Shown here one piece after another: positions 1 through 64,000 of a stretch of 64,000 bases of DNA (position 1 is its first letter; each line of letters begins with the position of its first letter). The notes below the pieces were generated by a model. The model saw only the letters and a list, made by a program, of their open reading frames with translations. It did no database searches and was not told the DNA's origin. Source of the DNA: Ensifer sp. BR816 (GTDB taxonomy: Bacteria; Pseudomonadota; Alphaproteobacteria; Rhizobiales; Rhizobiaceae). The translations under genes were made by a program, and so were the position numbers. The stretch is from positions 3,248,604 to 3,312,603 of the forward strand of contig NZ_KB905370.1 in the NCBI RefSeq assembly GCF_000378985.1, given 5' to 3'.

Positions 1-1902
1 CTCGACCCGGCCGCCGGCTACCTGCTGCAGAAGGCGGTCGAAGAGCGCGGCATTAAGGTCATCACCAAGGCAAACACCAAACGCGTCGTCGGCGAGGAAA
101 AGGTCGAGGGCATCGAGCTCGAGGACGGCCGGATCATCCCAGCGACGCTGGTCGTGATGGCGGTCGGCATCCGGCCGAATGCCGGCCTTGCCAAGGACGC
201 CGGGCTCGCTATCAACCGCGGCATCGTCGTCGATGCCGGCATGCAGACCTCCGACGGCGACATCATGGCGCTCGGCGAATGCGCCGAAGTCGGCGGCATG
301 GTTTACGGCCTCGTGGCGCCGCTCTACGAGATGGCGCGGGTTGCCGCCTCCCATCTCGCCGGCGACCGCAAGGCCGCCTTCGTCCACTCGGACACGCCGA
401 CCAAGCTGAAGGTCACCGGCATCAACCTCTATTCCGTCGGGGACTTCGCCGATGGCGACGGGCGCGAGGAGATCGTGCTGCGCGATGCCACCGCCGGCAT
501 CTACAAGCGGCTGGTACTCCAGCAGAACCGCATCATCGGCTCGGTTCTCTACGGCGACACCGCAGACGGCGCCTGGTTCAACGACCTGTTGAAGCGCGGC
601 ACCGACATCTCCGAAATGCGCGACACACTGATCTTCGGCCAGGCCTACCAGGGAGGAGCCCCCCTGGACCCTACGGCGGCCGTTGCAGCCTTGCCGGATG
701 ATGCGGAAATCTGCGGCTGCAACGGCGTGTGCAAGGGCAAGATCGTCACGACGATCACGTCCAAGGGCCTAACCTCGCTCGACGAGGTGCGTGCCCACAC
801 CAAGGCATCCGCCTCGTGCGGCTCCTGCACCGGCCTTGTCGAGCAGTTGATGTCGCTCACGCTTGGCGAGAGCTACAATCCGGCCGCCGTGCAGCCGATG
901 TGCAACTGCACCGAGCTCGGCCATGACGATGTGCGCCGCCTGATCAAGGCGAAGGGGCTGAAGACCATTCCCGCCGTCATGCAGGAGCTCGAGTGGAAGA
1001 CCTCCTGCGGCTGCGCCAAATGTCGCCCGGCCCTCAACTACTACCTCGTCTGCGACTGGCCGGACGAATATGCCGACGACTACCAGTCGCGCTTCATCAA
1101 CGAGCGCGTCCACGCCAACATCCAGAAGGACGGCACCTATTCGGTCGTGCCGCGCATGTGGGGTGGCGTCACGAATTCGCAGGAATTGCGCGCCATCGCC
1201 GATGTGGTCGACAAGTTCAACGTGCCGCTGGTCAAGGTCACCGGCGGCCAGCGTATCGACCTGCTCGGCATCGAGAAGGAGGACCTGCCGTCCGTCTGGG
1301 CCGATCTCGGCAAGGCCGGTTTCGTCTCGGGCCAGGCCTATGCCAAGGGCCTCCGAACCGTGAAGACCTGCGTCGGCTCCGACTGGTGTCGCTTCGGCAC
1401 CCAGGATTCGACCGGCCTCGGCATCCGTATTGAGAAATTCATGTGGGGTTCCTGGACGCCGGCCAAGTTGAAGATGGCCGTGTCCGGCTGCCCGCGAAAC
1501 TGTGCGGAAGCGACCTGCAAGGACATCGGCGTCGTCTGCGTCGACTCCGGCTTCGAGATCCACTTCGCCGGCGCCGCCGGCCTCGACATCAAGGGCACCG
1601 AGATCCTGGGGCTGGTCAAGACCGAGGACGAGGCGCTCGAACATATCGTCGCGCTGACGCAGATGTACCGCGAGCAGGCCCGCTATCTGGAGCGCATCTA
1701 CAAGTGGGCAAAGCGCATCGGCCTCGACGAGATCCGCCGGCAGATCATGGACGATGCCGAAAAGCGCAAGGGTTATTACGACCGCTTCGTCTTCAGCCAG
1801 AAATTCGCCCAGGTTGATCCCTGGTCGGAGCGCGTCTCCGGCAAGGACAAGCATGAGTTCCGGCCGATGGCGACGGTCGGATTCAATCAGGCAGCGGAAT
1901 GA
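1..1902 (+). CDS. nirB: Assimilatory nitrite reductase [NAD(P)H] large subunit, 5'-truncated
   Basis: Large subunit of the cytoplasmic siroheme nitrite reductase, which reduces nitrite to ammonium with NAD(P)H. The frame is open from base 1, so the N-terminal part of the FAD/NAD domain lies outside the window; 633 residues are visible. In order I see the end of the pyridine-nucleotide oxidoreductase domain, two BFD-type [2Fe-2S] segments (CGCNGVCKG near residue 237 and CGCAKC near residue 336), and the NIR_SIR domains. The siroheme/[4Fe-4S] ligands are in TCVGSDWC near residue 456 and SGCPRNCAEATC near residue 494. It is followed by nirD 10 bases on, so the two are an operon. Confidence 0.97.
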   Translation, partial: LDPAAGYLLQKAVEERGIKVITKANTKRVVGEEKVEGIELEDGRIIPATLVVMAVGIRPNAGLAKDAGLAINRGIVVDAGMQTSDGDIMALGECAEVGGMVYGLVAPLYEMARVAASHLAGDRKAAFVHSDTPTKLKVTGINLYSVGDFADGDGREEIVLRDATAGIYKRLVLQQNRIIGSVLYGDTADGAWFNDLLKRGTDISEMRDTLIFGQAYQGGAPLDPTAAVAALPDDAEICGCNGVCKGKIVTTITSKGLTSLDEVRAHTKASASCGSCTGLVEQLMSLTLGESYNPAAVQPMCNCTELGHDDVRRLIKAKGLKTIPAVMQELEWKTSCGCAKCRPALNYYLVCDWPDEYADDYQSRFINERVHANIQKDGTYSVVPRMWGGVTNSQELRAIADVVDKFNVPLVKVTGGQRIDLLGIEKEDLPSVWADLGKAGFVSGQAYAKGLRTVKTCVGSDWCRFGTQDSTGLGIRIEKFMWGSWTPAKLKMAVSGCPRNCAEATCKDIGVVCVDSGFEIHFAGAAGLDIKGTEILGLVKTEDEALEHIVALTQMYREQARYLERIYKWAKRIGLDEIRRQIMDDAEKRKGYYDRFVFSQKFAQVDPWSERVSGKDKHEFRPMATVGFNQAAE

Positions 1903-1912
1903 GGTGATGACA

Positions 1913-2245
1913 ATGAACTGGATTGCTATTGGCGACATCAGCGACATTCCACTGCGCGGGGCCCGTTGCGTCAAAACACCGATCGGTAAGGTCGCCGTCT
2001 TTCGGACTGCCGAGAACGAAGTTTTCGCAATCGAGGATCACTGCCCGCACAAGGGCGGGCCGCTGAGCCAGGGCATCGTCCACGGCACCGCGGTCACCTG
2101 CCCACTGCACAATTGGGTGATCTCGCTGGAGACCGGCAAGGCGCTCGGCGCCGACGAAGGCGCGGTACGAACCATCCCGGTCAGGAACGACAATGGCGCG
2201 CTCTCCATCGCGCTGGAAAACCTGACGCTGGCCGCCGCGGAGTAG
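1913..2245 (+). CDS. nirD: Nitrite reductase small subunit (Rieske-fold)
   Basis: Small subunit of assimilatory nitrite reductase, 110 residues. I chose ATG 1913 because GAGG at 1901-1904 stands eight bases before it; an in-frame ATG at 1907 is too close. Both Rieske ligand pairs are intact: CPH (in CPHKGG) and CPLH (in CPLHNW). NirD proteins of the enterobacterial kind have lost these ligands, so this one probably still carries a [2Fe-2S] cluster. It sits between nirB and narB with gaps of 10 and 2 bases. Confidence 0.95.
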   Translation: MNWIAIGDISDIPLRGARCVKTPIGKVAVFRTAENEVFAIEDHCPHKGGPLSQGIVHGTAVTCPLHNWVISLETGKALGADEGAVRTIPVRNDNGALSIALENLTLAAAE

Positions 2246-2247
2246 AC

Positions 2248-4905
2248 ATGGCGCACGAGGTCAAGACCACCTGTCCCTATTGCGGCGTCGGCTGCGGCGT
2301 CATCGCCCGTGTGGATGGTGACGGTGCGGTCAGCGTCAAGGGCGATCCCGAGCATCCGGCCAATTTCGGCCGGCTCTGCTCGAAGGGCTCGGCACTCGCC
2401 GAGACTCTCGATCTCGACGGCCGCCTCCTCCATCCGGAGATCGGCGGTCGCCGGGTGGAATGGGACGAGGCGCTTGATCTCGTGGCCGCACGGTTCTCGC
2501 AAGCGATCGCCGAGCATGGGCCGGATTCGGTTGCCTTCTATGTGTCGGGGCAATTGCTGACCGAGGATTATTACGTCGCCAACAAGCTGATGAAGGGCTT
2601 CATCGGCTCGGCCAATATCGATACCAATTCGCGGCTCTGCATGTCCTCTTCGGTCGCCGGTCACCGGCGCGCCTTCGGCGCCGATACGGTCCCGGGCACC
2701 TACGAGGACCTTGAACTCGCCGATCTCGTGATCTTGACCGGGTCCAACATGGCCTGGTGCCATCCGGTTCTCTACCAGCGCCTTGCGGCGGCCAAGGCCA
2801 ACCGGCCGGAGATGAAGGTCGTTGTCATCGATCCCCGCCGGACGATGACGGCCGACATCGCTGACATGCACCTGGCGATCGCGCCGGATGGCGACGTGGC
2901 GCTCTTCAACGGCCTGCTTGCCCATCTCGCAGAGAGCGGCGCCATCGCCCACGACTACGTATCGGCCAATACCACCGGCTTCGCGGACGCCGTTCAGGCT
3001 GCCGGGGCGCTCGATCTCGCTGCCGTATCGGACGCATCCGGCCTTGCACACAAGCAGTTGCGCGATTTCTTCCGGCTGTTCGAAGCGACCGAAAAGGTCG
3101 TGACCTGCTATAGCCAGGGCGTCAACCAATCCTCCGCCGGTACCGACAAGGTCAACGCCATCCTCAATTGCCACCTCGCCACCGGACGCATCGGCCGACC
3201 GGGCATGGGCCCGTTCTCGCTGACCGGCCAGCCCAATGCGATGGGTGGCCGCGAAGTCGGCGGGCTGGCGAACATGCTTGCCGCCCACTTGGATATCGAC
3301 AAGGCGGTCGACCGCGATCTGGTGCGCCGCTTCTGGGGCGCGCCGAGCATCGCCGCGAAGCAGGGCCACAAGGCGGTGGACATGTTCCGCGCCGTTGCCG
3401 ACGGGCGCATCAAGGCGCTGTGGATCATGGCGACGAATCCGGTCGTCTCCCTGCCCGACGCGGATACGGTCGAAGCGGCAATCAAGGCCTGTCCTTTCGT
3501 CGTCGTCTCCGAAATGCAGCGACAGACCGATACGGCCCGCCACGCCCATGTGGCTCTCCCGTCGCTCGGCTGGGGCGAAAAGGACGGCACGGTGACCAAC
3601 TCAGAGCGGCGCGTCTCGCGCCAGCGCGCCTTTCTTGCAGCTCCGGGCGAAGCACGCGCCGACTGGTGGCAGCTCGCCGAGGTCGCGCGACGGATGGGCT
3701 TCAAGGGGGGCTTCAACTACGCGTCGCAGTCCGAGATCTTTGCCGAGCATGCCGCCCTGTCCGGCTTCGAGAATGACGGCCGCCGCGACTTCGACATCAG
3801 CGCCCATGCGGCGATCGACCGGACGGCCTACGACGACCTCGCGCCTTTCCAGTGGCCGCAGCCGAAAGGTACCGCGCCTCAGGTGAGGCGCTTCTTCGCC
3901 GAGGGCGGGTTCTATCATCCGGATGGCCGCGCTCGCTTCGTCGCCGTAAAGACGCAGCAGGCGCGCCGCGTCAGTGAGGCCTTTCCCTATACCCTCAATA
4001 CCGGCCGGGTGCGCGACCACTGGCACACGATGACCCGCACCGGCAAGAGCGCGCGGCTTTCCAGCCATCTCGCCGAACCCTTCGTCGAAATCCATCCGCG
4101 CGATGCGCAAAAGATCGGCGTCTCTATCGCCGATCTTGTCATGCTCGAAAGCCCACATGGCGCGGCGATCGTACGGGCGCTCGTCACCGAGCGGCAGGCC
4201 GAAGGCAATCTCTTCGTGCCGATGCACTGGAACGATCAATTCGCCTCCAAGGCGCGGATCGACGCGCTGGTCGCGCCGGTCACCGATCCGGTCTCCGGTC
4301 AGCCAGCTTCGAAGAACGTCGCCGTTCGGGCGAAGCGTTTCGCCGCCAAGACCTACGGCTTCGCCGTCTCGACCGGAAAGCCCGAGGGGCTCGATGCCGC
4401 CTATTGGGCGATCGCCGCGGCCGAAGGCGGATGGCGGATGGAACTCGCCTTCACCGACATGGACGGAGACTGGATCGACTGGTGCCGGCAGGCCTTCTCC
4501 ATTCCTGCCGACATCGATCCAATCGGCTATACGGACCGGACTTCGGGCGAGCTCCGCCTTGCCTTCTTCGACGGCGACAGGCTGCTTGCGGCGCTCTTCC
4601 TCTCGCCCCGGCCGGTCGCCGTGGCGCGAAACTGGGCGGTTTCGCAGCTTGGCGTCTCGCACGCCAATCTCAGCAAGCGCTTCGCCATGGCCGCCGGCCG
4701 CCCCGGTGCCGATAAGCCCGACCCGGGCGCAACCGTCTGTTCCTGCTTCAGCGTCGGCGTCAACCAGATCACCGCCGCCATCCGCGAAGGCTGTCACAGC
4801 ATCGAAGCCGTCGGCGAGAAGACCAGCGCCGGAACCAATTGCGGCTCTTGCCGCTCCGAAATCAGGGGGATCATCCATGCATGCCTTGCCGCCGCTGCCG
4901 AATGA
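2248..4905 (+). CDS. narB: Assimilatory nitrate reductase catalytic subunit
   Basis: Cytoplasmic molybdopterin nitrate reductase (NasA/NarB family, 885 residues) that makes the nitrite used by NirBD. The N-terminal [4Fe-4S] motif is CPYCGVGCGV near residues 9-18, with the fourth Cys in GRLCSKG. Then come the molybdopterin oxidoreductase domain, a molydopterin dinucleotide-binding domain (about residues 570-690), and a C-terminal BFD-like [2Fe-2S] domain (CSCFSVGVNQI and NCGSCRSEIRG). The extra BFD domain is typical of NAD(P)H- or flavoprotein-fed assimilatory enzymes. It starts two bases after nirD and overlaps cysG by 29 bases. No separate electron-transfer subunit gene is seen here. Confidence 0.95.
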   Translation: MAHEVKTTCPYCGVGCGVIARVDGDGAVSVKGDPEHPANFGRLCSKGSALAETLDLDGRLLHPEIGGRRVEWDEALDLVAARFSQAIAEHGPDSVAFYVSGQLLTEDYYVANKLMKGFIGSANIDTNSRLCMSSSVAGHRRAFGADTVPGTYEDLELADLVILTGSNMAWCHPVLYQRLAAAKANRPEMKVVVIDPRRTMTADIADMHLAIAPDGDVALFNGLLAHLAESGAIAHDYVSANTTGFADAVQAAGALDLAAVSDASGLAHKQLRDFFRLFEATEKVVTCYSQGVNQSSAGTDKVNAILNCHLATGRIGRPGMGPFSLTGQPNAMGGREVGGLANMLAAHLDIDKAVDRDLVRRFWGAPSIAAKQGHKAVDMFRAVADGRIKALWIMATNPVVSLPDADTVEAAIKACPFVVVSEMQRQTDTARHAHVALPSLGWGEKDGTVTNSERRVSRQRAFLAAPGEARADWWQLAEVARRMGFKGGFNYASQSEIFAEHAALSGFENDGRRDFDISAHAAIDRTAYDDLAPFQWPQPKGTAPQVRRFFAEGGFYHPDGRARFVAVKTQQARRVSEAFPYTLNTGRVRDHWHTMTRTGKSARLSSHLAEPFVEIHPRDAQKIGVSIADLVMLESPHGAAIVRALVTERQAEGNLFVPMHWNDQFASKARIDALVAPVTDPVSGQPASKNVAVRAKRFAAKTYGFAVSTGKPEGLDAAYWAIAAAEGGWRMELAFTDMDGDWIDWCRQAFSIPADIDPIGYTDRTSGELRLAFFDGDRLLAALFLSPRPVAVARNWAVSQLGVSHANLSKRFAMAAGRPGADKPDPGATVCSCFSVGVNQITAAIREGCHSIEAVGEKTSAGTNCGSCRSEIRGIIHACLAAAAE

Positions 4906-6031
4906 TCGGGCCTCGAAGCCGCAGCGCGTCGCAGCGCTCGCGACGCTGCCGCTCTTCTGGACGCTGAAAGGCAAGCGCGTCGTCGTTGCCGGCGGCAGCG
5001 ACGGCGCCGCCTGGAAGGCCGAGCTCCTGGCGGCCTGCGGCGCCGAGGTCCATGTCCATGCACTGCAGACGGAACTCGGCGACGGTTTTCTCGACCTGTT
5101 CGCGCGCGGCGCGGCGGATAATGGCGGTTCCTTCGTACATCACGATCAGCCCTGGCACGACGGCATTTTCGGCGATGCGGCGCTGGCGATCGCCGACTGT
5201 GACGACGATCTCGAGGCCGACGCCTTCTTCACCGCGGCGCGCTTGGCCGGGGTTCCCGTCAACGTCATCGACAAGCCGCACTTCTGCCAGTTCCAGTTCG
5301 GCTCGATCGTCAATCGCTCGCCCGTGGTCGTGGCGATCTCGACGGACGGGGCGGCACCGATCCTGGCGCAGGCCATCCGCCGCCGCATCGAGGCCCTGTT
5401 GCCGCCGGCGATCAAGAATTGGGCGGGGATCGCACAGGCGATCCGCGATCGCGTGAATGCGCGCCTGCAACCGGGTGCTCAGCGCCGCACCTTCTGGGAA
5501 CGTTTCGTCGATCGCGCTTTTGTGGACACACCGGAGGAGGGTGTTGAGGCGCGGCTGATGGTGGAGTTGGATCGTCTGGCGACGCCCCGCCCCGCCATCG
5601 GCCGCGTCACCATCGTCGGGGCCGGTCCGGGCGATGCGGAACTCTTAACGCTGAAAGCGGTCCGCGCCCTGCAGGCCGCCGACGTCATCCTCTACGATGA
5701 ACGGATTTCCAACGATGTTCTGGAACTCGCGCGGCGCGAAGCCAAGCGAATCCTCGTCAACCTGCCGGGCCAGGACGGCGGCGCGTCGATAGGCGCTCTG
5801 GCGAGGGCCGGAAAACGCGTCGTGCGCCTCCAGGCCGGAGATGCGGTCGCCAGTGCCGCCGCGCAGGAAGAAGCTGCATGGCTCGGCGAACTCGGCATTC
5901 CCGTAGAGATCATACCGGGTGTCTCCGTCCGCCGTTACCGGGGTGCATGGGAGAGCGACGACACCAAGGCGGTCATTGTCGCCGGCCGGGCCGAACAGGC
6001 CAGTGAGCGCCTTCGCATCGCCGGCCATTGA
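4877..6031 (+). CDS. cysG: Siroheme synthase-like protein with degenerate, truncated methyltransferase half
   Basis: 384 residues, starting inside the end of narB (29-base overlap), so it is translated with the nitrate operon that needs siroheme. Residues about 28-240 match the CysG N-terminal module (precorrin-2 dehydrogenase/sirohydrochlorin ferrochelatase), with VIDKPHFCQFQFGSIVNRSP resembling the family core. From about residue 246 a uroporphyrinogen-III methyltransferase domain begins (GRVTIVGAGPGDAELLTLKA), but the usual GGDPFVFGRG-type loop is replaced by AGDAVASAAAQEE. The protein stops soon after IIPGVS, so roughly the last 100 residues of that domain are missing. I infer that only the N-terminal activities, if any, remain and that a second methyltransferase elsewhere supplies precorrin-2. 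Confidence 0.85.
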   Translation: MHALPPLPNDRASKPQRVAALATLPLFWTLKGKRVVVAGGSDGAAWKAELLAACGAEVHVHALQTELGDGFLDLFARGAADNGGSFVHHDQPWHDGIFGDAALAIADCDDDLEADAFFTAARLAGVPVNVIDKPHFCQFQFGSIVNRSPVVVAISTDGAAPILAQAIRRRIEALLPPAIKNWAGIAQAIRDRVNARLQPGAQRRTFWERFVDRAFVDTPEEGVEARLMVELDRLATPRPAIGRVTIVGAGPGDAELLTLKAVRALQAADVILYDERISNDVLELARREAKRILVNLPGQDGGASIGALARAGKRVVRLQAGDAVASAAAQEEAAWLGELGIPVEIIPGVSVRRYRGAWESDDTKAVIVAGRAEQASERLRIAGH

Positions 6032-6087
6032 GGCTGTTTCCGGTGCCGCGACTGGCAACGTCCACCCGCTGCCGATCCATCAAACGA

Positions 6088-6561
6088 TCAGCCTGACGAT
6101 TCTGCGTCGCATCGGGCTTGCAGGCGATCGATGAACGGCCTCTGGGCAGCATTGATCTTTTCCCGCGCATCATCGAGCGAGAACCATTCGGCGCGGTCAA
6201 CCTCAGGGAAGGATTGCATGCGCCCGCTTTTCGGCGGCCACTCCATCTCGAACAGGTTGCTGCGAATGCTGGCGATGTCGAATTCGCTTTCGCCGGCAAA
6301 GGCGGTGATCAGCTTGCCGCTTTTCAGGCGCTCCTCGCCAAGCGGTTCCAACTGCCCCGTCACGGCGATGCCGGTCTCCTCGAGGAACTCGCGGCGCGCC
6401 GCCGCTTCCGGCTCCTCGCCGTCATCGTATTCGCCTTTCGGGATCGACCAGGCGCCGAGATCCCTGTTGCTCCAGAACGGTCCACCGGGATGAACGAGCA
6501 GGATGAGGAGCGCACCCGCTTCGTATTTGTAGAGCAGAATGCCCGCGCTTTTCTTCGGCAT
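6088..6561 (-). CDS. NUDIX hydrolase
   Basis: 157-residue NUDIX-fold pyrophosphohydrolase. The Nudix box is complete: G, five residues, E, seven residues, then REFLEETGI, about residues 40-62. The start ATG at 6561 is preceded by GGAGGG seven bases upstream; a longer reading back to 6663 has no ribosome site and runs under the adjacent promoter area. The N-terminal MPKKSAGILLY and the WSNRD/WSIPKGE features resemble the group that includes diadenosine polyphosphate hydrolases and phosphohistidine-phosphatase-linked NUDIX proteins, but the substrate cannot be read from the sequence. It converges on the end of the nitrate operon. Confidence 0.88.
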   Translation of the reverse strand: MPKKSAGILLYKYEAGALLILLVHPGGPFWSNRDLGAWSIPKGEYDDGEEPEAAARREFLEETGIAVTGQLEPLGEERLKSGKLITAFAGESEFDIASIRSNLFEMEWPPKSGRMQSFPEVDRAEWFSLDDAREKINAAQRPFIDRLQARCDAESSG

Positions 6562-6687
6562 CTGCGATCCCTCCGATAGGCCCGCCCCCGGCCTCGACCT
6601 TGATGGCCAGGGCAGGATATCATCGAAGCAACCAGCTTCGGATGAAAGTCCGCAGCACGACATGTCTTTTCAACCGGGCCGACAGCC

Positions 6688-7671
6688 ATGCGCGCGATGG
6701 TTCTCGAAGAAATCGGCAAGCCGCTGGTGGCGGTCGATCGGCCTCTGCCACAGCCACGGCCCGGCCAATTGCGACTGAGGGTTGAGGCCTGCGCCGTGTG
6801 CCGTACGGACCTGCACGTGGTCGATGGGGACCTGCCGCTGCCGAAGCTGCCGCTCGTTCCCGGCCACGAGATCGTTGGCATCGTCGAGGCAGTCGGCGCT
6901 GTGGTGGACCCTGCCAGGATTGGTCGGCGTGTCGGCGTGCCGTGGCTCGGCCACACCTGTCGGACGTGCTTCTACTGCCGCTCGAACGCAGAAAACCTCT
7001 GCGATGACCCATTGTTCACCGGCTATACGCGCGACGGCGGCTTTGCCACGCATGTCGTCGCAGATTCCGACTACGCTTTCGATCTCGACCCGGTCGGCAA
7101 TCCAGTAGCACTCGCGCCCTTGCTTTGCGCCGGCCTTATCGGCTGGCGCTCGCTGAAGCGCGCGGGCGACGGCCGGAACATCGGCATCTACGGCTTTGGC
7201 GCCGCCGCGCATATCATCACACAGGTCTGCCTGTGGCAGGGAAGGAAAGTCTACGCCTTCACACGGCCAGCAGACAGGGCGGCACAGGACTTCGCCCTTG
7301 AACTCGGCGCCGCGTGGGCGGGCGCCTCGGACGAAGCACCGCCGCAACCACTGGATGCGGCGATCATCTTCGCCCCGGTTGGAGATCTCGTCCCGGCGGC
7401 ACTGAAGGCGGTGCGCAAGGGCGGACGTGTCGTCTGCGGCGGCATCCATATGAGCGACCTTCCCGCCATGCCCTATGCGGTGCTGTGGGGCGAGCGCGAG
7501 CTCCTTTCGGTCGCAAACCTGACGCGCCAGGACGCGCGCGAGTTCCTCGCGATCGCCGCCGAGGCAGGCGTGCACACCCGGACGACGGTCTATCCGGTCG
7601 ACAAGGCAAATGTAGCGCTCGATGACCTTCGCGCCGGCCGGTTGACCGGCGCTGCCGTGCTGGTGCCGTAA
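6688..7671 (+). CDS. Zinc-dependent alcohol dehydrogenase family protein
   Basis: 327-residue medium-chain dehydrogenase/reductase. Catalytic zinc ligands are in CAVCRTDLHVVDGDL and GHEIVG. The structural zinc site is the four-Cys TCRTCFYCRSNAENLC near residues 91-106, and the Rossmann stretch is IGIYGFGAAAHI near residue 170. This is the short alcohol dehydrogenase class with a shortened C-terminus, usually NAD(P)-dependent; the substrate is unknown. It lies divergent from the NUDIX gene and converges, seven bases apart, on the PPOX-fold gene. Confidence 0.88.
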   Translation: MRAMVLEEIGKPLVAVDRPLPQPRPGQLRLRVEACAVCRTDLHVVDGDLPLPKLPLVPGHEIVGIVEAVGAVVDPARIGRRVGVPWLGHTCRTCFYCRSNAENLCDDPLFTGYTRDGGFATHVVADSDYAFDLDPVGNPVALAPLLCAGLIGWRSLKRAGDGRNIGIYGFGAAAHIITQVCLWQGRKVYAFTRPADRAAQDFALELGAAWAGASDEAPPQPLDAAIIFAPVGDLVPAALKAVRKGGRVVCGGIHMSDLPAMPYAVLWGERELLSVANLTRQDAREFLAIAAEAGVHTRTTVYPVDKANVALDDLRAGRLTGAAVLVP

Positions 7672-7678
7672 GCCTGCG

Positions 7679-8152
7679 TTACGAGAGACGCGCGGCGCGG
7701 AGGTCTTCTGCCACGGCGGCACGCCCCGTCATCTCGTCGACGCAGATGCAATAAAAGAGGTGCGGCGAAGCGCGGAGCGTTTCCTGGGGCGCCGGCTTCA
7801 ATCCTCCGGGCTCCCACCAGTTGATGTGGTCCTGGAGGAGCGACCAGGCGTGCAGGCGTTCGTGATGCCATTGCGCCGTCTCCGGAAGCTCCTGATACTG
7901 CCCGTACAGGAGCACGCTCTTCCATTGGTCGTTGCCTGAAAATGCATCGATCTGCACGCAGACATGCGGATTCGCGCGCATCCAGTCGATCTTCCGGCCC
8001 GGCATGGAGAAGCTGTAGAGGCGACGGCCGGCATAGGCATAATGGATCGGCACGACGTAGGGCCGGCCGTCCTTCGAACAGGCAAGCCTGGCGAGCCGCG
8101 CAGACGCGACGACGGCGGTGCACTCCTGCTCCGTCATTTCCCTGATGAGCAT
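7679..8152 (-). CDS. Pyridoxamine 5'-phosphate oxidase-fold (NimA-like) flavin/heme-binding protein
   Basis: 157 residues with the split-barrel flavin-binding fold: CSKDGRPYVVPIHYAY near residue 27, SMPGRKIDWMRANPHV near residue 49, and a conserved YGQYQELPE strand. The family includes NimA-type nitroimidazole-resistance proteins and small FMN- or heme-binding oxidoreductases. The start is ATG 8152; the TTG three bases upstream is less likely. An FNR/FixK-type box (8216-8229) is centred about 41 bases before a transcription start that would lie near 8181, giving a short leader. I infer expression under low oxygen. Confidence 0.85.
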   Translation of the reverse strand: MLIREMTEQECTAVVASARLARLACSKDGRPYVVPIHYAYAGRRLYSFSMPGRKIDWMRANPHVCVQIDAFSGNDQWKSVLLYGQYQELPETAQWHHERLHAWSLLQDHINWWEPGGLKPAPQETLRASPHLFYCICVDEMTGRAAVAEDLRAARLS

Positions 8153-8215
8153 CAATCAATCCCTTCATCAAGCGGTCCAAATACTCTAGTCTATGCCCGA
8201 GCGACCCGACGGATC

Positions 8216-8229
8216 TTGACCGAGGTCAA
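8216..8229 (-). promoter_or_regulatory. FNR/FixK-type box upstream of the PPOX-fold gene
   Basis: TTGACCGAGGTCAA is a perfect TTGAC-N4-GTCAA palindrome, the form bound by FixK/FNR-type activators in rhizobia. Its centre (8222.5) is 70 bases from the start at 8152, which fits an activator at -41.5 with a leader of about 29 bases. Confidence 0.65.
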
Positions 8230-8262
8230 GGCAGGAGATGTGCTGCGGCGACGGCCGTGCGA

Positions 8263-8276
8263 TTGATGCGGATCAA
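8263..8276 (+). promoter_or_regulatory. FNR/FixK-type box upstream of the phasin-like gene
   Basis: TTGATGCGGATCAA is an exact match to the classical anaerobox TTGAT-N4-ATCAA. It lies in the same divergent region as the box at 8216 and faces the phasin-like gene. An activator at -41.5 would place the transcript start near 8311, with a leader of about 130 bases to ATG 8442. Confidence 0.7.
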
Positions 8277-8441
8277 TGATCGCACGGACCGGCCATCTTA
8301 GCCTGGCACCCAGGAGACACCGCTATTCCGCGCGCCCCGCAGACGGCGCCCGCAATGTTCCGAACGACCCGATAAGTCGTCATGCATGAGTTTTGGCTGC
8401 CGATGAGTCAGCGAGATGCTGCAGAAAAAGGAGGTTCTGCG

Positions 8442-8831
8442 ATGGCGAAGAAAATACCCGATACTCTTGCACCCGCGACCTGGCCGCGGTGGCCGGCGGG
8501 GCCCGAAGGGCAATCGCTGATGCTTTCGGCGGCGCGCTTCCAGGCTGACATGCTGCAAACGGCCCTGCGTGGACAGATCGAGGCGCTCAGCTTCATGAAG
8601 AACCGCAGCGAACAGCATCTGCAGCTCTGGGAGGATCTGCTCGCGTCGGACTATGCGCGCGACGGCTTCGACCTTTATTGCGCCTTCTGGCGCAATGCCT
8701 TCCAGGATTATGCCGAGGAAGCGGAGCGTTTCACGCAAATCGGCGCGGACCTTGCAACCCAGACGGCGAAGCGCGTCAGCGAGGAACAGGAAGAATTCAC
8801 CGGCAAAGTCGCGCGGCAGATTGCCATGTGA
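8442..8831 (+). CDS. Phasin-like small helical protein
   Basis: 129 residues, largely helical, with the middle (SAARFQADMLQTALRGQIEA) and C-terminus (AKRVSEEQEEFTGKVARQI) resembling phasin-type polyhydroxyalkanoate-granule proteins. I chose ATG 8442 because AAGGAGG at 8428-8434 stands seven bases before it. Upstream in-frame ATGs at 8382 and 8403 have no ribosome site. The anaerobox at 8263 suggests low-oxygen induction, which would fit carbon storage under microoxic conditions. No hydrophobic export signal is seen. Family assignment is by resemblance only. Confidence 0.7.
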   Translation: MAKKIPDTLAPATWPRWPAGPEGQSLMLSAARFQADMLQTALRGQIEALSFMKNRSEQHLQLWEDLLASDYARDGFDLYCAFWRNAFQDYAEEAERFTQIGADLATQTAKRVSEEQEEFTGKVARQIAM

Positions 8832-8856
8832 CCCGACCTATCTTTCCCCGTAGACG

Positions 8857-9630
8857 CTATTCCGAGCTCTCGGCCTTCTTGGCCGAGAGCAATTCGGCGA
8901 TCTCCATCGGGAAAGGGAAGATGATCGTCGAGTTCTTCTCGCCGGCGATGACGTTGAGCGTGCTCAGGTAGCGCAATTGCATGGCTTGCGGCTGGCGGGC
9001 GAGGATCTGCGCCGCCTCGAGCAGCTTTGCCGCAGCCTGCTGCTCGCCCTCGGCATTGATGACCTTGGCGCGCCGCTCGCGTTCGGCTTCCGCTTGGCGG
9101 GCGATCGCCCGGATCATCGACTCATTGATGTCGACATGCTTGATCTCGACGGTTGCGACCTTGATGCCCCAGGCATCGGTCTGCACGTCGAGGATCTTCT
9201 GGATATCGTCGTTCAGCCTGTCGCGTTCGGACAGCATCTCGTCAAGGTCATGCTTGCCGAGCACCGATCGCAAGGTCGTCTGGGCGAGCTGGCTTGTCGC
9301 CGCCATGAAGTCCTCGACCTGGATCGTCGACTTCTCCGCATCGATCACCCGGAAATAGATGACCGCGCTTACGCGGACCGACACGTTGTCGTGAGAAATG
9401 ACGTCCTGGCTCGGCACGTCGAGCACGCGGGTCCGGAGATCGACGCGCACCATCTGTTGCACATAGGGAACGAGCAGGATGAGACCTGGCCCCTTGACGC
9501 CCGTGAAGCGGCCGAGGGTGAAGACGACGCCGCGCTCGTATTCCCTGAGAATCCGGATCGCATAGGCGATGACGATCAGTAGGAGAAACAGCGCCGCGGC
9601 GAGCGGGACGAGACTTCCAAACCAGGGCAT
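8857..9630 (-). CDS. Slipin / SPFH-domain membrane protein
   Basis: 257 residues. One N-terminal membrane segment (about residues 8-26) is followed by a band-7/SPFH domain ([12 protein letters not shown] onward) and a helical coiled C-terminal part rich in A, E and R ([20 protein letters not shown]). ATG 9630 has AGGAGGAA six bases upstream. It follows an NfeD-type protease gene by 27 bases, the standard stomatin/NfeD operon, in which the two form a membrane quality-control or microdomain complex. Confidence 0.93.
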
Positions 9631-9657
9631 CAATTCCTCCTCTTCTGGGCTCAGAAG

Positions 9658-11025
9658 CTAACTTCGTTTTGCCCGCCGTTCGACCTCGAGCGTCAACCCG
9701 TCTCGGCCGACGACCATCACGTCCTCGCCGGGACCGAGCGGCTCGCCGCTCACCGCCCTCCACCGCTCCCCATGCGCGATGACGTAGCCATCGACACCGG
9801 CCCAGGTGTCGACCTTGCCGAAGATGCCGATCATCTGCTCGGCGCCCGTGGCGACCTTGTGCCGGCGAGAAGCGAATGCCAGACGGGCGACAATGAGGCT
9901 GAAGGCCAGGCTTGCGATCGCCACACCGCCGAGAACCGGCCAGGACACCTGAAGTCCCGGCACGTCCGTATCGAACAGGATGGCGGCCCCGAGCACAATC
10001 GAGACCCCGCCGCCGAGCCCAAGGACGCCAAAGGACGGCGCGTGAGCCTCGGCCACCAGCAGCGCAACGCCCAGCATGATCAGGCCGATACCGGCATAAC
10101 TGACCGGCAATACCGCGAGCGCGTAGAGACCGAGCAGCAGGCTGATGCCGCCGATCGTGCCGGGCAGCACCGTGCCGGGCGCCATGAATTCGAAGATCAG
10201 CCCGTAGATGCCGACGAGCATCAGGAGCAGCGCGACGTTCGGATCGGTGATCACTGACAGCAGGCGCGTGCGCCAGTCGGGAAGCACGTCTTCGACCAAG
10301 AGCCCCGTCGTATCGAGACGCCTGTCGGCCTGGCCGACGCGAACCGTCCGGCCTTGTGCCTGTTTCAACAGGTCCTCGACGGTCGCGGCGGTGAAGTCGA
10401 CGACCTTCTCGCGCACCGCCGCCGACGACGAGAGGCTGGCGGCCTCGCGCACCGCCTTCTCGGCCCAATCGGCATTGCGATTGCGCAATTCGGCAAGCCC
10501 GCGGATATAGGCAACGGCGTCGTTGATCAGTTTTGCCTCACCGGCGTTGGCCGGCGGTTTGGGAGCATCCGCCTTGCCTTCTCCTGCGGGCTTGTCCTTG
10601 TCGTCTTTCTCGTCGCCGCCGAACAGCCCTCCCCCGATGGCGATCGGTGTCGCGGCGCCGAGATTGGTTCCCGGCGCCATCGCCGCCACGTGGCTTGCGT
10701 AGAGGATGTAGGTCCCGGCGCTCGCGGCCCTAGCGCCGCTCGGCGCGACGAAACTGGCGACAGGCACGGGCGAGTCGAGGATGGCGCGGATGATATCCCG
10801 CATCGACGTGTCGAGACCGCCAGGCGTATCCATCTGCAAGACCACCAGCGTCACGTCGCGCTGCTTGGCGCGTTGCAATCCCCGGATCACATATTCCGCC
10901 GTCGCTGGACTGATCGCCCCGTTCACATGCAGGACGAGTGCGACGCGCTCGGCTGCGGACGCAGGTGGGACGGGAAATGCAAAAGCCAGCAGGGAGAACA
11001 GCAAAAGAGTGAGGATTCGGGACAT
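9658..11025 (-). CDS. NfeD-type membrane-bound ClpP-class serine protease
   Basis: 455 residues, long-form NfeD. A signal peptide (about residues 1-24, ending PPASAAE) precedes a ClpP-class protease domain. The probable catalytic Ser is in GARAASAGTYIL near residue 100 and the Lys in AKLINDAVAY near residue 165. An acidic, lysine-rich linker (GGDEKDDKDKPAGEGK) interrupts the domain. Then follow about four to five membrane helices (residues 265-385) and a soluble OB-fold NfeD domain (EQMIGIFGKVDTW onward). It is the promoter-proximal gene of the NfeD-slipin pair. Confidence 0.92.
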   Translation of the reverse strand: MSRILTLLLFSLLAFAFPVPPASAAERVALVLHVNGAISPATAEYVIRGLQRAKQRDVTLVVLQMDTPGGLDTSMRDIIRAILDSPVPVASFVAPSGARAASAGTYILYASHVAAMAPGTNLGAATPIAIGGGLFGGDEKDDKDKPAGEGKADAPKPPANAGEAKLINDAVAYIRGLAELRNRNADWAEKAVREAASLSSSAAVREKVVDFTAATVEDLLKQAQGRTVRVGQADRRLDTTGLLVEDVLPDWRTRLLSVITDPNVALLLMLVGIYGLIFEFMAPGTVLPGTIGGISLLLGLYALAVLPVSYAGIGLIMLGVALLVAEAHAPSFGVLGLGGGVSIVLGAAILFDTDVPGLQVSWPVLGGVAIASLAFSLIVARLAFASRRHKVATGAEQMIGIFGKVDTWAGVDGYVIAHGERWRAVSGEPLGPGEDVMVVGRDGLTLEVERRAKRS

Positions 11026-11250
11026 TCGCCGTCAAGCCTCTGGTTTCGCGACCCGGCTGAGCGAGAGGCTTCTGCCCTGCCCGCTCTCTACCTTTCGTCG
11101 AAATTCATGCTTCCTAATATAGGTCAGAACCTGAAAAAGCGTAAGTGATCTAACCTCGCCGCCCTGCCGCGAAAGTTGCATCGGTATCTGCCGCGCTGCC
11201 TTCGCCACTTACCGGGAACGAGACCGAAAAGAACCGGCCAAGATCTGCGA

Positions 11251-11280
11251 TTGACTCCCTCCCTTCGAGAATGATATTGA
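11251..11280 (+). promoter_or_regulatory. Possible sigma-70 promoter of the lacI-type gene
   Basis: TTGACT (11251-11256) and TATTGA (11275-11280) are 18 bases apart and lie just before the GTG start at 11311. The rest of the 285-base gap between nfeD and this regulator shows no clear operator; GTAATCGTTAAC just downstream is only a partial palindrome. Confidence 0.35.
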
Positions 11281-11310
11281 TTTGAGTAATCGTTAACCCA
11301 AGGAAGCTTC

Positions 11311-12315
11311 GTGACCACCTCCTTGAGCGACATAGCCGAGCGCGCGGGCGTTTCCGTCAAGACCGTATCGGGTGCCCTGCATGGCGGGTCGGCGCGCATG
11401 TCGGAAGAGACGCGGCAGCGGATCAAGGAGATCGCTGAGGAACTCGGCTATGTCACCAATCTCGCCGCGCGCAGCATGCGGCAGGGCTGGATGCCGCTGA
11501 TCGGCGTCGTCGCCGACGAGTTGATCACCTCGCCTTTCGCGACCGAAATCATTCGCGGGCTCGACGGCGCGGCGCGGGCCTCCGAGATGGCGGTCTTCGC
11601 AATGACGCTCTCGGGTAGCCGCGACGTCGCCTCGGTATTGGAGGAAGTGCGCCGCTTCCGGCCGCGGGCGATCGCGTATGCGGCGATGTACCACAAGACC
11701 GTCACGCTGCCGCAGGAATTTGCCGGCACGGTCGGCGTGATGATCAATTGCCGCGAGGCAAACGACCGGGTGACCTCGCTGGTGCCGGACGAGGTCGGCG
11801 CAGCGCATGAGATCACCAGCTACCTGATCGATGCAGGGCGGCGCAGCATCGCCTTCATCAACCTGCCGGGCCTGCTCGCCGGCGATCTGCGCGAGACAGG
11901 TTTTCGTCAGGCGATGACGGAAGCCGGGCTCGACGGTGTCGGCGCAAGAGTCTTGCCGGCCGCGCGGCGCGCGATCTACAGCGACAGGGCGCCGAGCCTC
12001 GTCCATTCCCACGTAACGGAACTGATGAGCGGACCTCGCCGCCCGGACGCGATCCTTTGCGGCAACGATCGTGTTGCGATGGAGGTCTATGCGGCGCTCC
12101 GCCGGGTCGGCGCCGAGATCCCGGACGACGTCGCCGTCGCGAGCTTCGACAACCAGGTCGACATCGCCACGCGCCTCGATCCGCCTTTGACGACCATGGC
12201 CCTCCCGCATCGCGCGATGGGCCGCATGGCGGCCAACATCCTGCTCACCAGCGATGCAGCGCCGGGAGAGGTGCGAAAGTTGCCGTTCCAACTGGTGGAG
12301 CGGCTATCCGTATGA
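11311..12315 (+). CDS. LacI-family transcriptional regulator of the fructoside operon
   Basis: 334 residues: N-terminal LacI helix-turn-helix (SLSDIAERAGVSVKTVSGAL, about residues 4-23), hinge region around residues 48-60, then a periplasmic-binding-protein-like effector domain with the typical ending of GalR/LacI regulators. The start is GTG 11311, with AAGGAAG just upstream. It is co-directional with and 38 bases ahead of the binding-protein gene, so it probably regulates, and may be co-transcribed with, the sugar operon that follows. Confidence 0.92.
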   Translation: MTTSLSDIAERAGVSVKTVSGALHGGSARMSEETRQRIKEIAEELGYVTNLAARSMRQGWMPLIGVVADELITSPFATEIIRGLDGAARASEMAVFAMTLSGSRDVASVLEEVRRFRPRAIAYAAMYHKTVTLPQEFAGTVGVMINCREANDRVTSLVPDEVGAAHEITSYLIDAGRRSIAFINLPGLLAGDLRETGFRQAMTEAGLDGVGARVLPAARRAIYSDRAPSLVHSHVTELMSGPRRPDAILCGNDRVAMEVYAALRRVGAEIPDDVAVASFDNQVDIATRLDPPLTTMALPHRAMGRMAANILLTSDAAPGEVRKLPFQLVERLSV

Positions 12316-12353
12316 ATTCAGTTGCAGCAAAAACCCGTTGAGGAGGAGTGACT

Positions 12354-13649
12354 ATGATGGGTAAACGTTTACTTTCACTACTGACGACCTCGGCCGCCCT
12401 GGGTCTAGTGATGGGCCAGGCCGAAGCCAAGACCGTGATCCAGGTGATGCACCAGGGCGATCCCGGCTGGGTCTCGACCTATGGTGAAGTCGCCAAGCGT
12501 TTCGAGGCGGCCAATCCGGATGTCGACATTGAACTGATCTACGCGCCGCACGACGCCTATAACGAGAAGTTCAGCGCCGCCGTCATGTCCAAGCAGTTGC
12601 CGGACGTCATGGAACTGGATGCGCCCTTCCTCGCCAACTACGTCTGGTCAGGATACCTGCAGCCGATCAAGCCTTTGATCGACCAGGACATCCTCGAGGA
12701 CATGACGGAGTCCAACGTCGCGCAGGGCACCTATCCGATCGACAAGGAGCTTTACGCGGTCGGCCTCACCGACTCCTCCGTCGTCCTCTATGGCAACAGG
12801 AAATATCTGGAAGCGATCGGTGCCCGCATCCCGAAGGGAGTGGATGACGCCTGGACGCGCGAGGAATTCGAAGGCTACCTCGAGAAGCTTTCGAAGGTCG
12901 AAGGCGTCAAATGGCCGATCGACACCTTCCGCGGCTATGGCATCAAAACCGAATGGATCACCTATGCCTATGGCCCGATCCTGCAATCGGCAGGCTGCGA
13001 CTTGATCGATCGCAAGACCTGGAAATCGGTCGGAACGCTCGACAGCGATCCTTGTGTCGATGCGCTGACGATGATGCAGACATGGGTGAAGAACGGCTGG
13101 GTCGTGCCGCAATCCTCCGGCACCAACCAGTTTTTCGCCGAGGGGCACCCGGCCGCGCTGGCGTTCGGCGGCCACTGGATCTATGCGGAAGCCGCCGCCT
13201 CGATGAAGGACGACATTGTCGTCATGCCGCTGCCGAAGTTCGGGCCGAAAGGCGTAAGCCCGAACGGCACCTGGATCTGGGGCATCACGACCGCCTCAGA
13301 GCATCCCGATATTGCCGGCAAGTTCGTGAGCTTCATGCTGAAGGACAAGCAGTATCGCGACTATGCCAGGGAAGATTCCGCCTATCCCGGGCTGAAGAGC
13401 TTTGCCGCCGATTCCCCCTTGTACAATGCCGGCGGCCCGATGGCCGTCGCCTTCGAGCAGGCATCGAAGACCGCGATCGCACGGCCGCCGCATCCCGCCT
13501 ATCCGGCGATCACCTCGGCCTTCATGGGAGCCGTCGACGAGATCTTCAACGGCGGCGACGTCAAGGCGGCGCTGACCGCAGCGGCCGAGAAAATCGACGA
13601 GGACATCGAAGAAAACGACGGCTACCCGCCCTTCGACGAACAGCAGTAA
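12354..13649 (+). CDS. Sugar ABC transporter substrate-binding protein
   Basis: 431 residues, family 1 extracellular solute-binding protein with a signal peptide (about residues 1-25, ending GQAEA before KTVIQV). AGGAGG at 12341-12346 precedes ATG 12354 by seven bases. It delivers an oligosaccharide to the two permeases that follow. The GH32 enzyme in the same operon suggests a sucrose-, inulin- or levan-derived fructoside. A GC-rich stem after its stop (13657-13688) may keep its message more abundant than that of the permeases. Confidence 0.93.
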   Translation: MMGKRLLSLLTTSAALGLVMGQAEAKTVIQVMHQGDPGWVSTYGEVAKRFEAANPDVDIELIYAPHDAYNEKFSAAVMSKQLPDVMELDAPFLANYVWSGYLQPIKPLIDQDILEDMTESNVAQGTYPIDKELYAVGLTDSSVVLYGNRKYLEAIGARIPKGVDDAWTREEFEGYLEKLSKVEGVKWPIDTFRGYGIKTEWITYAYGPILQSAGCDLIDRKTWKSVGTLDSDPCVDALTMMQTWVKNGWVVPQSSGTNQFFAEGHPAALAFGGHWIYAEAAASMKDDIVVMPLPKFGPKGVSPNGTWIWGITTASEHPDIAGKFVSFMLKDKQYRDYAREDSAYPGLKSFAADSPLYNAGGPMAVAFEQASKTAIARPPHPAYPAITSAFMGAVDEIFNGGDVKAALTAAAEKIDEDIEENDGYPPFDEQQ

Positions 13650-13656
13650 CGCTGAC

Positions 13657-13688
13657 GGGCGGCCGCGGGCCAGTCCGCGCGACCGCCC
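13657..13688 (+). terminator. Intra-operon stem-loop after the binding-protein gene
   Basis: GGGCGGCCGCG pairs with CGCGACCGCCC (11 positions, one mismatch) around a 10-base loop, without a T-tract. Stems here often stabilise the binding-protein message or attenuate the downstream genes; function is inferred from position. Confidence 0.4.
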
Positions 13689-13738
13689 ACATCGCTCGCA
13701 TGGGCGATCGACGTACACGATTGAATGAGGAGGAGATC

Positions 13739-14680
13739 ATGACCTTGCAGCAACCGGCGCTGACTGCGACGGCAGCCGTGGCGCGCCCAGCTCGACGCCG
13801 GGACAAGGGCCGACTGTTCCAGGAGATCGGCATGCTTGCGCCCGCGGTGGTGCTGCTGACGATCTTCCTCATAGTGCCGTTCCTCCTGTCGTTCTGGACG
13901 GCCATGACCAATCAACCCTTGGTGCCGCGTCCGACGCCGGTCCGCTTCATCGGCCTCACCAACTTCCTGAGGATCCTGAAGGACGACCTGTTCTGGACTT
14001 CTCTCTGGAACGTTTCGCGCTTCACCTTCTGGATCCTGCCGGTGCAATGCGGGCTCGCCTTCGCGACCGCCCTGCTGCTGCATCAGAAGCTGCCCTTCCG
14101 CAACTTCTTCCGCGGGCTGTTCTTCCTGCCCGCCATCACCTCGATGGTCGTTGTCTGCGTCATCTGGGGAACGCTCTTCCAGTATCCGACCGGGCCACTC
14201 AACCAGGTGATCGGTTTCCTCTCCGGCGGGCACATCCAGCCGATCGACTGGCTCGGCGATCCCAACTGGGCGATGTTCTCGATCGTGCTGCTCTCGGCCT
14301 GGCAGGCCTACGGCTTCCAGATGATCGTCTATCTCGCCGGGCTGCAGGGCATTCCCGACGAGCTCTATGATGCCGCCCGCATCGACGGCGCCAATGCGTT
14401 CCAGCGCTTCTGGCATGTGACCATGCCGGGGCTGAGACCGACGCATGTCTTCGTGCTTGTGATCACTACCATCCAGGCCTTCAAGCTCTATACCCAGGTC
14501 GCAGTCCTCACCCAGGGCGGGCCGAAAAGCAGCACCGAAACCGTGGTGCACTACATGGTGCGAACCGGCTTCGAAGAACAGAAGCTGGGGCTTGCCTCGG
14601 CCGTGTCGGTCATTCTGTTCCTCATCGTTCTCGTTATCGCGCTGCTGCAGCGCCAGCTTCTGAGGCGTTTCGATGTCTGA
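13739..14680 (+). CDS. Sugar ABC transporter permease (MalF/UgpA type)
   Basis: 313 residues with six predicted membrane helices and the EAA loop near residue 213 (ELYDAARIDGANAFQRFWHV). The start ATG 13739 follows a strong GAGGAGGAG. It overlaps the next permease by eight bases, which implies translational coupling. Confidence 0.93.
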   Translation: MTLQQPALTATAAVARPARRRDKGRLFQEIGMLAPAVVLLTIFLIVPFLLSFWTAMTNQPLVPRPTPVRFIGLTNFLRILKDDLFWTSLWNVSRFTFWILPVQCGLAFATALLLHQKLPFRNFFRGLFFLPAITSMVVVCVIWGTLFQYPTGPLNQVIGFLSGGHIQPIDWLGDPNWAMFSIVLLSAWQAYGFQMIVYLAGLQGIPDELYDAARIDGANAFQRFWHVTMPGLRPTHVFVLVITTIQAFKLYTQVAVLTQGGPKSSTETVVHYMVRTGFEEQKLGLASAVSVILFLIVLVIALLQRQLLRRFDV

Positions 14681-15566
14681 TCTCGTCCTTTCCCCAACGC
14701 AAATGGAGGTAAAGCGCGAGCGCTCCGCCATCGGTTCGCTGCGCCTCGTGCAGACCGCCTGCATCCTCGTCATCGCCCTCGTCATCGTCTCGCCGCTGTT
14801 CATGCTGCTGGTGGCGAGCCTCAAGGATGATCGCTTCCAGATTCTGGCAGACATGGGCAGTTTCCGCGCCTTCTGGGTGTCGAACCCGACGCTGTCGAAC
14901 TTCGCGGAAGTCGGCAACCTGACGGGCGAGCTCGCCTATGGCCGCTATCTCCTGAATTCGCTGTTCATTCTCGCATGCACGGTCGGCGCCGGGCTGATCG
15001 TCAATTCGATGGCCGGCTTCGTGCTCGCCTGGGGGTCGCTGCGCGGCCGGGCCTTGATCCTGTCGCTGGTCATCGCCCTCTACGTCATTCCGCAGGAAAG
15101 CATCATCATGCCGCTCGTCATCATGGTGTCGCGTGCCGGCATGACCGACACCTTCGCGGTGCAGATCGTGCCCTGGGTCGCCAGCCCGCTCTACATCTTC
15201 CTGTTCTACCAGTTCTTCGCCCAGCTTCCGAAGGAGCTGTTCGAGGCCGCCGAGATGGACGGTGCTTCGGTCTTCCGCATCTACCGCTCGATCTTCCTGC
15301 CGCTCAGCCTGCCGGCGCTCGCCACCGTCTCGATCCTCATGGGGATCGAGGCCTGGAACCAGTATCTCTGGCCGATCCTGGTGACACAGACCGACTACGC
15401 TCGGCCGATCGCAGTCGCCATAGCCACCTTCTTCGGCCAGGACAGCATCTACTGGGATCGCGCCATGGCGGCCTCCGTCCTGATGATGATCCCGATCCTC
15501 GCCCTCTATCTCGCCTTCCAGCGCTGGTTCGTAAGTTCCTTTGTTGGCTCCGCCGTGAAAGGTTGA
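14673..15566 (+). CDS. Sugar ABC transporter permease (MalG/UgpE type)
   Basis: 297 residues, second permease of the importer, with membrane helices and the EAA motif at ELFEAAEMDGASVFRIYRSI near residue 190. Its start lies inside the end of the first permease gene, and the GH32 gene begins three bases after its stop. Confidence 0.93.
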   Translation: MSDLVLSPTQMEVKRERSAIGSLRLVQTACILVIALVIVSPLFMLLVASLKDDRFQILADMGSFRAFWVSNPTLSNFAEVGNLTGELAYGRYLLNSLFILACTVGAGLIVNSMAGFVLAWGSLRGRALILSLVIALYVIPQESIIMPLVIMVSRAGMTDTFAVQIVPWVASPLYIFLFYQFFAQLPKELFEAAEMDGASVFRIYRSIFLPLSLPALATVSILMGIEAWNQYLWPILVTQTDYARPIAVAIATFFGQDSIYWDRAMAASVLMMIPILALYLAFQRWFVSSFVGSAVKG

Positions 15567-15569
15567 TCA

Positions 15570-17291
15570 ATGACAAGCCATGCAAACCCCTCCTCGCTTC
15601 TCGACGGCAGCCTCAAGACGCTGAGCGCCGTCCTTCCCGCTGGAACGACCATCCATGCCTGGCTGAAGGCAGTCGACGCGGCAACTCCGGCCGTGCTGCG
15701 AGCCAGCCAGGAAGGACGCGACGCCGGCCACCTAACGGCGCGCAACAGCGAGGAATTCGAGTTCCAGACGCTGGTGATCGAGGGCGGCGGCGAAACGACC
15801 TTGACCTATGACGCAACGACCACCGCCCTTTCCGTCGTCTATGCCTTTTCGGAAAAGGAGGTGCTGCAATCCGGCATCCGCATCCTCTTCACCGGCGAAA
15901 CCAATGCGACACCGGCCGCACCCGGCAGCTACCATTTCCGCCCGCCCTTCGGGTGGATGAACGATCCGAACGGCGTCGGCCGCTTCGGCGACAAGGTGCA
16001 TCTCTTCTACCAACACTATCCGCACAGCCTGCGCTGGAACACGATGCATTGGGGCCATGCGGTCTCCGACGACTATCTCCGCTGGAAGCATCTACCCGTG
16101 TTCCTCCTGCCCTCGGCGGAGCTTTCGGCGCGCGCCGACGGCCGCGGCGGCGCCTTCTCCGGCTCGGCAATCCCGCTTGCCGGAGAGGAGGCCGGGATCC
16201 GTGTCTTCTTCACCGAGCAGGTCAAGGACCGCGCGCCGGAAGAGCAGATCCAGTTGACAGCTGTCACCCGCGACCAGATAACCGCCGATGCCGCCGAAGT
16301 CATTCTTCCTGAGCGTCCGGCGGACCTCGACCTGACGCTCGATTTCCGCGATCCCTATGTGATCAAGGGTCCGGATGGCCGCTGGAAGATGCTTCTCGGC
16401 AGCCGCGACCACGCCGGCGGCGTCATCCTGCTCTATGACACCGTCGATGAAGCGGCGGCTGGCGGCTGGAACTTCCTCGGCATCCTGCACCGCGAGGACC
16501 GTTTCGGCATGACCGCCGCCGAATGCCCGTGCATCGTCCCGGTCGACGGGCCGGCCGATGATCCGCAAACCCGCTGGGCACTGATCTTCGGCCTCTTGAC
16601 CAGCCGCGATCCGGCGACCGGCCGCCGCAACATCACCATCGCGACCGTCGGCCGCTTCGACGGCCGGAGTTTCGTGAAGGAATTCGAGCAGGAACTCGAT
16701 TTCGGCACCGACGCCTATGCCTTTCAGGCATTCGTCGACCAGTCCGGGCCGGTCGGCATTGCCTGGCTGGCGAATTGGACGGAGATCTCGAAGAAGGCCG
16801 ATTTCCCGACCGCCATGACGCTGCCGCGACGCGTCCTGCTCAACGACGGCGCTCTGTTGACACCGCCGGTCGACGCCGTCGACAGCCTGCGCCAACACGT
16901 GATCGACGAGTTCCGGCTATCGTCCGGTGAAACCGTCGAGCTCGGCAACGGCGCCGTTGAGATCGTCATCGACCTTGCGGCCCCAGGCGCGGCCTTCGAC
17001 CTCGAATTCGATCATCCCGACGTCGAGCTCGGCCTCAGGATCGACCAGGAAGGCTTGAGCATCCTCTACGACGTTCCGGACGGCAAATGGCTGCCCCGCT
17101 ACATCGCGGCTGGCGCGCGCCCCTCGACGCTTCGCATCTTCCTCGACAAGGGATCGATCGAAGTCTTCGCCGACAACGGCCGCTGGACGGGGACGAAGCG
17201 CCTGCCCGGCTTCGAGGGCGCCCGTTCGGCGCGCCTTGCCGCACCTGACGGCAATATCGCCACCGCACGCATCTGGCAGCTCAAGCTCTGA
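15570..17291 (+). CDS. Glycoside hydrolase family 32 fructosidase (sucrose/levan/inulin-type)
   Basis: 573 residues. The three GH32 signatures are present: WMNDPNG near residue 128 (nucleophile Asp), FRDPYV near residue 258 (transition-state stabiliser Asp), and AAECPCI near residue 317 (acid/base Glu). A C-terminal beta-sandwich with the common SIEVFADNG element follows. There is an unusual N-terminal extension of about 110 residues before the beta-propeller. No signal peptide is seen, so it hydrolyses imported beta-fructosides in the cytoplasm. It lies between the permease and ATPase genes, tying transport to hydrolysis. Sucrose versus fructo-oligosaccharide cannot be decided here. Confidence 0.92.
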   Translation: MTSHANPSSLLDGSLKTLSAVLPAGTTIHAWLKAVDAATPAVLRASQEGRDAGHLTARNSEEFEFQTLVIEGGGETTLTYDATTTALSVVYAFSEKEVLQSGIRILFTGETNATPAAPGSYHFRPPFGWMNDPNGVGRFGDKVHLFYQHYPHSLRWNTMHWGHAVSDDYLRWKHLPVFLLPSAELSARADGRGGAFSGSAIPLAGEEAGIRVFFTEQVKDRAPEEQIQLTAVTRDQITADAAEVILPERPADLDLTLDFRDPYVIKGPDGRWKMLLGSRDHAGGVILLYDTVDEAAAGGWNFLGILHREDRFGMTAAECPCIVPVDGPADDPQTRWALIFGLLTSRDPATGRRNITIATVGRFDGRSFVKEFEQELDFGTDAYAFQAFVDQSGPVGIAWLANWTEISKKADFPTAMTLPRRVLLNDGALLTPPVDAVDSLRQHVIDEFRLSSGETVELGNGAVEIVIDLAAPGAAFDLEFDHPDVELGLRIDQEGLSILYDVPDGKWLPRYIAAGARPSTLRIFLDKGSIEVFADNGRWTGTKRLPGFEGARSARLAAPDGNIATARIWQLKL

Positions 17292-17315
17292 AGGACAGGA
17301 AGGGAGGAACAAAAG

Positions 17316-18362
17316 ATGGCATCCGTCACGATCGAACAGGTTCGCAAGCAATACGGCGCCGTGCCGGTGATCCACGGCGTTTCGATGGACATCGAGGATG
17401 GCGAGTTCGTCACTCTCGTCGGCCCCTCCGGCTGCGGCAAGTCGACCCTCTTGCGTATGCTCGCCGGGCTCGAGGACATCAGCGGCGGCGAGATCCGCAT
17501 TGGCGGTCGCCTCGTCAACGACGTCGCGCCAAAGGAGCGTGACATCGCCATGGTGTTTCAGAGCTACGCGCTCTATCCGCACATGACGGTCGCGGAGAAC
17601 ATGGGCTTCGCGCTGAAGCTCAAAGGCGAAGGCAAGGCCGCGATCGAGAAGCGCGTGCGCGAAGCGGCCGACATCCTGGCGCTCGGACCGCTGCTCGACC
17701 GCCTGCCGAAGCAGCTTTCCGGCGGCCAGCGTCAGCGCGTCGCAATGGGGCGAGCGATCGTCCGCCATCCGCAGGTCTTCCTGTTCGACGAACCGCTCTC
17801 GAACCTCGACGCCAAGCTGCGCGTCACCATGCGCGCCGAAATCAAGGACCTGCACCAGCGCCTCAAGACGACGACCGTCTATGTTACTCACGACCAGATC
17901 GAGGCGATGACCATGGCGGACCGGATCGTCGTCATGCGCGGCGGCAATGTCGAGCAGATCGGCAAGCCGCTCGAACTCTACGACCGGCCAACAAATACCT
18001 TCGTCGCGACCTTCATCGGTTCACCGGCCATGAACCTCTTCGAAGGTTCGGTCGGGAATGGCGGATTCGTCATGCGTGACGGCGTGTCGCTACCAATGCC
18101 AGCCGGCTATCGGGGAGCAACCGCAGAGGTCTACGGCATCCGGCCCGAACATCTTACCATCGCCGAGGCCGGTGTGCCGGCGACGGTGGTCGTCGTCGAG
18201 CCGACCGGCTCCGAAACCCATGTGCTCGTCAAGCTCGGCTCGGCGGATGCCAACCTGGTCCTCAGGGACCGGATCGATCTTGAGCCCGGACAACGCGTGC
18301 ATGTCGCTCCGAACCTCGCCAAGCTGCATCTGTTTTCGGCGCAGGGAACGCGCGTCAACTGA
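17316..18362 (+). CDS. Sugar ABC transporter ATP-binding protein (MalK/UgpC type)
   Basis: 348 residues. Walker A GPSGCGKST near residue 38, signature LSGGQRQRVAMGRA near residue 134, Walker B VFLFDEPLSNLD near residue 154, and a C-terminal TOBE/regulatory domain (from about residue 235). GGGAGGAA precedes ATG 17316. Last gene of the fructoside operon; a strong palindrome follows its stop. Confidence 0.94.
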   Translation: MASVTIEQVRKQYGAVPVIHGVSMDIEDGEFVTLVGPSGCGKSTLLRMLAGLEDISGGEIRIGGRLVNDVAPKERDIAMVFQSYALYPHMTVAENMGFALKLKGEGKAAIEKRVREAADILALGPLLDRLPKQLSGGQRQRVAMGRAIVRHPQVFLFDEPLSNLDAKLRVTMRAEIKDLHQRLKTTTVYVTHDQIEAMTMADRIVVMRGGNVEQIGKPLELYDRPTNTFVATFIGSPAMNLFEGSVGNGGFVMRDGVSLPMPAGYRGATAEVYGIRPEHLTIAEAGVPATVVVVEPTGSETHVLVKLGSADANLVLRDRIDLEPGQRVHVAPNLAKLHLFSAQGTRVN

Positions 18363-18383
18363 CGTCGTCGCCCCGACCTTCAC

Positions 18384-18413
18384 GTGTCGCGCCGCGTTGG
18401 CGCGGCGCGACAC
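18384..18413. terminator. Bidirectional stem-loop between converging operons
   Basis: A perfect 13-base-pair stem (GTGTCGCGCCGCG and its complement) with loop TTGG lies between the sugar-transport ATPase gene (+) and the iron-transport ATPase gene (-). There is no T-tract, but its position and stability fit a shared terminator. Confidence 0.6.
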
Positions 18414-18416
18414 CGA

Positions 18417-19178
18417 TCACCGGACGGGAATGGAATCGTCGACGATAATGACCGGCCGCCCGAGCGAACAGGCCTCGACCCGGGCTTCGACACGATAGAC
18501 GGATTTCAGCATGTCGGCGGTGATCACCTGCTCTGTCGGCCCGCTCGCGGCCACCGAGCCGCCGCTGATCACGATCGTGTCGTCGCAATAGCGAAGCGCG
18601 TGGTTCAGGTCGTGCAGCGCGATCAGTACGGCCATGCCCTCTTGCGCGGCGAGGCGCTTCATGAAGCCTAGCACTTCGATCTGGCGAAAGAGATCGAGCG
18701 CCGAGGTCGGTTCGTCCATCAGCAGCACTTCCGGCTTGCGCACCAGCGCCTGGGCGATCGAGACGAGTTGCCGCTGGCCACCGGAGAGTTCGCCGAGACC
18801 GCGGAAAGCAAGGTCGTCGATCCTCAGTGCCGCAAGCACCCGGTCGATTTCGGCGAGCTCGCCATCCTTCACCTTCCAGCCGGAACCCTGCTTGGCCGAA
18901 AGCAGGACGGACTCGTAGACCGTCAGCACCGCATTTGCGCCGGTGTCCTGTGGCATGTAACAGATCGTCTCCGGCCCCTTCTCCGTATCGGTGAGGTGAA
19001 CGAGGCCAGGTCCGGCTGCAAGCCCTGCAATGCGCTTGAAGAGCGTCGATTTGCCGGCGGCGTTCGGGCCGATGACGGCAGTCAGCCCTCCGCCCTTGAG
19101 TGTGCCGGTGTCGATGCCGGACAGCACGGTGCGACGACCGTAGGTCGCGCCGACCGCGTCTAACCTCAGGGCTACCAT
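18417..19178 (-). CDS. Iron-complex ABC transporter ATP-binding protein (FecE type)
   Basis: 253 residues. Walker A GPNAAGKST near residue 39, signature LSGGQRQLVS near residue 133, Walker B VLLMDEPTSALD near residue 152. The FecE/FhuC-like C-terminal segment is also present. Its start overlaps the end of the permease gene by seven bases. It energises import of an iron complex or another metal chelate by the permease and binding proteins encoded upstream. Confidence 0.92.
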   Translation of the reverse strand: MVALRLDAVGATYGRRTVLSGIDTGTLKGGGLTAVIGPNAAGKSTLFKRIAGLAAGPGLVHLTDTEKGPETICYMPQDTGANAVLTVYESVLLSAKQGSGWKVKDGELAEIDRVLAALRIDDLAFRGLGELSGGQRQLVSIAQALVRKPEVLLMDEPTSALDLFRQIEVLGFMKRLAAQEGMAVLIALHDLNHALRYCDDTIVISGGSVAASGPTEQVITADMLKSVYRVEARVEACSLGRPVIIVDDSIPVR

Positions 19179-20242
19179 GCTCGTCTCCTGTTGGTGAAAA
19201 TCAGCACGAAGAAGAACGGCACCCCGACCAGCGCCGTGATGATGCCGATCGGCAGCACCGCGCCCGGAATGATCATCTTGCTGACGACCGACGTGACGGA
19301 CAGCAGGAGCGCGCCGCAAAGCACGGAGGCCGGCAGGAAGAAGCGCTGGTCTTCGCCGACCAGCATGCGGGCGATGTGCGGTCCGACGAGGCCGACGAAG
19401 CCGATCGTGCCGACGAAGGAGACGGGAATCGCCGCAAGCAGGCTGACGATCAGCATTGTCTCGAGCCTCAGCCGGCGGACATTGATGCCGAAGCTCGCCG
19501 CCTTGTCGTCGCCGAGCCGAAGCGCCGTCAGCGCCCAGGCATGACGGGCAAACAGCGGCACCGCGACGACGAGCACGGCCGCAGTGAGCCAGACCTTCGG
19601 CCAGGTCGCCTTGGTGAGGCTGCCCATGGTCCAGAAGACGACCGCAGCGAGCGCCTGTTCGGAAGCGAGGTATTCGAGCAGCGACAACGCCGCGTTGAAG
19701 GTGAAGACGAGCGCGATGCCGAGCAGCACGATGGTCTCGACCGTGACGCCGCGCATGGTCGAGGCGAAATGGATGAAAAGCGCCGCCAGCATCGCCATCA
19801 GGAAGGCGTTGAGCGGCACCATGTACTGAACTGCAACGGGAAACACCGCTACGCCTGCAACGAGCCCGAGGGCGGCACCGAAGCCGGCCGCGGCCGAGAT
19901 ACCAAGCGTGAAGGGGCTCGCGAGCGGATTGGCGAGGATCGTCTGCATCTGGGCGCCGGCGACCGACAGCGAAGCGCCGACCGTCACCGCCATCAGCGCG
20001 ATCGGCATGCGAATATCCCAGATCACGACGCGCAGCTGATCGGTCACCGTATCTGAGCTGAACAGCGCCGTCAGCACGTCCGCAAGCGGATAGTTCGCGG
20101 GTCCGAGCGCCATGTCCACCGCGACGGAAAGGAACAAGGCGGCGATAAGGCCGGAAAGAATCAGCAGCCGGCGCGCGACAAGGGCGCGATAGCGGCCGCG
20201 CCCCTCGATGCCGGAGATTTCGTCGGCGATCGCGACCATCAT
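19172..20242 (-). CDS. Iron-complex ABC transporter permease (FecCD family)
   Basis: 356 residues, about nine to ten membrane helices. FecCD/BtuC features include GAQMQTILANPLASPFTLGI near residue 96 and the coupling region GPHIARMLVGEDQRFFLPAS near residue 290. Only one permease gene is present, so it probably acts as a homodimer. It overlaps the ATPase gene and the binding-protein gene at its two ends, a compact operon. Confidence 0.93.
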   Translation of the reverse strand: MMVAIADEISGIEGRGRYRALVARRLLILSGLIAALFLSVAVDMALGPANYPLADVLTALFSSDTVTDQLRVVIWDIRMPIALMAVTVGASLSVAGAQMQTILANPLASPFTLGISAAAGFGAALGLVAGVAVFPVAVQYMVPLNAFLMAMLAALFIHFASTMRGVTVETIVLLGIALVFTFNAALSLLEYLASEQALAAVVFWTMGSLTKATWPKVWLTAAVLVVAVPLFARHAWALTALRLGDDKAASFGINVRRLRLETMLIVSLLAAIPVSFVGTIGFVGLVGPHIARMLVGEDQRFFLPASVLCGALLLSVTSVVSKMIIPGAVLPIGIITALVGVPFFFVLIFTNRRRAW

Positions 20243-21375
20243 TCACCCCCGTCCGAAAGCGAGACGAAATAACCGGGCCGATACGTTATCGGCAGGAATT
20301 TCTCATGAAATTCGCGGAAGGTCCGGTCCGGGTCGATATCGGCGAAAAGGTCGGGATGGAACCATTTGGCGAATTGCTGGATCGGCACGAATTCATAGGG
20401 CGCGCCATAGAACTGGTGCCAGACGGCATGCACCCTGGCCGCCTTGACGGCGTCGAGCGTGGCAAAGGCCGGCCTTTGCATCAGCCCGTTCAGCCGCTGC
20501 TGTGCGATTGCCGGATCGGCACCGCGACCGACACTAACGAACTGGTTGACATCGGACTCGGCCGACCAGTTGCTGCCGGTGACGATCACATGGTCGGGGT
20601 TTGCAACGACGAGCTGCTCGGGATTGAGGTCGCCGAAGGTCGCCGCGATCACGTCTGAGCCGATATTGTGGCCACCGGCCTTTTCCACCATCTCGCCGAA
20701 ATTTGCCGGGCCGAAGGTCCGGCAGCAGGCGATGTCGCCGGTGATCCCGGGCGAGCGCTCGATGAACACTTTCGGGCGCTTGATCGCGCCGGCTTTTGCC
20801 AATCGGTCAGTGACGATCGCAATCTGCGTCTGGCGCCAGGCGATGAATTCCTTCGCGCGCTCCTCAGCACCGAATATCTGACCGAGGATTTCGACGGACT
20901 TCTCGCTGTTCCTCGCCGGATCGACGCGGAAATCGAGGTAGACGACAGCAATGCCGGCGGCAGCGGCCTTCTCGATGAAGCCCGACTCCTCGACTGCCTT
21001 TTGTGCTTCGAGGTTCAACGTCAACACGTCCGGCTTCAGCGCGATCGCCGCCTCGAGGCTGAAATCGCCGCTCGGGATATAGCCGAAGCGCGGCAGCTTC
21101 TCGATCGCCGGAAAGCGCTCGCGGTAGCCCTCGTACGAATCCGGATCCTTCATGATCAGGTCGTCGCGCCAGCCGACGATCGTGTCGAAAACGTGCTCGC
21201 CCCTGAGCGCCGCCGCAATGTGGATCTGCCGCGCCTCGCCGAGCAAGATCCGCTTGGCCGGAAGTTCGATTTCGACCTTGCGGCCGGTGACATCGGTGAT
21301 CTCCGCCGCAACGACCGGCGCCGCGGCGATAACCGCGGCGACAAGTGCGAAGACGACATTCTTCAGCATTCGCAT
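20239..21375 (-). CDS. Iron-complex ABC transporter substrate-binding protein, copy 1
   Basis: 378 residues, FecB/BtuF-like fold, with a signal peptide (about residues 1-24, APVVAAE). ATG 21375 has GCGAGG seven bases upstream. It is clearly paralogous to the next gene: shared landmarks include TGR-VE near the start, ILGEARQI, a VGWRDDL block, an ALKPDV block, VYLDFR and HAVWHQFY. Both copies carry an adjacent cysteine pair (here IACCRTFGPANFGE), which is unusual for this family and may bind metal or form a disulfide. Ligand unknown. Confidence 0.9.
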   Translation of the reverse strand: MRMLKNVVFALVAAVIAAAPVVAAEITDVTGRKVEIELPAKRILLGEARQIHIAAALRGEHVFDTIVGWRDDLIMKDPDSYEGYRERFPAIEKLPRFGYIPSGDFSLEAAIALKPDVLTLNLEAQKAVEESGFIEKAAAAGIAVVYLDFRVDPARNSEKSVEILGQIFGAEERAKEFIAWRQTQIAIVTDRLAKAGAIKRPKVFIERSPGITGDIACCRTFGPANFGEMVEKAGGHNIGSDVIAATFGDLNPEQLVVANPDHVIVTGSNWSAESDVNQFVSVGRGADPAIAQQRLNGLMQRPAFATLDAVKAARVHAVWHQFYGAPYEFVPIQQFAKWFHPDLFADIDPDRTFREFHEKFLPITYRPGYFVSLSDGGE

Positions 21376-21388
21376 TTCAAAACCTCGC

Positions 21389-21422
21389 AAAAAGCGATCG
21401 GAGGGCGGAAGCCCTCCGATCG
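21389..21422 (-). terminator. Rho-independent-type terminator between the two binding-protein genes
   Basis: A perfect 12-base-pair stem (CGATCGGAGGGC and its complement) with a four-base loop is followed, on the minus strand, by CTTTTT. It lies just after binding protein 2 and just before binding protein 1, so it should favour expression of the first gene over the rest of the operon. Confidence 0.7.
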
Positions 21423-21427
21423 TGATT

Positions 21428-22561
21428 TTACTGGCCGACATTCAGCGACACGAAGTAGCCGCTCTTGTAGGGAAGCGGCAGGAAGCGCTCGTGCAATTCC
21501 TTGAACGTCGCCTCCGGGTCGAGATCCTTGAAGAGGTCCGGATGCAGCCACTTGGCGATCTGCTGGATGGCGACGAACTGGTACGGGTTGTTGTAGAACT
21601 GGTGCCAGATGGCGTGGACATTGCCTTCCTTCACCGCTTTCACACCAGTGAAGGCCGGGCGCTTCGTCAGGTTCTCGAGCTTGCGGAAGGCTTCCTTCTC
21701 GTCGGCACCGTAGCCGACGCCGACCCAGTTGCCGCCGGGCACGTAACCTTCCCAGTTGCCGCCGGTGATGATGACCTGGTCCGGGTTCGAAGCGATGATC
21801 TGCTCCGGGTTGACCGTCCCGAACGTCCCCGGAATGATGTCCTTCGCCATGTTGATGCCGCCGGCGAACTCGACCATCTTGCCGAAATTCTCATCACCGA
21901 AGGACATGCAGCAATCGTCCGAATAGCCGCCGGCGCGTTCCATGAAGACGAGCGGCTTCTTCGGATCGGCCTTGGCCAGGACGTCCGTCACCTTGGCGAT
22001 GCTGTCGGCGCGGAACTTGATGAATTCCTCGGCCTTTTCTTCCTTGCCGAACAGCTTGCCGATCAGGCGCATGCTCGGTTCGGTGTTTTCCATCGGCTTC
22101 TCGCGGAAATCGACATAGACGAGCGGAATGCCGACCTTCTCGAGCTTCTCGATATAGCCCGCCTCTTCCGTTGCCGTCTTTGCATCGATATTCATCAGCA
22201 TGACGTCGGGCTTCAGAGCGACCGCCTGCTCGATGTCGAAGGTGCCGTCCTTCATGCCGCCGAAGGCCGGCAGCTTGGCGATGTCAGGATATTTGGCGAG
22301 ATAGGCGGCATAAGTTTCCGGATCGGCCTTCGTCAGGTCGTCGCGCCAGCCGACGACCCGCTTGAAGGGCTCGTCCTTGTCCAGGGCGCCGACAAAATAG
22401 ATCTGCCGTCCCTCGCCGAGAATCACGTGTTGAACGGGTACATTCACCTCGACCTCGCGGCCAGTGATGTCCTTCACCTTGATCGTGTCAGCGAGTGCGG
22501 CGCTTGAAAAAAGCACGCAAAGGCCCGCGGCGGCCGCAGCCACCCTGTTGAAAACCTTCAT
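21428..22561 (-). CDS. Iron-complex ABC transporter substrate-binding protein, copy 2 (promoter-proximal)
   Basis: 377 residues with a clear signal peptide (residues 1-24, FSSAALA). It is a FecB-like paralogue of the following gene, with the double cysteine in DDCCMSFGDENFGK and the conserved VGWRDDL, ALKPDV, VYVDFRE and HAIWHQFYNNPYQFV blocks. It is nearest to the iron boxes at 22603-22644, and a terminator separates it from the rest of the transporter operon. I infer that this is the more abundant receptor and that the two may differ in ligand. Confidence 0.9.
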   Translation of the reverse strand: MKVFNRVAAAAAGLCVLFSSAALADTIKVKDITGREVEVNVPVQHVILGEGRQIYFVGALDKDEPFKRVVGWRDDLTKADPETYAAYLAKYPDIAKLPAFGGMKDGTFDIEQAVALKPDVMLMNIDAKTATEEAGYIEKLEKVGIPLVYVDFREKPMENTEPSMRLIGKLFGKEEKAEEFIKFRADSIAKVTDVLAKADPKKPLVFMERAGGYSDDCCMSFGDENFGKMVEFAGGINMAKDIIPGTFGTVNPEQIIASNPDQVIITGGNWEGYVPGGNWVGVGYGADEKEAFRKLENLTKRPAFTGVKAVKEGNVHAIWHQFYNNPYQFVAIQQIAKWLHPDLFKDLDPEATFKELHERFLPLPYKSGYFVSLNVGQ

Positions 22562-22602
22562 CGATCCTGCTCCGTTGGAAATCGCTGCCTTCTAATATTT
22601 CA

Positions 22603-22617
22603 TGACTTTACCAGTCA
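22603..22617. promoter_or_regulatory. RirA-type iron-responsive operator
   Basis: TGACTTTACCAGTCA has the TGA-N9-TCA form of the rhizobial RirA (IRO) box and is palindromic to TGAC/GTCA. It is 42 bases upstream of the binding-protein start on the minus strand and inside the region shared with the divergent methyltransferase. Function is by motif match. Confidence 0.55.
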
Positions 22618-22627
22618 ACATATATCT

Positions 22628-22644
22628 TTTAGAACGCTTCCAAA
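22628..22644. promoter_or_regulatory. Irr-type iron control element
   Basis: TTTAGAACGCTTCCAAA differs by one base from the palindrome TTTAGAA-N3-TTCTAAA, the iron control element recognised by Irr in alphaproteobacteria. It lies 20 bases before the methyltransferase start and 67 before the divergent binding-protein start. Confidence 0.6.
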
Positions 22645-22663
22645 CAGGCAGGACTGGACAGAC

Positions 22664-23473
22664 ATGAGCGATGTGGCGGCGGGCCGGAACTACGATCTTC
22701 GCGATGAAATCAAGGCCTATTGGTCGGAGCGTGCCGCCACCTTCGATCTCTCTCCGGGACACGAGATTTTTTCGGAAGAAGAGCGCGCCGCCTGGCACCG
22801 GCTCTTTCTGCGCCATCTCGGTCGCGGTGACGGGCGCGCCGCACTCGACCTTGCGAGCGGCACCGGTGTCATCTCGCACCTGCTCGACGATCTCGGCTTC
22901 AAGGTCACCGGTCTCGACTGGGCCGAGCCCATGCTGGAGCGGGCGCGGCAGAAGGCACTAAGCCGCAAGCGTGCCATTTCCTTCCGCATCGGCGATGCGG
23001 AAAGCACGATGGAGCCGGACGACCACTATGACATCATCGTCAACCGGCATCTGGTCTGGACGCTCGTCGATCCAGCCGCGGCCTTCGCAGAATGGCTGCG
23101 CGTACTGAAGCCCGGCGGCACGCTCCTGGTCGTCGACGGCGATTTCGTCAACACGGGTGCGCTGGAACGGCTGTTCTCGAAATTCAGTGCCTGGGGACAG
23201 CGCGCCGGGCTTTTCAAGCCAGATACCCCCATGCACTCACGGGAGATGATGGAAACACATCGCAGCATCCTCTCCCGCGTCTACTTCTCCGAGGGGGCAC
23301 GCGCCGACGTGGTCGTCGAACTTCTCCGGACAACTGGCTTCACGGACGTCGAGATCGATACCGACCTCGACGAAATTCACCGGACACAGGCGAAGAACTG
23401 GAACCTCTTCAAGGGGCTCGCGCGAAAGAGCCAGCACCGATACGCGATCCGTGCAACCAAGCCTACGATCTAG
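22664..23473 (+). CDS. Class I SAM-dependent methyltransferase, divergent from iron transporter
   Basis: 269 residues with a Rossmann methyltransferase domain: motif I ALDLASGTGVISHL near residue 57, post-I LDWAEPML near residue 84, and WLRVLKPGGTLLVVDGDF near residue 143. It belongs to the broad UbiE/class I group; the substrate is not visible. It starts 102 bases from the divergent iron binding-protein gene, and the iron boxes between them suggest that iron controls both. A role in processing the imported iron complex is possible but is inference from neighbourhood only. Confidence 0.88.
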   Translation: MSDVAAGRNYDLRDEIKAYWSERAATFDLSPGHEIFSEEERAAWHRLFLRHLGRGDGRAALDLASGTGVISHLLDDLGFKVTGLDWAEPMLERARQKALSRKRAISFRIGDAESTMEPDDHYDIIVNRHLVWTLVDPAAAFAEWLRVLKPGGTLLVVDGDFVNTGALERLFSKFSAWGQRAGLFKPDTPMHSREMMETHRSILSRVYFSEGARADVVVELLRTTGFTDVEIDTDLDEIHRTQAKNWNLFKGLARKSQHRYAIRATKPTI

Positions 23474-23704
23474 ACTGACGCCACCTCTGGATGCACACAT
23501 CTGCATGCCTGAGATGGCGCACCGGCCACAAAGCTGCCGCGCAATGGTCAGCAAATTGCCCCGGCATCGCCCAATCGAGCACTTTTGAGCGCTCCATGGT
23601 CGATCGTCGCCCGTCGTTATTCGACACGGAGCGGTTGAGCAAGGCGGTAATGCTGCCGATCACGTCATGCACGTCCAAAGAGGGCACGTCCAAGAGGAAT
23701 GAAT

Positions 23705-24148
23705 ATGATCACTCGTTACACCCCCGTTGCATCGTTGACCGCTGCAGTCTTCGGCCTGATGGTCGTGAGCCCGGCCTCGGCGCTGGAACTTGCCCAGGCC
23801 CAGGAAACACAGCCGGCGCAGCAGACGGCCCCGGCGCAGCCAAGCGCCAAGGGCGCCCCGATCAGCGAACAGAAGATTGAGGCCTTCGCGGTCGCCTACC
23901 TCCAGGTTGACAAGGTCCGGCAGGAATATTCCGCCAAGATAGGGGCGACGCAGGACACGGCGGCCAAGGAAAAGCTGAAGACCGAAGCCAGCCAGCAGAT
24001 GGTCAAGGCGGTCGAGGCCTCACCCATTTCGGTCGAGGAATACACGACCATTCTGACGGCCGCACAGAACGATCCGGCGCTGGCCAAGAAGGTCGAGGAA
24101 AAGCTTCAGGGCACCGCGCCTGCACAGCAGGCGCCAGCACAGCAGTAA
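23705..24148 (+). CDS. Exported DUF4168-like protein
   Basis: 147 residues. Signal peptide (about residues 1-26, ending SPASALE), then a Q/A/P-rich linker, a helical domain (SEQKIEAFAVAYLQVDKVRQ through DPALAKKVEEKL) resembling DUF4168, and a Q/A/P tail. ATG 23705 is preferred because AAGAGGA ends six bases before it; ATG 23699 directly abuts that site. The 231-base gap before it shows no stress-sigma promoter. A periplasmic location is expected; function unknown. Confidence 0.75.
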   Translation: MITRYTPVASLTAAVFGLMVVSPASALELAQAQETQPAQQTAPAQPSAKGAPISEQKIEAFAVAYLQVDKVRQEYSAKIGATQDTAAKEKLKTEASQQMVKAVEASPISVEEYTTILTAAQNDPALAKKVEEKLQGTAPAQQAPAQQ

Positions 24149-24169
24149 GCGCGCACCGGCGCGATCGAT

Positions 24170-24204
24170 TTCGGCGTTCCGACTTCCGCGGTCGGAACGC
24201 CGAA
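24170..24204. terminator. Terminator between converging genes
   Basis: A perfect 14-base-pair stem (TTCGGCGTTCCGAC and its complement) around a seven-base loop, followed by GCGTTTT on the plus strand. It lies just after the DUF4168-like gene and before the converging membrane-protein gene. Confidence 0.7.
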
Positions 24205-24219
24205 GCGTTTTGTGGCCTC

Positions 24220-24882
24220 CTATTTTCCTGTTGCGCTGCTCGGCGCCGCGACCGACTTGGACTCCGGCGATCCGCGGAAACGCAGGAAAATGGAAAGGAC
24301 GACCAGCAGCAGGGTAGACAGGAACTCCGACTGCCAGTTCTGCAGGCACTCGAACCAGAACTCGGCGTCCGTCAGGCGTGACCACAGGTCCACAGGCGGT
24401 TCGCCATTGCGGATGGCCTCGACATTTCCGGCCACCGCGCTGGCGCGGAGGTGCAAAACAAAGCTCAGGACAAACAGTCCGGCAAGTGCAATTCCCAACG
24501 AATAGGAATAGAGCGTCCTGATCAGTCGCCCTTGCCGAACGGGCCAGGGGGCCTTTGGATCATCCTTTTTCTTCAAAGGATCTTCGTCCAGTTCGGACCA
24601 GGGAGCGTCCGGATCCCTGGATTCCGCCGAGCCGCGCTGGAAGAGGAACGCCGTGAGACAGACATAAGCCGCCATCTGCAGGAACTCGCTTTCCCAGTTC
24701 TCGAAGAGAGCGGATAGGAAGTGACCGGTAGCGAGATAGCTGGCGATCGTCACGGTCGGCTCGCCGTGTATCATCGCCTCCTGATTGAAGGCATGCGTAC
24801 CGACGACGATCATGCCTGCGATTGTTGCGGTCGTGAGGATGGCCAGCGTAATGCTCAATCCGTTGTCACGCAGAAACGACAT
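24220..24882 (-). CDS. DUF6766-type membrane protein
   Basis: 220 residues with four predicted membrane helices (about residues 8-28, 60-80, 124-146 and 182-204). Two similar halves repeat an ENWESEFLQM / QNWQSEFLST element, so the fold looks like an internal duplication. ATG 24882 has GGAGAA upstream. It is last in a run of minus-strand small stress-type genes (DUF2934, CBS, 161-residue protein). Function unknown. Confidence 0.75.
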   Translation of the reverse strand: MSFLRDNGLSITLAILTTATIAGMIVVGTHAFNQEAMIHGEPTVTIASYLATGHFLSALFENWESEFLQMAAYVCLTAFLFQRGSAESRDPDAPWSELDEDPLKKKDDPKAPWPVRQGRLIRTLYSYSLGIALAGLFVLSFVLHLRASAVAGNVEAIRNGEPPVDLWSRLTDAEFWFECLQNWQSEFLSTLLLVVLSIFLRFRGSPESKSVAAPSSATGK

Positions 24883-24919
24883 CGACGTTCTCCGCCCATT
24901 GCGTGCCACCCTGCCACCA

Positions 24920-25405
24920 TTACGCGACGAGCCAGAACAGGGCGCCCGCCACGAGAATGAAGAGCCCGACGCCTCCAAGCAGGCGAAGCATGCCTGCATT
25001 GGTCGTATCGCCGAGGACCCTGTTCCAGGCATCCCCGCCGGTAGCGTCGTCGTCACTCTCCTGATGTTCCTGCGGCGAGATCGCCTGGACCATCCCGTTG
25101 TCGGCATCTTTCGGCCCAATGGGTTTGCCGCCGCCGCTGTAGTCACGCGGCGCCGGTTGGGGCGGGTCAGCCGACCTTGTGCTCTCGACACGCAAGTCTT
25201 GCCCGCCGCTGCCGGCGTCCGAGGCGTCGGCAATATGGTCTTCGCCGGACGCGTTCAGTAGCCGCGGCGGTTCGCGCTCTCCCAACCTCTCGGGCTGCGG
25301 GCCGAGGCGGCGGGCCGGCCACGACACCTCGGACGACGTCCGTTGGGGACGTCGCTCCGTGGCGCCACGCTCCCGGTGATCTCCGTTTTCCTGTTTCTTC
25401 GGCAT
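24920..25405 (-). CDS. Hypothetical hydrophilic protein with C-terminal membrane anchor
   Basis: 161 residues: a long, charged, low-complexity N-terminal part rich in R, E, P, G and S, then one hydrophobic helix at the extreme C-terminus (about residues 143-161, GGVGLFILVAGALFWLV). This is the shape of a tail-anchored protein. ATG 25405 has GGAGG seven bases upstream. I recognise no domain. It sits 61 bases after the CBS gene and 37 before the DUF6766 gene, probably in the same transcript. Confidence 0.6.
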   Translation of the reverse strand: MPKKQENGDHRERGATERRPQRTSSEVSWPARRLGPQPERLGEREPPRLLNASGEDHIADASDAGSGGQDLRVESTRSADPPQPAPRDYSGGGKPIGPKDADNGMVQAISPQEHQESDDDATGGDAWNRVLGDTTNAGMLRLLGGVGLFILVAGALFWLVA

Positions 25406-25466
25406 GCTGCCTCCGCTCGCCATGGCTGGCGCCAACGAGGGCGCCGAGCCGTAACTTTGTCGAGGG

Positions 25467-25904
25467 TTAGTGCCGCTCGCTCTGATTGTGGTCTCCGCCG
25501 GGCATGGTCACACCCTTCAGACCGGTCCCGGCGACCGCGGGCTGCTCACGCGCGGCATCAGCCAGCGACACGATGCCGACGAGGCGCTTGTCGCGGCTGA
25601 CGACGGGCAGGCGCCGGACCTGGATGTCGCCCATATTCCGCGCCACATCGTCCACTTCTTCGTCCTCGAAGCAATATTTGACGTCGGTCGTCATGACGTC
25701 CCGCACCTTCGCCTGCGGATCGAGTCCATCCGCCACGCCACGGACGACGATGTCCCTGTCCGTGACCATTCCGACCAAACGGTCATGGTCCTCGACCGGC
25801 ATGAAGCCGATGTCGTTTTCCGCCATCTGCCGCGCCACGTCTCTGATCGTGTCGTTGGGGGTCACCAGATGAACGTCTCTGCTCATGATCTCCGATACAT
25901 GCAT
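25467..25904 (-). CDS. CBS-domain protein
   Basis: 145 residues made almost wholly of two CBS motifs (MHVSEIMSRDVHLVTPNDTI and KVRDVMTTDVKYCFEDEE at their starts; LVGMVTDRDIVVRG and LVGIVSLADAA at their ends), i.e. one adenosyl-nucleotide-binding Bateman module. AAGGAG precedes ATG 25904. Stand-alone CBS proteins of this kind are common in rhizobial stress clusters. The nearest stress-type promoter is at 26267-26291, upstream of the DUF2934 gene, 75 bases before this one. Confidence 0.85.
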   Translation of the reverse strand: MHVSEIMSRDVHLVTPNDTIRDVARQMAENDIGFMPVEDHDRLVGMVTDRDIVVRGVADGLDPQAKVRDVMTTDVKYCFEDEEVDDVARNMGDIQVRRLPVVSRDKRLVGIVSLADAAREQPAVAGTGLKGVTMPGGDHNQSERH

Positions 25905-25979
25905 TGTCCTGCTCCTTTCTTGGAAGTCGATCCCTGGTCCGTGCCCGCCGTTCACGGCCACGCCCAAGCAGGCGGGCCC

Positions 25980-26225
25980 CTAGTGGGCCCGCGCTCCGTT
26001 CCTCGTCGATCTTCCCCGCGGCGAAGGCGTCTTCGGCGTCGACACGGCATTGGTCGCCCCCTCGCTTTCGAGGCTTTCGCCTCCATCGGGGTTCGACGCA
26101 CCCTGGCCCTGCATTTCACGCGCTGCCTGTTCCCAGTGGCGCTGATGCTGGCCGTCCGGACGGCCTTCCTGTTCCCAGATCGCGTAAGCCCGCCGCTTGA
26201 TCAGTTCTTCCCTGTCTTTTTCCAT
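25980..26225 (-). CDS. DUF2934-domain small protein
   Basis: 81 residues. The DUF2934 signature is at the N-terminus (IKRRAYAIWEQEGRPDGQ followed by HWEQA), then a polar tail rich in G, S, E and T ending in basic residues. ATG 26225 is chosen because the domain begins here and GAGGTAAGGG lies upstream. A general-stress-type promoter at 26267-26291 ends 42 bases before the start. Function unknown; likely first gene of a stress operon that continues to the CBS gene. Confidence 0.8.
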   Translation of the reverse strand: MEKDREELIKRRAYAIWEQEGRPDGQHQRHWEQAAREMQGQGASNPDGGESLESEGATNAVSTPKTPSPRGRSTRNGARAH

Positions 26226-26266
26226 GTCCCTTACCTCGCTGTTGGAAGCCTTGTCGGCGAAGTGCA

Positions 26267-26291
26267 AACGGGACGACCGCCCATTTGTTCC
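26267..26291 (-). promoter_or_regulatory. RpoE2/EcfG-type promoter, DUF2934 gene
   Basis: On the minus strand GGAAC (26291-26287), 17 bases, then GTT (26269-26267). This matches the general-stress sigma promoter of alphaproteobacteria and ends 42 bases before ATG 26225. Confidence 0.7.
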
Positions 26292-26322
26292 ATGGGCCAG
26301 AAGCTATTCTGGCATCGAACGC

Positions 26323-26481
26323 CTAGTCGGCGAAATGCTTGGGAGGCTCCGGATTTTCGTCGGGATTTGGTACGGGCGCCTCGTCCGGCAGGCGATCTGG
26401 TTCAGGCTCGCCGATCGGCGGCTCCGGCTCCCAAGGCGGAGGTTGGGGCGAAGTCGGATCCGGCTGACGCGGATTTGGCAT
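26323..26481 (-). CDS. Proline- and glutamate-rich 52-residue protein
   Basis: A short frame from ATG 26481 to TAG 26323, with GGAGGCAGGAA directly upstream as ribosome site. The product is almost entirely P, E, D and N with repeated PEP/EPEP patterns (for example WEPEPPIGEPEPDRLPDEAP) and ends HFAD. It is predicted to be disordered, acidic and soluble. A weaker stress-type promoter (26520-26544) lies 39 bases upstream. Function unknown. The composition and the ribosome site make a real gene more likely than chance. Confidence 0.6.
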   Translation of the reverse strand: MPNPRQPDPTSPQPPPWEPEPPIGEPEPDRLPDEAPVPNPDENPEPPKHFAD

Positions 26482-26519
26482 TTCCTGCCTCCGTTCGTCG
26501 AAAGGGTTGTCGATGAGAC

Positions 26520-26544
26520 AATCCCCCTCGTTCGGGAATGTTCC
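26520..26544 (-). promoter_or_regulatory. Possible RpoE2/EcfG-type promoter, 52-residue protein gene
   Basis: Minus-strand GGAAC (26544-26540), 18 bases, then TT (26521-26520) preceded by A rather than G. It is weaker than the other sites but well placed, 39 bases before ATG 26481. Confidence 0.4.
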
Positions 26545-26594
26545 ACGAGAGGGCGGCTATGACTGCCCGGGACTGGTTTCGCTGGCGGGCGACC

Positions 26595-28682
26595 TCACGC
26601 CCGAGGAGCCAGAGGGACGAAAGCGGCGACGCTCTGCGCAGGGATCGTCTCCCGATCCTTGGCGATGTGCGTGACGAAGGCCTCGTCCTCGGCGGTGTTG
26701 AGCGCCCATCGCCAATCCTCGGCGCCGTGTGCGGGCGGCAGCACGACGTCACAGTCGCCGCCGGCATTGAAGACGAGGAATAGCTCTCCCGGCGCCTCGG
26801 CGGTTGAGAGGCGGCAGAGATAGACGCCAAGAATGCGCAATTCGCCATCGCCCCACTCCGCCTCGTCCATCTGGCTGCCATCGGGCTTGTACCAGGCGAT
26901 CTCGATGCGTCCGTGCTCGTCGATGGCGCCTTCGAGAAAGTTTTCCTGGCGCAGCACCGGATGCTCCCGCCGGAAGGCGATCATCTTGCGGCAGAAGTCG
27001 AGGAAGGCGTCGTCTGTCCGGCTCCAGTCGATCCAGCCGATCTCGTTGTCCTGGCAATAGGCATTGTTGTTTCCGCCCTGGCTGTTGCCGAGTTCATCGC
27101 CGCCGAGAACCATCGGAACGCCCTGGCCGAGCATCAGGGTGGCGAGCATGGCGGAGCGGCGGCGCCGCCGTGCCCGGTCGATCGCGGGGTCATCGGTTGG
27201 CCCCTCGGCACCCATATTGTCGGAGTGGTTGTCCGAGTGGCCGTCGCGATTGTCCTCGCCGTTGGCCTCGTTGTGCTTCTCCGCATAGGAAACCGTATCC
27301 ATCAGCGTGAAGCCGTCATGCGCGCTCAAGAGATTGACCGACGTGGTCGCGGCGCGGCCGGAATGGTTGAACTGAACGGGCGAGCCCGCGAGCCGTTCGG
27401 CAAGCACCGGCACAACGCCGCCGTCTCCCTTCCAGAAGCGGCGGACGTCGTCGCGGAAGCGGTCGTTCCACTCGCGGAAGGGTGGCGGAAAGCCGCCGAG
27501 CTGGTAGCCGCCCTCGCCGATATCCCAGGGCTCCGCAATGAGCTTAACGCCGGCGAGGATCGGATCCTGCCTGATCGCGTCGAAAAAACCGCCCTCGCGG
27601 TCGAACTCCATGTATTCGCGCCCCAGCGCGCTCGCCAGGTCGAAGCGGAAACCGTCGATGTGCATGACGCCGACCCAGTAGCGGAGGCTGTCGAGCACCA
27701 TGCGCAGCACCATGGGGTGCGCGACATTCAGTGTATTGCCGGTGCCGGTCATGTCAAATGTGTGTCGGAGCTGCTCCGGCGACTGGCGGTAATAGCTGAG
27801 ATTGTCGAGGCCGCGGAAGCTGAGCGTCGGCCCCTGTTCCGAACCCTCGGCGGTGTGGTTGTAGACGACGTCCATCAAAACCTCGATGCCGGCGGCATGG
27901 AAGCGCTTCACCATCGTCTTGAACTCGGTAATCCTGGTCCCCGTGAGGTAGCGCGCCTGCGGCGCAAAATACCCGAGCGGCTGGTAACCCCAATAGTTTC
28001 TGAGGCTCCGTTCGGCCAGGTACCGGTCGTCGAGGAAATATTGCACCGGCAGGAGCTCGACCGCGGAGACACCGAGCTTCGTCAGATGATCAATGATCGG
28101 ATCGCTGGCCATGCCGAGAAAGGTGCCGCGCAACTCGTCCGGCACGCCCGGATGCGTCATGGTCATGCCGCGAAGGTGGGTCTCGTAGATGATCGTCTCC
28201 GTCCAGGGCCGGCGGATCGCCTCCTCGCCGTCCCAGTCGAAGGTCGGATCCTGAACGACGCCCTTGACCATGAGGGGTCCGCTATCGCGCTCGTCAAAGG
28301 AGAGGTCGCCCTCCGGGCTGCCGATGGTGTAGCCGAACAGCGCGTCGTCCCAGGCGAACTGCCCAGCCACCTGTTTCGCATAGGGATCGAGCAGCAGCTT
28401 GTTCGGGTTGAAACGATGTCCGTTGTGCGGGTCATAGGGCCCGTAGGCGCGGTAACCGTAGAGCGTGCCTGGACCAAGCCCCTCGATATATCCGGACCAG
28501 ATATCGCCTTCCCGTTTCGGCAGGGGAAGGCGGGCCGTCTCCTTGCTGCCATCCTCGGAAAAGAGACAGAGCTCGATGGTCTCGGCATGGGCGGAAAACA
28601 CCGCGAAATGCGTGCCCTGGCCGGTATATTCGGCGCCGAGTTCCGGCTTCAGGAAATCCAGTTCGGAGAAAGCCACATTCAT
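26595..28682 (-). CDS. glgX: Glycogen debranching enzyme (isoamylase type)
   Basis: 695 residues. N-terminal CBM48 (about residues 10-110), then a GH13 domain with MDVVYNHTAEGS, DGFRFDLASALGR (nucleophile Asp), LIAEPWDIGEGG (acid/base Glu) and LLSAHDGFTL. It removes alpha-1,6 branches of glycogen. ATG 28682 is chosen because upstream codons fall under a stress-type promoter (28726-28751) and the family begins at about this point. It is divergent from treZ. In the TreX-TreY-TreZ route debranching feeds trehalose synthesis, but no treY is in the window. Confidence 0.93.
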   Translation of the reverse strand: MNVAFSELDFLKPELGAEYTGQGTHFAVFSAHAETIELCLFSEDGSKETARLPLPKREGDIWSGYIEGLGPGTLYGYRAYGPYDPHNGHRFNPNKLLLDPYAKQVAGQFAWDDALFGYTIGSPEGDLSFDERDSGPLMVKGVVQDPTFDWDGEEAIRRPWTETIIYETHLRGMTMTHPGVPDELRGTFLGMASDPIIDHLTKLGVSAVELLPVQYFLDDRYLAERSLRNYWGYQPLGYFAPQARYLTGTRITEFKTMVKRFHAAGIEVLMDVVYNHTAEGSEQGPTLSFRGLDNLSYYRQSPEQLRHTFDMTGTGNTLNVAHPMVLRMVLDSLRYWVGVMHIDGFRFDLASALGREYMEFDREGGFFDAIRQDPILAGVKLIAEPWDIGEGGYQLGGFPPPFREWNDRFRDDVRRFWKGDGGVVPVLAERLAGSPVQFNHSGRAATTSVNLLSAHDGFTLMDTVSYAEKHNEANGEDNRDGHSDNHSDNMGAEGPTDDPAIDRARRRRRSAMLATLMLGQGVPMVLGGDELGNSQGGNNNAYCQDNEIGWIDWSRTDDAFLDFCRKMIAFRREHPVLRQENFLEGAIDEHGRIEIAWYKPDGSQMDEAEWGDGELRILGVYLCRLSTAEAPGELFLVFNAGGDCDVVLPPAHGAEDWRWALNTAEDEAFVTHIAKDRETIPAQSVAAFVPLAPRA

Positions 28683-28725
28683 TCGTGTCGTCGCGCCCCC
28701 TGCAGCGTCGTGGAAGTGAGGGGGC

Positions 28726-28751
28726 AACGCCGACGGGTGGAAATTTGTTCC
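28726..28751 (-). promoter_or_regulatory. RpoE2/EcfG-type promoter, glgX
   Basis: Minus-strand GGAAC (28751-28747), 18 bases, GTT (28728-28726). It ends 44 bases before the glgX ATG and lies back to back with the treZ promoter. Confidence 0.72.
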
Positions 28752-28780
28752 GGCGACCGGCCCCACGCCGAAGGTGCGGC

Positions 28781-28806
28781 GGAACTTTCGGCGTGTCCCG
28801 GCAGTT
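28781..28806 (+). promoter_or_regulatory. RpoE2/EcfG-type promoter, treZ
   Basis: GGAAC (28781-28785), 18 bases, GTT (28804-28806), ending 40 bases before the treZ ATG. Together with 28726-28751 it forms a divergent stress promoter pair. Confidence 0.72.
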
Positions 28807-28845
28807 TTCATCTCTTGCCGATCTGATAGCAGCAAGGAAAAACGA

Positions 28846-30615
28846 ATGCCCAACCATGTCCGGAAGACTTGGGGCGCCGTCCTCACGTCTGGCGATGTCG
28901 CGCACTTTCGCCTATGGGCGCCCGACGAGCCTGCCGTTCGCCTCGTTCTCGATGGTGCCCCGCACCCGATGCGGGCGCTCGAGGGCGGCTGGTTCGAAGT
29001 CTCGGCGCGGGCGCGAGCGGGAGACCGATATTGGTTCGAGCTTTCCGACGGGACGCGCGTCGCCGATGCCGCCTCCTGCGCCCAGGCGGAGGGGGCCAGC
29101 GGCCCGTCGGTGCTCGTCGATCAGTCGGTCTACGAGTGGCGGGCCGCCTCCTGGCGCGGTCGCCCGTGGGAAGAGGCGATCATCTCGGAGCTGCATGTCG
29201 GCTGCTTTACGCCGGAAGGCACGTTTCGCGCGGCGGCCAGGCGGCTGCCGGATCTCGCCGAAGCCGGGATCACCGCGATCGAGATCATGCCGGTCGTCGA
29301 GTTTCCGGGGGTGCGCGGCTGGGGCTATGACGGCGTGCTGCCCTACGCGCCACACCATGCCTATGGAACGCCGGACGACCTCAAGGCGCTGGTCGATGCG
29401 GCGCACGGGCTCGATATGATGGTCTTGCTCGACGTCGTCTATAATCACTTCGGACCACTGCACAATGACCTAGGCCGCTACGCCGGCCGCTTCTTCAACA
29501 GCGATCGACCGACGCCATGGGGGGCCTCGATAGCCTTCGAGGAGCCCGCGGTGCGACGCTTTTTCATCGAGAATGCACTCTATTGGCTCGGTGACTACCG
29601 CTTCGACGGGCTGCGCCTCGATGCGACGGACCAGATACGCGACACCAGCGAGCCGCATTTTCTTGCCGCGCTGGCGCGCGAGGTACGCGAGACATTTACC
29701 GATCGAAGCGTCCATCTGGTGATCGAGGATGCCGCCCATCGCCGCACTCTGCTGCGGCGCGACGCCGACGGGGCGGTCGCGTTCTTCACCGCCGGATGGA
29801 ACGACGATGTTCACCACGCCCACCATGTAATGACGACAGGCGAAGCAAAGGGCCACTATCGGCCTTTCGCCAAGAACCCCTGGAAGGCATTGCACGAAGC
29901 GATGACCGACGGCTTCGCTTCGTTTGAGACGTCCAAAGGAGTGCCCGCTCATCAGGCAGCTGTGCCACCGCAGGCGCGGGTGAGCTACCTTCAAAACCAC
30001 GATCAGATCGGAAACCGGGCCTTTGGCGAGCGCCTCGTTTCGCTTGTCGGCAGTGAACAGCTACACGTGATGACCGCAATGCTGATGCTCTCGCCGCAGA
30101 TTCCCCTGCTCTTCATGGGCGAGGAATATGCGGAAGACCAGCCATTCCTGTTCTTCGCCGATTATCAGGGCGAACTCGGCGAGGCCGTTCGTTGCGGGCG
30201 GCAAGGCGAGGCCGAGAATTTCGGCGGCATGCCGCACGGCAAGACGGCCGATGATCTTCCCGATCCGCTCGATCCTCGCACCTTCGCCGATTCCAAGCTT
30301 CGCTGGGAACGCGCGGAGAGCCCGGCGGGCAGGCTCCATCTCGCCTTCATGCGTCAACTCGCCGATATCCGGCAACGGCACATCGTACCGCTCCTCTCGG
30401 ATTGCGGTCTCCCGAGCTTTGAGGTCCATCCGGCCGGTGACGGCATTGTCGCCATCGACTGGTCGTTCGCAGGGCCCGTTCTCGAGCTCCGGGCCAATCT
30501 CCTGGCAGAGAGGCGATCCGTTCCGCCGATCCGCGGCGAACCCATTTATGGTGGCGAAAACCTGGAAGGCTCCGAATTGCCGGGGCCGGGTTTCGTTGCT
30601 GCCGTCAGGCGTTGA
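28846..30615 (+). CDS. treZ: Maltooligosyltrehalose trehalohydrolase
   Basis: 589 residues. N-terminal E-set/CBM48-like domain (FRLWAPDEPAVRLVLDG), then GH13 with LDVVYNHFGP, DGLRLDATDQI (nucleophile Asp), LVIEDAAHRR (acid/base Glu) and SYLQNHDQIGN. It releases trehalose from maltooligosyltrehalose made by TreY. ATG 28846 follows AAGGAAA. The partner treY is not in the window. The divergent glgX and the stress promoters point to trehalose made from glycogen under desiccation, osmotic or stationary stress. Confidence 0.94.
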   Translation: MPNHVRKTWGAVLTSGDVAHFRLWAPDEPAVRLVLDGAPHPMRALEGGWFEVSARARAGDRYWFELSDGTRVADAASCAQAEGASGPSVLVDQSVYEWRAASWRGRPWEEAIISELHVGCFTPEGTFRAAARRLPDLAEAGITAIEIMPVVEFPGVRGWGYDGVLPYAPHHAYGTPDDLKALVDAAHGLDMMVLLDVVYNHFGPLHNDLGRYAGRFFNSDRPTPWGASIAFEEPAVRRFFIENALYWLGDYRFDGLRLDATDQIRDTSEPHFLAALAREVRETFTDRSVHLVIEDAAHRRTLLRRDADGAVAFFTAGWNDDVHHAHHVMTTGEAKGHYRPFAKNPWKALHEAMTDGFASFETSKGVPAHQAAVPPQARVSYLQNHDQIGNRAFGERLVSLVGSEQLHVMTAMLMLSPQIPLLFMGEEYAEDQPFLFFADYQGELGEAVRCGRQGEAENFGGMPHGKTADDLPDPLDPRTFADSKLRWERAESPAGRLHLAFMRQLADIRQRHIVPLLSDCGLPSFEVHPAGDGIVAIDWSFAGPVLELRANLLAERRSVPPIRGEPIYGGENLEGSELPGPGFVAAVRR

Positions 30616-30630
30616 GCCAGGTTGGTGATC

Positions 30631-30655
30631 GGAACATGGCAGCGGCCCGGTAGTT
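30631..30655 (+). promoter_or_regulatory. RpoE2/EcfG-type promoter, udgX
   Basis: GGAAC (30631-30635), 17 bases, GTT (30653-30655), directly after treZ and 49 bases before ATG 30704. It also makes the possible TTG start at 30662 unlikely, as that would sit on the transcript start. Confidence 0.68.
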
Positions 30656-30703
30656 TGGTCCTTGAGACGATTGATATGGATCGAGGCTTCCGCCTTTCGA
30701 CAC

Positions 30704-31345
30704 ATGCCGCGTGAACCCGTCAAAATGGGCCCGGCCCTCTCCGGCGAGCATGCCGAGGCAAACTCCATCGCGGCGCTGCGCAAACAGGCCGAGGGCTGCG
30801 AACGCTGCGACCTCTACAAACACGCCACGCAGCTCGTGTTCGGCGAAGGACCGGGCGAGGCGCGCGTCGTCCTGGTCGGCGAACAGCCTGGCGATCGCGA
30901 GGATCTGGCGGGTCGTCCCTTCGTCGGTCCAGCCGGGCGAATTCTCGACGAATGCCTGCACGAGGCGGGTATCGATCGCTCGAGCTGCTATCTCACCAAT
31001 GCGGTCAAGCATTTCAAATTCGAAGAGCGCGGCAAGCGCCGGCTGCATTCGCGGCCAAACGCCGGCGAGATCGAGCGTTGTTCCTGGTGGCTCGGCGCAG
31101 AGCTCGAGGAGCTACACCCCAAGGTCGTCGTGGCGCTCGGCGCAACGGCACTTGCTTCGCTGCTCGGACGCCGCGCCGGCGTGCTGAAAAACCGCGGCGA
31201 CCTGATCACCACGCCCGCCGGCTATCCTGTCCTCGTTACGATCCATCCCTCCTATCTCCTGAGAATCCGGAACAGAGTGGACGCCGCGGCGGAACGCGGA
31301 CGCTTCGTCAAGGATCTCGCCAAGATCGCGGCCCAGGTCGAGTAG
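30704..31345 (+). CDS. UdgX-type uracil-DNA-binding protein/glycosylase
   Basis: 213 residues of the uracil-DNA glycosylase superfamily. GEQPGDRED (residues 59-67) and KRRLH (residues 111-115) are the UdgX hallmarks: in UdgX the His of the KRRIH loop traps uracil-DNA covalently. Iron-sulfur cysteines are likely at 32, 35 and 126, plus one further. Ordinary family-4 enzymes lack the KRRxH loop. The start is uncertain (ATG 30704 or 30725). A stress-type promoter lies just upstream, and other DNA-repair genes follow within 5 kb. Confidence 0.88.
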   Translation: MPREPVKMGPALSGEHAEANSIAALRKQAEGCERCDLYKHATQLVFGEGPGEARVVLVGEQPGDREDLAGRPFVGPAGRILDECLHEAGIDRSSCYLTNAVKHFKFEERGKRRLHSRPNAGEIERCSWWLGAELEELHPKVVVALGATALASLLGRRAGVLKNRGDLITTPAGYPVLVTIHPSYLLRIRNRVDAAAERGRFVKDLAKIAAQVE

Positions 31346-31349
31346 AGGC

Positions 31350-32072
31350 TCACGCCTGACGATCGAGCTCGGGATAATGTCGGAAAACGCAGGATTCGTT
31401 GAAGGGCAAGCGCCGATCGGAGGCTAGGTAGCTGCGAATGCGCGGGCGCGCCGCTACCGCATCGTGCAGCGCAATGAGCGTCGGGACCTGATCCTCGCAG
31501 GCACCCATGGCGTTTGGAAACGCATAGCGCAGCCCCTCGACCAGCTGAAACAGTGAAAGATCGACATAGCTCAGTTGCCCGCCGACACTGTGCTCCCGGC
31601 CCTCGGGATTTTCCGTGAGAACACGCTCGAAATGGCCGAGATATTTCGGCAGGCGCTCCGACAGAAAGTTCGCGGTGCGCTTTTCCGCTTCGAGCCGCTG
31701 CTCCTCGTAATAGAGTGACACGCCGATCGGGTGGTGCGTGTCGTGTACCTCTGCGACGCAATCGGTGATCGTCAGTTGCAGACCGTTGGCAACGTAGCGG
31801 AGATCCTCTTCCTCCGGCGCCAACCCCAATCTCGGGCCGAGATAGAACAGGATATTGGCAACGTGGGAAATCACCAGTTCGCCATCGACCAGAAACGGCG
31901 GCGCGAAGGGTACGGTTGCCTCGCCGGCGTCCTTCATCATCCTTAGCATCGCGTCGGTGCCGCCTGGCTGGCGCGCGACGTCGAGATAGTCGACCCCCGC
32001 CTCCTCGAAAGCGAGACGCACAAATTCGCCGCGGCCGGGGATACCGTCCCAGTAGTAGAGCTTGAACGCCAT
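31350..32072 (-). CDS. Glutathione S-transferase family protein
   Basis: 240 residues. N-terminal thioredoxin-like domain (LYYWDGIPGRGEFVRLAFEE, then VPFAPPFLVDGELVISHV), followed by an all-helical GST C-terminal domain from about residue 95 (LSYVDLSLFQLVEGL). It probably conjugates glutathione to electrophiles or peroxides in the cytoplasm. It lies downstream of, and close to, the DUF3175 and 71-residue genes, perhaps in one stress transcript driven from 32652-32676. Confidence 0.87.
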   Translation of the reverse strand: MAFKLYYWDGIPGRGEFVRLAFEEAGVDYLDVARQPGGTDAMLRMMKDAGEATVPFAPPFLVDGELVISHVANILFYLGPRLGLAPEEEDLRYVANGLQLTITDCVAEVHDTHHPIGVSLYYEEQRLEAEKRTANFLSERLPKYLGHFERVLTENPEGREHSVGGQLSYVDLSLFQLVEGLRYAFPNAMGACEDQVPTLIALHDAVAARPRIRSYLASDRRLPFNESCVFRHYPELDRQA

Positions 32073-32091
32073 GAGATGCCCTCGTTTGCAG

Positions 32092-32390
32092 TTACCCTGC
32101 GGGCGTGCGCCCGAAATCCCTTCTGAGCTCGTCTTTCGCCTTTTCCAGCACGTGCTTCTGTTCCCGGCTCAATCCCGATCCTGCCCGTTGATGTAGAAGG
32201 TCAGCATGGACATGGCGGACCGGTACGCGCTCGACTTGCGCCGGTCGCTCGCTTCTGCAGATCGTTTCAGGGAGCTTGCAATCTGATGGGGATCCTTAGA
32301 CGCAAAAATCCCCGCTTCGATGTCCAGCGCGTTGCTGTGCGCCGTCACCCCTTGCGACCATTTCGTCTTCTTTTTAATGCTCTTGCCCAT
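32092..32390 (-). pseudogene. DUF3175 gene with a frameshift near its end
   Basis: From ATG 32390 the frame encodes a DUF3175-type protein (SNALDIEAGIFASKDPHQIA, SSLKRSAEASDRRK, SAMSMLTFYING) and stops at 32169 as INGQDRD. One frame over, the sequence continues without a break as LSREQKHVLEKAKDELRRDF, which is the expected C-terminal helix of this family, and stops at 32092. A single-base slip near 32175 would explain it. It could be a true mutation, a tolerated shortening (the shorter 73-residue product may still be made) or a sequencing error. The operon context is the 71-residue gene 17 bases upstream and the GST gene downstream. Confidence 0.6.
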
Positions 32391-32407
32391 CGAGCCTTAT
32401 GGGCATT

Positions 32408-32623
32408 TCAGCGCAACCAGACGGGCAACTCGGAAGCCTGCCGGAATTCGCGTGCCCGGTCCTTCCAGCCGAGCTTTTCCCAGGCGAACTGCTGGGCGGC
32501 GACCCTCGCCGTTTCCTTCGTGGGATAGATATCCGGCAATACATAGTCCTTGTCGCCGCAGCAGAGCAGTGCCCTGCCGCTCATCAGATCGAAATGCAGC
32601 TCCAGGCATACTTCGTCCTGCAT
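32408..32623 (-). CDS. Small conserved-looking cytoplasmic protein (71 residues)
   Basis: 71 residues without a recognised domain: an N-terminal beta-strand pattern (MQDEVCLELHFDLMSGRALL), CCGDKDYVLPDIYPT, then an amphipathic helix rich in A, E and W. ATG 32623 is chosen for GGGAGGG six bases upstream; ATG 32641 has none. A stress-type promoter (32652-32676) lies 29 bases before the start. First gene of a likely operon with DUF3175 and GST. Confidence 0.65.
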   Translation of the reverse strand: MQDEVCLELHFDLMSGRALLCCGDKDYVLPDIYPTKETARVAAQQFAWEKLGWKDRAREFRQASELPVWLR

Positions 32624-32651
32624 GAAATCCCTCCCGGACATGATCGATTAA

Positions 32652-32676
32652 AACGGTCCTTGGGAGAGGAAGTTCC
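32652..32676 (-). promoter_or_regulatory. RpoE2/EcfG-type promoter, 71-residue gene
   Basis: Minus-strand GGAAC (32676-32672), 17 bases, GTT (32654-32652), 29 bases before ATG 32623. It diverges from the similar site at 32737. Confidence 0.7.
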
Positions 32677-32736
32677 AACCGCCGCGACGAGGTCCCGAAA
32701 AATCCGCATCCTTCGCCGTCTGGCGTCACGTGCCCG

Positions 32737-32761
32737 GGAACATCGGCGCCTGCCCGGAGTT
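32737..32761 (+). promoter_or_regulatory. RpoE2/EcfG-type promoter, 109-residue gene
   Basis: GGAAC (32737-32741), 17 bases, GTT (32759-32761), 25 bases before ATG 32786. Confidence 0.7.
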
Positions 32762-32785
32762 AAGTGCGCTTACGGGAGGCGAACC

Positions 32786-33115
32786 ATGAACAAGTATGGA
32801 AAAACCCGTTCATCGTCGAGTGCCGCACGCCCGCTCGATCCGCCGGGCGTCGACGAGCCCGTCGATGCGCGGAAACGCCAGACGGCAAGATCGCAGGCGT
32901 CGATCCGGCAACAAATCATTGAAATACGCGAGCGCATCGGCGGGCTCGAAGCCGAAATCGACGCGATCGCGACCGAGGCACACACTGCCATAGGTACATT
33001 GCCCGGTGCCGACCGGATTGAAACGGCAAAGGATGTGGTGGCCGAGAAGCGCGACGAGATTCAGAAGCTGAAGTCGCGTCTGGAGGATATCGAGAGGCTC
33101 GTTGCGACCGAGTAG
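32786..33115 (+). CDS. Small coiled-coil protein
   Basis: 109 residues. A polar, disordered N-terminus (KTRSSSSAARPLDPPG) is followed by about 75 residues of heptad-like sequence (IRQQIIEIRERIGGLEAEID, then AKDVVAEKRDEIQKLKSRLE), so a coiled coil is likely. GGGAGG lies six bases before ATG 32786. I recognise no family. The divergent stress promoters at 32652 and 32737 place it in the general-stress set. Confidence 0.68.
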   Translation: MNKYGKTRSSSSAARPLDPPGVDEPVDARKRQTARSQASIRQQIIEIRERIGGLEAEIDAIATEAHTAIGTLPGADRIETAKDVVAEKRDEIQKLKSRLEDIERLVATE

Positions 33116-33224
33116 CCGCTCCGGCTGAACCGTCGCCGTTGCAGACGGCCATTAAAAGACTGTCATCCACACGCCGCGCCAGAAGAGCGAAGTCGGGCCG
33201 TCGAGGTCTTCGTGCTCGTCAACT

Positions 33225-33335
33225 CTATAGCGCAGTCGGTACTCCGCCGGCCGCGCCCCCGGCCTCCGGCAGCAATGGACGTCTCTTCTTGTCCTCCTCC
33301 TCCGCGGCAACCGGGTTTGTGATTGTAACCATCAT
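33225..33335 (-). CDS. Stress-promoter-driven microprotein (36 residues)
   Basis: A 36-residue frame (ATG 33335, or ATG 33332) reading MMVTITNPVAAEEEDKKRRP and ending in a G/A/P-rich tail. GGAGG at 33345-33341 is the ribosome site. A full RpoE2-type promoter (33360-33384) lies 25 bases upstream, the same spacing seen for neighbouring stress genes. These two signals, rather than the sequence itself, are the evidence for a gene. Function unknown. The region 33116-33224 between it and the 109-residue gene shows nothing else. Confidence 0.5.
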   Translation of the reverse strand: MMVTITNPVAAEEEDKKRRPLLPEAGGAAGGVPTAL

Positions 33336-33359
33336 CAAATCCTCCGGTGGTCCAACGGG

Positions 33360-33384
33360 AACCACCGGGCAAGGAAAGCGTTCC
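33360..33384 (-). promoter_or_regulatory. RpoE2/EcfG-type promoter, 36-residue microprotein
   Basis: Minus-strand GGAAC (33384-33380), 17 bases, GTT (33362-33360), 25 bases before ATG 33335. Confidence 0.65.
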
Positions 33385-33402
33385 AGTGAACGCTCCGCGA
33401 AC

Positions 33403-33666
33403 TCAGTCGCGATCGATGAACTTGAAGAATCGACTGACTTTCCCGTCTTCGGTCCGGTCCTGGTAGAGGAAGGTGAGCTTGTTCTCGTCAAAAATCTCGA
33501 AGAACTGCTCCCAGGGGATTGCCTCCAGCCTTTCCTCGGGCTTGCCGAAGTCGATGCGCAGCAATCCGCCATCGGATGCGCCCCTGACGCGAGCCGGGTG
33601 GCCGTCGCGTCCCTCTGCCCATTTGCGGATTATGTCGTGGTTGGTCGTGGTCTTGGAAGCGCTCAC
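33403..33666 (-). CDS. Small protein of unknown function (87 residues)
   Basis: 87 residues starting at GTG 33666 with GGAGGAGG upstream. The sequence begins TTTNHDIIRKWAEGRDGHPA and continues with LLRIDFGKPE, IPWEQFFEIFDENKLTFLYQ and SRFFKFIDRD, a compact mixed alpha/beta pattern that looks conserved. Homologues are sometimes labelled as branching-enzyme-related, but no enzymatic motif is present. A weaker stress-type promoter may lie at 33741-33765. Confidence 0.68.
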   Translation of the reverse strand: MSASKTTTNHDIIRKWAEGRDGHPARVRGASDGGLLRIDFGKPEERLEAIPWEQFFEIFDENKLTFLYQDRTEDGKVSRFFKFIDRD

Positions 33667-33740
33667 CGGAACCTCCTCCAGCTTGGTTGTCTTGCGCGGG
33701 CGAGGCCAAGCACCGTCTTCGCCCGGAACTCGCGCACCCT

Positions 33741-33765
33741 AATCGACCGGCTGGATGATTGTTCC
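33741..33765 (-). promoter_or_regulatory. Possible RpoE2/EcfG-type promoter, 87-residue gene
   Basis: Minus-strand GGAAC (33765-33761), 18 bases, TT (33742-33741) preceded by A. It is 75 bases before GTG 33666 and overlaps the region just before the DUF763 stop. Weaker than the others. Confidence 0.35.
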
Positions 33766-33769
33766 TGAA

Positions 33770-35056
33770 TCAGTTGCGGGTACGGCTTCTAACGGCGGCT
33801 GTGTCGCCGTCCCTGCCGCCCTCATGCTCGCGCTCCCAGCCGAACACGCTGCGGCCACCGAAGCGGGCCGAATCCCTGAACTCCCCGGCGACGATTTCCT
33901 TGAGGTCCGGCCCGGTGACGTAACGCTCCAGACGGCGCGACTGGTCGTCGAGCCGCCTCAAGGCAGCGAGTTCCTCCTCTTGCCCGAGCCGTCCCTTCTG
34001 GACTGCCGATTTCATCACGTTGATCGTCTCGTCATAGACCTTGAGCGGCACCGGAAAGGGGTGGCGGTCCTTGCCGCCATGGGCGAGCGAAAAGCGCGCC
34101 GGGTCGGAAAAACGGCACGGCGTGCCGTGCACTACCTCGGCGACCATGGCGAGCGCCTTGACGGTGCGCGCGCCGACACCCGGCACGAGAAGCAGTTCCT
34201 CGAAGTCTTTCGGTCCTCGATCGGCAGCGGCGGCAAGATTGCCGTGCAGGCGCCGCATGTTCACGTCGCTTTCGCGGACATCGTGATGGGCCGGCATGAA
34301 GAGGTGCGGCAGCATCGGCTGGGCCGGCGCCGCTGGTCCCGCACCGCGCGCCTCGATTGTCGCCAGCTCGCGCACCAACCCATCGGGTCCGAGCGCACGC
34401 AAGAGATCGAGCTGGCTCGTTCGCGAGGCGCCCGCCCGCCGGTCCGCAAGGTTGATGATCTTGCCCTGCTCCCGCCCCTCGATCGCCGCATGCGGCGAGT
34501 CGACGAAACTTTCCAGGCCCTCGGAAAGCCAATGATAGCGCCGCGCCTGCCGCCGGTCGCCGTTCATCCCCTGCTGGACGACGACCCATTTTGCATCGTC
34601 GGTGACGATGAAGCCATGGAGATAGAGGTCGAAGCCGTCTTGGACGGCGGCGCTGTCGACCTTGGCGACGAGGCGGCTCGCATCGGCAAGCGCCGCACCG
34701 TCAAAACCGATGCGATCGCCGATCGTGACGAGTTCGCCCGGCGTCTTGCGGGAATGCTGGCCGCGGCCGCCGCAGACGTGAATGCCAAGCTCGCCCGAAA
34801 GAGGCGTCAAGCCGCGCTTCAGGGCGCCGATGACGCTGGTGGTGATGCCTGACGAATGCCAATCCATGCCCATGACCGAGCCAAAGGACTGGAACCAGAA
34901 CGGGTGGGCAAGCCGCCTCAGGAATTCGTCGCGCCCGTAATGCTGGACGATCGCCTCGGTGATCAGCGCGCCGAGCCGCGTCATGCGGTCGCCGAGCCAC
35001 TTCGGAACCCGCCCACCATGCAGGGGAAGATCCGCATTGCCCGCTCGTTGCGCCAT
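33770..35056 (-). CDS. DUF763-domain protein
   Basis: 428 residues of the DUF763 family (starts RAGNADLPLHGGRVPKWL; RRYHWLSEGLESFVDSPHAA near residue 172; FEELLLVPGVGARTVKALA near residue 286). The last segment is a helix-hairpin-helix-like element, which suggests DNA binding. The family occurs in archaea and scattered bacteria, and its biochemical role is not known to me. It sits amid UdgX, 3-methyladenine glycosylase and DNA ligase genes, so a DNA-repair role is a reasonable inference. Confidence 0.85.
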   Translation of the reverse strand: MAQRAGNADLPLHGGRVPKWLGDRMTRLGALITEAIVQHYGRDEFLRRLAHPFWFQSFGSVMGMDWHSSGITTSVIGALKRGLTPLSGELGIHVCGGRGQHSRKTPGELVTIGDRIGFDGAALADASRLVAKVDSAAVQDGFDLYLHGFIVTDDAKWVVVQQGMNGDRRQARRYHWLSEGLESFVDSPHAAIEGREQGKIINLADRRAGASRTSQLDLLRALGPDGLVRELATIEARGAGPAAPAQPMLPHLFMPAHHDVRESDVNMRRLHGNLAAAADRGPKDFEELLLVPGVGARTVKALAMVAEVVHGTPCRFSDPARFSLAHGGKDRHPFPVPLKVYDETINVMKSAVQKGRLGQEEELAALRRLDDQSRRLERYVTGPDLKEIVAGEFRDSARFGGRSVFGWEREHEGGRDGDTAAVRSRTRN

Positions 35057-35210
35057 CGTGTTTGATCCTTCGTATGCGATATGGGCGTCACACTACAGGT
35101 TTCGGATGTTCGCGGAAAGTTCTCAATGGACACATGATGAAACCGGAAGACAACGTTGGCGAGCGCGAGGGGAGCGTTTAAGATTGGCACGGACCGGGAG
35201 GCGCGATCGA

Positions 35211-35759
35211 TTGAAGTGGGATGACAGTTTCTTTGCGCGCGACGCCGTCGCGGTCGCCGCCGACCTGATCGGCGCCGAATTTTGCGTTTCCGGCGTTGGC
35301 GGCATCATTGTCGAGACGGAAGCCTATCTGCCGGGCGACGCCGCATCCCACAGCTTCGCCGGCGCGACCAACCGCAATCGTGCGATGTTCGGCCCGCCGG
35401 CGCATGCCTATGTCTACCTGTCCTACGGCCTCCACTGGTGCCTGAACTTCGTCTGCCTTCCCGGCAGTGCCGTGCTCATCCGCGCGATCGAGCCCAAATG
35501 GGGGCAGGAGACGATGCGGCGGCGGCGCGGCGTCTCGCAAGAAAGGTTGCTCTGTTCCGGGCCGGGAAGGGTCGGCCAGGCGCTCGCGATCGGCAAGGAA
35601 CAGGACGGCTTGCCACTCGACGGAAAGCCGTTCCAACTGAGCCCGCCGACGAAGCGCCCACCACTTGCAACCGGCCTTCGCGTCGGAATATCCAAAGCCG
35701 TCGAGCACCCATGGCGCTTCGGATTGAAGGACTCACCCTTCCTCAGCCGCAAGTTCTAA
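35211..35759 (+). CDS. DNA-3-methyladenine glycosylase (AAG/MPG family)
   Basis: 182 residues from the TTG at 35211. Features of the eukaryotic-type AAG fold: FFARDAVAVAADLIGAEFCV, IIVETEAYLPGDAASHSFAG, NRNRAMFGPPAHAYVYLSYG and a C-terminal GLRVGISKAVEHPWRFG. It excises alkylated purines. The start is uncertain: GGGAGG stands nine bases before TTG 35211, a TTG at 35184 also has a ribosome-like site, and ATG 35106 is further upstream. Its stop overlaps the converging ligase gene by 27 bases. Confidence 0.88.
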   Translation: MKWDDSFFARDAVAVAADLIGAEFCVSGVGGIIVETEAYLPGDAASHSFAGATNRNRAMFGPPAHAYVYLSYGLHWCLNFVCLPGSAVLIRAIEPKWGQETMRRRRGVSQERLLCSGPGRVGQALAIGKEQDGLPLDGKPFQLSPPTKRPPLATGLRVGISKAVEHPWRFGLKDSPFLSRKF

Positions 35760-36851
35760 ACGCGGCTCGATCTGCTCATAGGTGCATTGGCGCGGGTCCT
35801 TGTCGGGACGCCAGCGCATCAATTTCGTACCGTGGCGAAAGCGACGGCTGCTGACGTGATCGAACCTCACCTCGACCACCAGTTCCGGCCGAACCGGTTC
35901 CCATTCGCCGCTGCGCTCCGTGCTCCAGCGGCTCGGGCCGCCGGGTGCCTTGCCGGTAAAGCCGGGCGGCTCGCGTAACGACTCGAGCCGCCGCGTCAAT
36001 GCGGGCCGTTCCTTGTCGGAGATCGTCGCAGTGAAGCCCACATGGTTAAGCGTGCCGTCCGCGTCGTAAAGGCCGAGGAGAAGGGAACCAACCGCGTCAC
36101 TCTTGTTCTCGTAGCGGAAGCCGCCGACAACGCAATCGGCCGTCTTCAGGCGCTTGACCTTGACCATCGCCCGCTCGCCGCACGCATAGGGCCCGTCGCG
36201 CCGCTTGACGACGACACCGTCGGTGGCGCCGGGTTCCCATGAGGCCAGCCAGCGCTCGGCCTCCTGACGGTCGAGCGTATAGGGCGAAAGCTCGAGCTTA
36301 TCCGCAACGGCGTTCTCGGCGACAAAGGCTTCGAGTGCCGCTCTGCGGACGGGAAGAGGCTTGTCGGTCAGGATTGCTCCTTCCCGGTCGACCAACATGT
36401 CGAACAGGATGAGCCGAGCAGGCGTCAGCCGAGAGAGCTTTTCAACGCGGCTTGCCGCCGGATGCAGGCGCATCTGCAGGGCGTCAAAGGAAAGACGACC
36501 GTCGACTTCGATCACCAGTTCGCCGTCGACGACGAACTGCGTAGCGTCGAGCTGGCGCAGCTGCTCGACGATTTCCGGGAAGAAGCGCCCGAGCGGTTTG
36601 CCGGATTTTGCCCGGAGATCGACCGCCTCGCCGGATTTGAAGGCGAGGCAGCGAAACCCGTCCCATTTCGGCTCATATTGCCATGCCCCGTCACTCGGGA
36701 GCTGCGTAGCCGAGCGTGCTTCCATCGGTGCGGTGCTCACCGGCAGGCCGAAGCCGTCGGCCGATGCCGCGCCGGTCGCGACCTTTGCATTTCTGGTCGG
36801 GCGCGGCAGCCCGGCTTCCTTGCTCGGTTTTCGATTCGCGGGTGACGACAT
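35733..36851 (-). CDS. ATP-dependent DNA ligase (LigD-ligase-domain/LigC type)
   Basis: 372 residues. Motif I is EPKWDGFRC near residue 59 with the adenylated Lys. Motif III is LILFDML near residue 145 and motif IV TDGVVVKRRDG near residue 210. The OB-fold begins near residue 250, with PELVVEVRFDHVS near residue 323. No polymerase or nuclease domain is fused, so it is a stand-alone repair ligase of the Ku/LigD/LigC group. It starts 25 bases after the catalase gene and is probably co-transcribed from the stress promoter at 39031-39055. Confidence 0.92.
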   Translation of the reverse strand: MSSPANRKPSKEAGLPRPTRNAKVATGAASADGFGLPVSTAPMEARSATQLPSDGAWQYEPKWDGFRCLAFKSGEAVDLRAKSGKPLGRFFPEIVEQLRQLDATQFVVDGELVIEVDGRLSFDALQMRLHPAASRVEKLSRLTPARLILFDMLVDREGAILTDKPLPVRRAALEAFVAENAVADKLELSPYTLDRQEAERWLASWEPGATDGVVVKRRDGPYACGERAMVKVKRLKTADCVVGGFRYENKSDAVGSLLLGLYDADGTLNHVGFTATISDKERPALTRRLESLREPPGFTGKAPGGPSRWSTERSGEWEPVRPELVVEVRFDHVSSRRFRHGTKLMRWRPDKDPRQCTYEQIEPRLELAAEEG

Positions 36852-36876
36852 CTTTCACGCCCCTGGCGGTTCTGGC

Positions 36877-38994
36877 CTATTTCAGCTTGACGGAGGGCTC
36901 CCTCGCCCAGACGCGAAGCTTGCCGAGTTCCTTGAGGAACGAGGCGACACTCCTGGCGTCTTTCAATTCGATCGTTCCTTCGTCGAGAGAATCGGCGATG
37001 CCCGCTCGCTGCATCAGTGGCAGCGCCGACCCCGCATAGCCGATAAATTTGCAATGGGCGAAGGCATCGGCCACGAAGTCGCGGGCGGTGGCGACATCGA
37101 TCAGCTCGTCTACCGCGTCTGCCGAAGGGAGCAGCACCACTGCATCGTAAAGCACGGACGGACCGCCATCGAGCATCTGGTGGGCTGCGACCCACCTCCC
37201 GTCCGAGGCGGTGAAGCCGCTGATCTTCGGGGCGATCACTTCGTACAGGGCCTTCTCCTTGGTGACGGCCGCCGTGACTGCGTCGAGCAACTGGGCGTCC
37301 GCGCCATCCGTTGCCAAGATGCCGAGCTTGCGGCCTTCGAACCGCTTCGGACCGCGCTCGATGATACTGAGCGCCGGCGACGGATCGAGATCCTGCCGGG
37401 TCGCCACTGCCGCTTCTGCCGGCTTCGGCATGGTCTTGAAGCCGAGCGCATGGCCGACCTTCTTGCCGAGCGACTCGTCTATGTTGAGAAGATGGGCGAC
37501 CATCCGCTCGCGGATCACCGGCGTCTCCACCTTGCTCAATTCGAAGGTCAGGGCGTCGGCGATATGGCGCTGCTCGGGCGGGGTCTGGCTGATGAAGAAC
37601 TGGCGCGCCTGGCTATAGTGATCCGCGAAGCTTTCCGCCCGAATGCGAAGCTTCGGCCCCTGCTCCTCCGATGCAAAATGGCGGAAGCCCTTCGTCGGCG
37701 ACTCGCGCGGTCCCTCGCCCCAGGAGTTCGGCTGGTAGTTCACCCGGCCGACCGGGTTGCGCATGGCCATGTGACCGTCCTGCTGGAAGTGTTGGAAGGG
37801 ACATTTGGGTGCGTTGATCGGCAGATGGGTGAAATTCGGGCTGCCGAGCCGCTTCAACTGCGTGTCGAGATAGGAGAAGTTGCGACCCTGCAGCAAAGGA
37901 TCGTCGCTGAAGTCGATGCCCGGCGGCACGTTCTGTGTCATGAAGGCAACCTGCTCGGTCTCGGCGAAGAAGTTGTCCGGCATGCGATCCAGAACCAGCC
38001 GCCCGACAGGTTTCGTCGGCAGGACCTCCTCCGGAATGATCTTGGTCGGATCGAGGATGTCGAAATCGAACTTGTCGGCAAAGTCCTGGTCGAAAAGCTG
38101 CACCTGCAGCTCCCACTCCGGGAAATTCCCGGACTGAATGGCCAGCCACAGGTCGCGCCGGTGGAAGTCGGGGTCCGCACCGTTGATCTTCACCGCCTCG
38201 TTCCAGGCAACGGACTGCAGGCCCAGTTTCGGTTTCCAGTGGAACTTGACGAAGGTGGAATCGTCCTTGGCATTGACGAAGCGGAAGGTGTGAACGCCGA
38301 AGCCCTCCATGAAGCGGAAGGAACGGGGGATTGCCCGGTCGGACATGACCCACATGACCATATGCATGCTTTCCGGCGTCAGGCTGATGAAATCCCAGAA
38401 ATTGTCGTGCGCCGATTGCGCCTGTGGAAACTCCCGGTCGGGCTCCGGCTTTACCGCGTGTATGACGTCCGGAAATTTGATTGCGTCCTGGATGAAGAAG
38501 ACGGGGATGTTGTTTCCGACGAGGTCCCAATTGCCCTCCTTGGTGTAGATCTTGACGGCGAAACCGCGCACGTCGCGTGCAAGGTCGACGGAACCCTTGC
38601 TGCCGGCAACCGTCGAGAAGCGCACGAAGGCGGGCGTCTTTTCGCCGGCCCGCTGAAAAAGGTCCGCCCGCGTATAGGCGGCAAGCGATTCATAGGTCTC
38701 GAAGAAGCCATGCGCGCCATAGCCGCGAGCATGCACCACACGCTCCGGGATACGCTCATGGTCGAAGTGGAAAAGCTTTTCGCGGAAATGGAAATCCTCG
38801 ATCAATGTCGGGCCGCGCGCGCCGGCGCGCAGGCTGTTCTGATCGTCGGCAACCGGTCCGCCCTGCGCCGTCGTCAAGATGGGAGTGTCGCCTTCGGCGA
38901 TCTGATGAAGTTCTCCGCCGTTGCCGCGGGTCGCCTTCTGGTCGTGGATGGTGGCCGGCTTCGATTTGTTCGGCGCAGAGGGTTTCTTGGCCAT
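36877..38994 (-). CDS. katE: Large-subunit monofunctional catalase (HPII type)
   Basis: 705 residues. The heme-catalase core is present, with [15 protein letters not shown] near residue 86 (distal His), the [20 protein letters not shown] block, and [13 protein letters not shown] near residue 376 (heme-ligand Tyr). A C-terminal flavodoxin/DJ-1-like domain (from about residue 550, [20 protein letters not shown]) marks the large HPII subtype. It disproportionates hydrogen peroxide. A stress-type promoter ends 37 bases before ATG 38994. In Sinorhizobium a catalase of this type (katC) is known to be general-stress controlled. Confidence 0.95.
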
Positions 38995-39030
38995 CGCAAC
39001 GCTCCTTGATCGGGGATGGAATGGCCACGA

Positions 39031-39055
39031 AACCTTGGCCGCGGAGGTTGGTTCC
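39031..39055 (-). promoter_or_regulatory. RpoE2/EcfG-type promoter, catalase gene
   Basis: Minus-strand GGAAC (39055-39051), 17 bases, GTT (39033-39031), 37 bases before the catalase ATG. Confidence 0.75.
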
Positions 39056-39096
39056 CCCGCGAGCCGAATTTTAGGAATTCTCGGTGCTGGAGGTCG

Positions 39097-39558
39097 TCAG
39101 CCTTGATAGGTGCCGATAAGATCAGCCTCCGCGATCCGGTGCTTGTGCGCTTCTGCCCAGGCCTGCGCTGCCCCGACATCATCCGAGATCGACATATTGC
39201 GGGTGTCCAGCGCGGCGAGCTTGAAGTGATAGTGATGGACGCCCGTTCCCGCCGGCGGCTGCGGCCCGTCATAGCGCGCATTGCCGAAATCGTTCCTGAT
39301 GAACTTGATGGCATGTTCCGGTCCGGTATCGACGGCTTCGGAAAGCTCGGTCCAATTGCCAGGTATGTTGACGATGGCACAATGCCGAAAAACGCCCCTG
39401 ACGGCATCCGGATCCTCGACGATCAATGCGAAGCTCTGCGTCCCGTCGGGTGTACCCGTCCATTTCAGCGGCGGAAAAATGTTCTCGCCGAAGCGCGTGT
39501 ATTTTTTCGGGATCGCCTGGCCTTCGGCGAAGGCGGGGCTTATCAGGCTGAAAGTCAT
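39097..39558 (-). CDS. YbhB/YbcL-type Raf-kinase-inhibitor-like (PEBP) protein
   Basis: 153 residues, phosphatidylethanolamine-binding-protein fold: FGENIFPPLKWTGTPDGTQS, VEDPDAVRGVFRHCAIVNIP and GVHHYHFKLAALD are the family landmarks. ATG 39558 follows AAGGAG. The ligand is unknown; bacterial members are small cytoplasmic proteins of unclear role. A short upstream frame ends at the TGA that overlaps this ATG (TGATG), hinting at translational coupling. Confidence 0.87.
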   Translation of the reverse strand: MTFSLISPAFAEGQAIPKKYTRFGENIFPPLKWTGTPDGTQSFALIVEDPDAVRGVFRHCAIVNIPGNWTELSEAVDTGPEHAIKFIRNDFGNARYDGPQPPAGTGVHHYHFKLAALDTRNMSISDDVGAAQAWAEAHKHRIAEADLIGTYQG

Positions 39559-39770
39559 CACCAGTCTCCTTCCATGTTGGCACATTGAACGAGCGCACGA
39601 CCATCATGATTGTACCCCCAAAGCGGGTCGGAGTTGAGGCCGCCGGCGGGAAACGCCCCCAACAGAATGGCCCCGCCGCCGCCCGCGCCGCCGGCGGTCC
39701 AAAAATTTCGATTCCGGTGCGGAACTTTGCGCAGTGGTTGGTGTTGAAGGTAGTGCATAGGTGGGCGGCG
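39558..39770 (-). other. Possible short frame coupled to the PEBP gene
   Basis: On the minus strand a frame rich in glycine (FWTAGGAGGGGAILLGAFP) and ending in LWGYNHDGRALVQCANMEGD stops with a TGA that shares its A with the PEBP start codon. The start is unclear and no good ribosome site is seen, so I mark it only as a possible small gene. Otherwise the 250 bases between PEBP and glgA hold only the glgA promoter. Confidence 0.2.
39721..39745 (+). promoter_or_regulatory. RpoE2/EcfG-type promoter, glgA
   Basis: GGAAC (39721-39725), 17 bases, GTT (39743-39745), 67 bases before ATG 39812. Confidence 0.62.
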
Positions 39771-39811
39771 GCTGGCCGGCAACGGCCAAGACAATTTCCG
39801 GAACATGATCG

Positions 39812-41266
39812 ATGAACCTTCTCTCGGTGACGGCTGAGATTTTTCCCTTGGTGAAGACCGGCGGGCTGGCCGATTTTGCCGGTTCGCTTCCCAAGGCCTT
39901 GAAACCGCACGGCATACGCACGCGTAGCCTTGTGCCGGGCTATCGGTCCGTGACGGAGACACTCGACGAAGCCACGCCGGTTGCATGCTATGATAACCTT
40001 TTCGGCGAGAGCGCGACGCTCCTTGCGGGACGTGCAGAGGGGCTGGAGCTCTTCGTCCTCGATGCGCCCGGCTTCTTTCACAGGTCGGGTGGCCCGTATA
40101 CCGACAAGTACGGCAAGGACTATCCGGACAACTGGAAGCGCTTCGCCGCCTTTTCGCTCGTCGCCGCGCAGATCGGGCGCGGCGTCGTTCAGCACTGGCG
40201 ACCGGACATCGTTCACGCTCACGACTGGCACGCGGCCTTGAGCCTCGTCTATCTCAAATACGCATCCGACGCGCAGGTCCCGCGCGTCCTGACCGTCCAC
40301 AACATGGCCTTCCAGGGACAATTTCCCGCCCACCTCTTCTCCGAACTCGGCTTGCCGGACGAGGCCTATTCCATCGACTGCCTCGAATATTATGGTGATC
40401 TCGGATACTTGAAGGGCGGCCTGCAGGCCGCAGATGCCGTCACCGTGGTCAGCCCCACCTATGCGCGCGAAATCATGTCGCCGACCTTCGGAATGGGCCT
40501 CGAAGGCGTGATGAATGCACGTCATGACGACGTCGTCGGCATTGTCAACGGCATCGACGTCGACGTGTGGGATCCGTCCACGGATCCTCATATCGAGCAT
40601 CAATACTCGTCGAGAACGCTTCTCCGGCGGCTGCCGAACCGCGAGTCGCTGCTTGAGCTTTTCGGCTTGCCGCAAACCAGCGGTCCGGTGTTCGCCAGCA
40701 TCAACAGGCTGACATGGCAGAAAGGCATGGATCTTCTCGCGGCCGTCGTCGACGAAATCGTCGCGATGGACGGCCGTCTGATCGTGCACGGAAACGGCGA
40801 CGCGGACATCGAACAGGCCTTCCAAAATGCCGCCCGGCGATTTCCACAGCACATAGCCATGAAGCTCGGCTACGAAGAGTACATCGCCCACAAGATCCAT
40901 GCAGGGGCCGACGCGATGCTCGTTCCCTCCCGCTTCGAACCCTGTGGTCTGACCCAACTCTATGCGCTGAGATACGGCTGCGTGCCGATCGTGGCGCGGA
41001 CCGGCGGTCTGTCGGAAACGATCATCGACGCCAATGTCGCCGCGCTACAGGCGCAGGCCGCCACCGGGATACAGTTTTCTCCGGTCGATGCGCACGGTTT
41101 GCGGCTTGCGCTGCGCCGCGCCTTGAAGCTCTTCCGGCACCGGCGCATCTGGGAGGGATTGCAGCAACAGGGGATGAAGACGGACTCCTCCTGGCACGAT
41201 AGCGCAGCCAAATATGCCGAACTCTATGGCGGTCTTACCAGGGCCGACATGCGGTTGGCAGGCTAG
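39812..41266 (+). CDS. glgA: Glycogen synthase (ADP-glucose)
   Basis: 484 residues, GT5/GT-B. The ADP-glucose-binding KTGGLAD is at residues 15-21, with DIVHAHDWHAAL near 134 and FEPCGLTQLYALRYG near 378 (active-site Glu). It extends alpha-1,4-glucan. No glgB, glgC or glgP is adjacent, so it looks like a second, stress-linked copy working with the glgX and treZ genes 10 kb away; a stress-type promoter precedes it. Confidence 0.95.
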   Translation: MNLLSVTAEIFPLVKTGGLADFAGSLPKALKPHGIRTRSLVPGYRSVTETLDEATPVACYDNLFGESATLLAGRAEGLELFVLDAPGFFHRSGGPYTDKYGKDYPDNWKRFAAFSLVAAQIGRGVVQHWRPDIVHAHDWHAALSLVYLKYASDAQVPRVLTVHNMAFQGQFPAHLFSELGLPDEAYSIDCLEYYGDLGYLKGGLQAADAVTVVSPTYAREIMSPTFGMGLEGVMNARHDDVVGIVNGIDVDVWDPSTDPHIEHQYSSRTLLRRLPNRESLLELFGLPQTSGPVFASINRLTWQKGMDLLAAVVDEIVAMDGRLIVHGNGDADIEQAFQNAARRFPQHIAMKLGYEEYIAHKIHAGADAMLVPSRFEPCGLTQLYALRYGCVPIVARTGGLSETIIDANVAALQAQAATGIQFSPVDAHGLRLALRRALKLFRHRRIWEGLQQQGMKTDSSWHDSAAKYAELYGGLTRADMRLAG

Positions 41267-41413
41267 CGCGGCGCCGAATTACCCCGCCGGATCGATGCGC
41301 TTGATGGCTGAACGCAGCCTCTCATTCGCAATGCTGATGAGTTGATCAGGAACGCAGCATGGATTGCAGCGTCGGAATATGCCAGTGGCTGCGCATTCCA
41401 AGAGGAACCCGCC

Positions 41414-42325
41414 ATGGCCGTCGAGACCGTACCCGCCGCCCCATCCACTGCATCGAACGCCGCCCGCGCCGGCGTACTGGTTATGCTCCTCGGCATGCTG
41501 ATGTTCTCGCTCAACGACGTCATGGGCAAATGGCTGGTAGCGACCTATTCGGTCGGCCAGGTCGTGCTGGTTCGCAGCCTCGCGGCGGTCGTGCTGCTCA
41601 TCCCGTTCCTCTGGATTGGCGGCCCACGCAAGCTTCTCGCCCTCGAGCGGCCGGGCCTGCAACTGGCGCGAGTCGTAACCTCCACCGCCGAGGTTTTCGC
41701 CTTCTATTTCGCCGTCATCTATCTGCCGCTTGCCGATGTCATGACCTATTGGCTGGCGGCCCCGATCTATGTCGCGGCAGTGTCGCCGCTCGTTTTGAAG
41801 GAACATGTCGGCTGGCGGCGCTGGACGGCGATCGGCATCGGCTTCGTCGGCGTCATCATCGCGCTCGACCCCTCGTCGCAGGCCTTCACCCTGCCGGCAC
41901 TGATTTCCATCCTCGGCAGCATGTGCTTTGCATTCATGATGGTATCCGGGCGCTCGCTGCGCGGCACCCCGGATACGACGCTCGCCTTCTGGCAGCTCGT
42001 CGGCGCGGCGCTTGCCGGCCTCCTTTGGGCGCCCTTTGACTGGACACCGCTGAAGCCGATCGACACCGGGCTGCTCTGCCTGCTGGGCGTCGTCGCCATG
42101 ATCGCCCATGTCCTCGTCAATCGCGCGCTGAAGCTCGCCGATGCCGCGACGGTCGCGCCGCTTCAGTACACGCTGCTCTTCTGGGCGATCGTCTTCGGCT
42201 GGCTGTTCTTCGGCGACACGCCTCGCCTGTCGATGGTTCTCGGCGCCGGGCTGATCGTCGCCTCCGGCCTCTTCATCTTCTTCCGCGAACAGCAGCTCAA
42301 GCGGCAGGGACGGCTGAAGGCTTAG
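41414..42325 (+). CDS. EamA/DMT-family transporter
   Basis: 303 residues with ten predicted membrane helices in two EamA halves (first from about residue 17, ARAGVLVMLLGMLMFSLND; second from about residue 160). AGAGGAA precedes ATG 41414 by six bases; an earlier in-frame ATG at 41342 lacks a site. The substrate is unknown; such proteins are commonly metabolite exporters. Confidence 0.9.
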   Translation: MAVETVPAAPSTASNAARAGVLVMLLGMLMFSLNDVMGKWLVATYSVGQVVLVRSLAAVVLLIPFLWIGGPRKLLALERPGLQLARVVTSTAEVFAFYFAVIYLPLADVMTYWLAAPIYVAAVSPLVLKEHVGWRRWTAIGIGFVGVIIALDPSSQAFTLPALISILGSMCFAFMMVSGRSLRGTPDTTLAFWQLVGAALAGLLWAPFDWTPLKPIDTGLLCLLGVVAMIAHVLVNRALKLADAATVAPLQYTLLFWAIVFGWLFFGDTPRLSMVLGAGLIVASGLFIFFREQQLKRQGRLKA

Positions 42326-42348
42326 CGAGAAAAGAGCACGCGGCAATC

Positions 42349-42502
42349 AGCCCCTCCCCAACCCCTCCCCACAAGGGGGAGGGACTTACTGGGCCGCACT
42401 GCTTCCCCGATATTGTTCCTTTTGTCAGTCGCAAAGGCAGAGAATGGTGGGTTGACCGCGGCGCCCGCCGAGCCCCTCCCCCTTGTGGGGTTGGGGAGGG
42501 GC
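42349..42502. repeat. Intergenic inverted repeat, C/G-rich arms
   Basis: The left arm (42349-42383) and the right arm (42473-42502) are inverted copies of GCCCCTCCCCAACCCC followed by ACAAGGGGGAGGG; the left arm carries an extra TCCCC. The two arms enclose about 90 bases. This looks like a palindromic intergenic element of the kind scattered through rhizobial genomes and may end transcription between the converging genes. Confidence 0.55.
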
Positions 42503-42521
42503 AATCCCCGCACGCCATCAA

Positions 42522-43361
42522 TCAGTCATCCGCGACGACGGTCTGCTTCTGCGTGCCGAGACCTTCTATGCCCAGTTCAATGACATCGCCGGGCTTCAGG
42601 TATTGCGGCGGCTTGAAGCCCATGCCGACGCCGGGCGGGGTGCCGGTGGAGATGATGTCGCCCGGATGGAGCGTCATGAACTGCGAAAGATAGCTGACCA
42701 GATAGGCGACGCCATAGACCATTGTCTCGGTCGAGCCGTCCTGCTTGGTCTCGCCATTGACCGTCAGCCGCATCGCGAGTTTCTGTGGATCGGCGATCTC
42801 GTCGCGGGTCACGAGCCACGGCCCGGTCGGACCGAAGGAGTCGCAGGACTTGCCCTTGGTCCACTGACCCGAGCGCTTCGTCTGGAAGTCGCGCTCCGAG
42901 ACGTCGTTGATGACGCAATAGCCGGCGACATGGTCCATCGCTTCGGCTTGCGACACGTATTTGGCCCTTTTGCCGATAACGACGCCGAGTTCGACCTCCC
43001 AATCGGTTGCGACCGAACCACGCGGGATGATGACATTGTCGTTGGGGCCGACGATCGCCGAGGTCGCTTTCATGAAGACCACCGGCTCCGGCGGAACCTC
43101 GAGACCGGACTCCGCCGCGTGGTCGGCGTAGTTGAGGCCGATGCAGATAAACTTTCCGCTGCCGCCAACGCAGGCGCCGAGCCGGGGCGCGCCCTCGACC
43201 ACCGGAAGGCTCTCGATCTCGAGGCCGCGCGCCCAGCCAAGGTCGGCGAGCGCTCCGCCGGCGACGTCGGCGACCACACCGGAGAGATCGCGGATCTTGC
43301 CGGCACCGTCCAGCAGGCCGGGCTTCTCCGCCCCTTCGGGTCCATAGCGCAGCAGTTTCAT
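42522..43361 (-). CDS. Fumarylacetoacetate hydrolase-family protein
   Basis: 279 residues. The FAH core has ICIGLNYADHAAE near residue 73, the metal ligands in VELGVVIGKRA and NDVSERDFQ, and the end GDIISTGTPPGVGMG. Members hydrolyse or decarboxylate acylpyruvates and 2-keto-3-deoxy acids, or act as ureidoglycolate lyase-like enzymes; the exact substrate is not readable. GGAGGAA lies just before ATG 43361. Confidence 0.9.
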   Translation of the reverse strand: MKLLRYGPEGAEKPGLLDGAGKIRDLSGVVADVAGGALADLGWARGLEIESLPVVEGAPRLGACVGGSGKFICIGLNYADHAAESGLEVPPEPVVFMKATSAIVGPNDNVIIPRGSVATDWEVELGVVIGKRAKYVSQAEAMDHVAGYCVINDVSERDFQTKRSGQWTKGKSCDSFGPTGPWLVTRDEIADPQKLAMRLTVNGETKQDGSTETMVYGVAYLVSYLSQFMTLHPGDIISTGTPPGVGMGFKPPQYLKPGDVIELGIEGLGTQKQTVVADD

Positions 43362-43524
43362 TCCATTCCTCCAAAACGATCGCGACGAAAGTCTGCGCCT
43401 GACAAACCAAACGACGCGGTGGATGTAAAGTTGTTTTCCAAGGTGACCGGCGGAAAAGCGCATGCGAGCCAGAGGCCCCAGCCGAGGCAGGGGATCAACA
43501 GAAGCAATATCGATTATCGCCAAC

Positions 43525-43676
43525 AAGAAATTCGTCGGCGACGGCGTCGGCATCGCCACCCGCAAAAAAGACAACGACTTACGAGAGAAACTGAACAAAG
43601 CACTTGAGGAAATTCGCGCCGACGGCACCTACAAGACGACAAGTATTTCACGATCAACGTCTATACGATGAAGTAA
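43525..43676 (+). pseudogene. C-terminal fragment of an amino-acid ABC binding protein, frameshifted
   Basis: The frame reads KKFVGDGVGIATRKKDNDLR followed by KLNKALEEIRADGTYK, the classic end of HisJ/ArgT-type lysine-arginine-ornithine or opine binding proteins. After TYK the reading frame slips, and the next frame gives DKYFTINVYTMK and a stop at 43674, which completes the family's C-terminus. No upstream part of the gene is found, so this is a decayed remnant between the FAH gene and the cyclase gene. Confidence 0.75.
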
Positions 43677-43734
43677 GAGCCGGCGACGTCAGGACGGGCC
43701 GGATGCACGGGCAAGGATGTTGATCGCCCTTGCC

Positions 43735-44964
43735 CTATTTGCCGTTGGAGAACGCAAACACATCGACAGGCTCGTCCAGTCCCCTCAGGGCATAGGAACC
43801 GAGACTTTCAAGCTCTCCGGCGCAACCTGCCCTTTCGACGAAGGCCCTCGAAAGAAGAACCGGGCGCTTGAGTTCCTTGGTCAGGCTCTCGAGCCGGGAG
43901 GCGATGTTGACGGCCGGTCCGATGACGGTGAAATCGAGGCGCTTGCGCGAGCCGATATTGCCGTACATCACGTCGCCGACATGGACGCCTATGCCGTAGC
44001 CGAGCGGATCGTGGCCCTTTTTGAGATTGGCCTCGTTGAGCCTGGAAAGCGCCGCCTGTGCTTCGTCGATGGCGGCAAGAAGCTGGCTGCAGGCGCAAGG
44101 ATCGGCAAGCGGGAAGATCGCCAGCAGCCCGTCGCCCATGAATTTCAGTATCTCCCCACCGTGCCGCTCGATCGGCTCGGACATCGCATCGAAGTAGTCG
44201 TTGAGGAGCTCGATGACGTCGTCCCGCGGCCAGAGATCGGACAATCTGGTGAAGTCGCGCAGGTCGCAGATCAGGATCGCCGCGCCGACCGTCACGCCGC
44301 TGCCGCGCGTCGTCGCTCCCGCCAGAATCTGCTCGCTCGCATGCGGCCCGACATAGGTTTCGAGCAGCGTTCGAGCCATACGGTTCTTCAGGCGGATTTC
44401 GCTGACGAGCGCCAGCGCGGGGAGAATGTCCGAAAGGAAGGCGGTATCATCGGCGTCGAATCCGCCCGGCCGGTCGCTCGCGAAGGTGATCGCGTGGCGC
44501 TTGCCCAGCGTGTGGTAGAGCGGCCAGATCATGTAATCGGTGAGCCCCTCGGCCCTGAGCTCGTCGTAGAGCGGGTAGTCCGGACCGTCGGCCGTCGGGT
44601 CGTCCAGATGCCGGCGCACCTCGTCGGCCCCCTCGTTGAACTCGTGCAACGGGCTGTTCAGATATTGCGTGCTGTCTTCGACGCCATATTCATAGGTGTC
44701 GATTTCCGCCTCCGACAATCCTTTCCGCCACAGAATCCGCGCCCCGATCCATTGCGGGTGATGAATCCTGAAATGCAGCGTTGCGCGGGCAACGGGCAAC
44801 CCGGCCTCCGACAATCTCCGGCACAGATCCACGAAGATATTGTCGATGAAGCGTTCTTCGCGCGTCTCCATCACGAGCCAGTCGAGAATCTTCCGTCGCT
44901 CGACGGACCATGCCGTATCGCTCATGCGAGCGGAACCCAACCGCGCCTCAGATAAAGTCTGCAT
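43735..44964 (-). CDS. Class III adenylate/guanylate cyclase with N-terminal regulatory region
   Basis: 409 residues. The C-terminal cyclase domain spans about residues 215-385. Metal-binding Asp residues lie in AAILICDLRDFTRLSD and KFMGDGLLAIFP, and further core motifs are GVHVGDVMYGNIGS and FTVIGPAVNIASRLE. The N-terminal 200 residues have no membrane helix and match no domain that I can name with confidence. GGAGGG precedes ATG 44964. It makes a cyclic nucleotide, most likely cAMP. Confidence 0.9.
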   Translation of the reverse strand: MQTLSEARLGSARMSDTAWSVERRKILDWLVMETREERFIDNIFVDLCRRLSEAGLPVARATLHFRIHHPQWIGARILWRKGLSEAEIDTYEYGVEDSTQYLNSPLHEFNEGADEVRRHLDDPTADGPDYPLYDELRAEGLTDYMIWPLYHTLGKRHAITFASDRPGGFDADDTAFLSDILPALALVSEIRLKNRMARTLLETYVGPHASEQILAGATTRGSGVTVGAAILICDLRDFTRLSDLWPRDDVIELLNDYFDAMSEPIERHGGEILKFMGDGLLAIFPLADPCACSQLLAAIDEAQAALSRLNEANLKKGHDPLGYGIGVHVGDVMYGNIGSRKRLDFTVIGPAVNIASRLESLTKELKRPVLLSRAFVERAGCAGELESLGSYALRGLDEPVDVFAFSNGK

Positions 44965-45003
44965 TGCTCCCTCCTTCGGCCGGGGTTCCATCGCAGCCAT
45001 GGT

Positions 45004-45561
45004 TCAAAATCCCAGAGAATGTTGGGCCGGCGCCGGCGGGCCGAGATGAACGCCTTCCAATTCGAGCATGCGCAGCTTCGTGGTGGCGCCACCCGGTGCG
45101 GAAAACCCGCCGACCTTGCCGCCGGCCGCCAGCACGCGGTGGCACGGTATGATCAGCGCCACCGGATTTTTGGCCATTGCCTGGCCGACATCGCGCGCCG
45201 CTTCCGGACCGGCACCGAGCGCCTTGGCGAGCGCGCCATAGGTGGTCGTGTGCCCCCAGGGGATATTTCGTACTGCTGCATAGATCTGCTTGAAAAGGGC
45301 GTCCTGTCCTTCGAGATCGAGCGGGAATCCGGAAAAATCCGTCTCCCTCCCCTCGAAATAGCGTTTCAGCGCGGCAACGGCTTCCACGACTGCCGTCGGC
45401 GGCTCATGCGGTTCCGCCTCGGGCAGGCGCCTGAGCAGAAGGCGCTCGGCGGCTTCCGCGCTTTTCGTCGGCAATTGGAAGCGTGTGATCCCCCGCTCGC
45501 TCCAGGCGATGCCGCAGAAGCCGGCCGCCGTTTCGAAGATCCGGTATTGGTGCGCTGTCAT
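45004..45561 (-). CDS. ogt: Methylated-DNA--protein-cysteine methyltransferase
   Basis: 185 residues. Active-site IPCHRV with the acceptor Cys at residue 140; IPWGHTTTYGALAKALG (from about residue 100) is the helix-turn-helix that inserts into DNA. It directly reverses O6-alkylguanine damage. ATG 45561 has GGGAGG eight bases upstream. It follows the cyclase gene's start region on the same strand, with no sign of co-regulation. Confidence 0.93.
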   Translation of the reverse strand: MTAHQYRIFETAAGFCGIAWSERGITRFQLPTKSAEAAERLLLRRLPEAEPHEPPTAVVEAVAALKRYFEGRETDFSGFPLDLEGQDALFKQIYAAVRNIPWGHTTTYGALAKALGAGPEAARDVGQAMAKNPVALIIPCHRVLAAGGKVGGFSAPGGATTKLRMLELEGVHLGPPAPAQHSLGF

Positions 45562-45662
45562 AGCCACAGCCTCCCACGATTCTGGAGTTTCCATGAAAAT
45601 CGTGCGGCAAGGCTGCGAATTCAACCCGTTTCTTGGGCTGTCGTTGCGGTAAGCGCGATCCC

Positions 45663-46553
45663 CTATCCCAGCGCCTGGGTGGCGAGGCCATAGATAACAG
45701 GCATTGCGCTGACCGTTTTCTCAACCAACCAACGTCGCCCCAGCGACATGCTGGTAACCGTGTCAAAGACCGGAAGGCCCGACTGCGCGAGGAATTCCGC
45801 GAAAGCGCCGCTCTTCTCGCGGGTGTCGAGACGGAGGAACGCTCCCGCATGGTCAGCGACATGCGGCCTCGTCACTGCAATCGCGTCGGCGTCGTTTGCC
45901 GCGACGACGGGACCAACCAGATGGCCGCGCCCGAAGCGCCGGCAGAGCGAATAGGCCGCCATCCGATCGTCGCGCACAAGCGCCACGCCTTTCGACACGC
46001 CGAGAAGGCGGGCCAGCACATGCGTGCGATCGGCGTGATAGGCGGCGAGATCGAGCGCGGTGATTTCGTCGAGATCGTCCGGCACCAGAGCGCGCAACCT
46101 CGTTCCCGGCGGAAGTGAGCCCTCCGGCGGCGCGACCGCCTCGCCGTTACACTGGAAGACGGTTCGCTCGGCGACGAAACCGAGAGATCCATAAAGCCGC
46201 CGCGCCGAGCGGGTGGCGTTGAGTCCGATCGCCCGCGAGCCTATTTGCGCCAACACGTGGTTCATCATCCACCGGCCGGCGCCAAGCATCTGCAGGCGCG
46301 GCGAAGTAATGACCATGCCTATATTGGTGAAATCCGGAGCGTAGTTGAACCACATGGCGGAGCCGAGTATGCGCCCGATCGCATCGCGCGCCACGACGCC
46401 TTGGCCAAGCTCGCGGGCGATCTGCCAATCCTCGTCCCGATGCGGCCAGCCCACGGACATGGATAGGGCATGGAGCGCGTCGAGATCGGCTTCGGCGATG
46501 TCGGCGATGGTCAGTTCGTAGGAATCCAACTGTATCGAATTGGTTCTTTCCAT
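45663..46553 (-). CDS. GNAT-family protein with two acetyltransferase-like halves
   Basis: 296 residues. The N-terminal GNAT domain has ALHALSMSVGWPHRDEDWQI, GMVITSPRLQMLGAGRWMM and ARRLYGSLGFVAE, and there is a second degenerate half from about residue 140 (TALDLAAYHADRTHVLARLL). It is a paralogue of the protein at 58674-59510: the same GWPHR-EDWQ opening, the same VGPVVAAN element and an identical QALG end. It is divergent from the ArgE-like gene. The acceptor is unknown. Confidence 0.85.
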   Translation of the reverse strand: MERTNSIQLDSYELTIADIAEADLDALHALSMSVGWPHRDEDWQIARELGQGVVARDAIGRILGSAMWFNYAPDFTNIGMVITSPRLQMLGAGRWMMNHVLAQIGSRAIGLNATRSARRLYGSLGFVAERTVFQCNGEAVAPPEGSLPPGTRLRALVPDDLDEITALDLAAYHADRTHVLARLLGVSKGVALVRDDRMAAYSLCRRFGRGHLVGPVVAANDADAIAVTRPHVADHAGAFLRLDTREKSGAFAEFLAQSGLPVFDTVTSMSLGRRWLVEKTVSAMPVIYGLATQALG

Positions 46554-46793
46554 GTTTGTTCCGCCCCCGGAGGCACTGGCTCGATATCTGCGTTATGGGC
46601 ATTCGCTCGGCGGAAGCGAGTGCCCCAGTTCAGTTGTAGCCGCTTGCCCCCAACACAAAACGTTTCAGATCTTTCCCAGTTCAGCACTTTCCACCGAAGC
46701 CGCAAATCATTCGGCAGGCATTTGCCCGCTCTGGACCTATCCTGATGCGACGCCACCTCGACCCCGGCCAACCCGGCATGCTGTGAGGCAAGA

Positions 46794-47918
46794 ATGAAGA
46801 CAGAAGAAATCCTCGCCCGGCTCGTAGCCTTTCCCTCGGTGGTCGGAACGGCGAACCACGACATCGTCGAGTGGATCCGCACCTACCTCACCGAGTTCGG
46901 AGCCAAGGTGACCGTGCTACCGGGTCCGGAAGGCGATCGCTCCAACCTTTTCGCCAGTATCGGCCCCGTCGACCGGCCGGGTATCATGCTGTCGGGACAC
47001 ATGGACGTGGTGCCGGCCAATGAGCCGACGTGGACCAGCGACCCGTTCACCCTCCGGCGCGAAGACGAGCGGCTCTACGGCCGCGGCACCAGCGACATGA
47101 AGGGGTTTCTGGCTTGCGCTCTCGCGGCCCTGCCGGCGATCGCCTCCCTGCCGCTTTCCCGGCCGCTCCACCTCGCCTTCTCCTATGACGAGGAAGCTGG
47201 TTGCCGCGGCGTCCCGCATCTGATCACGCGCCTTGCGGATCTCTGCGCAAAGCCCGAGGGCTGCATTGTGGGCGAGCCTAGCGGAATGCGCGCCATTCGT
47301 GCCCACAAGGGCAAGGCCGCCGCCCGCATCGAGATCGTCGGCCGATCCGGCCATTCCTCACGGCCGGACCTCGGCCTCAACGCCATTCACGCCATGGCAG
47401 AGATCGTCGCCGAAGCGGTCCGTTCCGCCGAGGCCTTGGCCGAAGGGCCTTTCGACGGCAATTTCGAGCCCCCCTATTCGTCGCTGCAGGTCGGCACGAT
47501 TGCCGGCGGCCAGGCCGTCAACATCATTCCCGACCGCTGCACGATCGAACTGGAAGCCCGCGCCGTGGCGGGGGTCGATCCTGCTCGGCTCGTCGCGGCC
47601 GTCGAAGCGAAGCTCGAAAGCCTGGCCGACCGCGGCTTCAAGACCCGCTGGGATAGCTTGAGCACCTATCCGTCGCTGTCGCTCAATGAAGATGCGCCGC
47701 TTGCCGCGCTGCTGCGCGACCTCACAGGTCAGGAGCCGCTTCCCGCCGTCAGCTACGGAACGGAAGCGGGTCTCTATCAGGCGGCCGGCATCGACGCGAT
47801 CATCTGCGGTCCGGGCGACATCGCACGCGCTCACCGGGCGGACGAGTATATCGAGATCGGCGAGCTTGCAGTCTGCCGAACCATGATCGAGGCGCTGGGG
47901 CAAAGGCTGTGTGCCTGA
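46794..47918 (+). CDS. argE: Acetylornithine deacetylase-like M20 peptidase
   Basis: 374 residues. M20 metal ligands: GIMLSGHMDVVP (His/Asp) near residue 63, GTSDMKGF near residue 99, FSYDEEAGCRG (Glu pair) near residue 129, and the dimerisation domain from about residue 175. It removes an acyl group from an alpha-amino group, classically N-acetylornithine. It heads a plus-strand run of catabolic genes and does not lie with arginine-biosynthesis genes, so a degradative deacetylase is equally possible. Confidence 0.85.
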   Translation: MKTEEILARLVAFPSVVGTANHDIVEWIRTYLTEFGAKVTVLPGPEGDRSNLFASIGPVDRPGIMLSGHMDVVPANEPTWTSDPFTLRREDERLYGRGTSDMKGFLACALAALPAIASLPLSRPLHLAFSYDEEAGCRGVPHLITRLADLCAKPEGCIVGEPSGMRAIRAHKGKAAARIEIVGRSGHSSRPDLGLNAIHAMAEIVAEAVRSAEALAEGPFDGNFEPPYSSLQVGTIAGGQAVNIIPDRCTIELEARAVAGVDPARLVAAVEAKLESLADRGFKTRWDSLSTYPSLSLNEDAPLAALLRDLTGQEPLPAVSYGTEAGLYQAAGIDAIICGPGDIARAHRADEYIEIGELAVCRTMIEALGQRLCA

Positions 47919-48043
47919 ATCCGGTCGACCGGCAAGTCAAAGCCACCCATTAAATCGGTGCCAAATGCCGTCGATTCCGCCAGCTTCGGAGCATTCTGCC
48001 GGGGCAATGCGGCAACGATGCGTGAAAAGGAATGGGGAAGACG

Positions 48044-48967
48044 ATGACCTTTCTGTTCAACTCGGATGCCGAACGGGCGAAGATCTTTGCGGCTGAATTC
48101 GCCGGCGAGCTTCCCTCGCTTTCTTTCGTCACGGATGCCGGCAGCGTCGATCCCGCCGCGGTCCGCTATCTGCTGACATGGACCGCACCGCCGGATCTCG
48201 AGCGCTACGTCAATCTCGAAGTCCTGTTCTCTATCGGCGCCGGCGTCGACCAGTTCGCGCTCGACCGCCTGCCGAAACGGGTCAAGCTCGTCCGAATGAT
48301 CGAGGACGGCATCACCCGGATGATGCAGGAATATGCGACGCTCGCCGTCCTCGCGCTGCATCGCGACCTTCCCGGCTACATCGGCCAGCAGAGTGCCGGC
48401 GAATGGCGCATGCGCCCGGTCCGGCAGGCGACGGAGCGGCGGGTCGGCGTCATGGGCCTCGGAAATCTCGGCCAGGCGGTCCTGGACCGCCTCCGTCCCT
48501 TCGGCTTCCCGCTTGCCGGCTGGAGCCGCTCGCCGCACGAGATCCCGGGGGTCACGTGCTACCATGGCGAAAGAGGTCTTGCCGATTTTCTCGCCGCCCA
48601 GGACATCCTCATCTGCCTGCTGCCGCTCACCCCGGAGACACGCGGCATCCTCGACGCGTCGCTGTTTTCGAAACTCCCGCGCGGCGCCGGCCTCGTGCAT
48701 GCGGGGCGCGGGCCACAGCTCGATACGGACGCGCTCGTTACCGCACTGGATGGCGGGCAGCTCTCCGGCGCAGTCCTCGACGTCACCGACCCGGAACCGC
48801 TGCCGTCGGACCACCCGCTCTGGCGGCACCCGAAGGTGATCATCACGCCCCACATCGCCAGCGTCACCCAGCCGGAGACCGCGGCAAAAACCGTCATCGC
48901 CAATATCCGGCGCCATGAAGCCGGCCTCGACCTCATCGGCCTCATCGACCGCGATCGCGGCTATTGA
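48044..48967 (+). CDS. ghrA: Glyoxylate/hydroxypyruvate reductase A-type dehydrogenase
   Basis: 307 residues of the D-2-hydroxyacid dehydrogenase family (GhrA branch). [16 protein letters not shown] near residue 140 is the NAD(P)-binding motif. Catalytic Arg, Glu and His lie in [24 protein letters not shown] and HIASVT. It reduces glyoxylate or hydroxypyruvate. ATG 48044 is the family-typical start (MTFLFNSD); ATG 48032 is also possible. It is followed at 27 bases by the cupin gene. Confidence 0.87.
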
Positions 48968-48994
48968 ATCAAGCGCAACCCCGAAAGGAAAGCC

Positions 48995-49351
48995 ATGTCT
49001 CTTCTGAAGAAAATCGACACCGATCCGCAGTTCGAGCCGAAGCGGGCGACGCCGACGCCTGAGCGGCTGATTTCCGGCAACCCGTCCTTCAAGACCTGGG
49101 CGCAGGACGTCGCCCGCGACGGCATGATCAATACCGGCGTCTGGGAAGCGACGCCGGGCGAGACCCGCTCGATCAAGGGTGAGACATTCGAGTTCTGCCA
49201 TATCATCGAGGGCGTCGTCGAACTGACGGAAGAAGGTGGTGCGGCTCCGGTCACCTACCGCGCCGGCGACAGCTTCGTGATGAAACCCGGCTTCAAGGGC
49301 GTCTGGCGAACGGTCGAGACCGTGCGCAAGATTTATTTGACGGTCGGCTGA
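48995..49351 (+). CDS. Cupin-domain protein
   Basis: 118 residues, one cupin barrel of the Cupin_3 (ureidoglycine-aminohydrolase-like) kind: ISGNPSFKTWAQD, GVWEATPGETRSIKGETFEF and FVMKPGFKGVWRTVETVRKI. AAAGGAAAG precedes the start. Small cupins of this group often sit in amino-acid or amine catabolic operons; substrate unknown. Confidence 0.85.
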   Translation: MSLLKKIDTDPQFEPKRATPTPERLISGNPSFKTWAQDVARDGMINTGVWEATPGETRSIKGETFEFCHIIEGVVELTEEGGAAPVTYRAGDSFVMKPGFKGVWRTVETVRKIYLTVG

Positions 49352-49720
49352 TGGCGGCATTTCGGGATCTCCAGCACCAGGAGATCCCGGGGGACGGCTA
49401 CTGGCTCAGCATTGCCCGTAGCCGGCTCAACCTCAACCTGATCCACAGGCATCTTGCCTATGAAATCTCCTAGGCTCTCGGTTCCGATTGCGCTCTTTTC
49501 TGCGCCCTCGCCGTCTTCGCCATCTCCGCGACCTCTTCACCCTGCCCGCTGATCGCGGGCGAGGATTTGCCGCCGAGTTAGCAAAGGACATCCGCCAGCA
49601 TGCCGAACCCGATCACCTGCGGGGGGCTTGGGAATGGCTCTCTCGACAGGCTCGTCGCTGTGGCGATTTCGATGGGCCGGTCGCCCGCCCTTTTCAGCCA
49701 CGCACCGCGATGCAAGCCGT
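49351..49720 (+). pseudogene. Decayed GNAT acetyltransferase remnant
   Basis: An ATG overlapping the cupin stop (TGATG) begins a 40-codon frame. Its part GDGYWLSIARSRLNLNLIHR resembles the N-terminus of small GNAT proteins, which read -YWISDD-SRLDLD-IH-. After a TAG at 49471 the resemblance resumes in another frame with LRDLFTLPADRGRGFAAELA (GNAT acetyl-CoA loop, R-G-R-G) and GDFDGPVARPF. At least two lesions separate them. Otherwise the 560 bases from 49352 to 49914 hold no intact gene. Confidence 0.5.
49363..49389 (+). terminator. Stem-loop after the cupin gene
   Basis: CGGGATCTCC pairs perfectly with GGAGATCCCG around a seven-base loop, 11 bases after the cupin stop. No T-tract follows. 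It lies inside the GNAT remnant and may now serve as terminator for ghrA-cupin. Confidence 0.35.
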
Positions 49721-49914
49721 CATGGCAACCTATGACGTCCGTCCTGCCTCGCCTTCGCAAAGCCGTCCCTCGCTAGCCTCGCGACCGAATACACGGCCGA
49801 AGATTGCGCTGAAACGCTCCCGTCAAACAGCGTATTCGATCATCGCCATCGGCACAGTCGAGTGAAACTGCCGGAAAACCGCCGCTAATCTTGCCCGGAA
49901 GGCAAGGAGCAGCG

Positions 49915-51378
49915 ATGACCCTCAGTTTCAATCCCGATATGCTCGAACTCCCCAAGGGCCATTTCATCGGCGGCCGCTACGTGCCCGCGGCCGGCGGGCT
50001 CGCCATGCATCGCCCTTCCGATGGCGTCGCCTATGCCGAGTGCCCCATCGCCGGCGAAGACCTGGTCGATCAGGCGGTCGCGAGTGCGCGGCGGGCCCTG
50101 AAGGAAAGCGGCTGGTCGGGTCTGCGTCCGCGCGAAAGAACGCGAGCGCTTTCGCGCTGGGCCGACCTGATCGAAGCGGAAGCGGCGACGCTTGCTCGAC
50201 TCGAGGCGGTCGCCTCCACCCGCCCCGTCGCTCATCTCGTCGATGGCGATATTGCCGTTACCGCCGAGCAGATCCGCTTCTTCGCCGAATTCGCCGACAA
50301 GGAAGGCGGCGACCTGGTGCCGACCGACGACGACAATCTCGGAATGATCGTGACCGAGCCCTATGGCGTCGTCGGTGCGATCACGCCCTGGAACTTTCCG
50401 ATCTCGATGGCCGGCTGGAAGCTCGGGCCGGCGCTCGCCGCCGGCAATGCGGTCGTCTTGAAGCCGTCCGAGATGACGCCCTTCTCGACGCTCTATCTCG
50501 CCGAGCTTTCGGTGCGCGCCGGCCTTCCGGTCGGTCTCGTCAATATCGTGCTCGGCGACGGGCCGACCACCGGCAATGCCATTACCGGTCATCCAGGCAT
50601 TGCCAAGGTGAGCTTCACCGGCTCGACGGCGGCCGGAACGGCGATCATGGAAAACGTCGCCCGCACCGGCATCAAGCCGATGACGCTCGAACTCGGCGGA
50701 AAAAGCCCGCAGCTGGTCTTCGCCGATGCCGATCTCGACCGCGCCGCAGAGGCGATCGCCCGCAACATCACCGCCAATGCCGGCCAGGCCTGCGTCGCCG
50801 GTTCGCGGCTCATCGCCGACCGGAAGATCGCCGAGCGCCTGACCGCGGCGATCGTCGGGCACATGTCGGCGATCCAGCCCGGACCGACCTGGGACGAGGC
50901 AAGCCAATATTCTCCGATCATCTCCGAGCGCCAGATCGGCCGCATCGATGCGATCGTGCGGAGAGCCGCGGCGGCCGGCGGCGAATGCCTGCTCGGCGGC
51001 CGGCAGCTTGAGCGGGAGGGCTATTTCTACGCGCCGACGCTGATCGCCGGCGTCGACCAGTCCTCTCCGGCCGTGACCGAGGAGATCTTCGGGCCGGTGC
51101 TGACGCTGCAGACCTTCGACGACGAGGAGGAAGCGTTGGCGCTCGCCGACCACCCGACCTACGGGCTCGCCGCCGGCGTTTTCACCCGTGATCTGTCGCG
51201 TGCCGTGCGGGTAACGCGCCGGCTCGAGGCGGGAACCGTCTGGGTCAACCGCTACGGCCGCTCGCGCGACCACATCCTGCCGACCGGCGGCTACAAGAGC
51301 TCCGGCATCGGCAAGGATCTCGGCCGCGACGCCTATCTCGCCAACCGCCGCAGCAAGAGCGTGCTGATCAATCTGTGA
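49915..51378 (+). CDS. NAD(P)-dependent aldehyde dehydrogenase
   Basis: 487 residues, ALDH superfamily. VGAITPWNFPISMAGWKLGP near residue 150, LELGGKSPQLVF near residue 258 (general-base Glu) and NAGQACVAGSRL near residue 287 (catalytic Cys). AAGGAG precedes ATG 49915. It is 19 bases ahead of the isopropylmalate-dehydrogenase-like gene and in one operon with it and gabD. The aldehyde is unknown; amino-aldehydes are likely from the context. Confidence 0.9.
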   Translation: MTLSFNPDMLELPKGHFIGGRYVPAAGGLAMHRPSDGVAYAECPIAGEDLVDQAVASARRALKESGWSGLRPRERTRALSRWADLIEAEAATLARLEAVASTRPVAHLVDGDIAVTAEQIRFFAEFADKEGGDLVPTDDDNLGMIVTEPYGVVGAITPWNFPISMAGWKLGPALAAGNAVVLKPSEMTPFSTLYLAELSVRAGLPVGLVNIVLGDGPTTGNAITGHPGIAKVSFTGSTAAGTAIMENVARTGIKPMTLELGGKSPQLVFADADLDRAAEAIARNITANAGQACVAGSRLIADRKIAERLTAAIVGHMSAIQPGPTWDEASQYSPIISERQIGRIDAIVRRAAAAGGECLLGGRQLEREGYFYAPTLIAGVDQSSPAVTEEIFGPVLTLQTFDDEEEALALADHPTYGLAAGVFTRDLSRAVRVTRRLEAGTVWVNRYGRSRDHILPTGGYKSSGIGKDLGRDAYLANRRSKSVLINL

Positions 51379-51397
51379 AAATGGGGCACAGACGAAG

Positions 51398-52441
51398 ATG
51401 AAGAGCTATTCGATCGCATTGATCCCCGGAGACGGCATCGGCAAGGACGTGACGGCCGCCGCCTGGGAGGTGCTGGAGAAGGTCTCGGCCCGGTCGGGCT
51501 TCGCGCTGGGGGCCACGGCTTTCCCCTGGTCCTGCGCCTATTACAAGGAGACCGGGGTGATGATGCCGGCCGACGGCATCGAGACGCTGCGCGACTTCGA
51601 CGCCATCCTGCTCGGCGCGGTCGGCTGGCCGGCGGAGGTTCCCGACTCGGTGTCGCTGCACGGGCTGCTGCTGCCGATCCGCAAGGCCTTCGTGCAGTAC
51701 GCCAATATCCGACCTCATCGTCTGCTGCCCGGCGTCGAAGGTCCGCTGACGGCACGCAACTTCGACATCCTCTGCATTCGCGAAAACACTGAGGGCGAAT
51801 ATTCGGGCGCCGGCGGCCGCGTCCACCAGGGCACGGCGGACGAGGTCGCGGTCGAGACCTCGATCTTCACCCGGACCGGTGTCGAACGCATCCTCCGCTT
51901 CGGCTTCGAGCAGGCCCGCGCCCGGCGCGGCAAGCTCGCCTCGGTGACGAAGTCGAATGCGCAGAAATATTCGATGGTCTTCTGGGACGAGATCACCGGG
52001 CGTCTTGCCGGGGAATATCCGGATGTGACGGTCGCCAGCTACCACATCGACGCGATGGCCGCCCGCATGGTCATGGCGCCGGAAAGCCTCGACGTCGTCG
52101 TCGCCTCCAATCTCTTCGGCGACATCCTCACCGATCTCGGTGCGGCCATCCAGGGCGGTCTCGGCTTCGCGGCCTCCGCCAACATCAATCCCGATCGCAG
52201 CGCCCCCTCGATGTTCGAGCCGGTGCACGGATCGGCGCCGGACATCGCCCATCTCGGCATCGCCAACCCGATCGCCGCGATCTGGTCGGCGGCGATGATG
52301 CTGGAGCATCTCGGCGAGGCGGCCGCGTCGGAATCGATCATGGCGGCGATTGCGGCGGCCACTGCCGCCGGCATCGGCACAGTGCCCGGCAAGGACAGAA
52401 CGGAATTCATCACGGCCGCGGTTCTTGCCGCGCTCGACTGA
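51398..52441 (+). CDS. Tartrate/D-malate dehydrogenase-type (isopropylmalate dehydrogenase family)
   Basis: 347 residues of the beta-decarboxylating dehydrogenase family. IALIPGDGIGKDV at the N-terminus, CIRENTEGEYSGAGGRVHQG near residue 123, VTKSNAQKY near residue 186, and metal-binding Asp residues in ASNLFGDILTDLGA near residue 234. The GGR-HQG segment is typical of tartrate dehydrogenase/decarboxylase (TtuC) and D-malate dehydrogenase (DmlA) rather than LeuB. It oxidatively decarboxylates a 2-hydroxy acid. Confidence 0.85.
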   Translation: MKSYSIALIPGDGIGKDVTAAAWEVLEKVSARSGFALGATAFPWSCAYYKETGVMMPADGIETLRDFDAILLGAVGWPAEVPDSVSLHGLLLPIRKAFVQYANIRPHRLLPGVEGPLTARNFDILCIRENTEGEYSGAGGRVHQGTADEVAVETSIFTRTGVERILRFGFEQARARRGKLASVTKSNAQKYSMVFWDEITGRLAGEYPDVTVASYHIDAMAARMVMAPESLDVVVASNLFGDILTDLGAAIQGGLGFAASANINPDRSAPSMFEPVHGSAPDIAHLGIANPIAAIWSAAMMLEHLGEAAASESIMAAIAAATAAGIGTVPGKDRTEFITAAVLAALD

Positions 52442-52456
52442 TCACAGGGGAACGAC

Positions 52457-53914
52457 ATGCTGAAGTTGAACGACAAGGACCTTTTCCGCCAGGCCGGCCT
52501 GATCAATGGCGCATGGATCGGCGCAGCCTCCGGAGAGGTCGTCGAGGTCATCGACCCCGCGTCTCAGGACGTCCTCGGCACGGTCCCGGACATGGGGACG
52601 GATGAGACCCGGGCTGCAATCGAGGCAGCCGAAGCCGCCTTCGGGCCGTGGAAGAAGAAGACCCATGCCGAGCGCGCCGCGCTGCTCGAACGCTGGCACG
52701 CGCTGATGATCGAAAACCTCGAGGACCTGGCGCTGCTCCTCACCCTGGAGCAGGGCAAGCCGCTCGACGAAGCGCGCGGCGAGATCCGCTATGGCGCGGC
52801 CTTCGTCAAATGGTTCGCCGAGGAGGCCCGCCGCATCGGCGGCCACACCATCCCCTCGCCGACGGCGGACCGTCGCATCGTCGTGCTCAAGGAAGCGGTG
52901 GGCGTCTGCGCCATCGTCACGCCCTGGAACTTCCCGAACGCGATGATCACCCGCAAGGTCGCCCCGGCGCTCGCCGCCGGCTGCACCGTCGTCATCAAAC
53001 CCTCGGAATTCACGCCGTTCTCAGCGCTCGCCCTCGGTGTGCTTGCCGAGCGCGCCGGCATTCCGGCCGGCGTCATCAACATCGTCACCGGCATGCCGAC
53101 GAAGATCGGCGACGAATTCATGGCGAACGAGACTGTCCGCAAGATTTCCTTCACCGGATCGACGCGTGTCGGCTCGCTCTTGATGCGCGGCGCCGCCGAC
53201 AGCGTCAAGCGGCTCTCGCTCGAGCTCGGCGGCAATGCCCCGTTCATCGTCTTCGACGACGCCGATCTAGACCTTGCGGTGGAAGGCGCGATCGCCTCGA
53301 AGTTCCGTAACGGCGGCCAGACCTGCGTCTGCGCCAACCGCATCCTGGTGCAGGCGGGCGTCTATGACGCCTTCGCGGAAAAGCTCGCCGCCCGCGTCGA
53401 CGCCATGAAGGTCGGACCGGGGACCGAGCCAGGCGTCGAAATCGGCCCGATGATCAACGAGGCTGCGATCGCCAAGATCGACCGCCATGTCGAAGATGCG
53501 CTTGCCAAGGGCGCGAAGCTCGCAGCGCGGGGCAGATCCGTACCGGAGGGCCGGCAGTATACGGCCCCGCTGGTGCTCACCGGCGCCACCACCGAAATGC
53601 TGCTCGCCAGCGAAGAGACCTTCGGCCCGGTCGCGCCGCTCTTCCGCTTTGAGACCGAGGAGGAGGCGATCACGATCGCCAACGGGACGCCCTTCGGCCT
53701 CGCCGCCTATTTCTACACGGAAAGCCTGAAGCGCTCCTGGCGGGTCGGCGAAGCACTGGAATTCGGCATGATCGGCCTCAACACCGGCGCGATCTCCACC
53801 GAAGTCGCGCCCTTCGGCGGCGTCAAGCAATCCGGCCTCGGCCGCGAGGGCGCGCAATGCGGCATCGACGAATATCTCGAAATGAAGAGCTTCCACATCG
53901 GCGGGCTGGCGTGA
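52457..53914 (+). CDS. gabD: Succinate-semialdehyde dehydrogenase-type aldehyde dehydrogenase
   Basis: 485 residues. VCAIVTPWNFPNAMITRKVA near residue 153, LELGGNAPFIVF near residue 255, and NGGQTCVCANRI near residue 285 with the catalytic Cys and the neighbouring redox Cys pair typical of GabD. It oxidises succinate semialdehyde, or another omega-semialdehyde, to the acid. It is 15 bases after the preceding dehydrogenase gene. With the omega-aminotransferase at 59524 this fits breakdown of an omega-amino acid. Confidence 0.9.
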   Translation: MLKLNDKDLFRQAGLINGAWIGAASGEVVEVIDPASQDVLGTVPDMGTDETRAAIEAAEAAFGPWKKKTHAERAALLERWHALMIENLEDLALLLTLEQGKPLDEARGEIRYGAAFVKWFAEEARRIGGHTIPSPTADRRIVVLKEAVGVCAIVTPWNFPNAMITRKVAPALAAGCTVVIKPSEFTPFSALALGVLAERAGIPAGVINIVTGMPTKIGDEFMANETVRKISFTGSTRVGSLLMRGAADSVKRLSLELGGNAPFIVFDDADLDLAVEGAIASKFRNGGQTCVCANRILVQAGVYDAFAEKLAARVDAMKVGPGTEPGVEIGPMINEAAIAKIDRHVEDALAKGAKLAARGRSVPEGRQYTAPLVLTGATTEMLLASEETFGPVAPLFRFETEEEAITIANGTPFGLAAYFYTESLKRSWRVGEALEFGMIGLNTGAISTEVAPFGGVKQSGLGREGAQCGIDEYLEMKSFHIGGLA

Positions 53915-53945
53915 CCAGCTCGGGGCATGGGATGGAGAGGCTGGC

Positions 53946-53988
53946 AGGCATGGCGCTTCCTAATTCTATAATCGCAGGAGCCATGCCT
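53946..53988. terminator. Possible stem-loop between gabD and the converging cyclase gene
   Basis: AGGCATGGC pairs with GCCATGCCT (nine base pairs) across a 25-base loop; the right arm lies within the last codons of the converging cyclase gene. Confidence 0.3.
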
Positions 53989-56098
53989 CTACCTTCCCCT
54001 TGCCCTTGACGTCGATTGCGCCGCGCGGTTCGAAGACGAACTGGTCTTTGAGCTTTTCGTAGACCGCGCGCGTAACCTGGATCGATCCGGGAATGCCGCC
54101 TGCCTCCATCCGGCTCGCGAGGTTCACCGTGTCGCCCCAAAGGTCATAGATGTATTTGCTCTTGCCGATGACGCCGGCCACGACCGGGCCGGTGTTGATG
54201 CCCACCCTGATGCTAAACGAGGCGTTGTGCTCCAGGGCGTGCTCGCGGGTAATGTGAACCATGCGGATGGCCATGCGGACCATACGCTCGGCGTGGTCGG
54301 CCGCAGGCACGGGCAGGCCGCACACCGCCATATAGGCATCGCCCACCGTTTTGATCTTTTCGACACCGAGATCGTCAGCAGCGGCATCGAAGCGGGTGAA
54401 GAGCCCATTGAGCAGGGTCACGACCTCCTGCGGCGGCATGTCAGACGTCAGCTCGGTGAAGCCGACGATGTCGGCGAAAGCGACGGTGACCTCCGCGAAG
54501 CCGTCGGCAATCCTCACTTCGCCACTGCGCAGCCGGTTGGCAATCGGCGCCGGCAGCACATTCAGCAGCAGTTGCTCGTTCTCGCGATTCTTATCCTCGA
54601 TCGCGACGTTCTTCTGTCGAATATCCTCGACCATGCTGTTGAAGGCCGAGCAGAGTTGCCCGATCTCGTCGCCGGTGCGGACCGGGACGCTCGCCCCGTA
54701 GTCGCCGGCGGCGAAACGTTTCACCCCGGTGGTGAGCTCGCGCAGCGGCTCCAGCAGCGCGCGCGAAAGCCACGCCGCCGCGGCAGCCACCACCAGCGCC
54801 GCCAATCCCCCGACAACCATCAGATCCCGGCGCAGTCGGTCGATCGGCGCGAAGGCCTCGGCGCTGTCGATCTTGGCGACAAGCGCCCACTTGACGTCGT
54901 CAATTGCGAGCGGCCCCCACGAAGCGAGCGTCGGAACGCCACGATAGCCGGTGATCTCGCCCGTACCCTCGACACCCGCCAGCCCAGCCCTGGTGGCCTG
55001 GGTGTCGATGCGCTGATGCAGCACCGGTGTCCCGTAGCGGCGGATGGCTGCTATCTCGTCTTCGGGGGTGCCTACGCTCTGAAGTCCGGCGAAATAACCG
55101 TCTCGATTCTCGTAGAACGCGCGCGGGGCCGAGCGCACGAGATAGTCGGGCCCGACGAGATATGCCTCGCCCGTGTCGCCAAATCCGTCCTGCCGCCAAC
55201 GGCGACTGCCGGTGACGACGTTGTCGATCTCCTCGTTCGACAATTGCGCGACCAACACGCCGATGACGACGCCCTTGTCGATCACCGGAGCCCCCAAAAA
55301 GGCGATCGGCGCACCGCCCGACGGCTCATAGGACGCGAAATCCGCAAGGCAGGAGGCCGACTGGTCGGGGGTCAGCGAGCAGCGGGCGACAGCAGCTGCG
55401 ACGTTGGAGCGCCGGTAGGGACCGAACTGGAGGGAGGTGGTGAAGTCCGTCTCCTTCTGAACGGTATAGATCAGCCGCCCCGATTTCGGATCGGCCACCA
55501 TGAAGTCGAAGAACCCAACCGTTGCCGCCGCCGCTCGCATCATCGGATGGTAGATGGCGTGCAGACGACTGTATTCGCTGCCGTCGCCGGCGTCGTCGAC
55601 AAGCCCGCGCCGATCGGCCGGGTTGGGATTGGCCACGATGTAGTGATACTGCAGATAGTAGGGGGCGCCGCCGACCGGCAAGTAGTCCGACAGGGCCGGT
55701 TTCCTGCCCTGTATGGCCGTTATCTGCGGGATGAAATTCTCGGCATACCACTCGCTGACCTTCTGGCTCAATTCGGATGACACGCCTGCCCGGTCGAGCT
55801 GTTCGACCGCGGCGCGGAACTCGCGTGTCGATTCGACCACCATCTTCGAGGTGGCAAGCAGGCGCAACTCGGCCTGGATCGTGCGGAAGTAGGTTTCGAT
55901 CTGCCGTGCCTTGGTCTGCCGCGCTGTCGTGAGCTGGTCGAAGATGGCCTGTTCGAGGGCCTCGCGGGCGCGGAAGTAACCGAGCACCGCAGTCAGCAAG
56001 ACGGCGACCGCGCCAAGCAGCGCGAGAGTCGTGAACAGCTTTGCGGCCAGGCCCCAGCGCGCGGGGCGCGGTGTGCCGGTCACGCCTTTGAAAGACAT
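53966..56098 (-). CDS. Membrane-bound class III adenylate/guanylate cyclase with Cache and HAMP domains
   Basis: 710 residues. Membrane helix at about 21-46, a large periplasmic double-Cache-type sensor (about 50-410), a second helix (about 425-447) and HAMP (LLEPLRELTTGVKRFAAGDY, about 448-500). Then comes the cyclase catalytic domain (about 530-690), with VAFADIVGFTELTSDMP and KTVGDAYMAVCGLP as metal sites and DLWGDTVNLASRMEAGGIPG. The sensor presumably binds a small extracellular ligand, perhaps a substrate of the surrounding catabolic genes, and signals through a cyclic nucleotide. Confidence 0.92.
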   Translation of the reverse strand: MSFKGVTGTPRPARWGLAAKLFTTLALLGAVAVLLTAVLGYFRAREALEQAIFDQLTTARQTKARQIETYFRTIQAELRLLATSKMVVESTREFRAAVEQLDRAGVSSELSQKVSEWYAENFIPQITAIQGRKPALSDYLPVGGAPYYLQYHYIVANPNPADRRGLVDDAGDGSEYSRLHAIYHPMMRAAAATVGFFDFMVADPKSGRLIYTVQKETDFTTSLQFGPYRRSNVAAAVARCSLTPDQSASCLADFASYEPSGGAPIAFLGAPVIDKGVVIGVLVAQLSNEEIDNVVTGSRRWRQDGFGDTGEAYLVGPDYLVRSAPRAFYENRDGYFAGLQSVGTPEDEIAAIRRYGTPVLHQRIDTQATRAGLAGVEGTGEITGYRGVPTLASWGPLAIDDVKWALVAKIDSAEAFAPIDRLRRDLMVVGGLAALVVAAAAAWLSRALLEPLRELTTGVKRFAAGDYGASVPVRTGDEIGQLCSAFNSMVEDIRQKNVAIEDKNRENEQLLLNVLPAPIANRLRSGEVRIADGFAEVTVAFADIVGFTELTSDMPPQEVVTLLNGLFTRFDAAADDLGVEKIKTVGDAYMAVCGLPVPAADHAERMVRMAIRMVHITREHALEHNASFSIRVGINTGPVVAGVIGKSKYIYDLWGDTVNLASRMEAGGIPGSIQVTRAVYEKLKDQFVFEPRGAIDVKGKGKVEAWLLRL

Positions 56099-56392
56099 CC
56101 TCGACCTCTAAACCACAACGCCAAACGTCGCGCAGATATCAGCGGCGATCACAGCCGCACGTCGACAAGACCCTCTCCGGTCGCGGTTCGGTCAGACCAT
56201 CGCCCGCAACATCTGCTTCCGATGACAGATGCTACCGGACTCGCGACCCGATGACAGCGCTTTTTTTGGTCCGGCAGAGACGCGTCGCCCGTTGGGGTAT
56301 CCGCGTCGGGATCAAGCCGCAGATTTTCAGCGCTACAGCGCCGCGCGGGCGGCCCCGACGAGGACTTGGCAGGCGCGGCTTGGCAGCGCTCG

Positions 56393-57670
56393 TTACTGCA
56401 CCCTGTCGAGCATCTTGTAGTACATGCCGACCAGAGGCAGGAACCATGGCTTGCCGAAATGCCCGGGCACGGCCGGCCATGCGAGGTCCTTGACCGGGTT
56501 GCGATCGGCCTTGCCGAGAATGGCGTCGGCGATCAGCATGCCCATATGGGTCGACATCTGCGCCCCGTGGCCGGAATAGCCCATGGCGTACCAGAGCCCG
56601 TCGGTAAATCCCGCCCGCGGGAAACGGTCCTTGGTCATGTCGACGAGGCCGCCCCAGCAGTAGTCGATCTCGACCTTGGCGAGATGCGGGAAGATCTCGG
56701 CGAGGCTCGCACGCAGGATGGCGCCGCTCTTTTCGTCGGAGCGCTGGTCCGAGGTTGCCGAGAACCGCGCCCGGCCGCCGAAGATCAGCCGGTTGTCGGG
56801 CGACAGCCGGAAATAGTTGCCGATATTGAGCGAGGTGACGCAGGTGCGGTTGCCGGGCATCGTCGCGGCAATCTCGGCCTCGGTCAGCGGCTTGGTTGCG
56901 ATAATGAAGCTGCCGACCGGCACGATGCGGCGGCGGAAATAGCCGAAAGCGCCCGTCGTATAGGCGCCGGTCGCCAACAGCACCGTATCGGCCGTCACGC
57001 TGCCGCGCGGCGTCGTCAGTTCCTGCTTGCCGCCCGATTGGCGCCGCCCGGTGACCGGGGCATTCTCGACGACGATCGCCCCGTGGCGGACGGCCGCATC
57101 CGCAAGACCGACGACGAAGCGGCCCATATGCATCATGGCGCTTTTCTTCGACAGCATTGCACCGTGGAAGCAGTCCGAGCCGACCTCGCTCTTCAGATCA
57201 TTTTTCGTCAGAAGCGCCGTGTCCGGGTCGACCTCGCGGTTCACCACCTCGAAGTTCCGGGCGATCGCCTCGAAATGCTGCGGCTTCGAGGCGAGCTTCA
57301 GCTTGCCGGCACGCCGGAAGCTGCAGTCGATCCCCTCCTCCGCCACGATGCGCTCGATCGTGTCGACGGAGGCGTCATAGGCGCGGTAGAGCGCCGCCGC
57401 CCGCTCGGGTCCAAGTTCCGCCTTGGCGGCGACGAAGCTGTGGGCGATGCCGTTGTTGAGATGGCCGCCATTGCGGCCGGAGGCGCCCGATCCGACCGCC
57501 CCCGCCTCCAGCACGATCACTTTCGCGCCGGCCAATGCAAGCTGACGTGCAGCTCCGAGCCCCGTGAAGCCGCCGCCGATGACGGCGACGTCATAGTGGC
57601 CCTCGACCGGTGCGCGGCTGCCCATTTCAAATGGGCGAGCCGTATCGTGCCAGTAGGACTTGAGCTGCAT
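56393..57670 (-). CDS. FAD-dependent amine/amino-acid oxidoreductase (DAO family)
   Basis: 425 residues. FAD-binding DVAVIGGGFTGLGAARQLAL near residue 31, SGASGRNGGHLNNGI near residue 66, and a C-terminal GLWYAMGYSGHGAQMSTHMG. The glycine-rich second motif resembles gamma-glutamylputrescine oxidase (PuuB) and related enzymes. ATG 57670 is preferred because the AGGAG site would abut ATG 57676. It lies 12 bases after the type II HAD gene, in one transcript. The amine substrate is not known. Confidence 0.87.
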   Translation of the reverse strand: MQLKSYWHDTARPFEMGSRAPVEGHYDVAVIGGGFTGLGAARQLALAGAKVIVLEAGAVGSGASGRNGGHLNNGIAHSFVAAKAELGPERAAALYRAYDASVDTIERIVAEEGIDCSFRRAGKLKLASKPQHFEAIARNFEVVNREVDPDTALLTKNDLKSEVGSDCFHGAMLSKKSAMMHMGRFVVGLADAAVRHGAIVVENAPVTGRRQSGGKQELTTPRGSVTADTVLLATGAYTTGAFGYFRRRIVPVGSFIIATKPLTEAEIAATMPGNRTCVTSLNIGNYFRLSPDNRLIFGGRARFSATSDQRSDEKSGAILRASLAEIFPHLAKVEIDYCWGGLVDMTKDRFPRAGFTDGLWYAMGYSGHGAQMSTHMGMLIADAILGKADRNPVKDLAWPAVPGHFGKPWFLPLVGMYYKMLDRVQ

Positions 57671-57682
57671 GGCCATCTCCTG

Positions 57683-58351
57683 TCAGAGCCCGACGACGCC
57701 GGGCAGGCCGGAAATATCCTTGATTTCCGTATATCCATAGAAGGGATTTGCCGGCTCGTGGCCTCGGTTGACCCAGACCTTGTTCTTGATGCCGAGATCG
57801 TGCGCGGACATCAGGTCGTAGCGGAACGAGGACGAGCAGTGGAGAATGTCCTCCGGGCCGCAGCCCAGCATGTCGAACATATATTCGAAAGCCTTGAAGC
57901 GCGGCTTGTAGGCCTGTGCCTGCTCGGCTGTGTAGACCGCGTGAAAGGGAGCACCGAGTTTCTCGACATTCGACATGATCTGCGAATTCATAGCGTTCGA
58001 CAGGATCACCAACGGGATCTCTTTGGCGACCTTGGCGAGGCCGGCCGGAACGTCCGCATGCGGACCCCAAGTCGGCACTCGCTCATAGACGACACGGGCG
58101 GCCTCGTCGCGGAATTTTATGCCGTTGCGCTTGCAGGTGCGTTCCAGCGAATTGTGCACCACTTCCGCATAGGGCTTCCAGTCGCCCATGATCTCGTCGA
58201 GGCGATAGGCGGCAAAGTTCTTGATGAACTCGGCCATGCGCGGTTCATCGAGCTGCTCACCGTAAAGGTCGCGCGCCGCCTCGGCCATCTGGAAGTTGGT
58301 CAGCGTGCCGTAGCAGTCGAAGGTGATGTATTTCGGACGGAAGCTCGCCAT
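57683..58351 (-). CDS. Haloacid dehalogenase type II (HAD superfamily), copy 1
   Basis: 222 residues. Motif I ITFDCYGTLTNF near residue 9 (nucleophile Asp), VILSNAM near residue 116 (motif II), and KPRFKAFEYMFD plus SFRYDLMSAHDLGIKNKVWV (motifs III and IV). The (S)-2-haloacid dehalogenase group also covers other phosphatase-like hydrolases. It is paired with the DAO-type oxidase gene; a second homologue lies at 61177-61893. ATG 58351 has AGGAG nine bases before it. Confidence 0.86.
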   Translation of the reverse strand: MASFRPKYITFDCYGTLTNFQMAEAARDLYGEQLDEPRMAEFIKNFAAYRLDEIMGDWKPYAEVVHNSLERTCKRNGIKFRDEAARVVYERVPTWGPHADVPAGLAKVAKEIPLVILSNAMNSQIMSNVEKLGAPFHAVYTAEQAQAYKPRFKAFEYMFDMLGCGPEDILHCSSSFRYDLMSAHDLGIKNKVWVNRGHEPANPFYGYTEIKDISGLPGVVGL

Positions 58352-58673
58352 GCGCATTTCTCCTCTTCAATGACGCGATCCGGAATGTCTAAGAAGGATC
58401 ATAGGCAAGCGTCCGCCCATCGACCTGCGTGTTTTGGCATGGATCGAAGCAGATTGTACCGTATCCGCGGCTGGCTTTGGCACATGGTTGTGTGCCCTTG
58501 CCGTCCCGCTGGACGCCTTCCCGCCCGGCATCGGCCTTTCCCGGAGCCCTGACGGCATAAGATGCGGCGACCCGCCGAAGCAAAGGTATAAGATACCGCC
58601 CCGAGCGCCGCCTTCGGGCGATCTGCCGGTCGGCTCTCCGTAACACTTGCTGCAGGAAATCAAGGACCCTTTC
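58352..58673. other. Divergent intergenic region, 322 bases
   Basis: This region separates the minus-strand HAD/oxidase operon from the plus-strand GNAT/aminotransferase operon and should hold both promoters. I see no convincing regulator box, terminator or small gene in it. A TGGCAC-N5-TGTG stretch near 58478 is only a partial sigma-54 match. Confidence 0.5.
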
Positions 58674-59510
58674 ATGCAGCCAAGTCAGATCGAACTTGCC
58701 CCCTTCGGCTCCGAGCACCTGGAGAGTGCCGTGCGCCTCTCCCGCCAGGCCGGCTGGCCGCACCGGCCGGAGGACTGGCAGATGGCGCTGGCGCTGAGCG
58801 AGGGCGTCGTTGCTCTCGAGGCCGGCCGGGTCGTCGGAACCACATTTGTGACCGCCTATGGGAACGACTGCGCCACGATCAACATGGTGATCGTCGACGA
58901 GGCGATGCGCGGTCGCGGCCTCGGCCGCGGCCTGATGGATGCGGCCCTGCGGATCGCCGGTAACCGCCCGCTCCGGCTGGTGGCGACGGCGGACGGCCTG
59001 CCTCTTTATGAAAAGCTCGGCTTCCGCGAAACCGGTACCGTTCTGCAGCACCAGGGCATCGCGAGAGCGCTCGCCGGCGCCGCTCAGACCGAGCCGGCGA
59101 CCGCAGAAGATACTGCCGCGATCGCCGCGCTCGACAGCGTCGCCTTCGGTGCCGATCGCCGGGATCTGATCGCTTATCTCGCCAAGGTCGGCGCGTTCGC
59201 GGTCATCCGCCGCAGCGGCCGCGTCGTCGGCTTCGCCGCCCTGCGCGCCTTTGGTCGTGGCGATGTCATCGGGCCCGTCGTTGCTGCAAATGTCGACGAT
59301 GCCAAGGCGCTCATAACCCATTTCATCGCAAGGCGTACCGGCCAATTCGTCCGGGTCGATACCACCGCGGACACCGGCCTCGCCCCGTGGCTCGCCGACC
59401 AGGGACTTGGCCATGTCGGCGGCGGGATCGCCATGGAAAGGCCGTCCGTTGACCGCGCCGCCGACCGCGCGGCTTTCACCTTCGCCCTCGCCAACCAGGC
59501 GCTCGGCTGA
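58674..59510 (+). CDS. GNAT-family protein with two acetyltransferase-like halves, paralogue
   Basis: 278 residues. The first GNAT half has SRQAGWPHRPEDWQMALALS, INMVIVDEAMRGRGLGRGLM (acetyl-CoA loop RGRGLG) and GLPLYEKLGFRETG; the second half runs from about residue 140 (AALDSVAFGADRRDLIAYLA). AAGGA lies seven bases before ATG 58674. It is 13 bases ahead of the aminotransferase gene and probably acts in the same pathway. It is a paralogue of 45663-46553, where the RGRG loop is weaker. Confidence 0.87.
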   Translation: MQPSQIELAPFGSEHLESAVRLSRQAGWPHRPEDWQMALALSEGVVALEAGRVVGTTFVTAYGNDCATINMVIVDEAMRGRGLGRGLMDAALRIAGNRPLRLVATADGLPLYEKLGFRETGTVLQHQGIARALAGAAQTEPATAEDTAAIAALDSVAFGADRRDLIAYLAKVGAFAVIRRSGRVVGFAALRAFGRGDVIGPVVAANVDDAKALITHFIARRTGQFVRVDTTADTGLAPWLADQGLGHVGGGIAMERPSVDRAADRAAFTFALANQALG

Positions 59511-59523
59511 TCTGGAGATTTAG

Positions 59524-60897
59524 ATGTACAGCAATTCCCTCATCGAACTCGATCGCGCCCATCTGGTCCACCCGGTCGCCTCCTATCGCGGCCACGAGCG
59601 GGTCGGCGTGCGCGTCCTCAAATCCGCCAAGGGCGCCACCGTGACCGATGCCTCGGGGCATATGATGATCGACGGTTTTGCGGGCCTCTGGTGCGTCAAT
59701 GCCGGCTACGGTCATGAATCGATCGTCGAGGCGGCGGCCCGGCAGATGCGTGAACTGCCCTATGCCACCGGCTATTTCGGCCTCGGCTCCGAACCGGCGA
59801 TCCGGCTTGCGGCCGAACTGGCGGACCGGGCGCCGGGCGACCTCAACCACGTCTATTTCACGCTTGGCGGATCGGACGCCGTCGACAGCACGATCCGCTT
59901 CATCCGCTACTATTACAATGCGCAGGGACGGCCACAGAAGGACCAGTTCATCTCGGTCGAACAGGGCTATCACGGCTCTTCGACTGTCGGTGCGGGCCTG
60001 ACGGCGCTGCCGGCCTTCCATGCGGGCTTCGGCGTGCCGTTCGCATGGCAGCACAAGATCCCTTCGCACTACGCCTATCGCAACCCCGCCGGAAGCGAGC
60101 CGGCCGCAATCATCGCCGCTTCGGTCGCTTCACTGCGGGCCAAGGTCGAGGCGCTCGGTGCCGATCGGGTGGCGGCGTTTTATGTCGAGCCTATCCAGGG
60201 CTCGGGCGGCGTGCTCGTGCCGCCGCCCGGCTGGATGAAGGCGATGCGCGACCTCTGCCGTGAACTCGACATCCTGTTCGTCGCCGACGAGGTGATCACC
60301 GCTTTCGGCCGTACCGGCCCGCTCTTCGCCTGTAGCGACGAGGACATCGTCCCCGACCTGATGACCACCGCCAAGGGGCTCACCTCCGGCTACGTCCCGA
60401 TGGGCGCCGTCTTTCTCTCGGACAAGGTCTACGACACGATCGCCGATGGCGCCGGTGCCGCTGCCGTCGGTCACGGCTACACCTATTCCGCCCATCCGGT
60501 CAGCGCCGCCGTCGGCCTCGAAGTGCTGCGCCTTTACGAGAACGGGCTTCTGGAAAACGGCGTCAGGGCCGGAAAGCGGCTGATGGCAGGACTGCAGAGC
60601 CTCGGCGATCATCCGCTGGTCGGCGATGTCCGCGGCCGCGGCATGCTGGCCGCGATCGAGCTCGTCACCGACAAGGAAGCCAAGACGCCGCTTCCCGCCG
60701 CGGCAGAGCCGGCGCGGCGCATATTCGACCGTGCCTGGGACAATGGCCTCGTCATCCGCGCCTTCGGCAATGGCGTTCTCGGCTACGCGCCGCCGCTCTG
60801 CTGCAGCGAAGCGGAAATCGACGCCATCGTCGAGCGCACGCGGCTGACGCTCGACCAGACTTTGGAGGACCCCGACGTCCGCGCGGCCCTCGCCTGA
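59524..60897 (+). CDS. Class III PLP-dependent omega-aminotransferase
   Basis: 457 residues. YFTLGGSDAVDSTIRFIRYY near residue 116, YHGSSTVGAG near residue 149, LFVADEVITAFGRTG near residue 252 (Asp for the pyridine nitrogen), and TTAKGLTSGYVPMGA near residue 280 (Schiff-base Lys). It belongs to the group of omega-amino-acid, putrescine or taurine:pyruvate transaminases. Its semialdehyde product would suit the GabD-type enzyme at 52457. GGAGA precedes the start. Confidence 0.9.
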   Translation: MYSNSLIELDRAHLVHPVASYRGHERVGVRVLKSAKGATVTDASGHMMIDGFAGLWCVNAGYGHESIVEAAARQMRELPYATGYFGLGSEPAIRLAAELADRAPGDLNHVYFTLGGSDAVDSTIRFIRYYYNAQGRPQKDQFISVEQGYHGSSTVGAGLTALPAFHAGFGVPFAWQHKIPSHYAYRNPAGSEPAAIIAASVASLRAKVEALGADRVAAFYVEPIQGSGGVLVPPPGWMKAMRDLCRELDILFVADEVITAFGRTGPLFACSDEDIVPDLMTTAKGLTSGYVPMGAVFLSDKVYDTIADGAGAAAVGHGYTYSAHPVSAAVGLEVLRLYENGLLENGVRAGKRLMAGLQSLGDHPLVGDVRGRGMLAAIELVTDKEAKTPLPAAAEPARRIFDRAWDNGLVIRAFGNGVLGYAPPLCCSEAEIDAIVERTRLTLDQTLEDPDVRAALA

Positions 60898-61176
60898 GAT
60901 CCGGCATCCGGTCGCACGAAGAGCGGATCGGCGGTCGGAACGGCGAAATACCGGTTTATTCTCGTATTCGCAATTTTGTGCCGCGATCCTTCTGCCATTC
61001 AGAGAATCCGGCGAGCCGATGCTGCGAAACTGTATGGGTTAAGGGGCGCAGGAATGCCCGGGAAAGCAGGTTTTTCCCGAATTTTGCCGGCGCCATCGGC
61101 CAGTTGAGAACAGCATTTTCTTCTGATGCAGCCCAGCGCGAGCGAACTCCGCCCGCGCCAAATCGAGGAAAGAGAC

Positions 61177-61893
61177 TTGGCAAAGACCTTCGCGGATTTC
61201 AAATATCTCACCTTCGATGTCGTCGGGACGTTGATCGACTTCGAGGGCGGCATCAAGGATTGCCTGGCCGGCATCGCCACGGAAGTGGGTGTCGCGGTTG
61301 ATGGCGAAGAGGCGCTGAAGCTCTACCGCGCGGCGCGCTATTCTGCCGATGCCGACCTCTTCCCCGACGATCTGGTGCGCGTCTATCTCGCCATTGCTCC
61401 GGAGCTCGGTCTTCCCGTCGAAGCAAAATATGGCGAACGACTGCGTGATTCCGCAAAAGATTGGAAAGGCTTTGCCGACAGCGCCGAGGCGCTTGCCCGG
61501 CTTGCCAAGCGTTACCGCCTTGTCGCCATGACGAACGCCCGGCGCTGGGCCTTCGAGCATTTCTCCCGCGAGCTCGGCAATCCCTTCTACGCCGCCTTCA
61601 CAGCCGACGACACGGGCACGGAAAAGCCCGATCCGGCTTTCTTCGAGAAGGTCTTCGCCTTCGTCGCATCAGAAGGGAATTCGAAGGACGACATCCTCCA
61701 CGTCGCCCAGAGCCAGTATCACGACATCGGCATTTCGCGGAAACTCGGGCTGACCAATTGCTGGATCGAGCGGCGTCACGCGCAGCAGGGCTATGGCGGC
61801 ACGATCGAACCGGCCGAGTTCACCAAGCCCGATTTTCATTTCACCTCCATGGCGGGCCTTGCCGACGCCGTGGAGAAAGTCAAGGCCGCCTGA
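61177..61893 (+). CDS. Haloacid dehalogenase type II (HAD superfamily), copy 2
   Basis: 238 residues from the TTG at 61177, which has GAGGA seven bases upstream and begins just before motif I (YLTFDVVGTLIDFEGG); ATG 61126 would add 17 residues. Motif II is LVAMTNARRW near residue 115, and motifs III/IV are TGTEKPDPAFFEKVFA and HVAQSQYHDIGISRKLGLTN. It resembles copy 1 at 57683 only in overall plan. It is 82 bases ahead of the ABC binding-protein gene. The 279 bases before it show nothing else. Confidence 0.83.
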   Translation: MAKTFADFKYLTFDVVGTLIDFEGGIKDCLAGIATEVGVAVDGEEALKLYRAARYSADADLFPDDLVRVYLAIAPELGLPVEAKYGERLRDSAKDWKGFADSAEALARLAKRYRLVAMTNARRWAFEHFSRELGNPFYAAFTADDTGTEKPDPAFFEKVFAFVASEGNSKDDILHVAQSQYHDIGISRKLGLTNCWIERRHAQQGYGGTIEPAEFTKPDFHFTSMAGLADAVEKVKAA

Positions 61894-61975
61894 AAGGGAG
61901 CGAAGCATTCCACCTGAACCCCGTATGCAAAGAAGACGGGGCGATCCGACCAACCACCAACGAATGGGGAACGAC

Positions 61976-63586
61976 ATGACTGACAAAATTACCAACTGGA
62001 CCGGAAAAGACGACGCAGTCGTCGAAAACGCCATTCGCCGCGGCGCCACCCGCCGCGAGCTCCTGCAGATGCTGCTGGCCGGCGGCGTCGCGATGTCGGC
62101 CGGCGGCCTCGTGCTCGGCCGCGCCGGCAATGCGGTTGCAGCAACGCCGGTCGCAGGCGGCACGCTGAAGGCGGCCGGCTGGTCGGCTTCCACCGCCGAT
62201 ACGCTCGACCCGGCGAAAGCCTCGCTTTCCACCGACTACGTGCGCTGCTGCTCCTTCTATAACCGCCTCACCTTCCTCGACCAGGGCGGCACACCGCAGA
62301 TGGAGCTTGCCGAAGCGATCGAATCCAAGGACGCGAAGACCTGGACCGTCAAGCTCAGGAGCGGCGTCACGTTCCACGACGGCAAGCCGCTGACGGCCGA
62401 CGACGTGATCTTCTCGCTGAAACGCCATCTCGATCCGTCGGTCGGTTCGAAGGTCGCCAAGATCGCCGCCCAGATGACCGGCTTCAAGGCGGTCGATAAG
62501 CAGACGGTCGAGATCACTCTTGCCAATCCGAACGCCGATCTGCCGACGATCCTGTCGATGCACCACTTCATGATCGTCGCCGACGGCACCACCGACTTCT
62601 CCAAGGGGAACGGCACCGGCGCCTTCGTCAGGGAAGTCTTCGAGCCGGGCGTCCGCTCGGTCGGCATCAAGAACAAGAACTACTGGAAGGCCGGTCCGAA
62701 CGTCGACTCCTTCGAGTATTTCGCGATCAGCGACGACAGTTCACGCGTCAACGCTCTGCTTTCGGGCGATATCCATCTCGCCGCCGCGATCAACCCGCGC
62801 TCGATGCGCCTCGTCGAGGCCCAGGGCGAAGGCTTCGCATTGTCGAAGACGACCTCCGGCAATTACACCAACCTCAACATTCGCCTCGACATGGAGCCCG
62901 GCAGCAAGCGGGACTTCGTCGAGGGCATGAAATACCTCGTCAACCGCGAGCAGATCGTCAAGTCGGCGCTGCGCGGCCTAGGCGAAGTCGGCAACGACCA
63001 GCCGGTTTCGCCAGCGAACGTCTATCACAACGCCGACCTGAAATCCCGGGCCTTCGATCCGGAAAAGGCGAAGTTCCATTTCGAGAAGGCCGGCGTGTTC
63101 GGCCAATCGATCCCGGTGGTTGCCTCCGAGGCGGCCACGGCATCGGTCGACATGGCGATGATCATCCAGGCCTCCGCCGCCGAGATCGGCCTGAAGCTCG
63201 ACGTCCAGCGCGTTCCGTCCGACGGCTACTGGGACGATTACTGGCTGAAGGCGCCGGTCCACTTCGGCAACATCAACCCGCGCCCGACGCCTGACATCCT
63301 GTTCTCGCTGCTCTATACTTCGGAAGCACCGTGGAACGAGAGCCGGTACAAGTCCGAGAAGTTCGACAAGATGCTGATCGAGGCGCGCGGTTCGCTCGAT
63401 CAGGAGAAGCGCAAGTCTATCTACAACGAGATGCAGGTCATGGTCGCCAACGAAGCCGGCACCATCATCCCGGCCTACATCTCCAACGTCGACGCGATCA
63501 CCGCCAAGCTCAAGGGCCTGCAACCAAATCCGCTCGGCGGACAGATGGGCTATGCCTTCGCGGAGTATGTCTGGCTCGAAGCCTGA
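61976..63586 (+). CDS. Peptide/opine-type ABC transporter substrate-binding protein, Tat-exported
   Basis: 536 residues, family 5 extracellular solute-binding protein (TWTVKLRSGVTFHDGKPLTA with DDVIFSLKRHLDP near residue 120). The N-terminus is long and carries a twin-arginine signal (ATRRELLQMLLAGG near residues 24-37, hydrophobic stretch to about 58), so it is probably exported folded. Family members bind di- and oligopeptides, opines, nickel or glycosides. It is followed by the matching permease gene and supplies the substrate of the surrounding catabolic genes. Confidence 0.92.
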   Translation: MTDKITNWTGKDDAVVENAIRRGATRRELLQMLLAGGVAMSAGGLVLGRAGNAVAATPVAGGTLKAAGWSASTADTLDPAKASLSTDYVRCCSFYNRLTFLDQGGTPQMELAEAIESKDAKTWTVKLRSGVTFHDGKPLTADDVIFSLKRHLDPSVGSKVAKIAAQMTGFKAVDKQTVEITLANPNADLPTILSMHHFMIVADGTTDFSKGNGTGAFVREVFEPGVRSVGIKNKNYWKAGPNVDSFEYFAISDDSSRVNALLSGDIHLAAAINPRSMRLVEAQGEGFALSKTTSGNYTNLNIRLDMEPGSKRDFVEGMKYLVNREQIVKSALRGLGEVGNDQPVSPANVYHNADLKSRAFDPEKAKFHFEKAGVFGQSIPVVASEAATASVDMAMIIQASAAEIGLKLDVQRVPSDGYWDDYWLKAPVHFGNINPRPTPDILFSLLYTSEAPWNESRYKSEKFDKMLIEARGSLDQEKRKSIYNEMQVMVANEAGTIIPAYISNVDAITAKLKGLQPNPLGGQMGYAFAEYVWLEA

Positions 63587-63602
63587 CGAGGCAAACTGCT
63601 GG

Positions 63603-63628
63603 GGGTTGCAGCGGCGCCGCTGCAGCCC
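63603..63628 (+). terminator. Stem-loop after the binding-protein gene
   Basis: GGGTTGCAGCGGC pairs with GCCGCTGCAGCCC (13 pairs, one of them G-T) with almost no loop, 17 bases after the stop. It may stabilise the binding-protein message before the permease gene. Confidence 0.45.
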
Positions 63629-63637
63629 CTCTCCGAT

Positions 63638-63744
63638 CTACAGCGCCGCGCGTCTTATCAGACGCGCAAAGGTGGCTGTAGCACTTTGAATTGCTGTATG
63701 TCTTTGTCCTTAAATCGAGGTCGATTTGAGCAGACATGCGGTAG
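63638..63744. repeat. RIME-like intergenic palindromic repeat
   Basis: About 107 bases containing two palindromes: CTACAGC-GCCGCGCGTCT with its inverted partner AGACGCGC-GCTGTAG, then the half CTTAAATCGA/TCGATTTGAG with a flanking GCAGACATGCGG-type end. The opening CTACAGCGCCGCGCGTC and the GCACTTTGAATTGCTGTATG centre are, to my knowledge, typical of the abundant Rhizobium-specific intergenic mosaic element in Sinorhizobium. It lies between the binding-protein and permease genes of one operon. Confidence 0.75.
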
Positions 63745-63775
63745 TCCTTGTCTCGAATGCCGAAAGGGGGCGCGC

Positions 63776-64000
63776 GTGAATAGCCGGGTCCTATCTCTTG
63801 TCCTGAGCAGGTTGCTCATCGCCCTGATCACCCTGGTGATCGTCTCCTTCGCCGTCTTCTTCGCGACGACGCTCTTGCCGGGTGACACGGCGACCATCCT
63901 GCTCGGCCAGGCCGCCACGCCGGAAGCCGTCGAAGGCCTGCGCAAGGCCATGCATCTCGACGAGCCGGCCATCTTCCGCTTCCTGCGCTGGATCGTCGGC
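63776..64000 (+). CDS. ABC transporter permease (DppB type), 3'-truncated by the window
   Basis: 75 codons are visible from GTG 63776, preceded by AAAGGGGG. One membrane helix (LLIALITLVIVSFAVFFATT) is followed by LPGDTATILLGQAATPEAVE and KAMHLDEPAIFRF, the usual start of DppB/OppB permeases. It continues past the right edge and pairs with the binding protein at 61976. Confidence 0.9.
   Translation, partial: MNSRVLSLVLSRLLIALITLVIVSFAVFFATTLLPGDTATILLGQAATPEAVEGLRKAMHLDEPAIFRFLRWIVG

What the first reader, a model, noticed from the sequence alone, without database searches (positions are those of the whole stretch)
26267..39745. Dense island of RpoE2/EcfG general-stress promoters covering metabolism, DNA repair and small unknown proteins
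In about 13.5 kb I find nine sites with GGAAC, 17-18 bases and GTT (26267, 28726, 28781, 30631, 32652, 32737, 33360, 39031, 39721 as left ends) and two with TT only (26520, 33741). All point at a nearby gene start on the right strand, mostly 25-67 bases away. The targets are glgX, treZ, glgA, catalase (with DNA ligase), UdgX, DUF2934 (with CBS and others) and several proteins of unknown function. The motif is the established general-stress promoter of alphaproteobacteria. That this is one coordinated stress island is my inference. It would define the unknown genes as stress-response members.
Basis: partly seen in the sequence, partly recalled or inferred. Interest (0 to 1): 0.75.

Follow-up and report, generated by a model that had tools for sequence, protein, structure and literature searches.

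The report
Conserved general-stress promoter cluster in Sinorhizobium
In this root-nodule bacterium a 15-kb stretch packs about ten separately switched genes for sugar storage, peroxide defence, DNA repair and several unknown small proteins behind the same known stress-response switch, an arrangement kept across the genus and partly proven already in a relative.

Summary
All nine GGAAC-N17/18-GTT sites and both TT-only sites exist; an overlapping plus-strand hit at 33358 was missed. All 10 hits of the 64-kb window fall in these 13.5 kb. Single hits mean little genome-wide (359 hits; reversed control 389), but this is the densest 14-kb stretch of the main contig. Conservation decides: in 16 Sinorhizobium loci eight sites recur in place in 109 of 111 cells; 33360 recurs in 8 of 16, 33358 in 0 of 16. 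The TT-only sites recur before 29 of 32 relatives' genes. The genome encodes PhyR, NepR and EcfG, with the motif in their own promoter region. The S. meliloti counterpart of site 26267 is a published RpoE2 promoter (PMC6180224; located); katC, glgA2 and glgX2 are reported RpoE2-dependent there (PMC2651895). So this is a real, old regulon cluster, probably not mobile, and not the only one in the genome. New details: the TT-only sites form a GGAACAWTC-N12-GATT subclass, and one precedes an unlisted 52-residue proline-rich protein. Not every gene in the stretch has a site.

The parts
26267..26291 (-). EcfG/RpoE2 promoter of DUF2934 (then CBS); counterpart of the published SMb21442 promoter
   Evidence: (16/16)
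25980..26225 (-). DUF2934 protein, 81 aa
25467..25904 (-). CBS-domain protein (SMb21441 counterpart by position), reached by read-through
26520..26544 (-). GATT-class promoter GGAACATTC-N12-GATT
   Evidence: a GATT-class site precedes the same gene in 13 of 16 relatives
26323..26481 (-). 52-aa proline-rich small protein, below the 60-aa limit of the open-frame list
   Evidence: best match E<=3e-23 in 16 of 16 Sinorhizobium loci; no Pfam match
28726..28751 (-). promoter of glgX
   Evidence: 15/16 in place; 16/16 relatives within 220 nt
26595..28682 (-). GlgX glycogen debranching enzyme
   Evidence: TIGR02100
28781..28806 (+). promoter of treZ
   Evidence: 16/16
28846..30615 (+). TreZ malto-oligosyltrehalose trehalohydrolase
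   Evidence: TIGR02402
30631..30655 (+). promoter of udgX
   Evidence: 15/16 in place; 16/16 within 220 nt
30704..31345 (+). UdgX family uracil-DNA binding protein
   Evidence: TIGR03914
32652..32676 (-). promoter of the 77-aa unknown protein, possibly reading on into DUF3175 and GST
   Evidence: 16/16
32408..32641 (-). unknown 77-aa protein (conserved start probably Met7 at 32623)
   Evidence: 18 sequences; no Pfam match
32169..32390 (-). DUF3175 protein, downstream of 32408-32641
31350..32072 (-). glutathione S-transferase, downstream of DUF3175
32737..32761 (+). promoter of the 109-aa unknown protein
   Evidence: 16/16
32786..33115 (+). unknown 109-aa coiled-coil-like protein; in the plasmid collection matched only in Sinorhizobium records
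   Evidence: (76 of 76 records)
33360..33384 (-). EcfG site (minus) in front of a small open frame; overlaps the 33358 plus-strand hit, which is not conserved
   Evidence: 8/16 minus; 0/16 plus; L008 has it too, at another spacing
33225..33335 (-). 36-aa open frame; in 7 of 8 other loci read out the gene behind this site is 58-62 aa and ends in WRGxWMxVF
33741..33765 (-). GATT-class promoter GGAACAATC-N12-GATT
   Evidence: 17 of 17, window included
33403..33666 (-). unknown 87-aa protein, relatives on plasmids of Rhizobium, Rhodococcus, Azospirillum, Halomarina
39031..39055 (-). promoter of katE (then ligase)
   Evidence: 4/4
36877..38994 (-). HPII-type catalase (KatE)
   Evidence: best model PRK11249, below its cut-off: 921 against 1102 bits
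35733..36851 (-). ATP-dependent DNA ligase, 25 bases behind katE
39721..39745 (+). promoter of glgA
   Evidence: 11/11
39812..41266 (+). GlgA glycogen synthase

Best explanation
The stretch is a cluster of general-stress-response genes of a Sinorhizobium, on DNA that in relatives lies on 1.5-2.5-Mb replicons. Under stress PhyR takes NepR off the sigma factor EcfG (RpoE2), and RNA polymerase with EcfG starts transcription at about ten separate promoters of the type GGAAC-N17/18-GTT, two of them of the type GGAACAWTC-N12-GATT. Each drives one gene or a short operon: glgX, treZ and glgA (glycogen and trehalose metabolism), catalase with DNA ligase, UdgX, DUF2934 with CBS, and four small unknown proteins. 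Shown here: the sites, their place, their conservation, and the regulator genes. Published for S. meliloti: RpoE2 dependence of some counterparts. Established knowledge (recalled, and summarised in the papers seen): the PhyR-NepR-EcfG switch. Inferred: use of each promoter in this strain, the operons, and the joint protective role (desiccation, salt, peroxide).
For: Sites and orientation. Conserved in place: 109 of 111 cells for eight sites, against 55 of 250 cells for intergenic hits of permuted motifs; a GTT-class site within 220 nt before 119 of 119 genes and a GATT-class site before 31 of 34, window included, while spacer positions vary. PhyR, NepR, EcfG and an HWE kinase lie together, with three sites between phyR and nepR. 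Density around UdgX: 0.53 per kb in 16 Sinorhizobium loci (reversed motif 0.09), 0.40 in 7 other Hyphomicrobiales loci (0.06), 0.05 in 36 non-alpha loci (0.03). Background of 600 kb: 24 sites, 5 outside predicted genes, 2 promoter-like. The A-subset GGAACA-N-GTT exceeds its reversed control in 32 of 32 genus genomes, 3285 against 1798. S. meliloti: SMb21442 promoter with log2 change 4.4 on RpoE2 overexpression, found exactly in front of the DUF2934 counterpart; katC, glgA2, glgX2 RpoE2-dependent.
Against: In the own genome the full motif is not over-represented (359 against 389 reversed), so the motif alone proves nothing. Site 33360 is kept in 8 of 16 loci and its plus-strand twin in none. 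My gene caller put 2 of the 10 sites inside a gene and found no target for the 33358/33360 pair; I overruled it on homology for the first two. Several genes in the stretch have no site. In the two Rhizobiaceae loci that share the core, one search shows no GTT site before udgX or glgX. No call ties the names katC, glgA2 and glgX2 to these very genes. No expression data exist here for this strain. A study of Ensifer aridi reports no phenotypic alteration in an rpoE2 deletion (PMC8877191, passages).
Confidence: 0.94

Rival explanations
1. The sites are chance matches in a GC-rich genome that happen to be crowded here.
For: The own-genome count does not exceed the reversed control; other clusters exist.
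Against: Conservation in place across 16 loci of named Sinorhizobium/Ensifer records while spacers diverge; shuffles and scan statistics.
Confidence: 0.02
2. The promoters belong mainly to another ECF sigma factor with overlapping taste (an ECF15 paralogue such as RpoE5, or RpoE6), not to EcfG/RpoE2.
For: A second sigma gene with a PhyR-like sigma2 domain sits in another site-rich cluster (L127); PMC6180224 reports that 27 of RpoE6's 40 targets overlap with RpoE2's, and lists SMb21442 for both.
Against: In the same paper RpoE2 activates SMb21442 more strongly (4.4 against 2.0), and RpoE5 overexpression gave one target.
Confidence: 0.08
3. A horizontally acquired genomic island that brought its own stress genes.
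For: Gene content between the promoters varies between species (extra BON, topoisomerase IB and cupin genes in S. meliloti ABS7).
Against: UdgX of at least 60% identity in 33 of 33 genus genomes (own included; one match partial), the same gene order in near relatives, no tRNA gene in the window.
Confidence: 0.05

Closest known systems
S. meliloti RpoE2 (EcfG, group ECF15) general stress regulon
   Same: Same promoter elements and several of the same genes: SMb21442-SMb21441 (DUF2934, CBS), treZ = SMb21447. katC, glgA2 and glgX2 are taken as counterparts by name and recollection; no call ties the names.
   Different: In S. meliloti 1021 the katE-ligase match lies at about 10 kb of pSymB and the rest at about 1.37-1.38 Mb of 1.68 Mb, some 0.3 Mb apart across the record start; here they are together.
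UdgX-treZ-glgX clusters of other Rhizobiaceae (loci L021, L022)
   Same: Same core (glgX, treZ, udgX, DUF2934, the 77-aa and 87-aa proteins) and 13 and 15 EcfG-type hits in 20 kb.
   Different: Other cargo: Ku, GlgC-like nucleotidyl transferase, DUF892, sensor kinases; one search shows no GTT site before their udgX and glgX.
Other EcfG-site clusters of the same genome (C1: 273-281 kb, 1465-1474 kb, 2852-2858 kb, 4133-4139 kb)
   Same: Most sites lie outside predicted genes (6 of 6, 4 of 6, 7 of 7, 7 of 8); small proteins, CBS, SDR, AI-2E transporters.
   Different: Fewer merged sites in 14 kb (6 to 8 against 9) and a different gene set.

Membership tests
EcfG/RpoE2 (ECF15) regulon | -35 GGAAC and -10 GTT (or TT) at 17-18 bases, in front of the gene on the right strand | tested here: met
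   exception 33358 plus, for which no target was found
EcfG/RpoE2 (ECF15) regulon | elements conserved between species while the spacer drifts | tested here: met
   33360 only in half of the loci
EcfG/RpoE2 (ECF15) regulon | genome encodes EcfG with PhyR and NepR, whose own promoter region carries the motif | tested here: met
EcfG/RpoE2 (ECF15) regulon | transcription start just after the -10 and dependence on the sigma factor | not testable with these tools
   published for S. meliloti only: dependence, mapped promoter of SMb21442
Mobile genomic island | patchy presence in the genus, tRNA-linked insertion | tested here: not met
   (UdgX only); integrase genes and composition were not examined
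GATT-class promoters as EcfG promoters | TT in register with the GTT class, conserved in front of genes | tested here: met
GATT-class promoters as EcfG promoters | recognised by EcfG rather than by another sigma factor | not testable with these tools
   the published rpoE5 promoter, RpoE2-dependent, reads GGAAC-N17-ATT (PMC6180224 Table 1)

The most novel reading that the evidence does not exclude
Rhizobiaceae keep their general stress regulon in a few conserved clusters in which unrelated genes stay neighbours although each has its own EcfG promoter, and within it there is a second promoter class (GGAACAWTC-N12-GATT) used for particular small proteins, such as a 52-residue proline-rich one, that may answer to a different level or partner of the sigma factor.
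Probability: 0.3. Interest if true: 0.55.

Novelty: new member of a known kind. Interest (0 to 1): 0.36.

Why it matters
It moves several unknown small proteins and repair genes (UdgX, a DNA ligase) from the unknown list to the likely general stress regulon of a whole genus, with conserved promoters as evidence, and gives a ready set of reporters. It also suggests that clustering of separately promoted stress genes is old, which bears on why bacteria keep regulon members together without making them operons. The kind of system itself is well known.

Tried and rejected
Rejected: bidirectional promoter at 33358/33360 as a feature. The plus-strand half is in 0 of 16 relatives, and 10 overlapping pairs among 326 sites on C1 looked unremarkable to me (my estimate, no test).

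Rejected: the third GATT-class hit of the genome (C1:4138604) as a promoter. It lies inside a predicted alpha-amylase-family gene, on the other strand (L133); its sequence is identical in six relatives.

Not settled: whether the AWTC extension goes with GATT rather than GTT. In 32 genomes GGAACAWTC-GATT has 93 hits, of which 41 lie within 12 kb of udgX (26 genomes); GGAACAWTC-GTT has 195; GGAAC-GATT has 2627; GGAACA-GTT has 3285 against 1798 reversed (summed). One search, which used a wider -10 ([ACT]TT) and a place tolerance, counted 15/16 for 33741 and 14/16 for 26520, which asked for GATT within 220 nt, counted 16/16 and 13/16.

Led nowhere: Rfam on 23500-42500 (0 matches); tRNAs (0); PDB profile search for the 87-aa protein (best E 0.27); Pfam for the small proteins (for the 109-aa protein only weak matches below every cut-off, and two NCBIfam matches at 19-20 bits against cut-offs of 300 and 420). 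SMb21456, named an RpoE2 target, was not tied to this stretch by the other papers. The full S. meliloti gene lists are in supplements that could not be opened.

Background choice: of 40 fetched 20-kb stretches I counted 30 as background (12 flanking, 18 at arbitrary places) and set aside 10 that I had picked because they held several hits (L125-L127, L133-L139). Their sites are given for five of the ten.
Full report
What was checked. The pattern GGAAC-N17/18-GTT has 10 matches in the 64-kb window, all between 26267 and 39745; 100 shuffles give 2.47 on average and at most 7. The tenth hit is the plus-strand reading of the 33360 site.

Whole genome. The window lies at 3,248,604-3,312,603 of a 6.13-Mb contig of a 6.95-Mb genome. 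The pattern occurs 359 times against 389 for the reversed pattern, so a lone match is worth little. By the base after GGAAC the counts and reversed controls are A 91/66, T 75/93, C 96/82, G 97/148, so the A-subset is mildly enriched and the G-subset depleted. On the large contig (326 hits, 316 after merging) the stretch holds the highest count in 14 kb: 9 merged sites, P = 0.0002 from 5000 random placements. With 6-kb windows another cluster (4133167, 7 sites) leads this one (6 sites), and with 10 kb they tie at 7. The window size was chosen knowing the finding. In 30 background stretches of 20 kb there were 24 sites, 5 outside predicted genes and 2 promoter-like. My simple gene caller labels 6 of the 10 island sites promoter-like, puts 2 inside a long frame that I take as spurious, and finds no target for the 33358/33360 pair.

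Conservation. Around UdgX I fetched 80 of 120 confirmed loci; 16 are titled Sinorhizobium or Ensifer. Mapping by gene start, eight sites recur in 109 of 111 gene-by-locus cells: treZ 16/16, udgX 15/16, 32786 16/16, glgA 11/11, katE 4/4, 32408 16/16, glgX 15/16, DUF2934 16/16. 33360 minus recurs in 8/16 (L008 has it at another spacing) and 33358 plus in 0/16. The 89 permuted control motifs have on average 0.21 intergenic hits, and these recur in 55 of 250 cells. With a plain test (site on the right strand within 220 nt of the start), 119 of 119 GTT-class genes and 31 of 34 GATT-class genes, window included, have it. Fewer cells exist for katE and glgA because the loci end or the genes lie elsewhere.

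The regulator. NepR occurs twice. At C1:2.14 Mb a PhyR, a NepR, an ECF sigma factor and an HWE kinase lie together, with three sites between phyR and nepR. A second NepR-PhyR pair lies at 0.28 Mb, again with sites, and a second sigma gene with a PhyR-like sigma2 domain in the 2.85-Mb cluster.

Published support. PMC6180224 (passages, and part 1 of its section 6) lists SMb21442 and SMb21441 (CBS) with log2 changes of 4.4 and 3.8 on RpoE2 overexpression, and a mapped promoter that I found exactly in S. meliloti 1021 pSymB, in front of a reading frame that by eye matches DUF2934 of the window; the two 25-base sites agree in 22 positions by my count. PMC2651895 (passages) names katC, glgA2 and glgX2 among the RpoE2-dependent genes under heat; that these are the counterparts of katE, glgA and glgX here rests on names and recollection. 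PMC4960864 (passages) names treZ as smb21447. PMC3616915 (passages) reports 76 RpoE2-dependent genes with a mapped start and motif; its gene tables are supplements that I could not open. PMC8877191 (passages) reports no phenotypic alteration of an rpoE2 deletion in Ensifer aridi. Sauviac 2007 and Flechard 2010 were not read. In eight searches I saw no title or abstract listing that describes the cluster as such; they cover only openly licensed papers and show the top of each list.

Gene content. glgX, treZ, glgA, UdgX, DNA ligase and a long catalase were supported by profile. The 26520 site precedes a 52-residue proline-rich protein at 26323-26481 (minus), which the open-frame list with a 60-residue limit could not show; it is found in 16 of 16 Sinorhizobium loci. 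The 87-residue protein at 33403-33666 matches 177 plasmid records, among them Rhizobium, Azospirillum, Rhodococcus and Halomarina; the 109-residue protein matches 76, all Sinorhizobium. Behind site 33360 seven of eight other loci read out carry a 58-62-residue protein; in this window and in L003 the frame is cut short. MPG glycosylase, DUF763 and PEBP have no GTT-class site before them here; PEBP does in several relatives, as do DUF3175 in eight and GST in three of the loci visible (its output was cut within L011).

The GATT subclass. The two TT-only sites share GGAACAWTC-N12-GATT, with TT in register with the GTT class. Across the 31 examples position 6 is always A, 8 is T in 97% and 9 is C in 90%. 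In the own genome the pattern has 3 hits and 0 reversed, one of them inside a gene; in 32 genus genomes 93 hits and 1 reversed, 41 of them within 12 kb of udgX. Whether EcfG itself reads it is open; the published RpoE2-dependent rpoE5 promoter also ends in ATT.

Reach. Outside the genus, two Rhizobiaceae loci keep the core and have 13 and 15 hits in 20 kb with partly different cargo, though no GTT site before udgX or glgX. In one search, 20 Methylobacterium UdgX loci have 0.09 hits per kb (reversed 0.01), the one Sphingomonas locus none, and 36 non-alphaproteobacterial loci 31 hits against 19 reversed in 602 kb.

Verdict. The system is a known kind; the added value is the conservation evidence, the small genes and the promoter subclass.

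Noticed in passing
whole contig C1 (6,127,971 bases); window 25400-41400: In ten records of the plasmid collection nearly the whole stretch lies on replicons of 1.5-2.5 Mb, but here (and in G022) UdgX lies on a contig above 6 Mb, which suggests that the chromid is fused to the chromosome in this genome. Replication genes were not checked, and the collection holds only plasmids.
   Followed up: partly
L133 (C1:4125001-4145000), about 8167-13668: A second EcfG-site cluster, 8 hits in 5.5 kb, with DUF982, an AI-2E transporter, an endonuclease/phosphatase-family protein, a weak LPG-synthase-like match and a 1104-aa alpha-amylase-family protein.
   Followed up: partly
L127 (C1:2840001-2860000), about 12057-18115: Seven hits around a second ECF15-like sigma factor, DUF3008, DUF1236, CBS, SDR, iron permease and DUF982 genes.
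   Followed up: partly
L125 (C1:270001-290000), about 3587-10609: Second NepR-PhyR locus with six hits, all outside predicted genes, near DUF1328, MgtC and AI-2E transporter genes.
   Followed up: partly
window 33225-33335: Small open frame cut short relative to 58-62-aa counterparts in seven other Sinorhizobium loci, although its stress promoter is kept.
   Followed up: partly
window 33741-33765: In this GATT-class site AATC and GATT are inverted repeats 12 bases apart, so an operator overlapping the promoter is possible.
   Followed up: no
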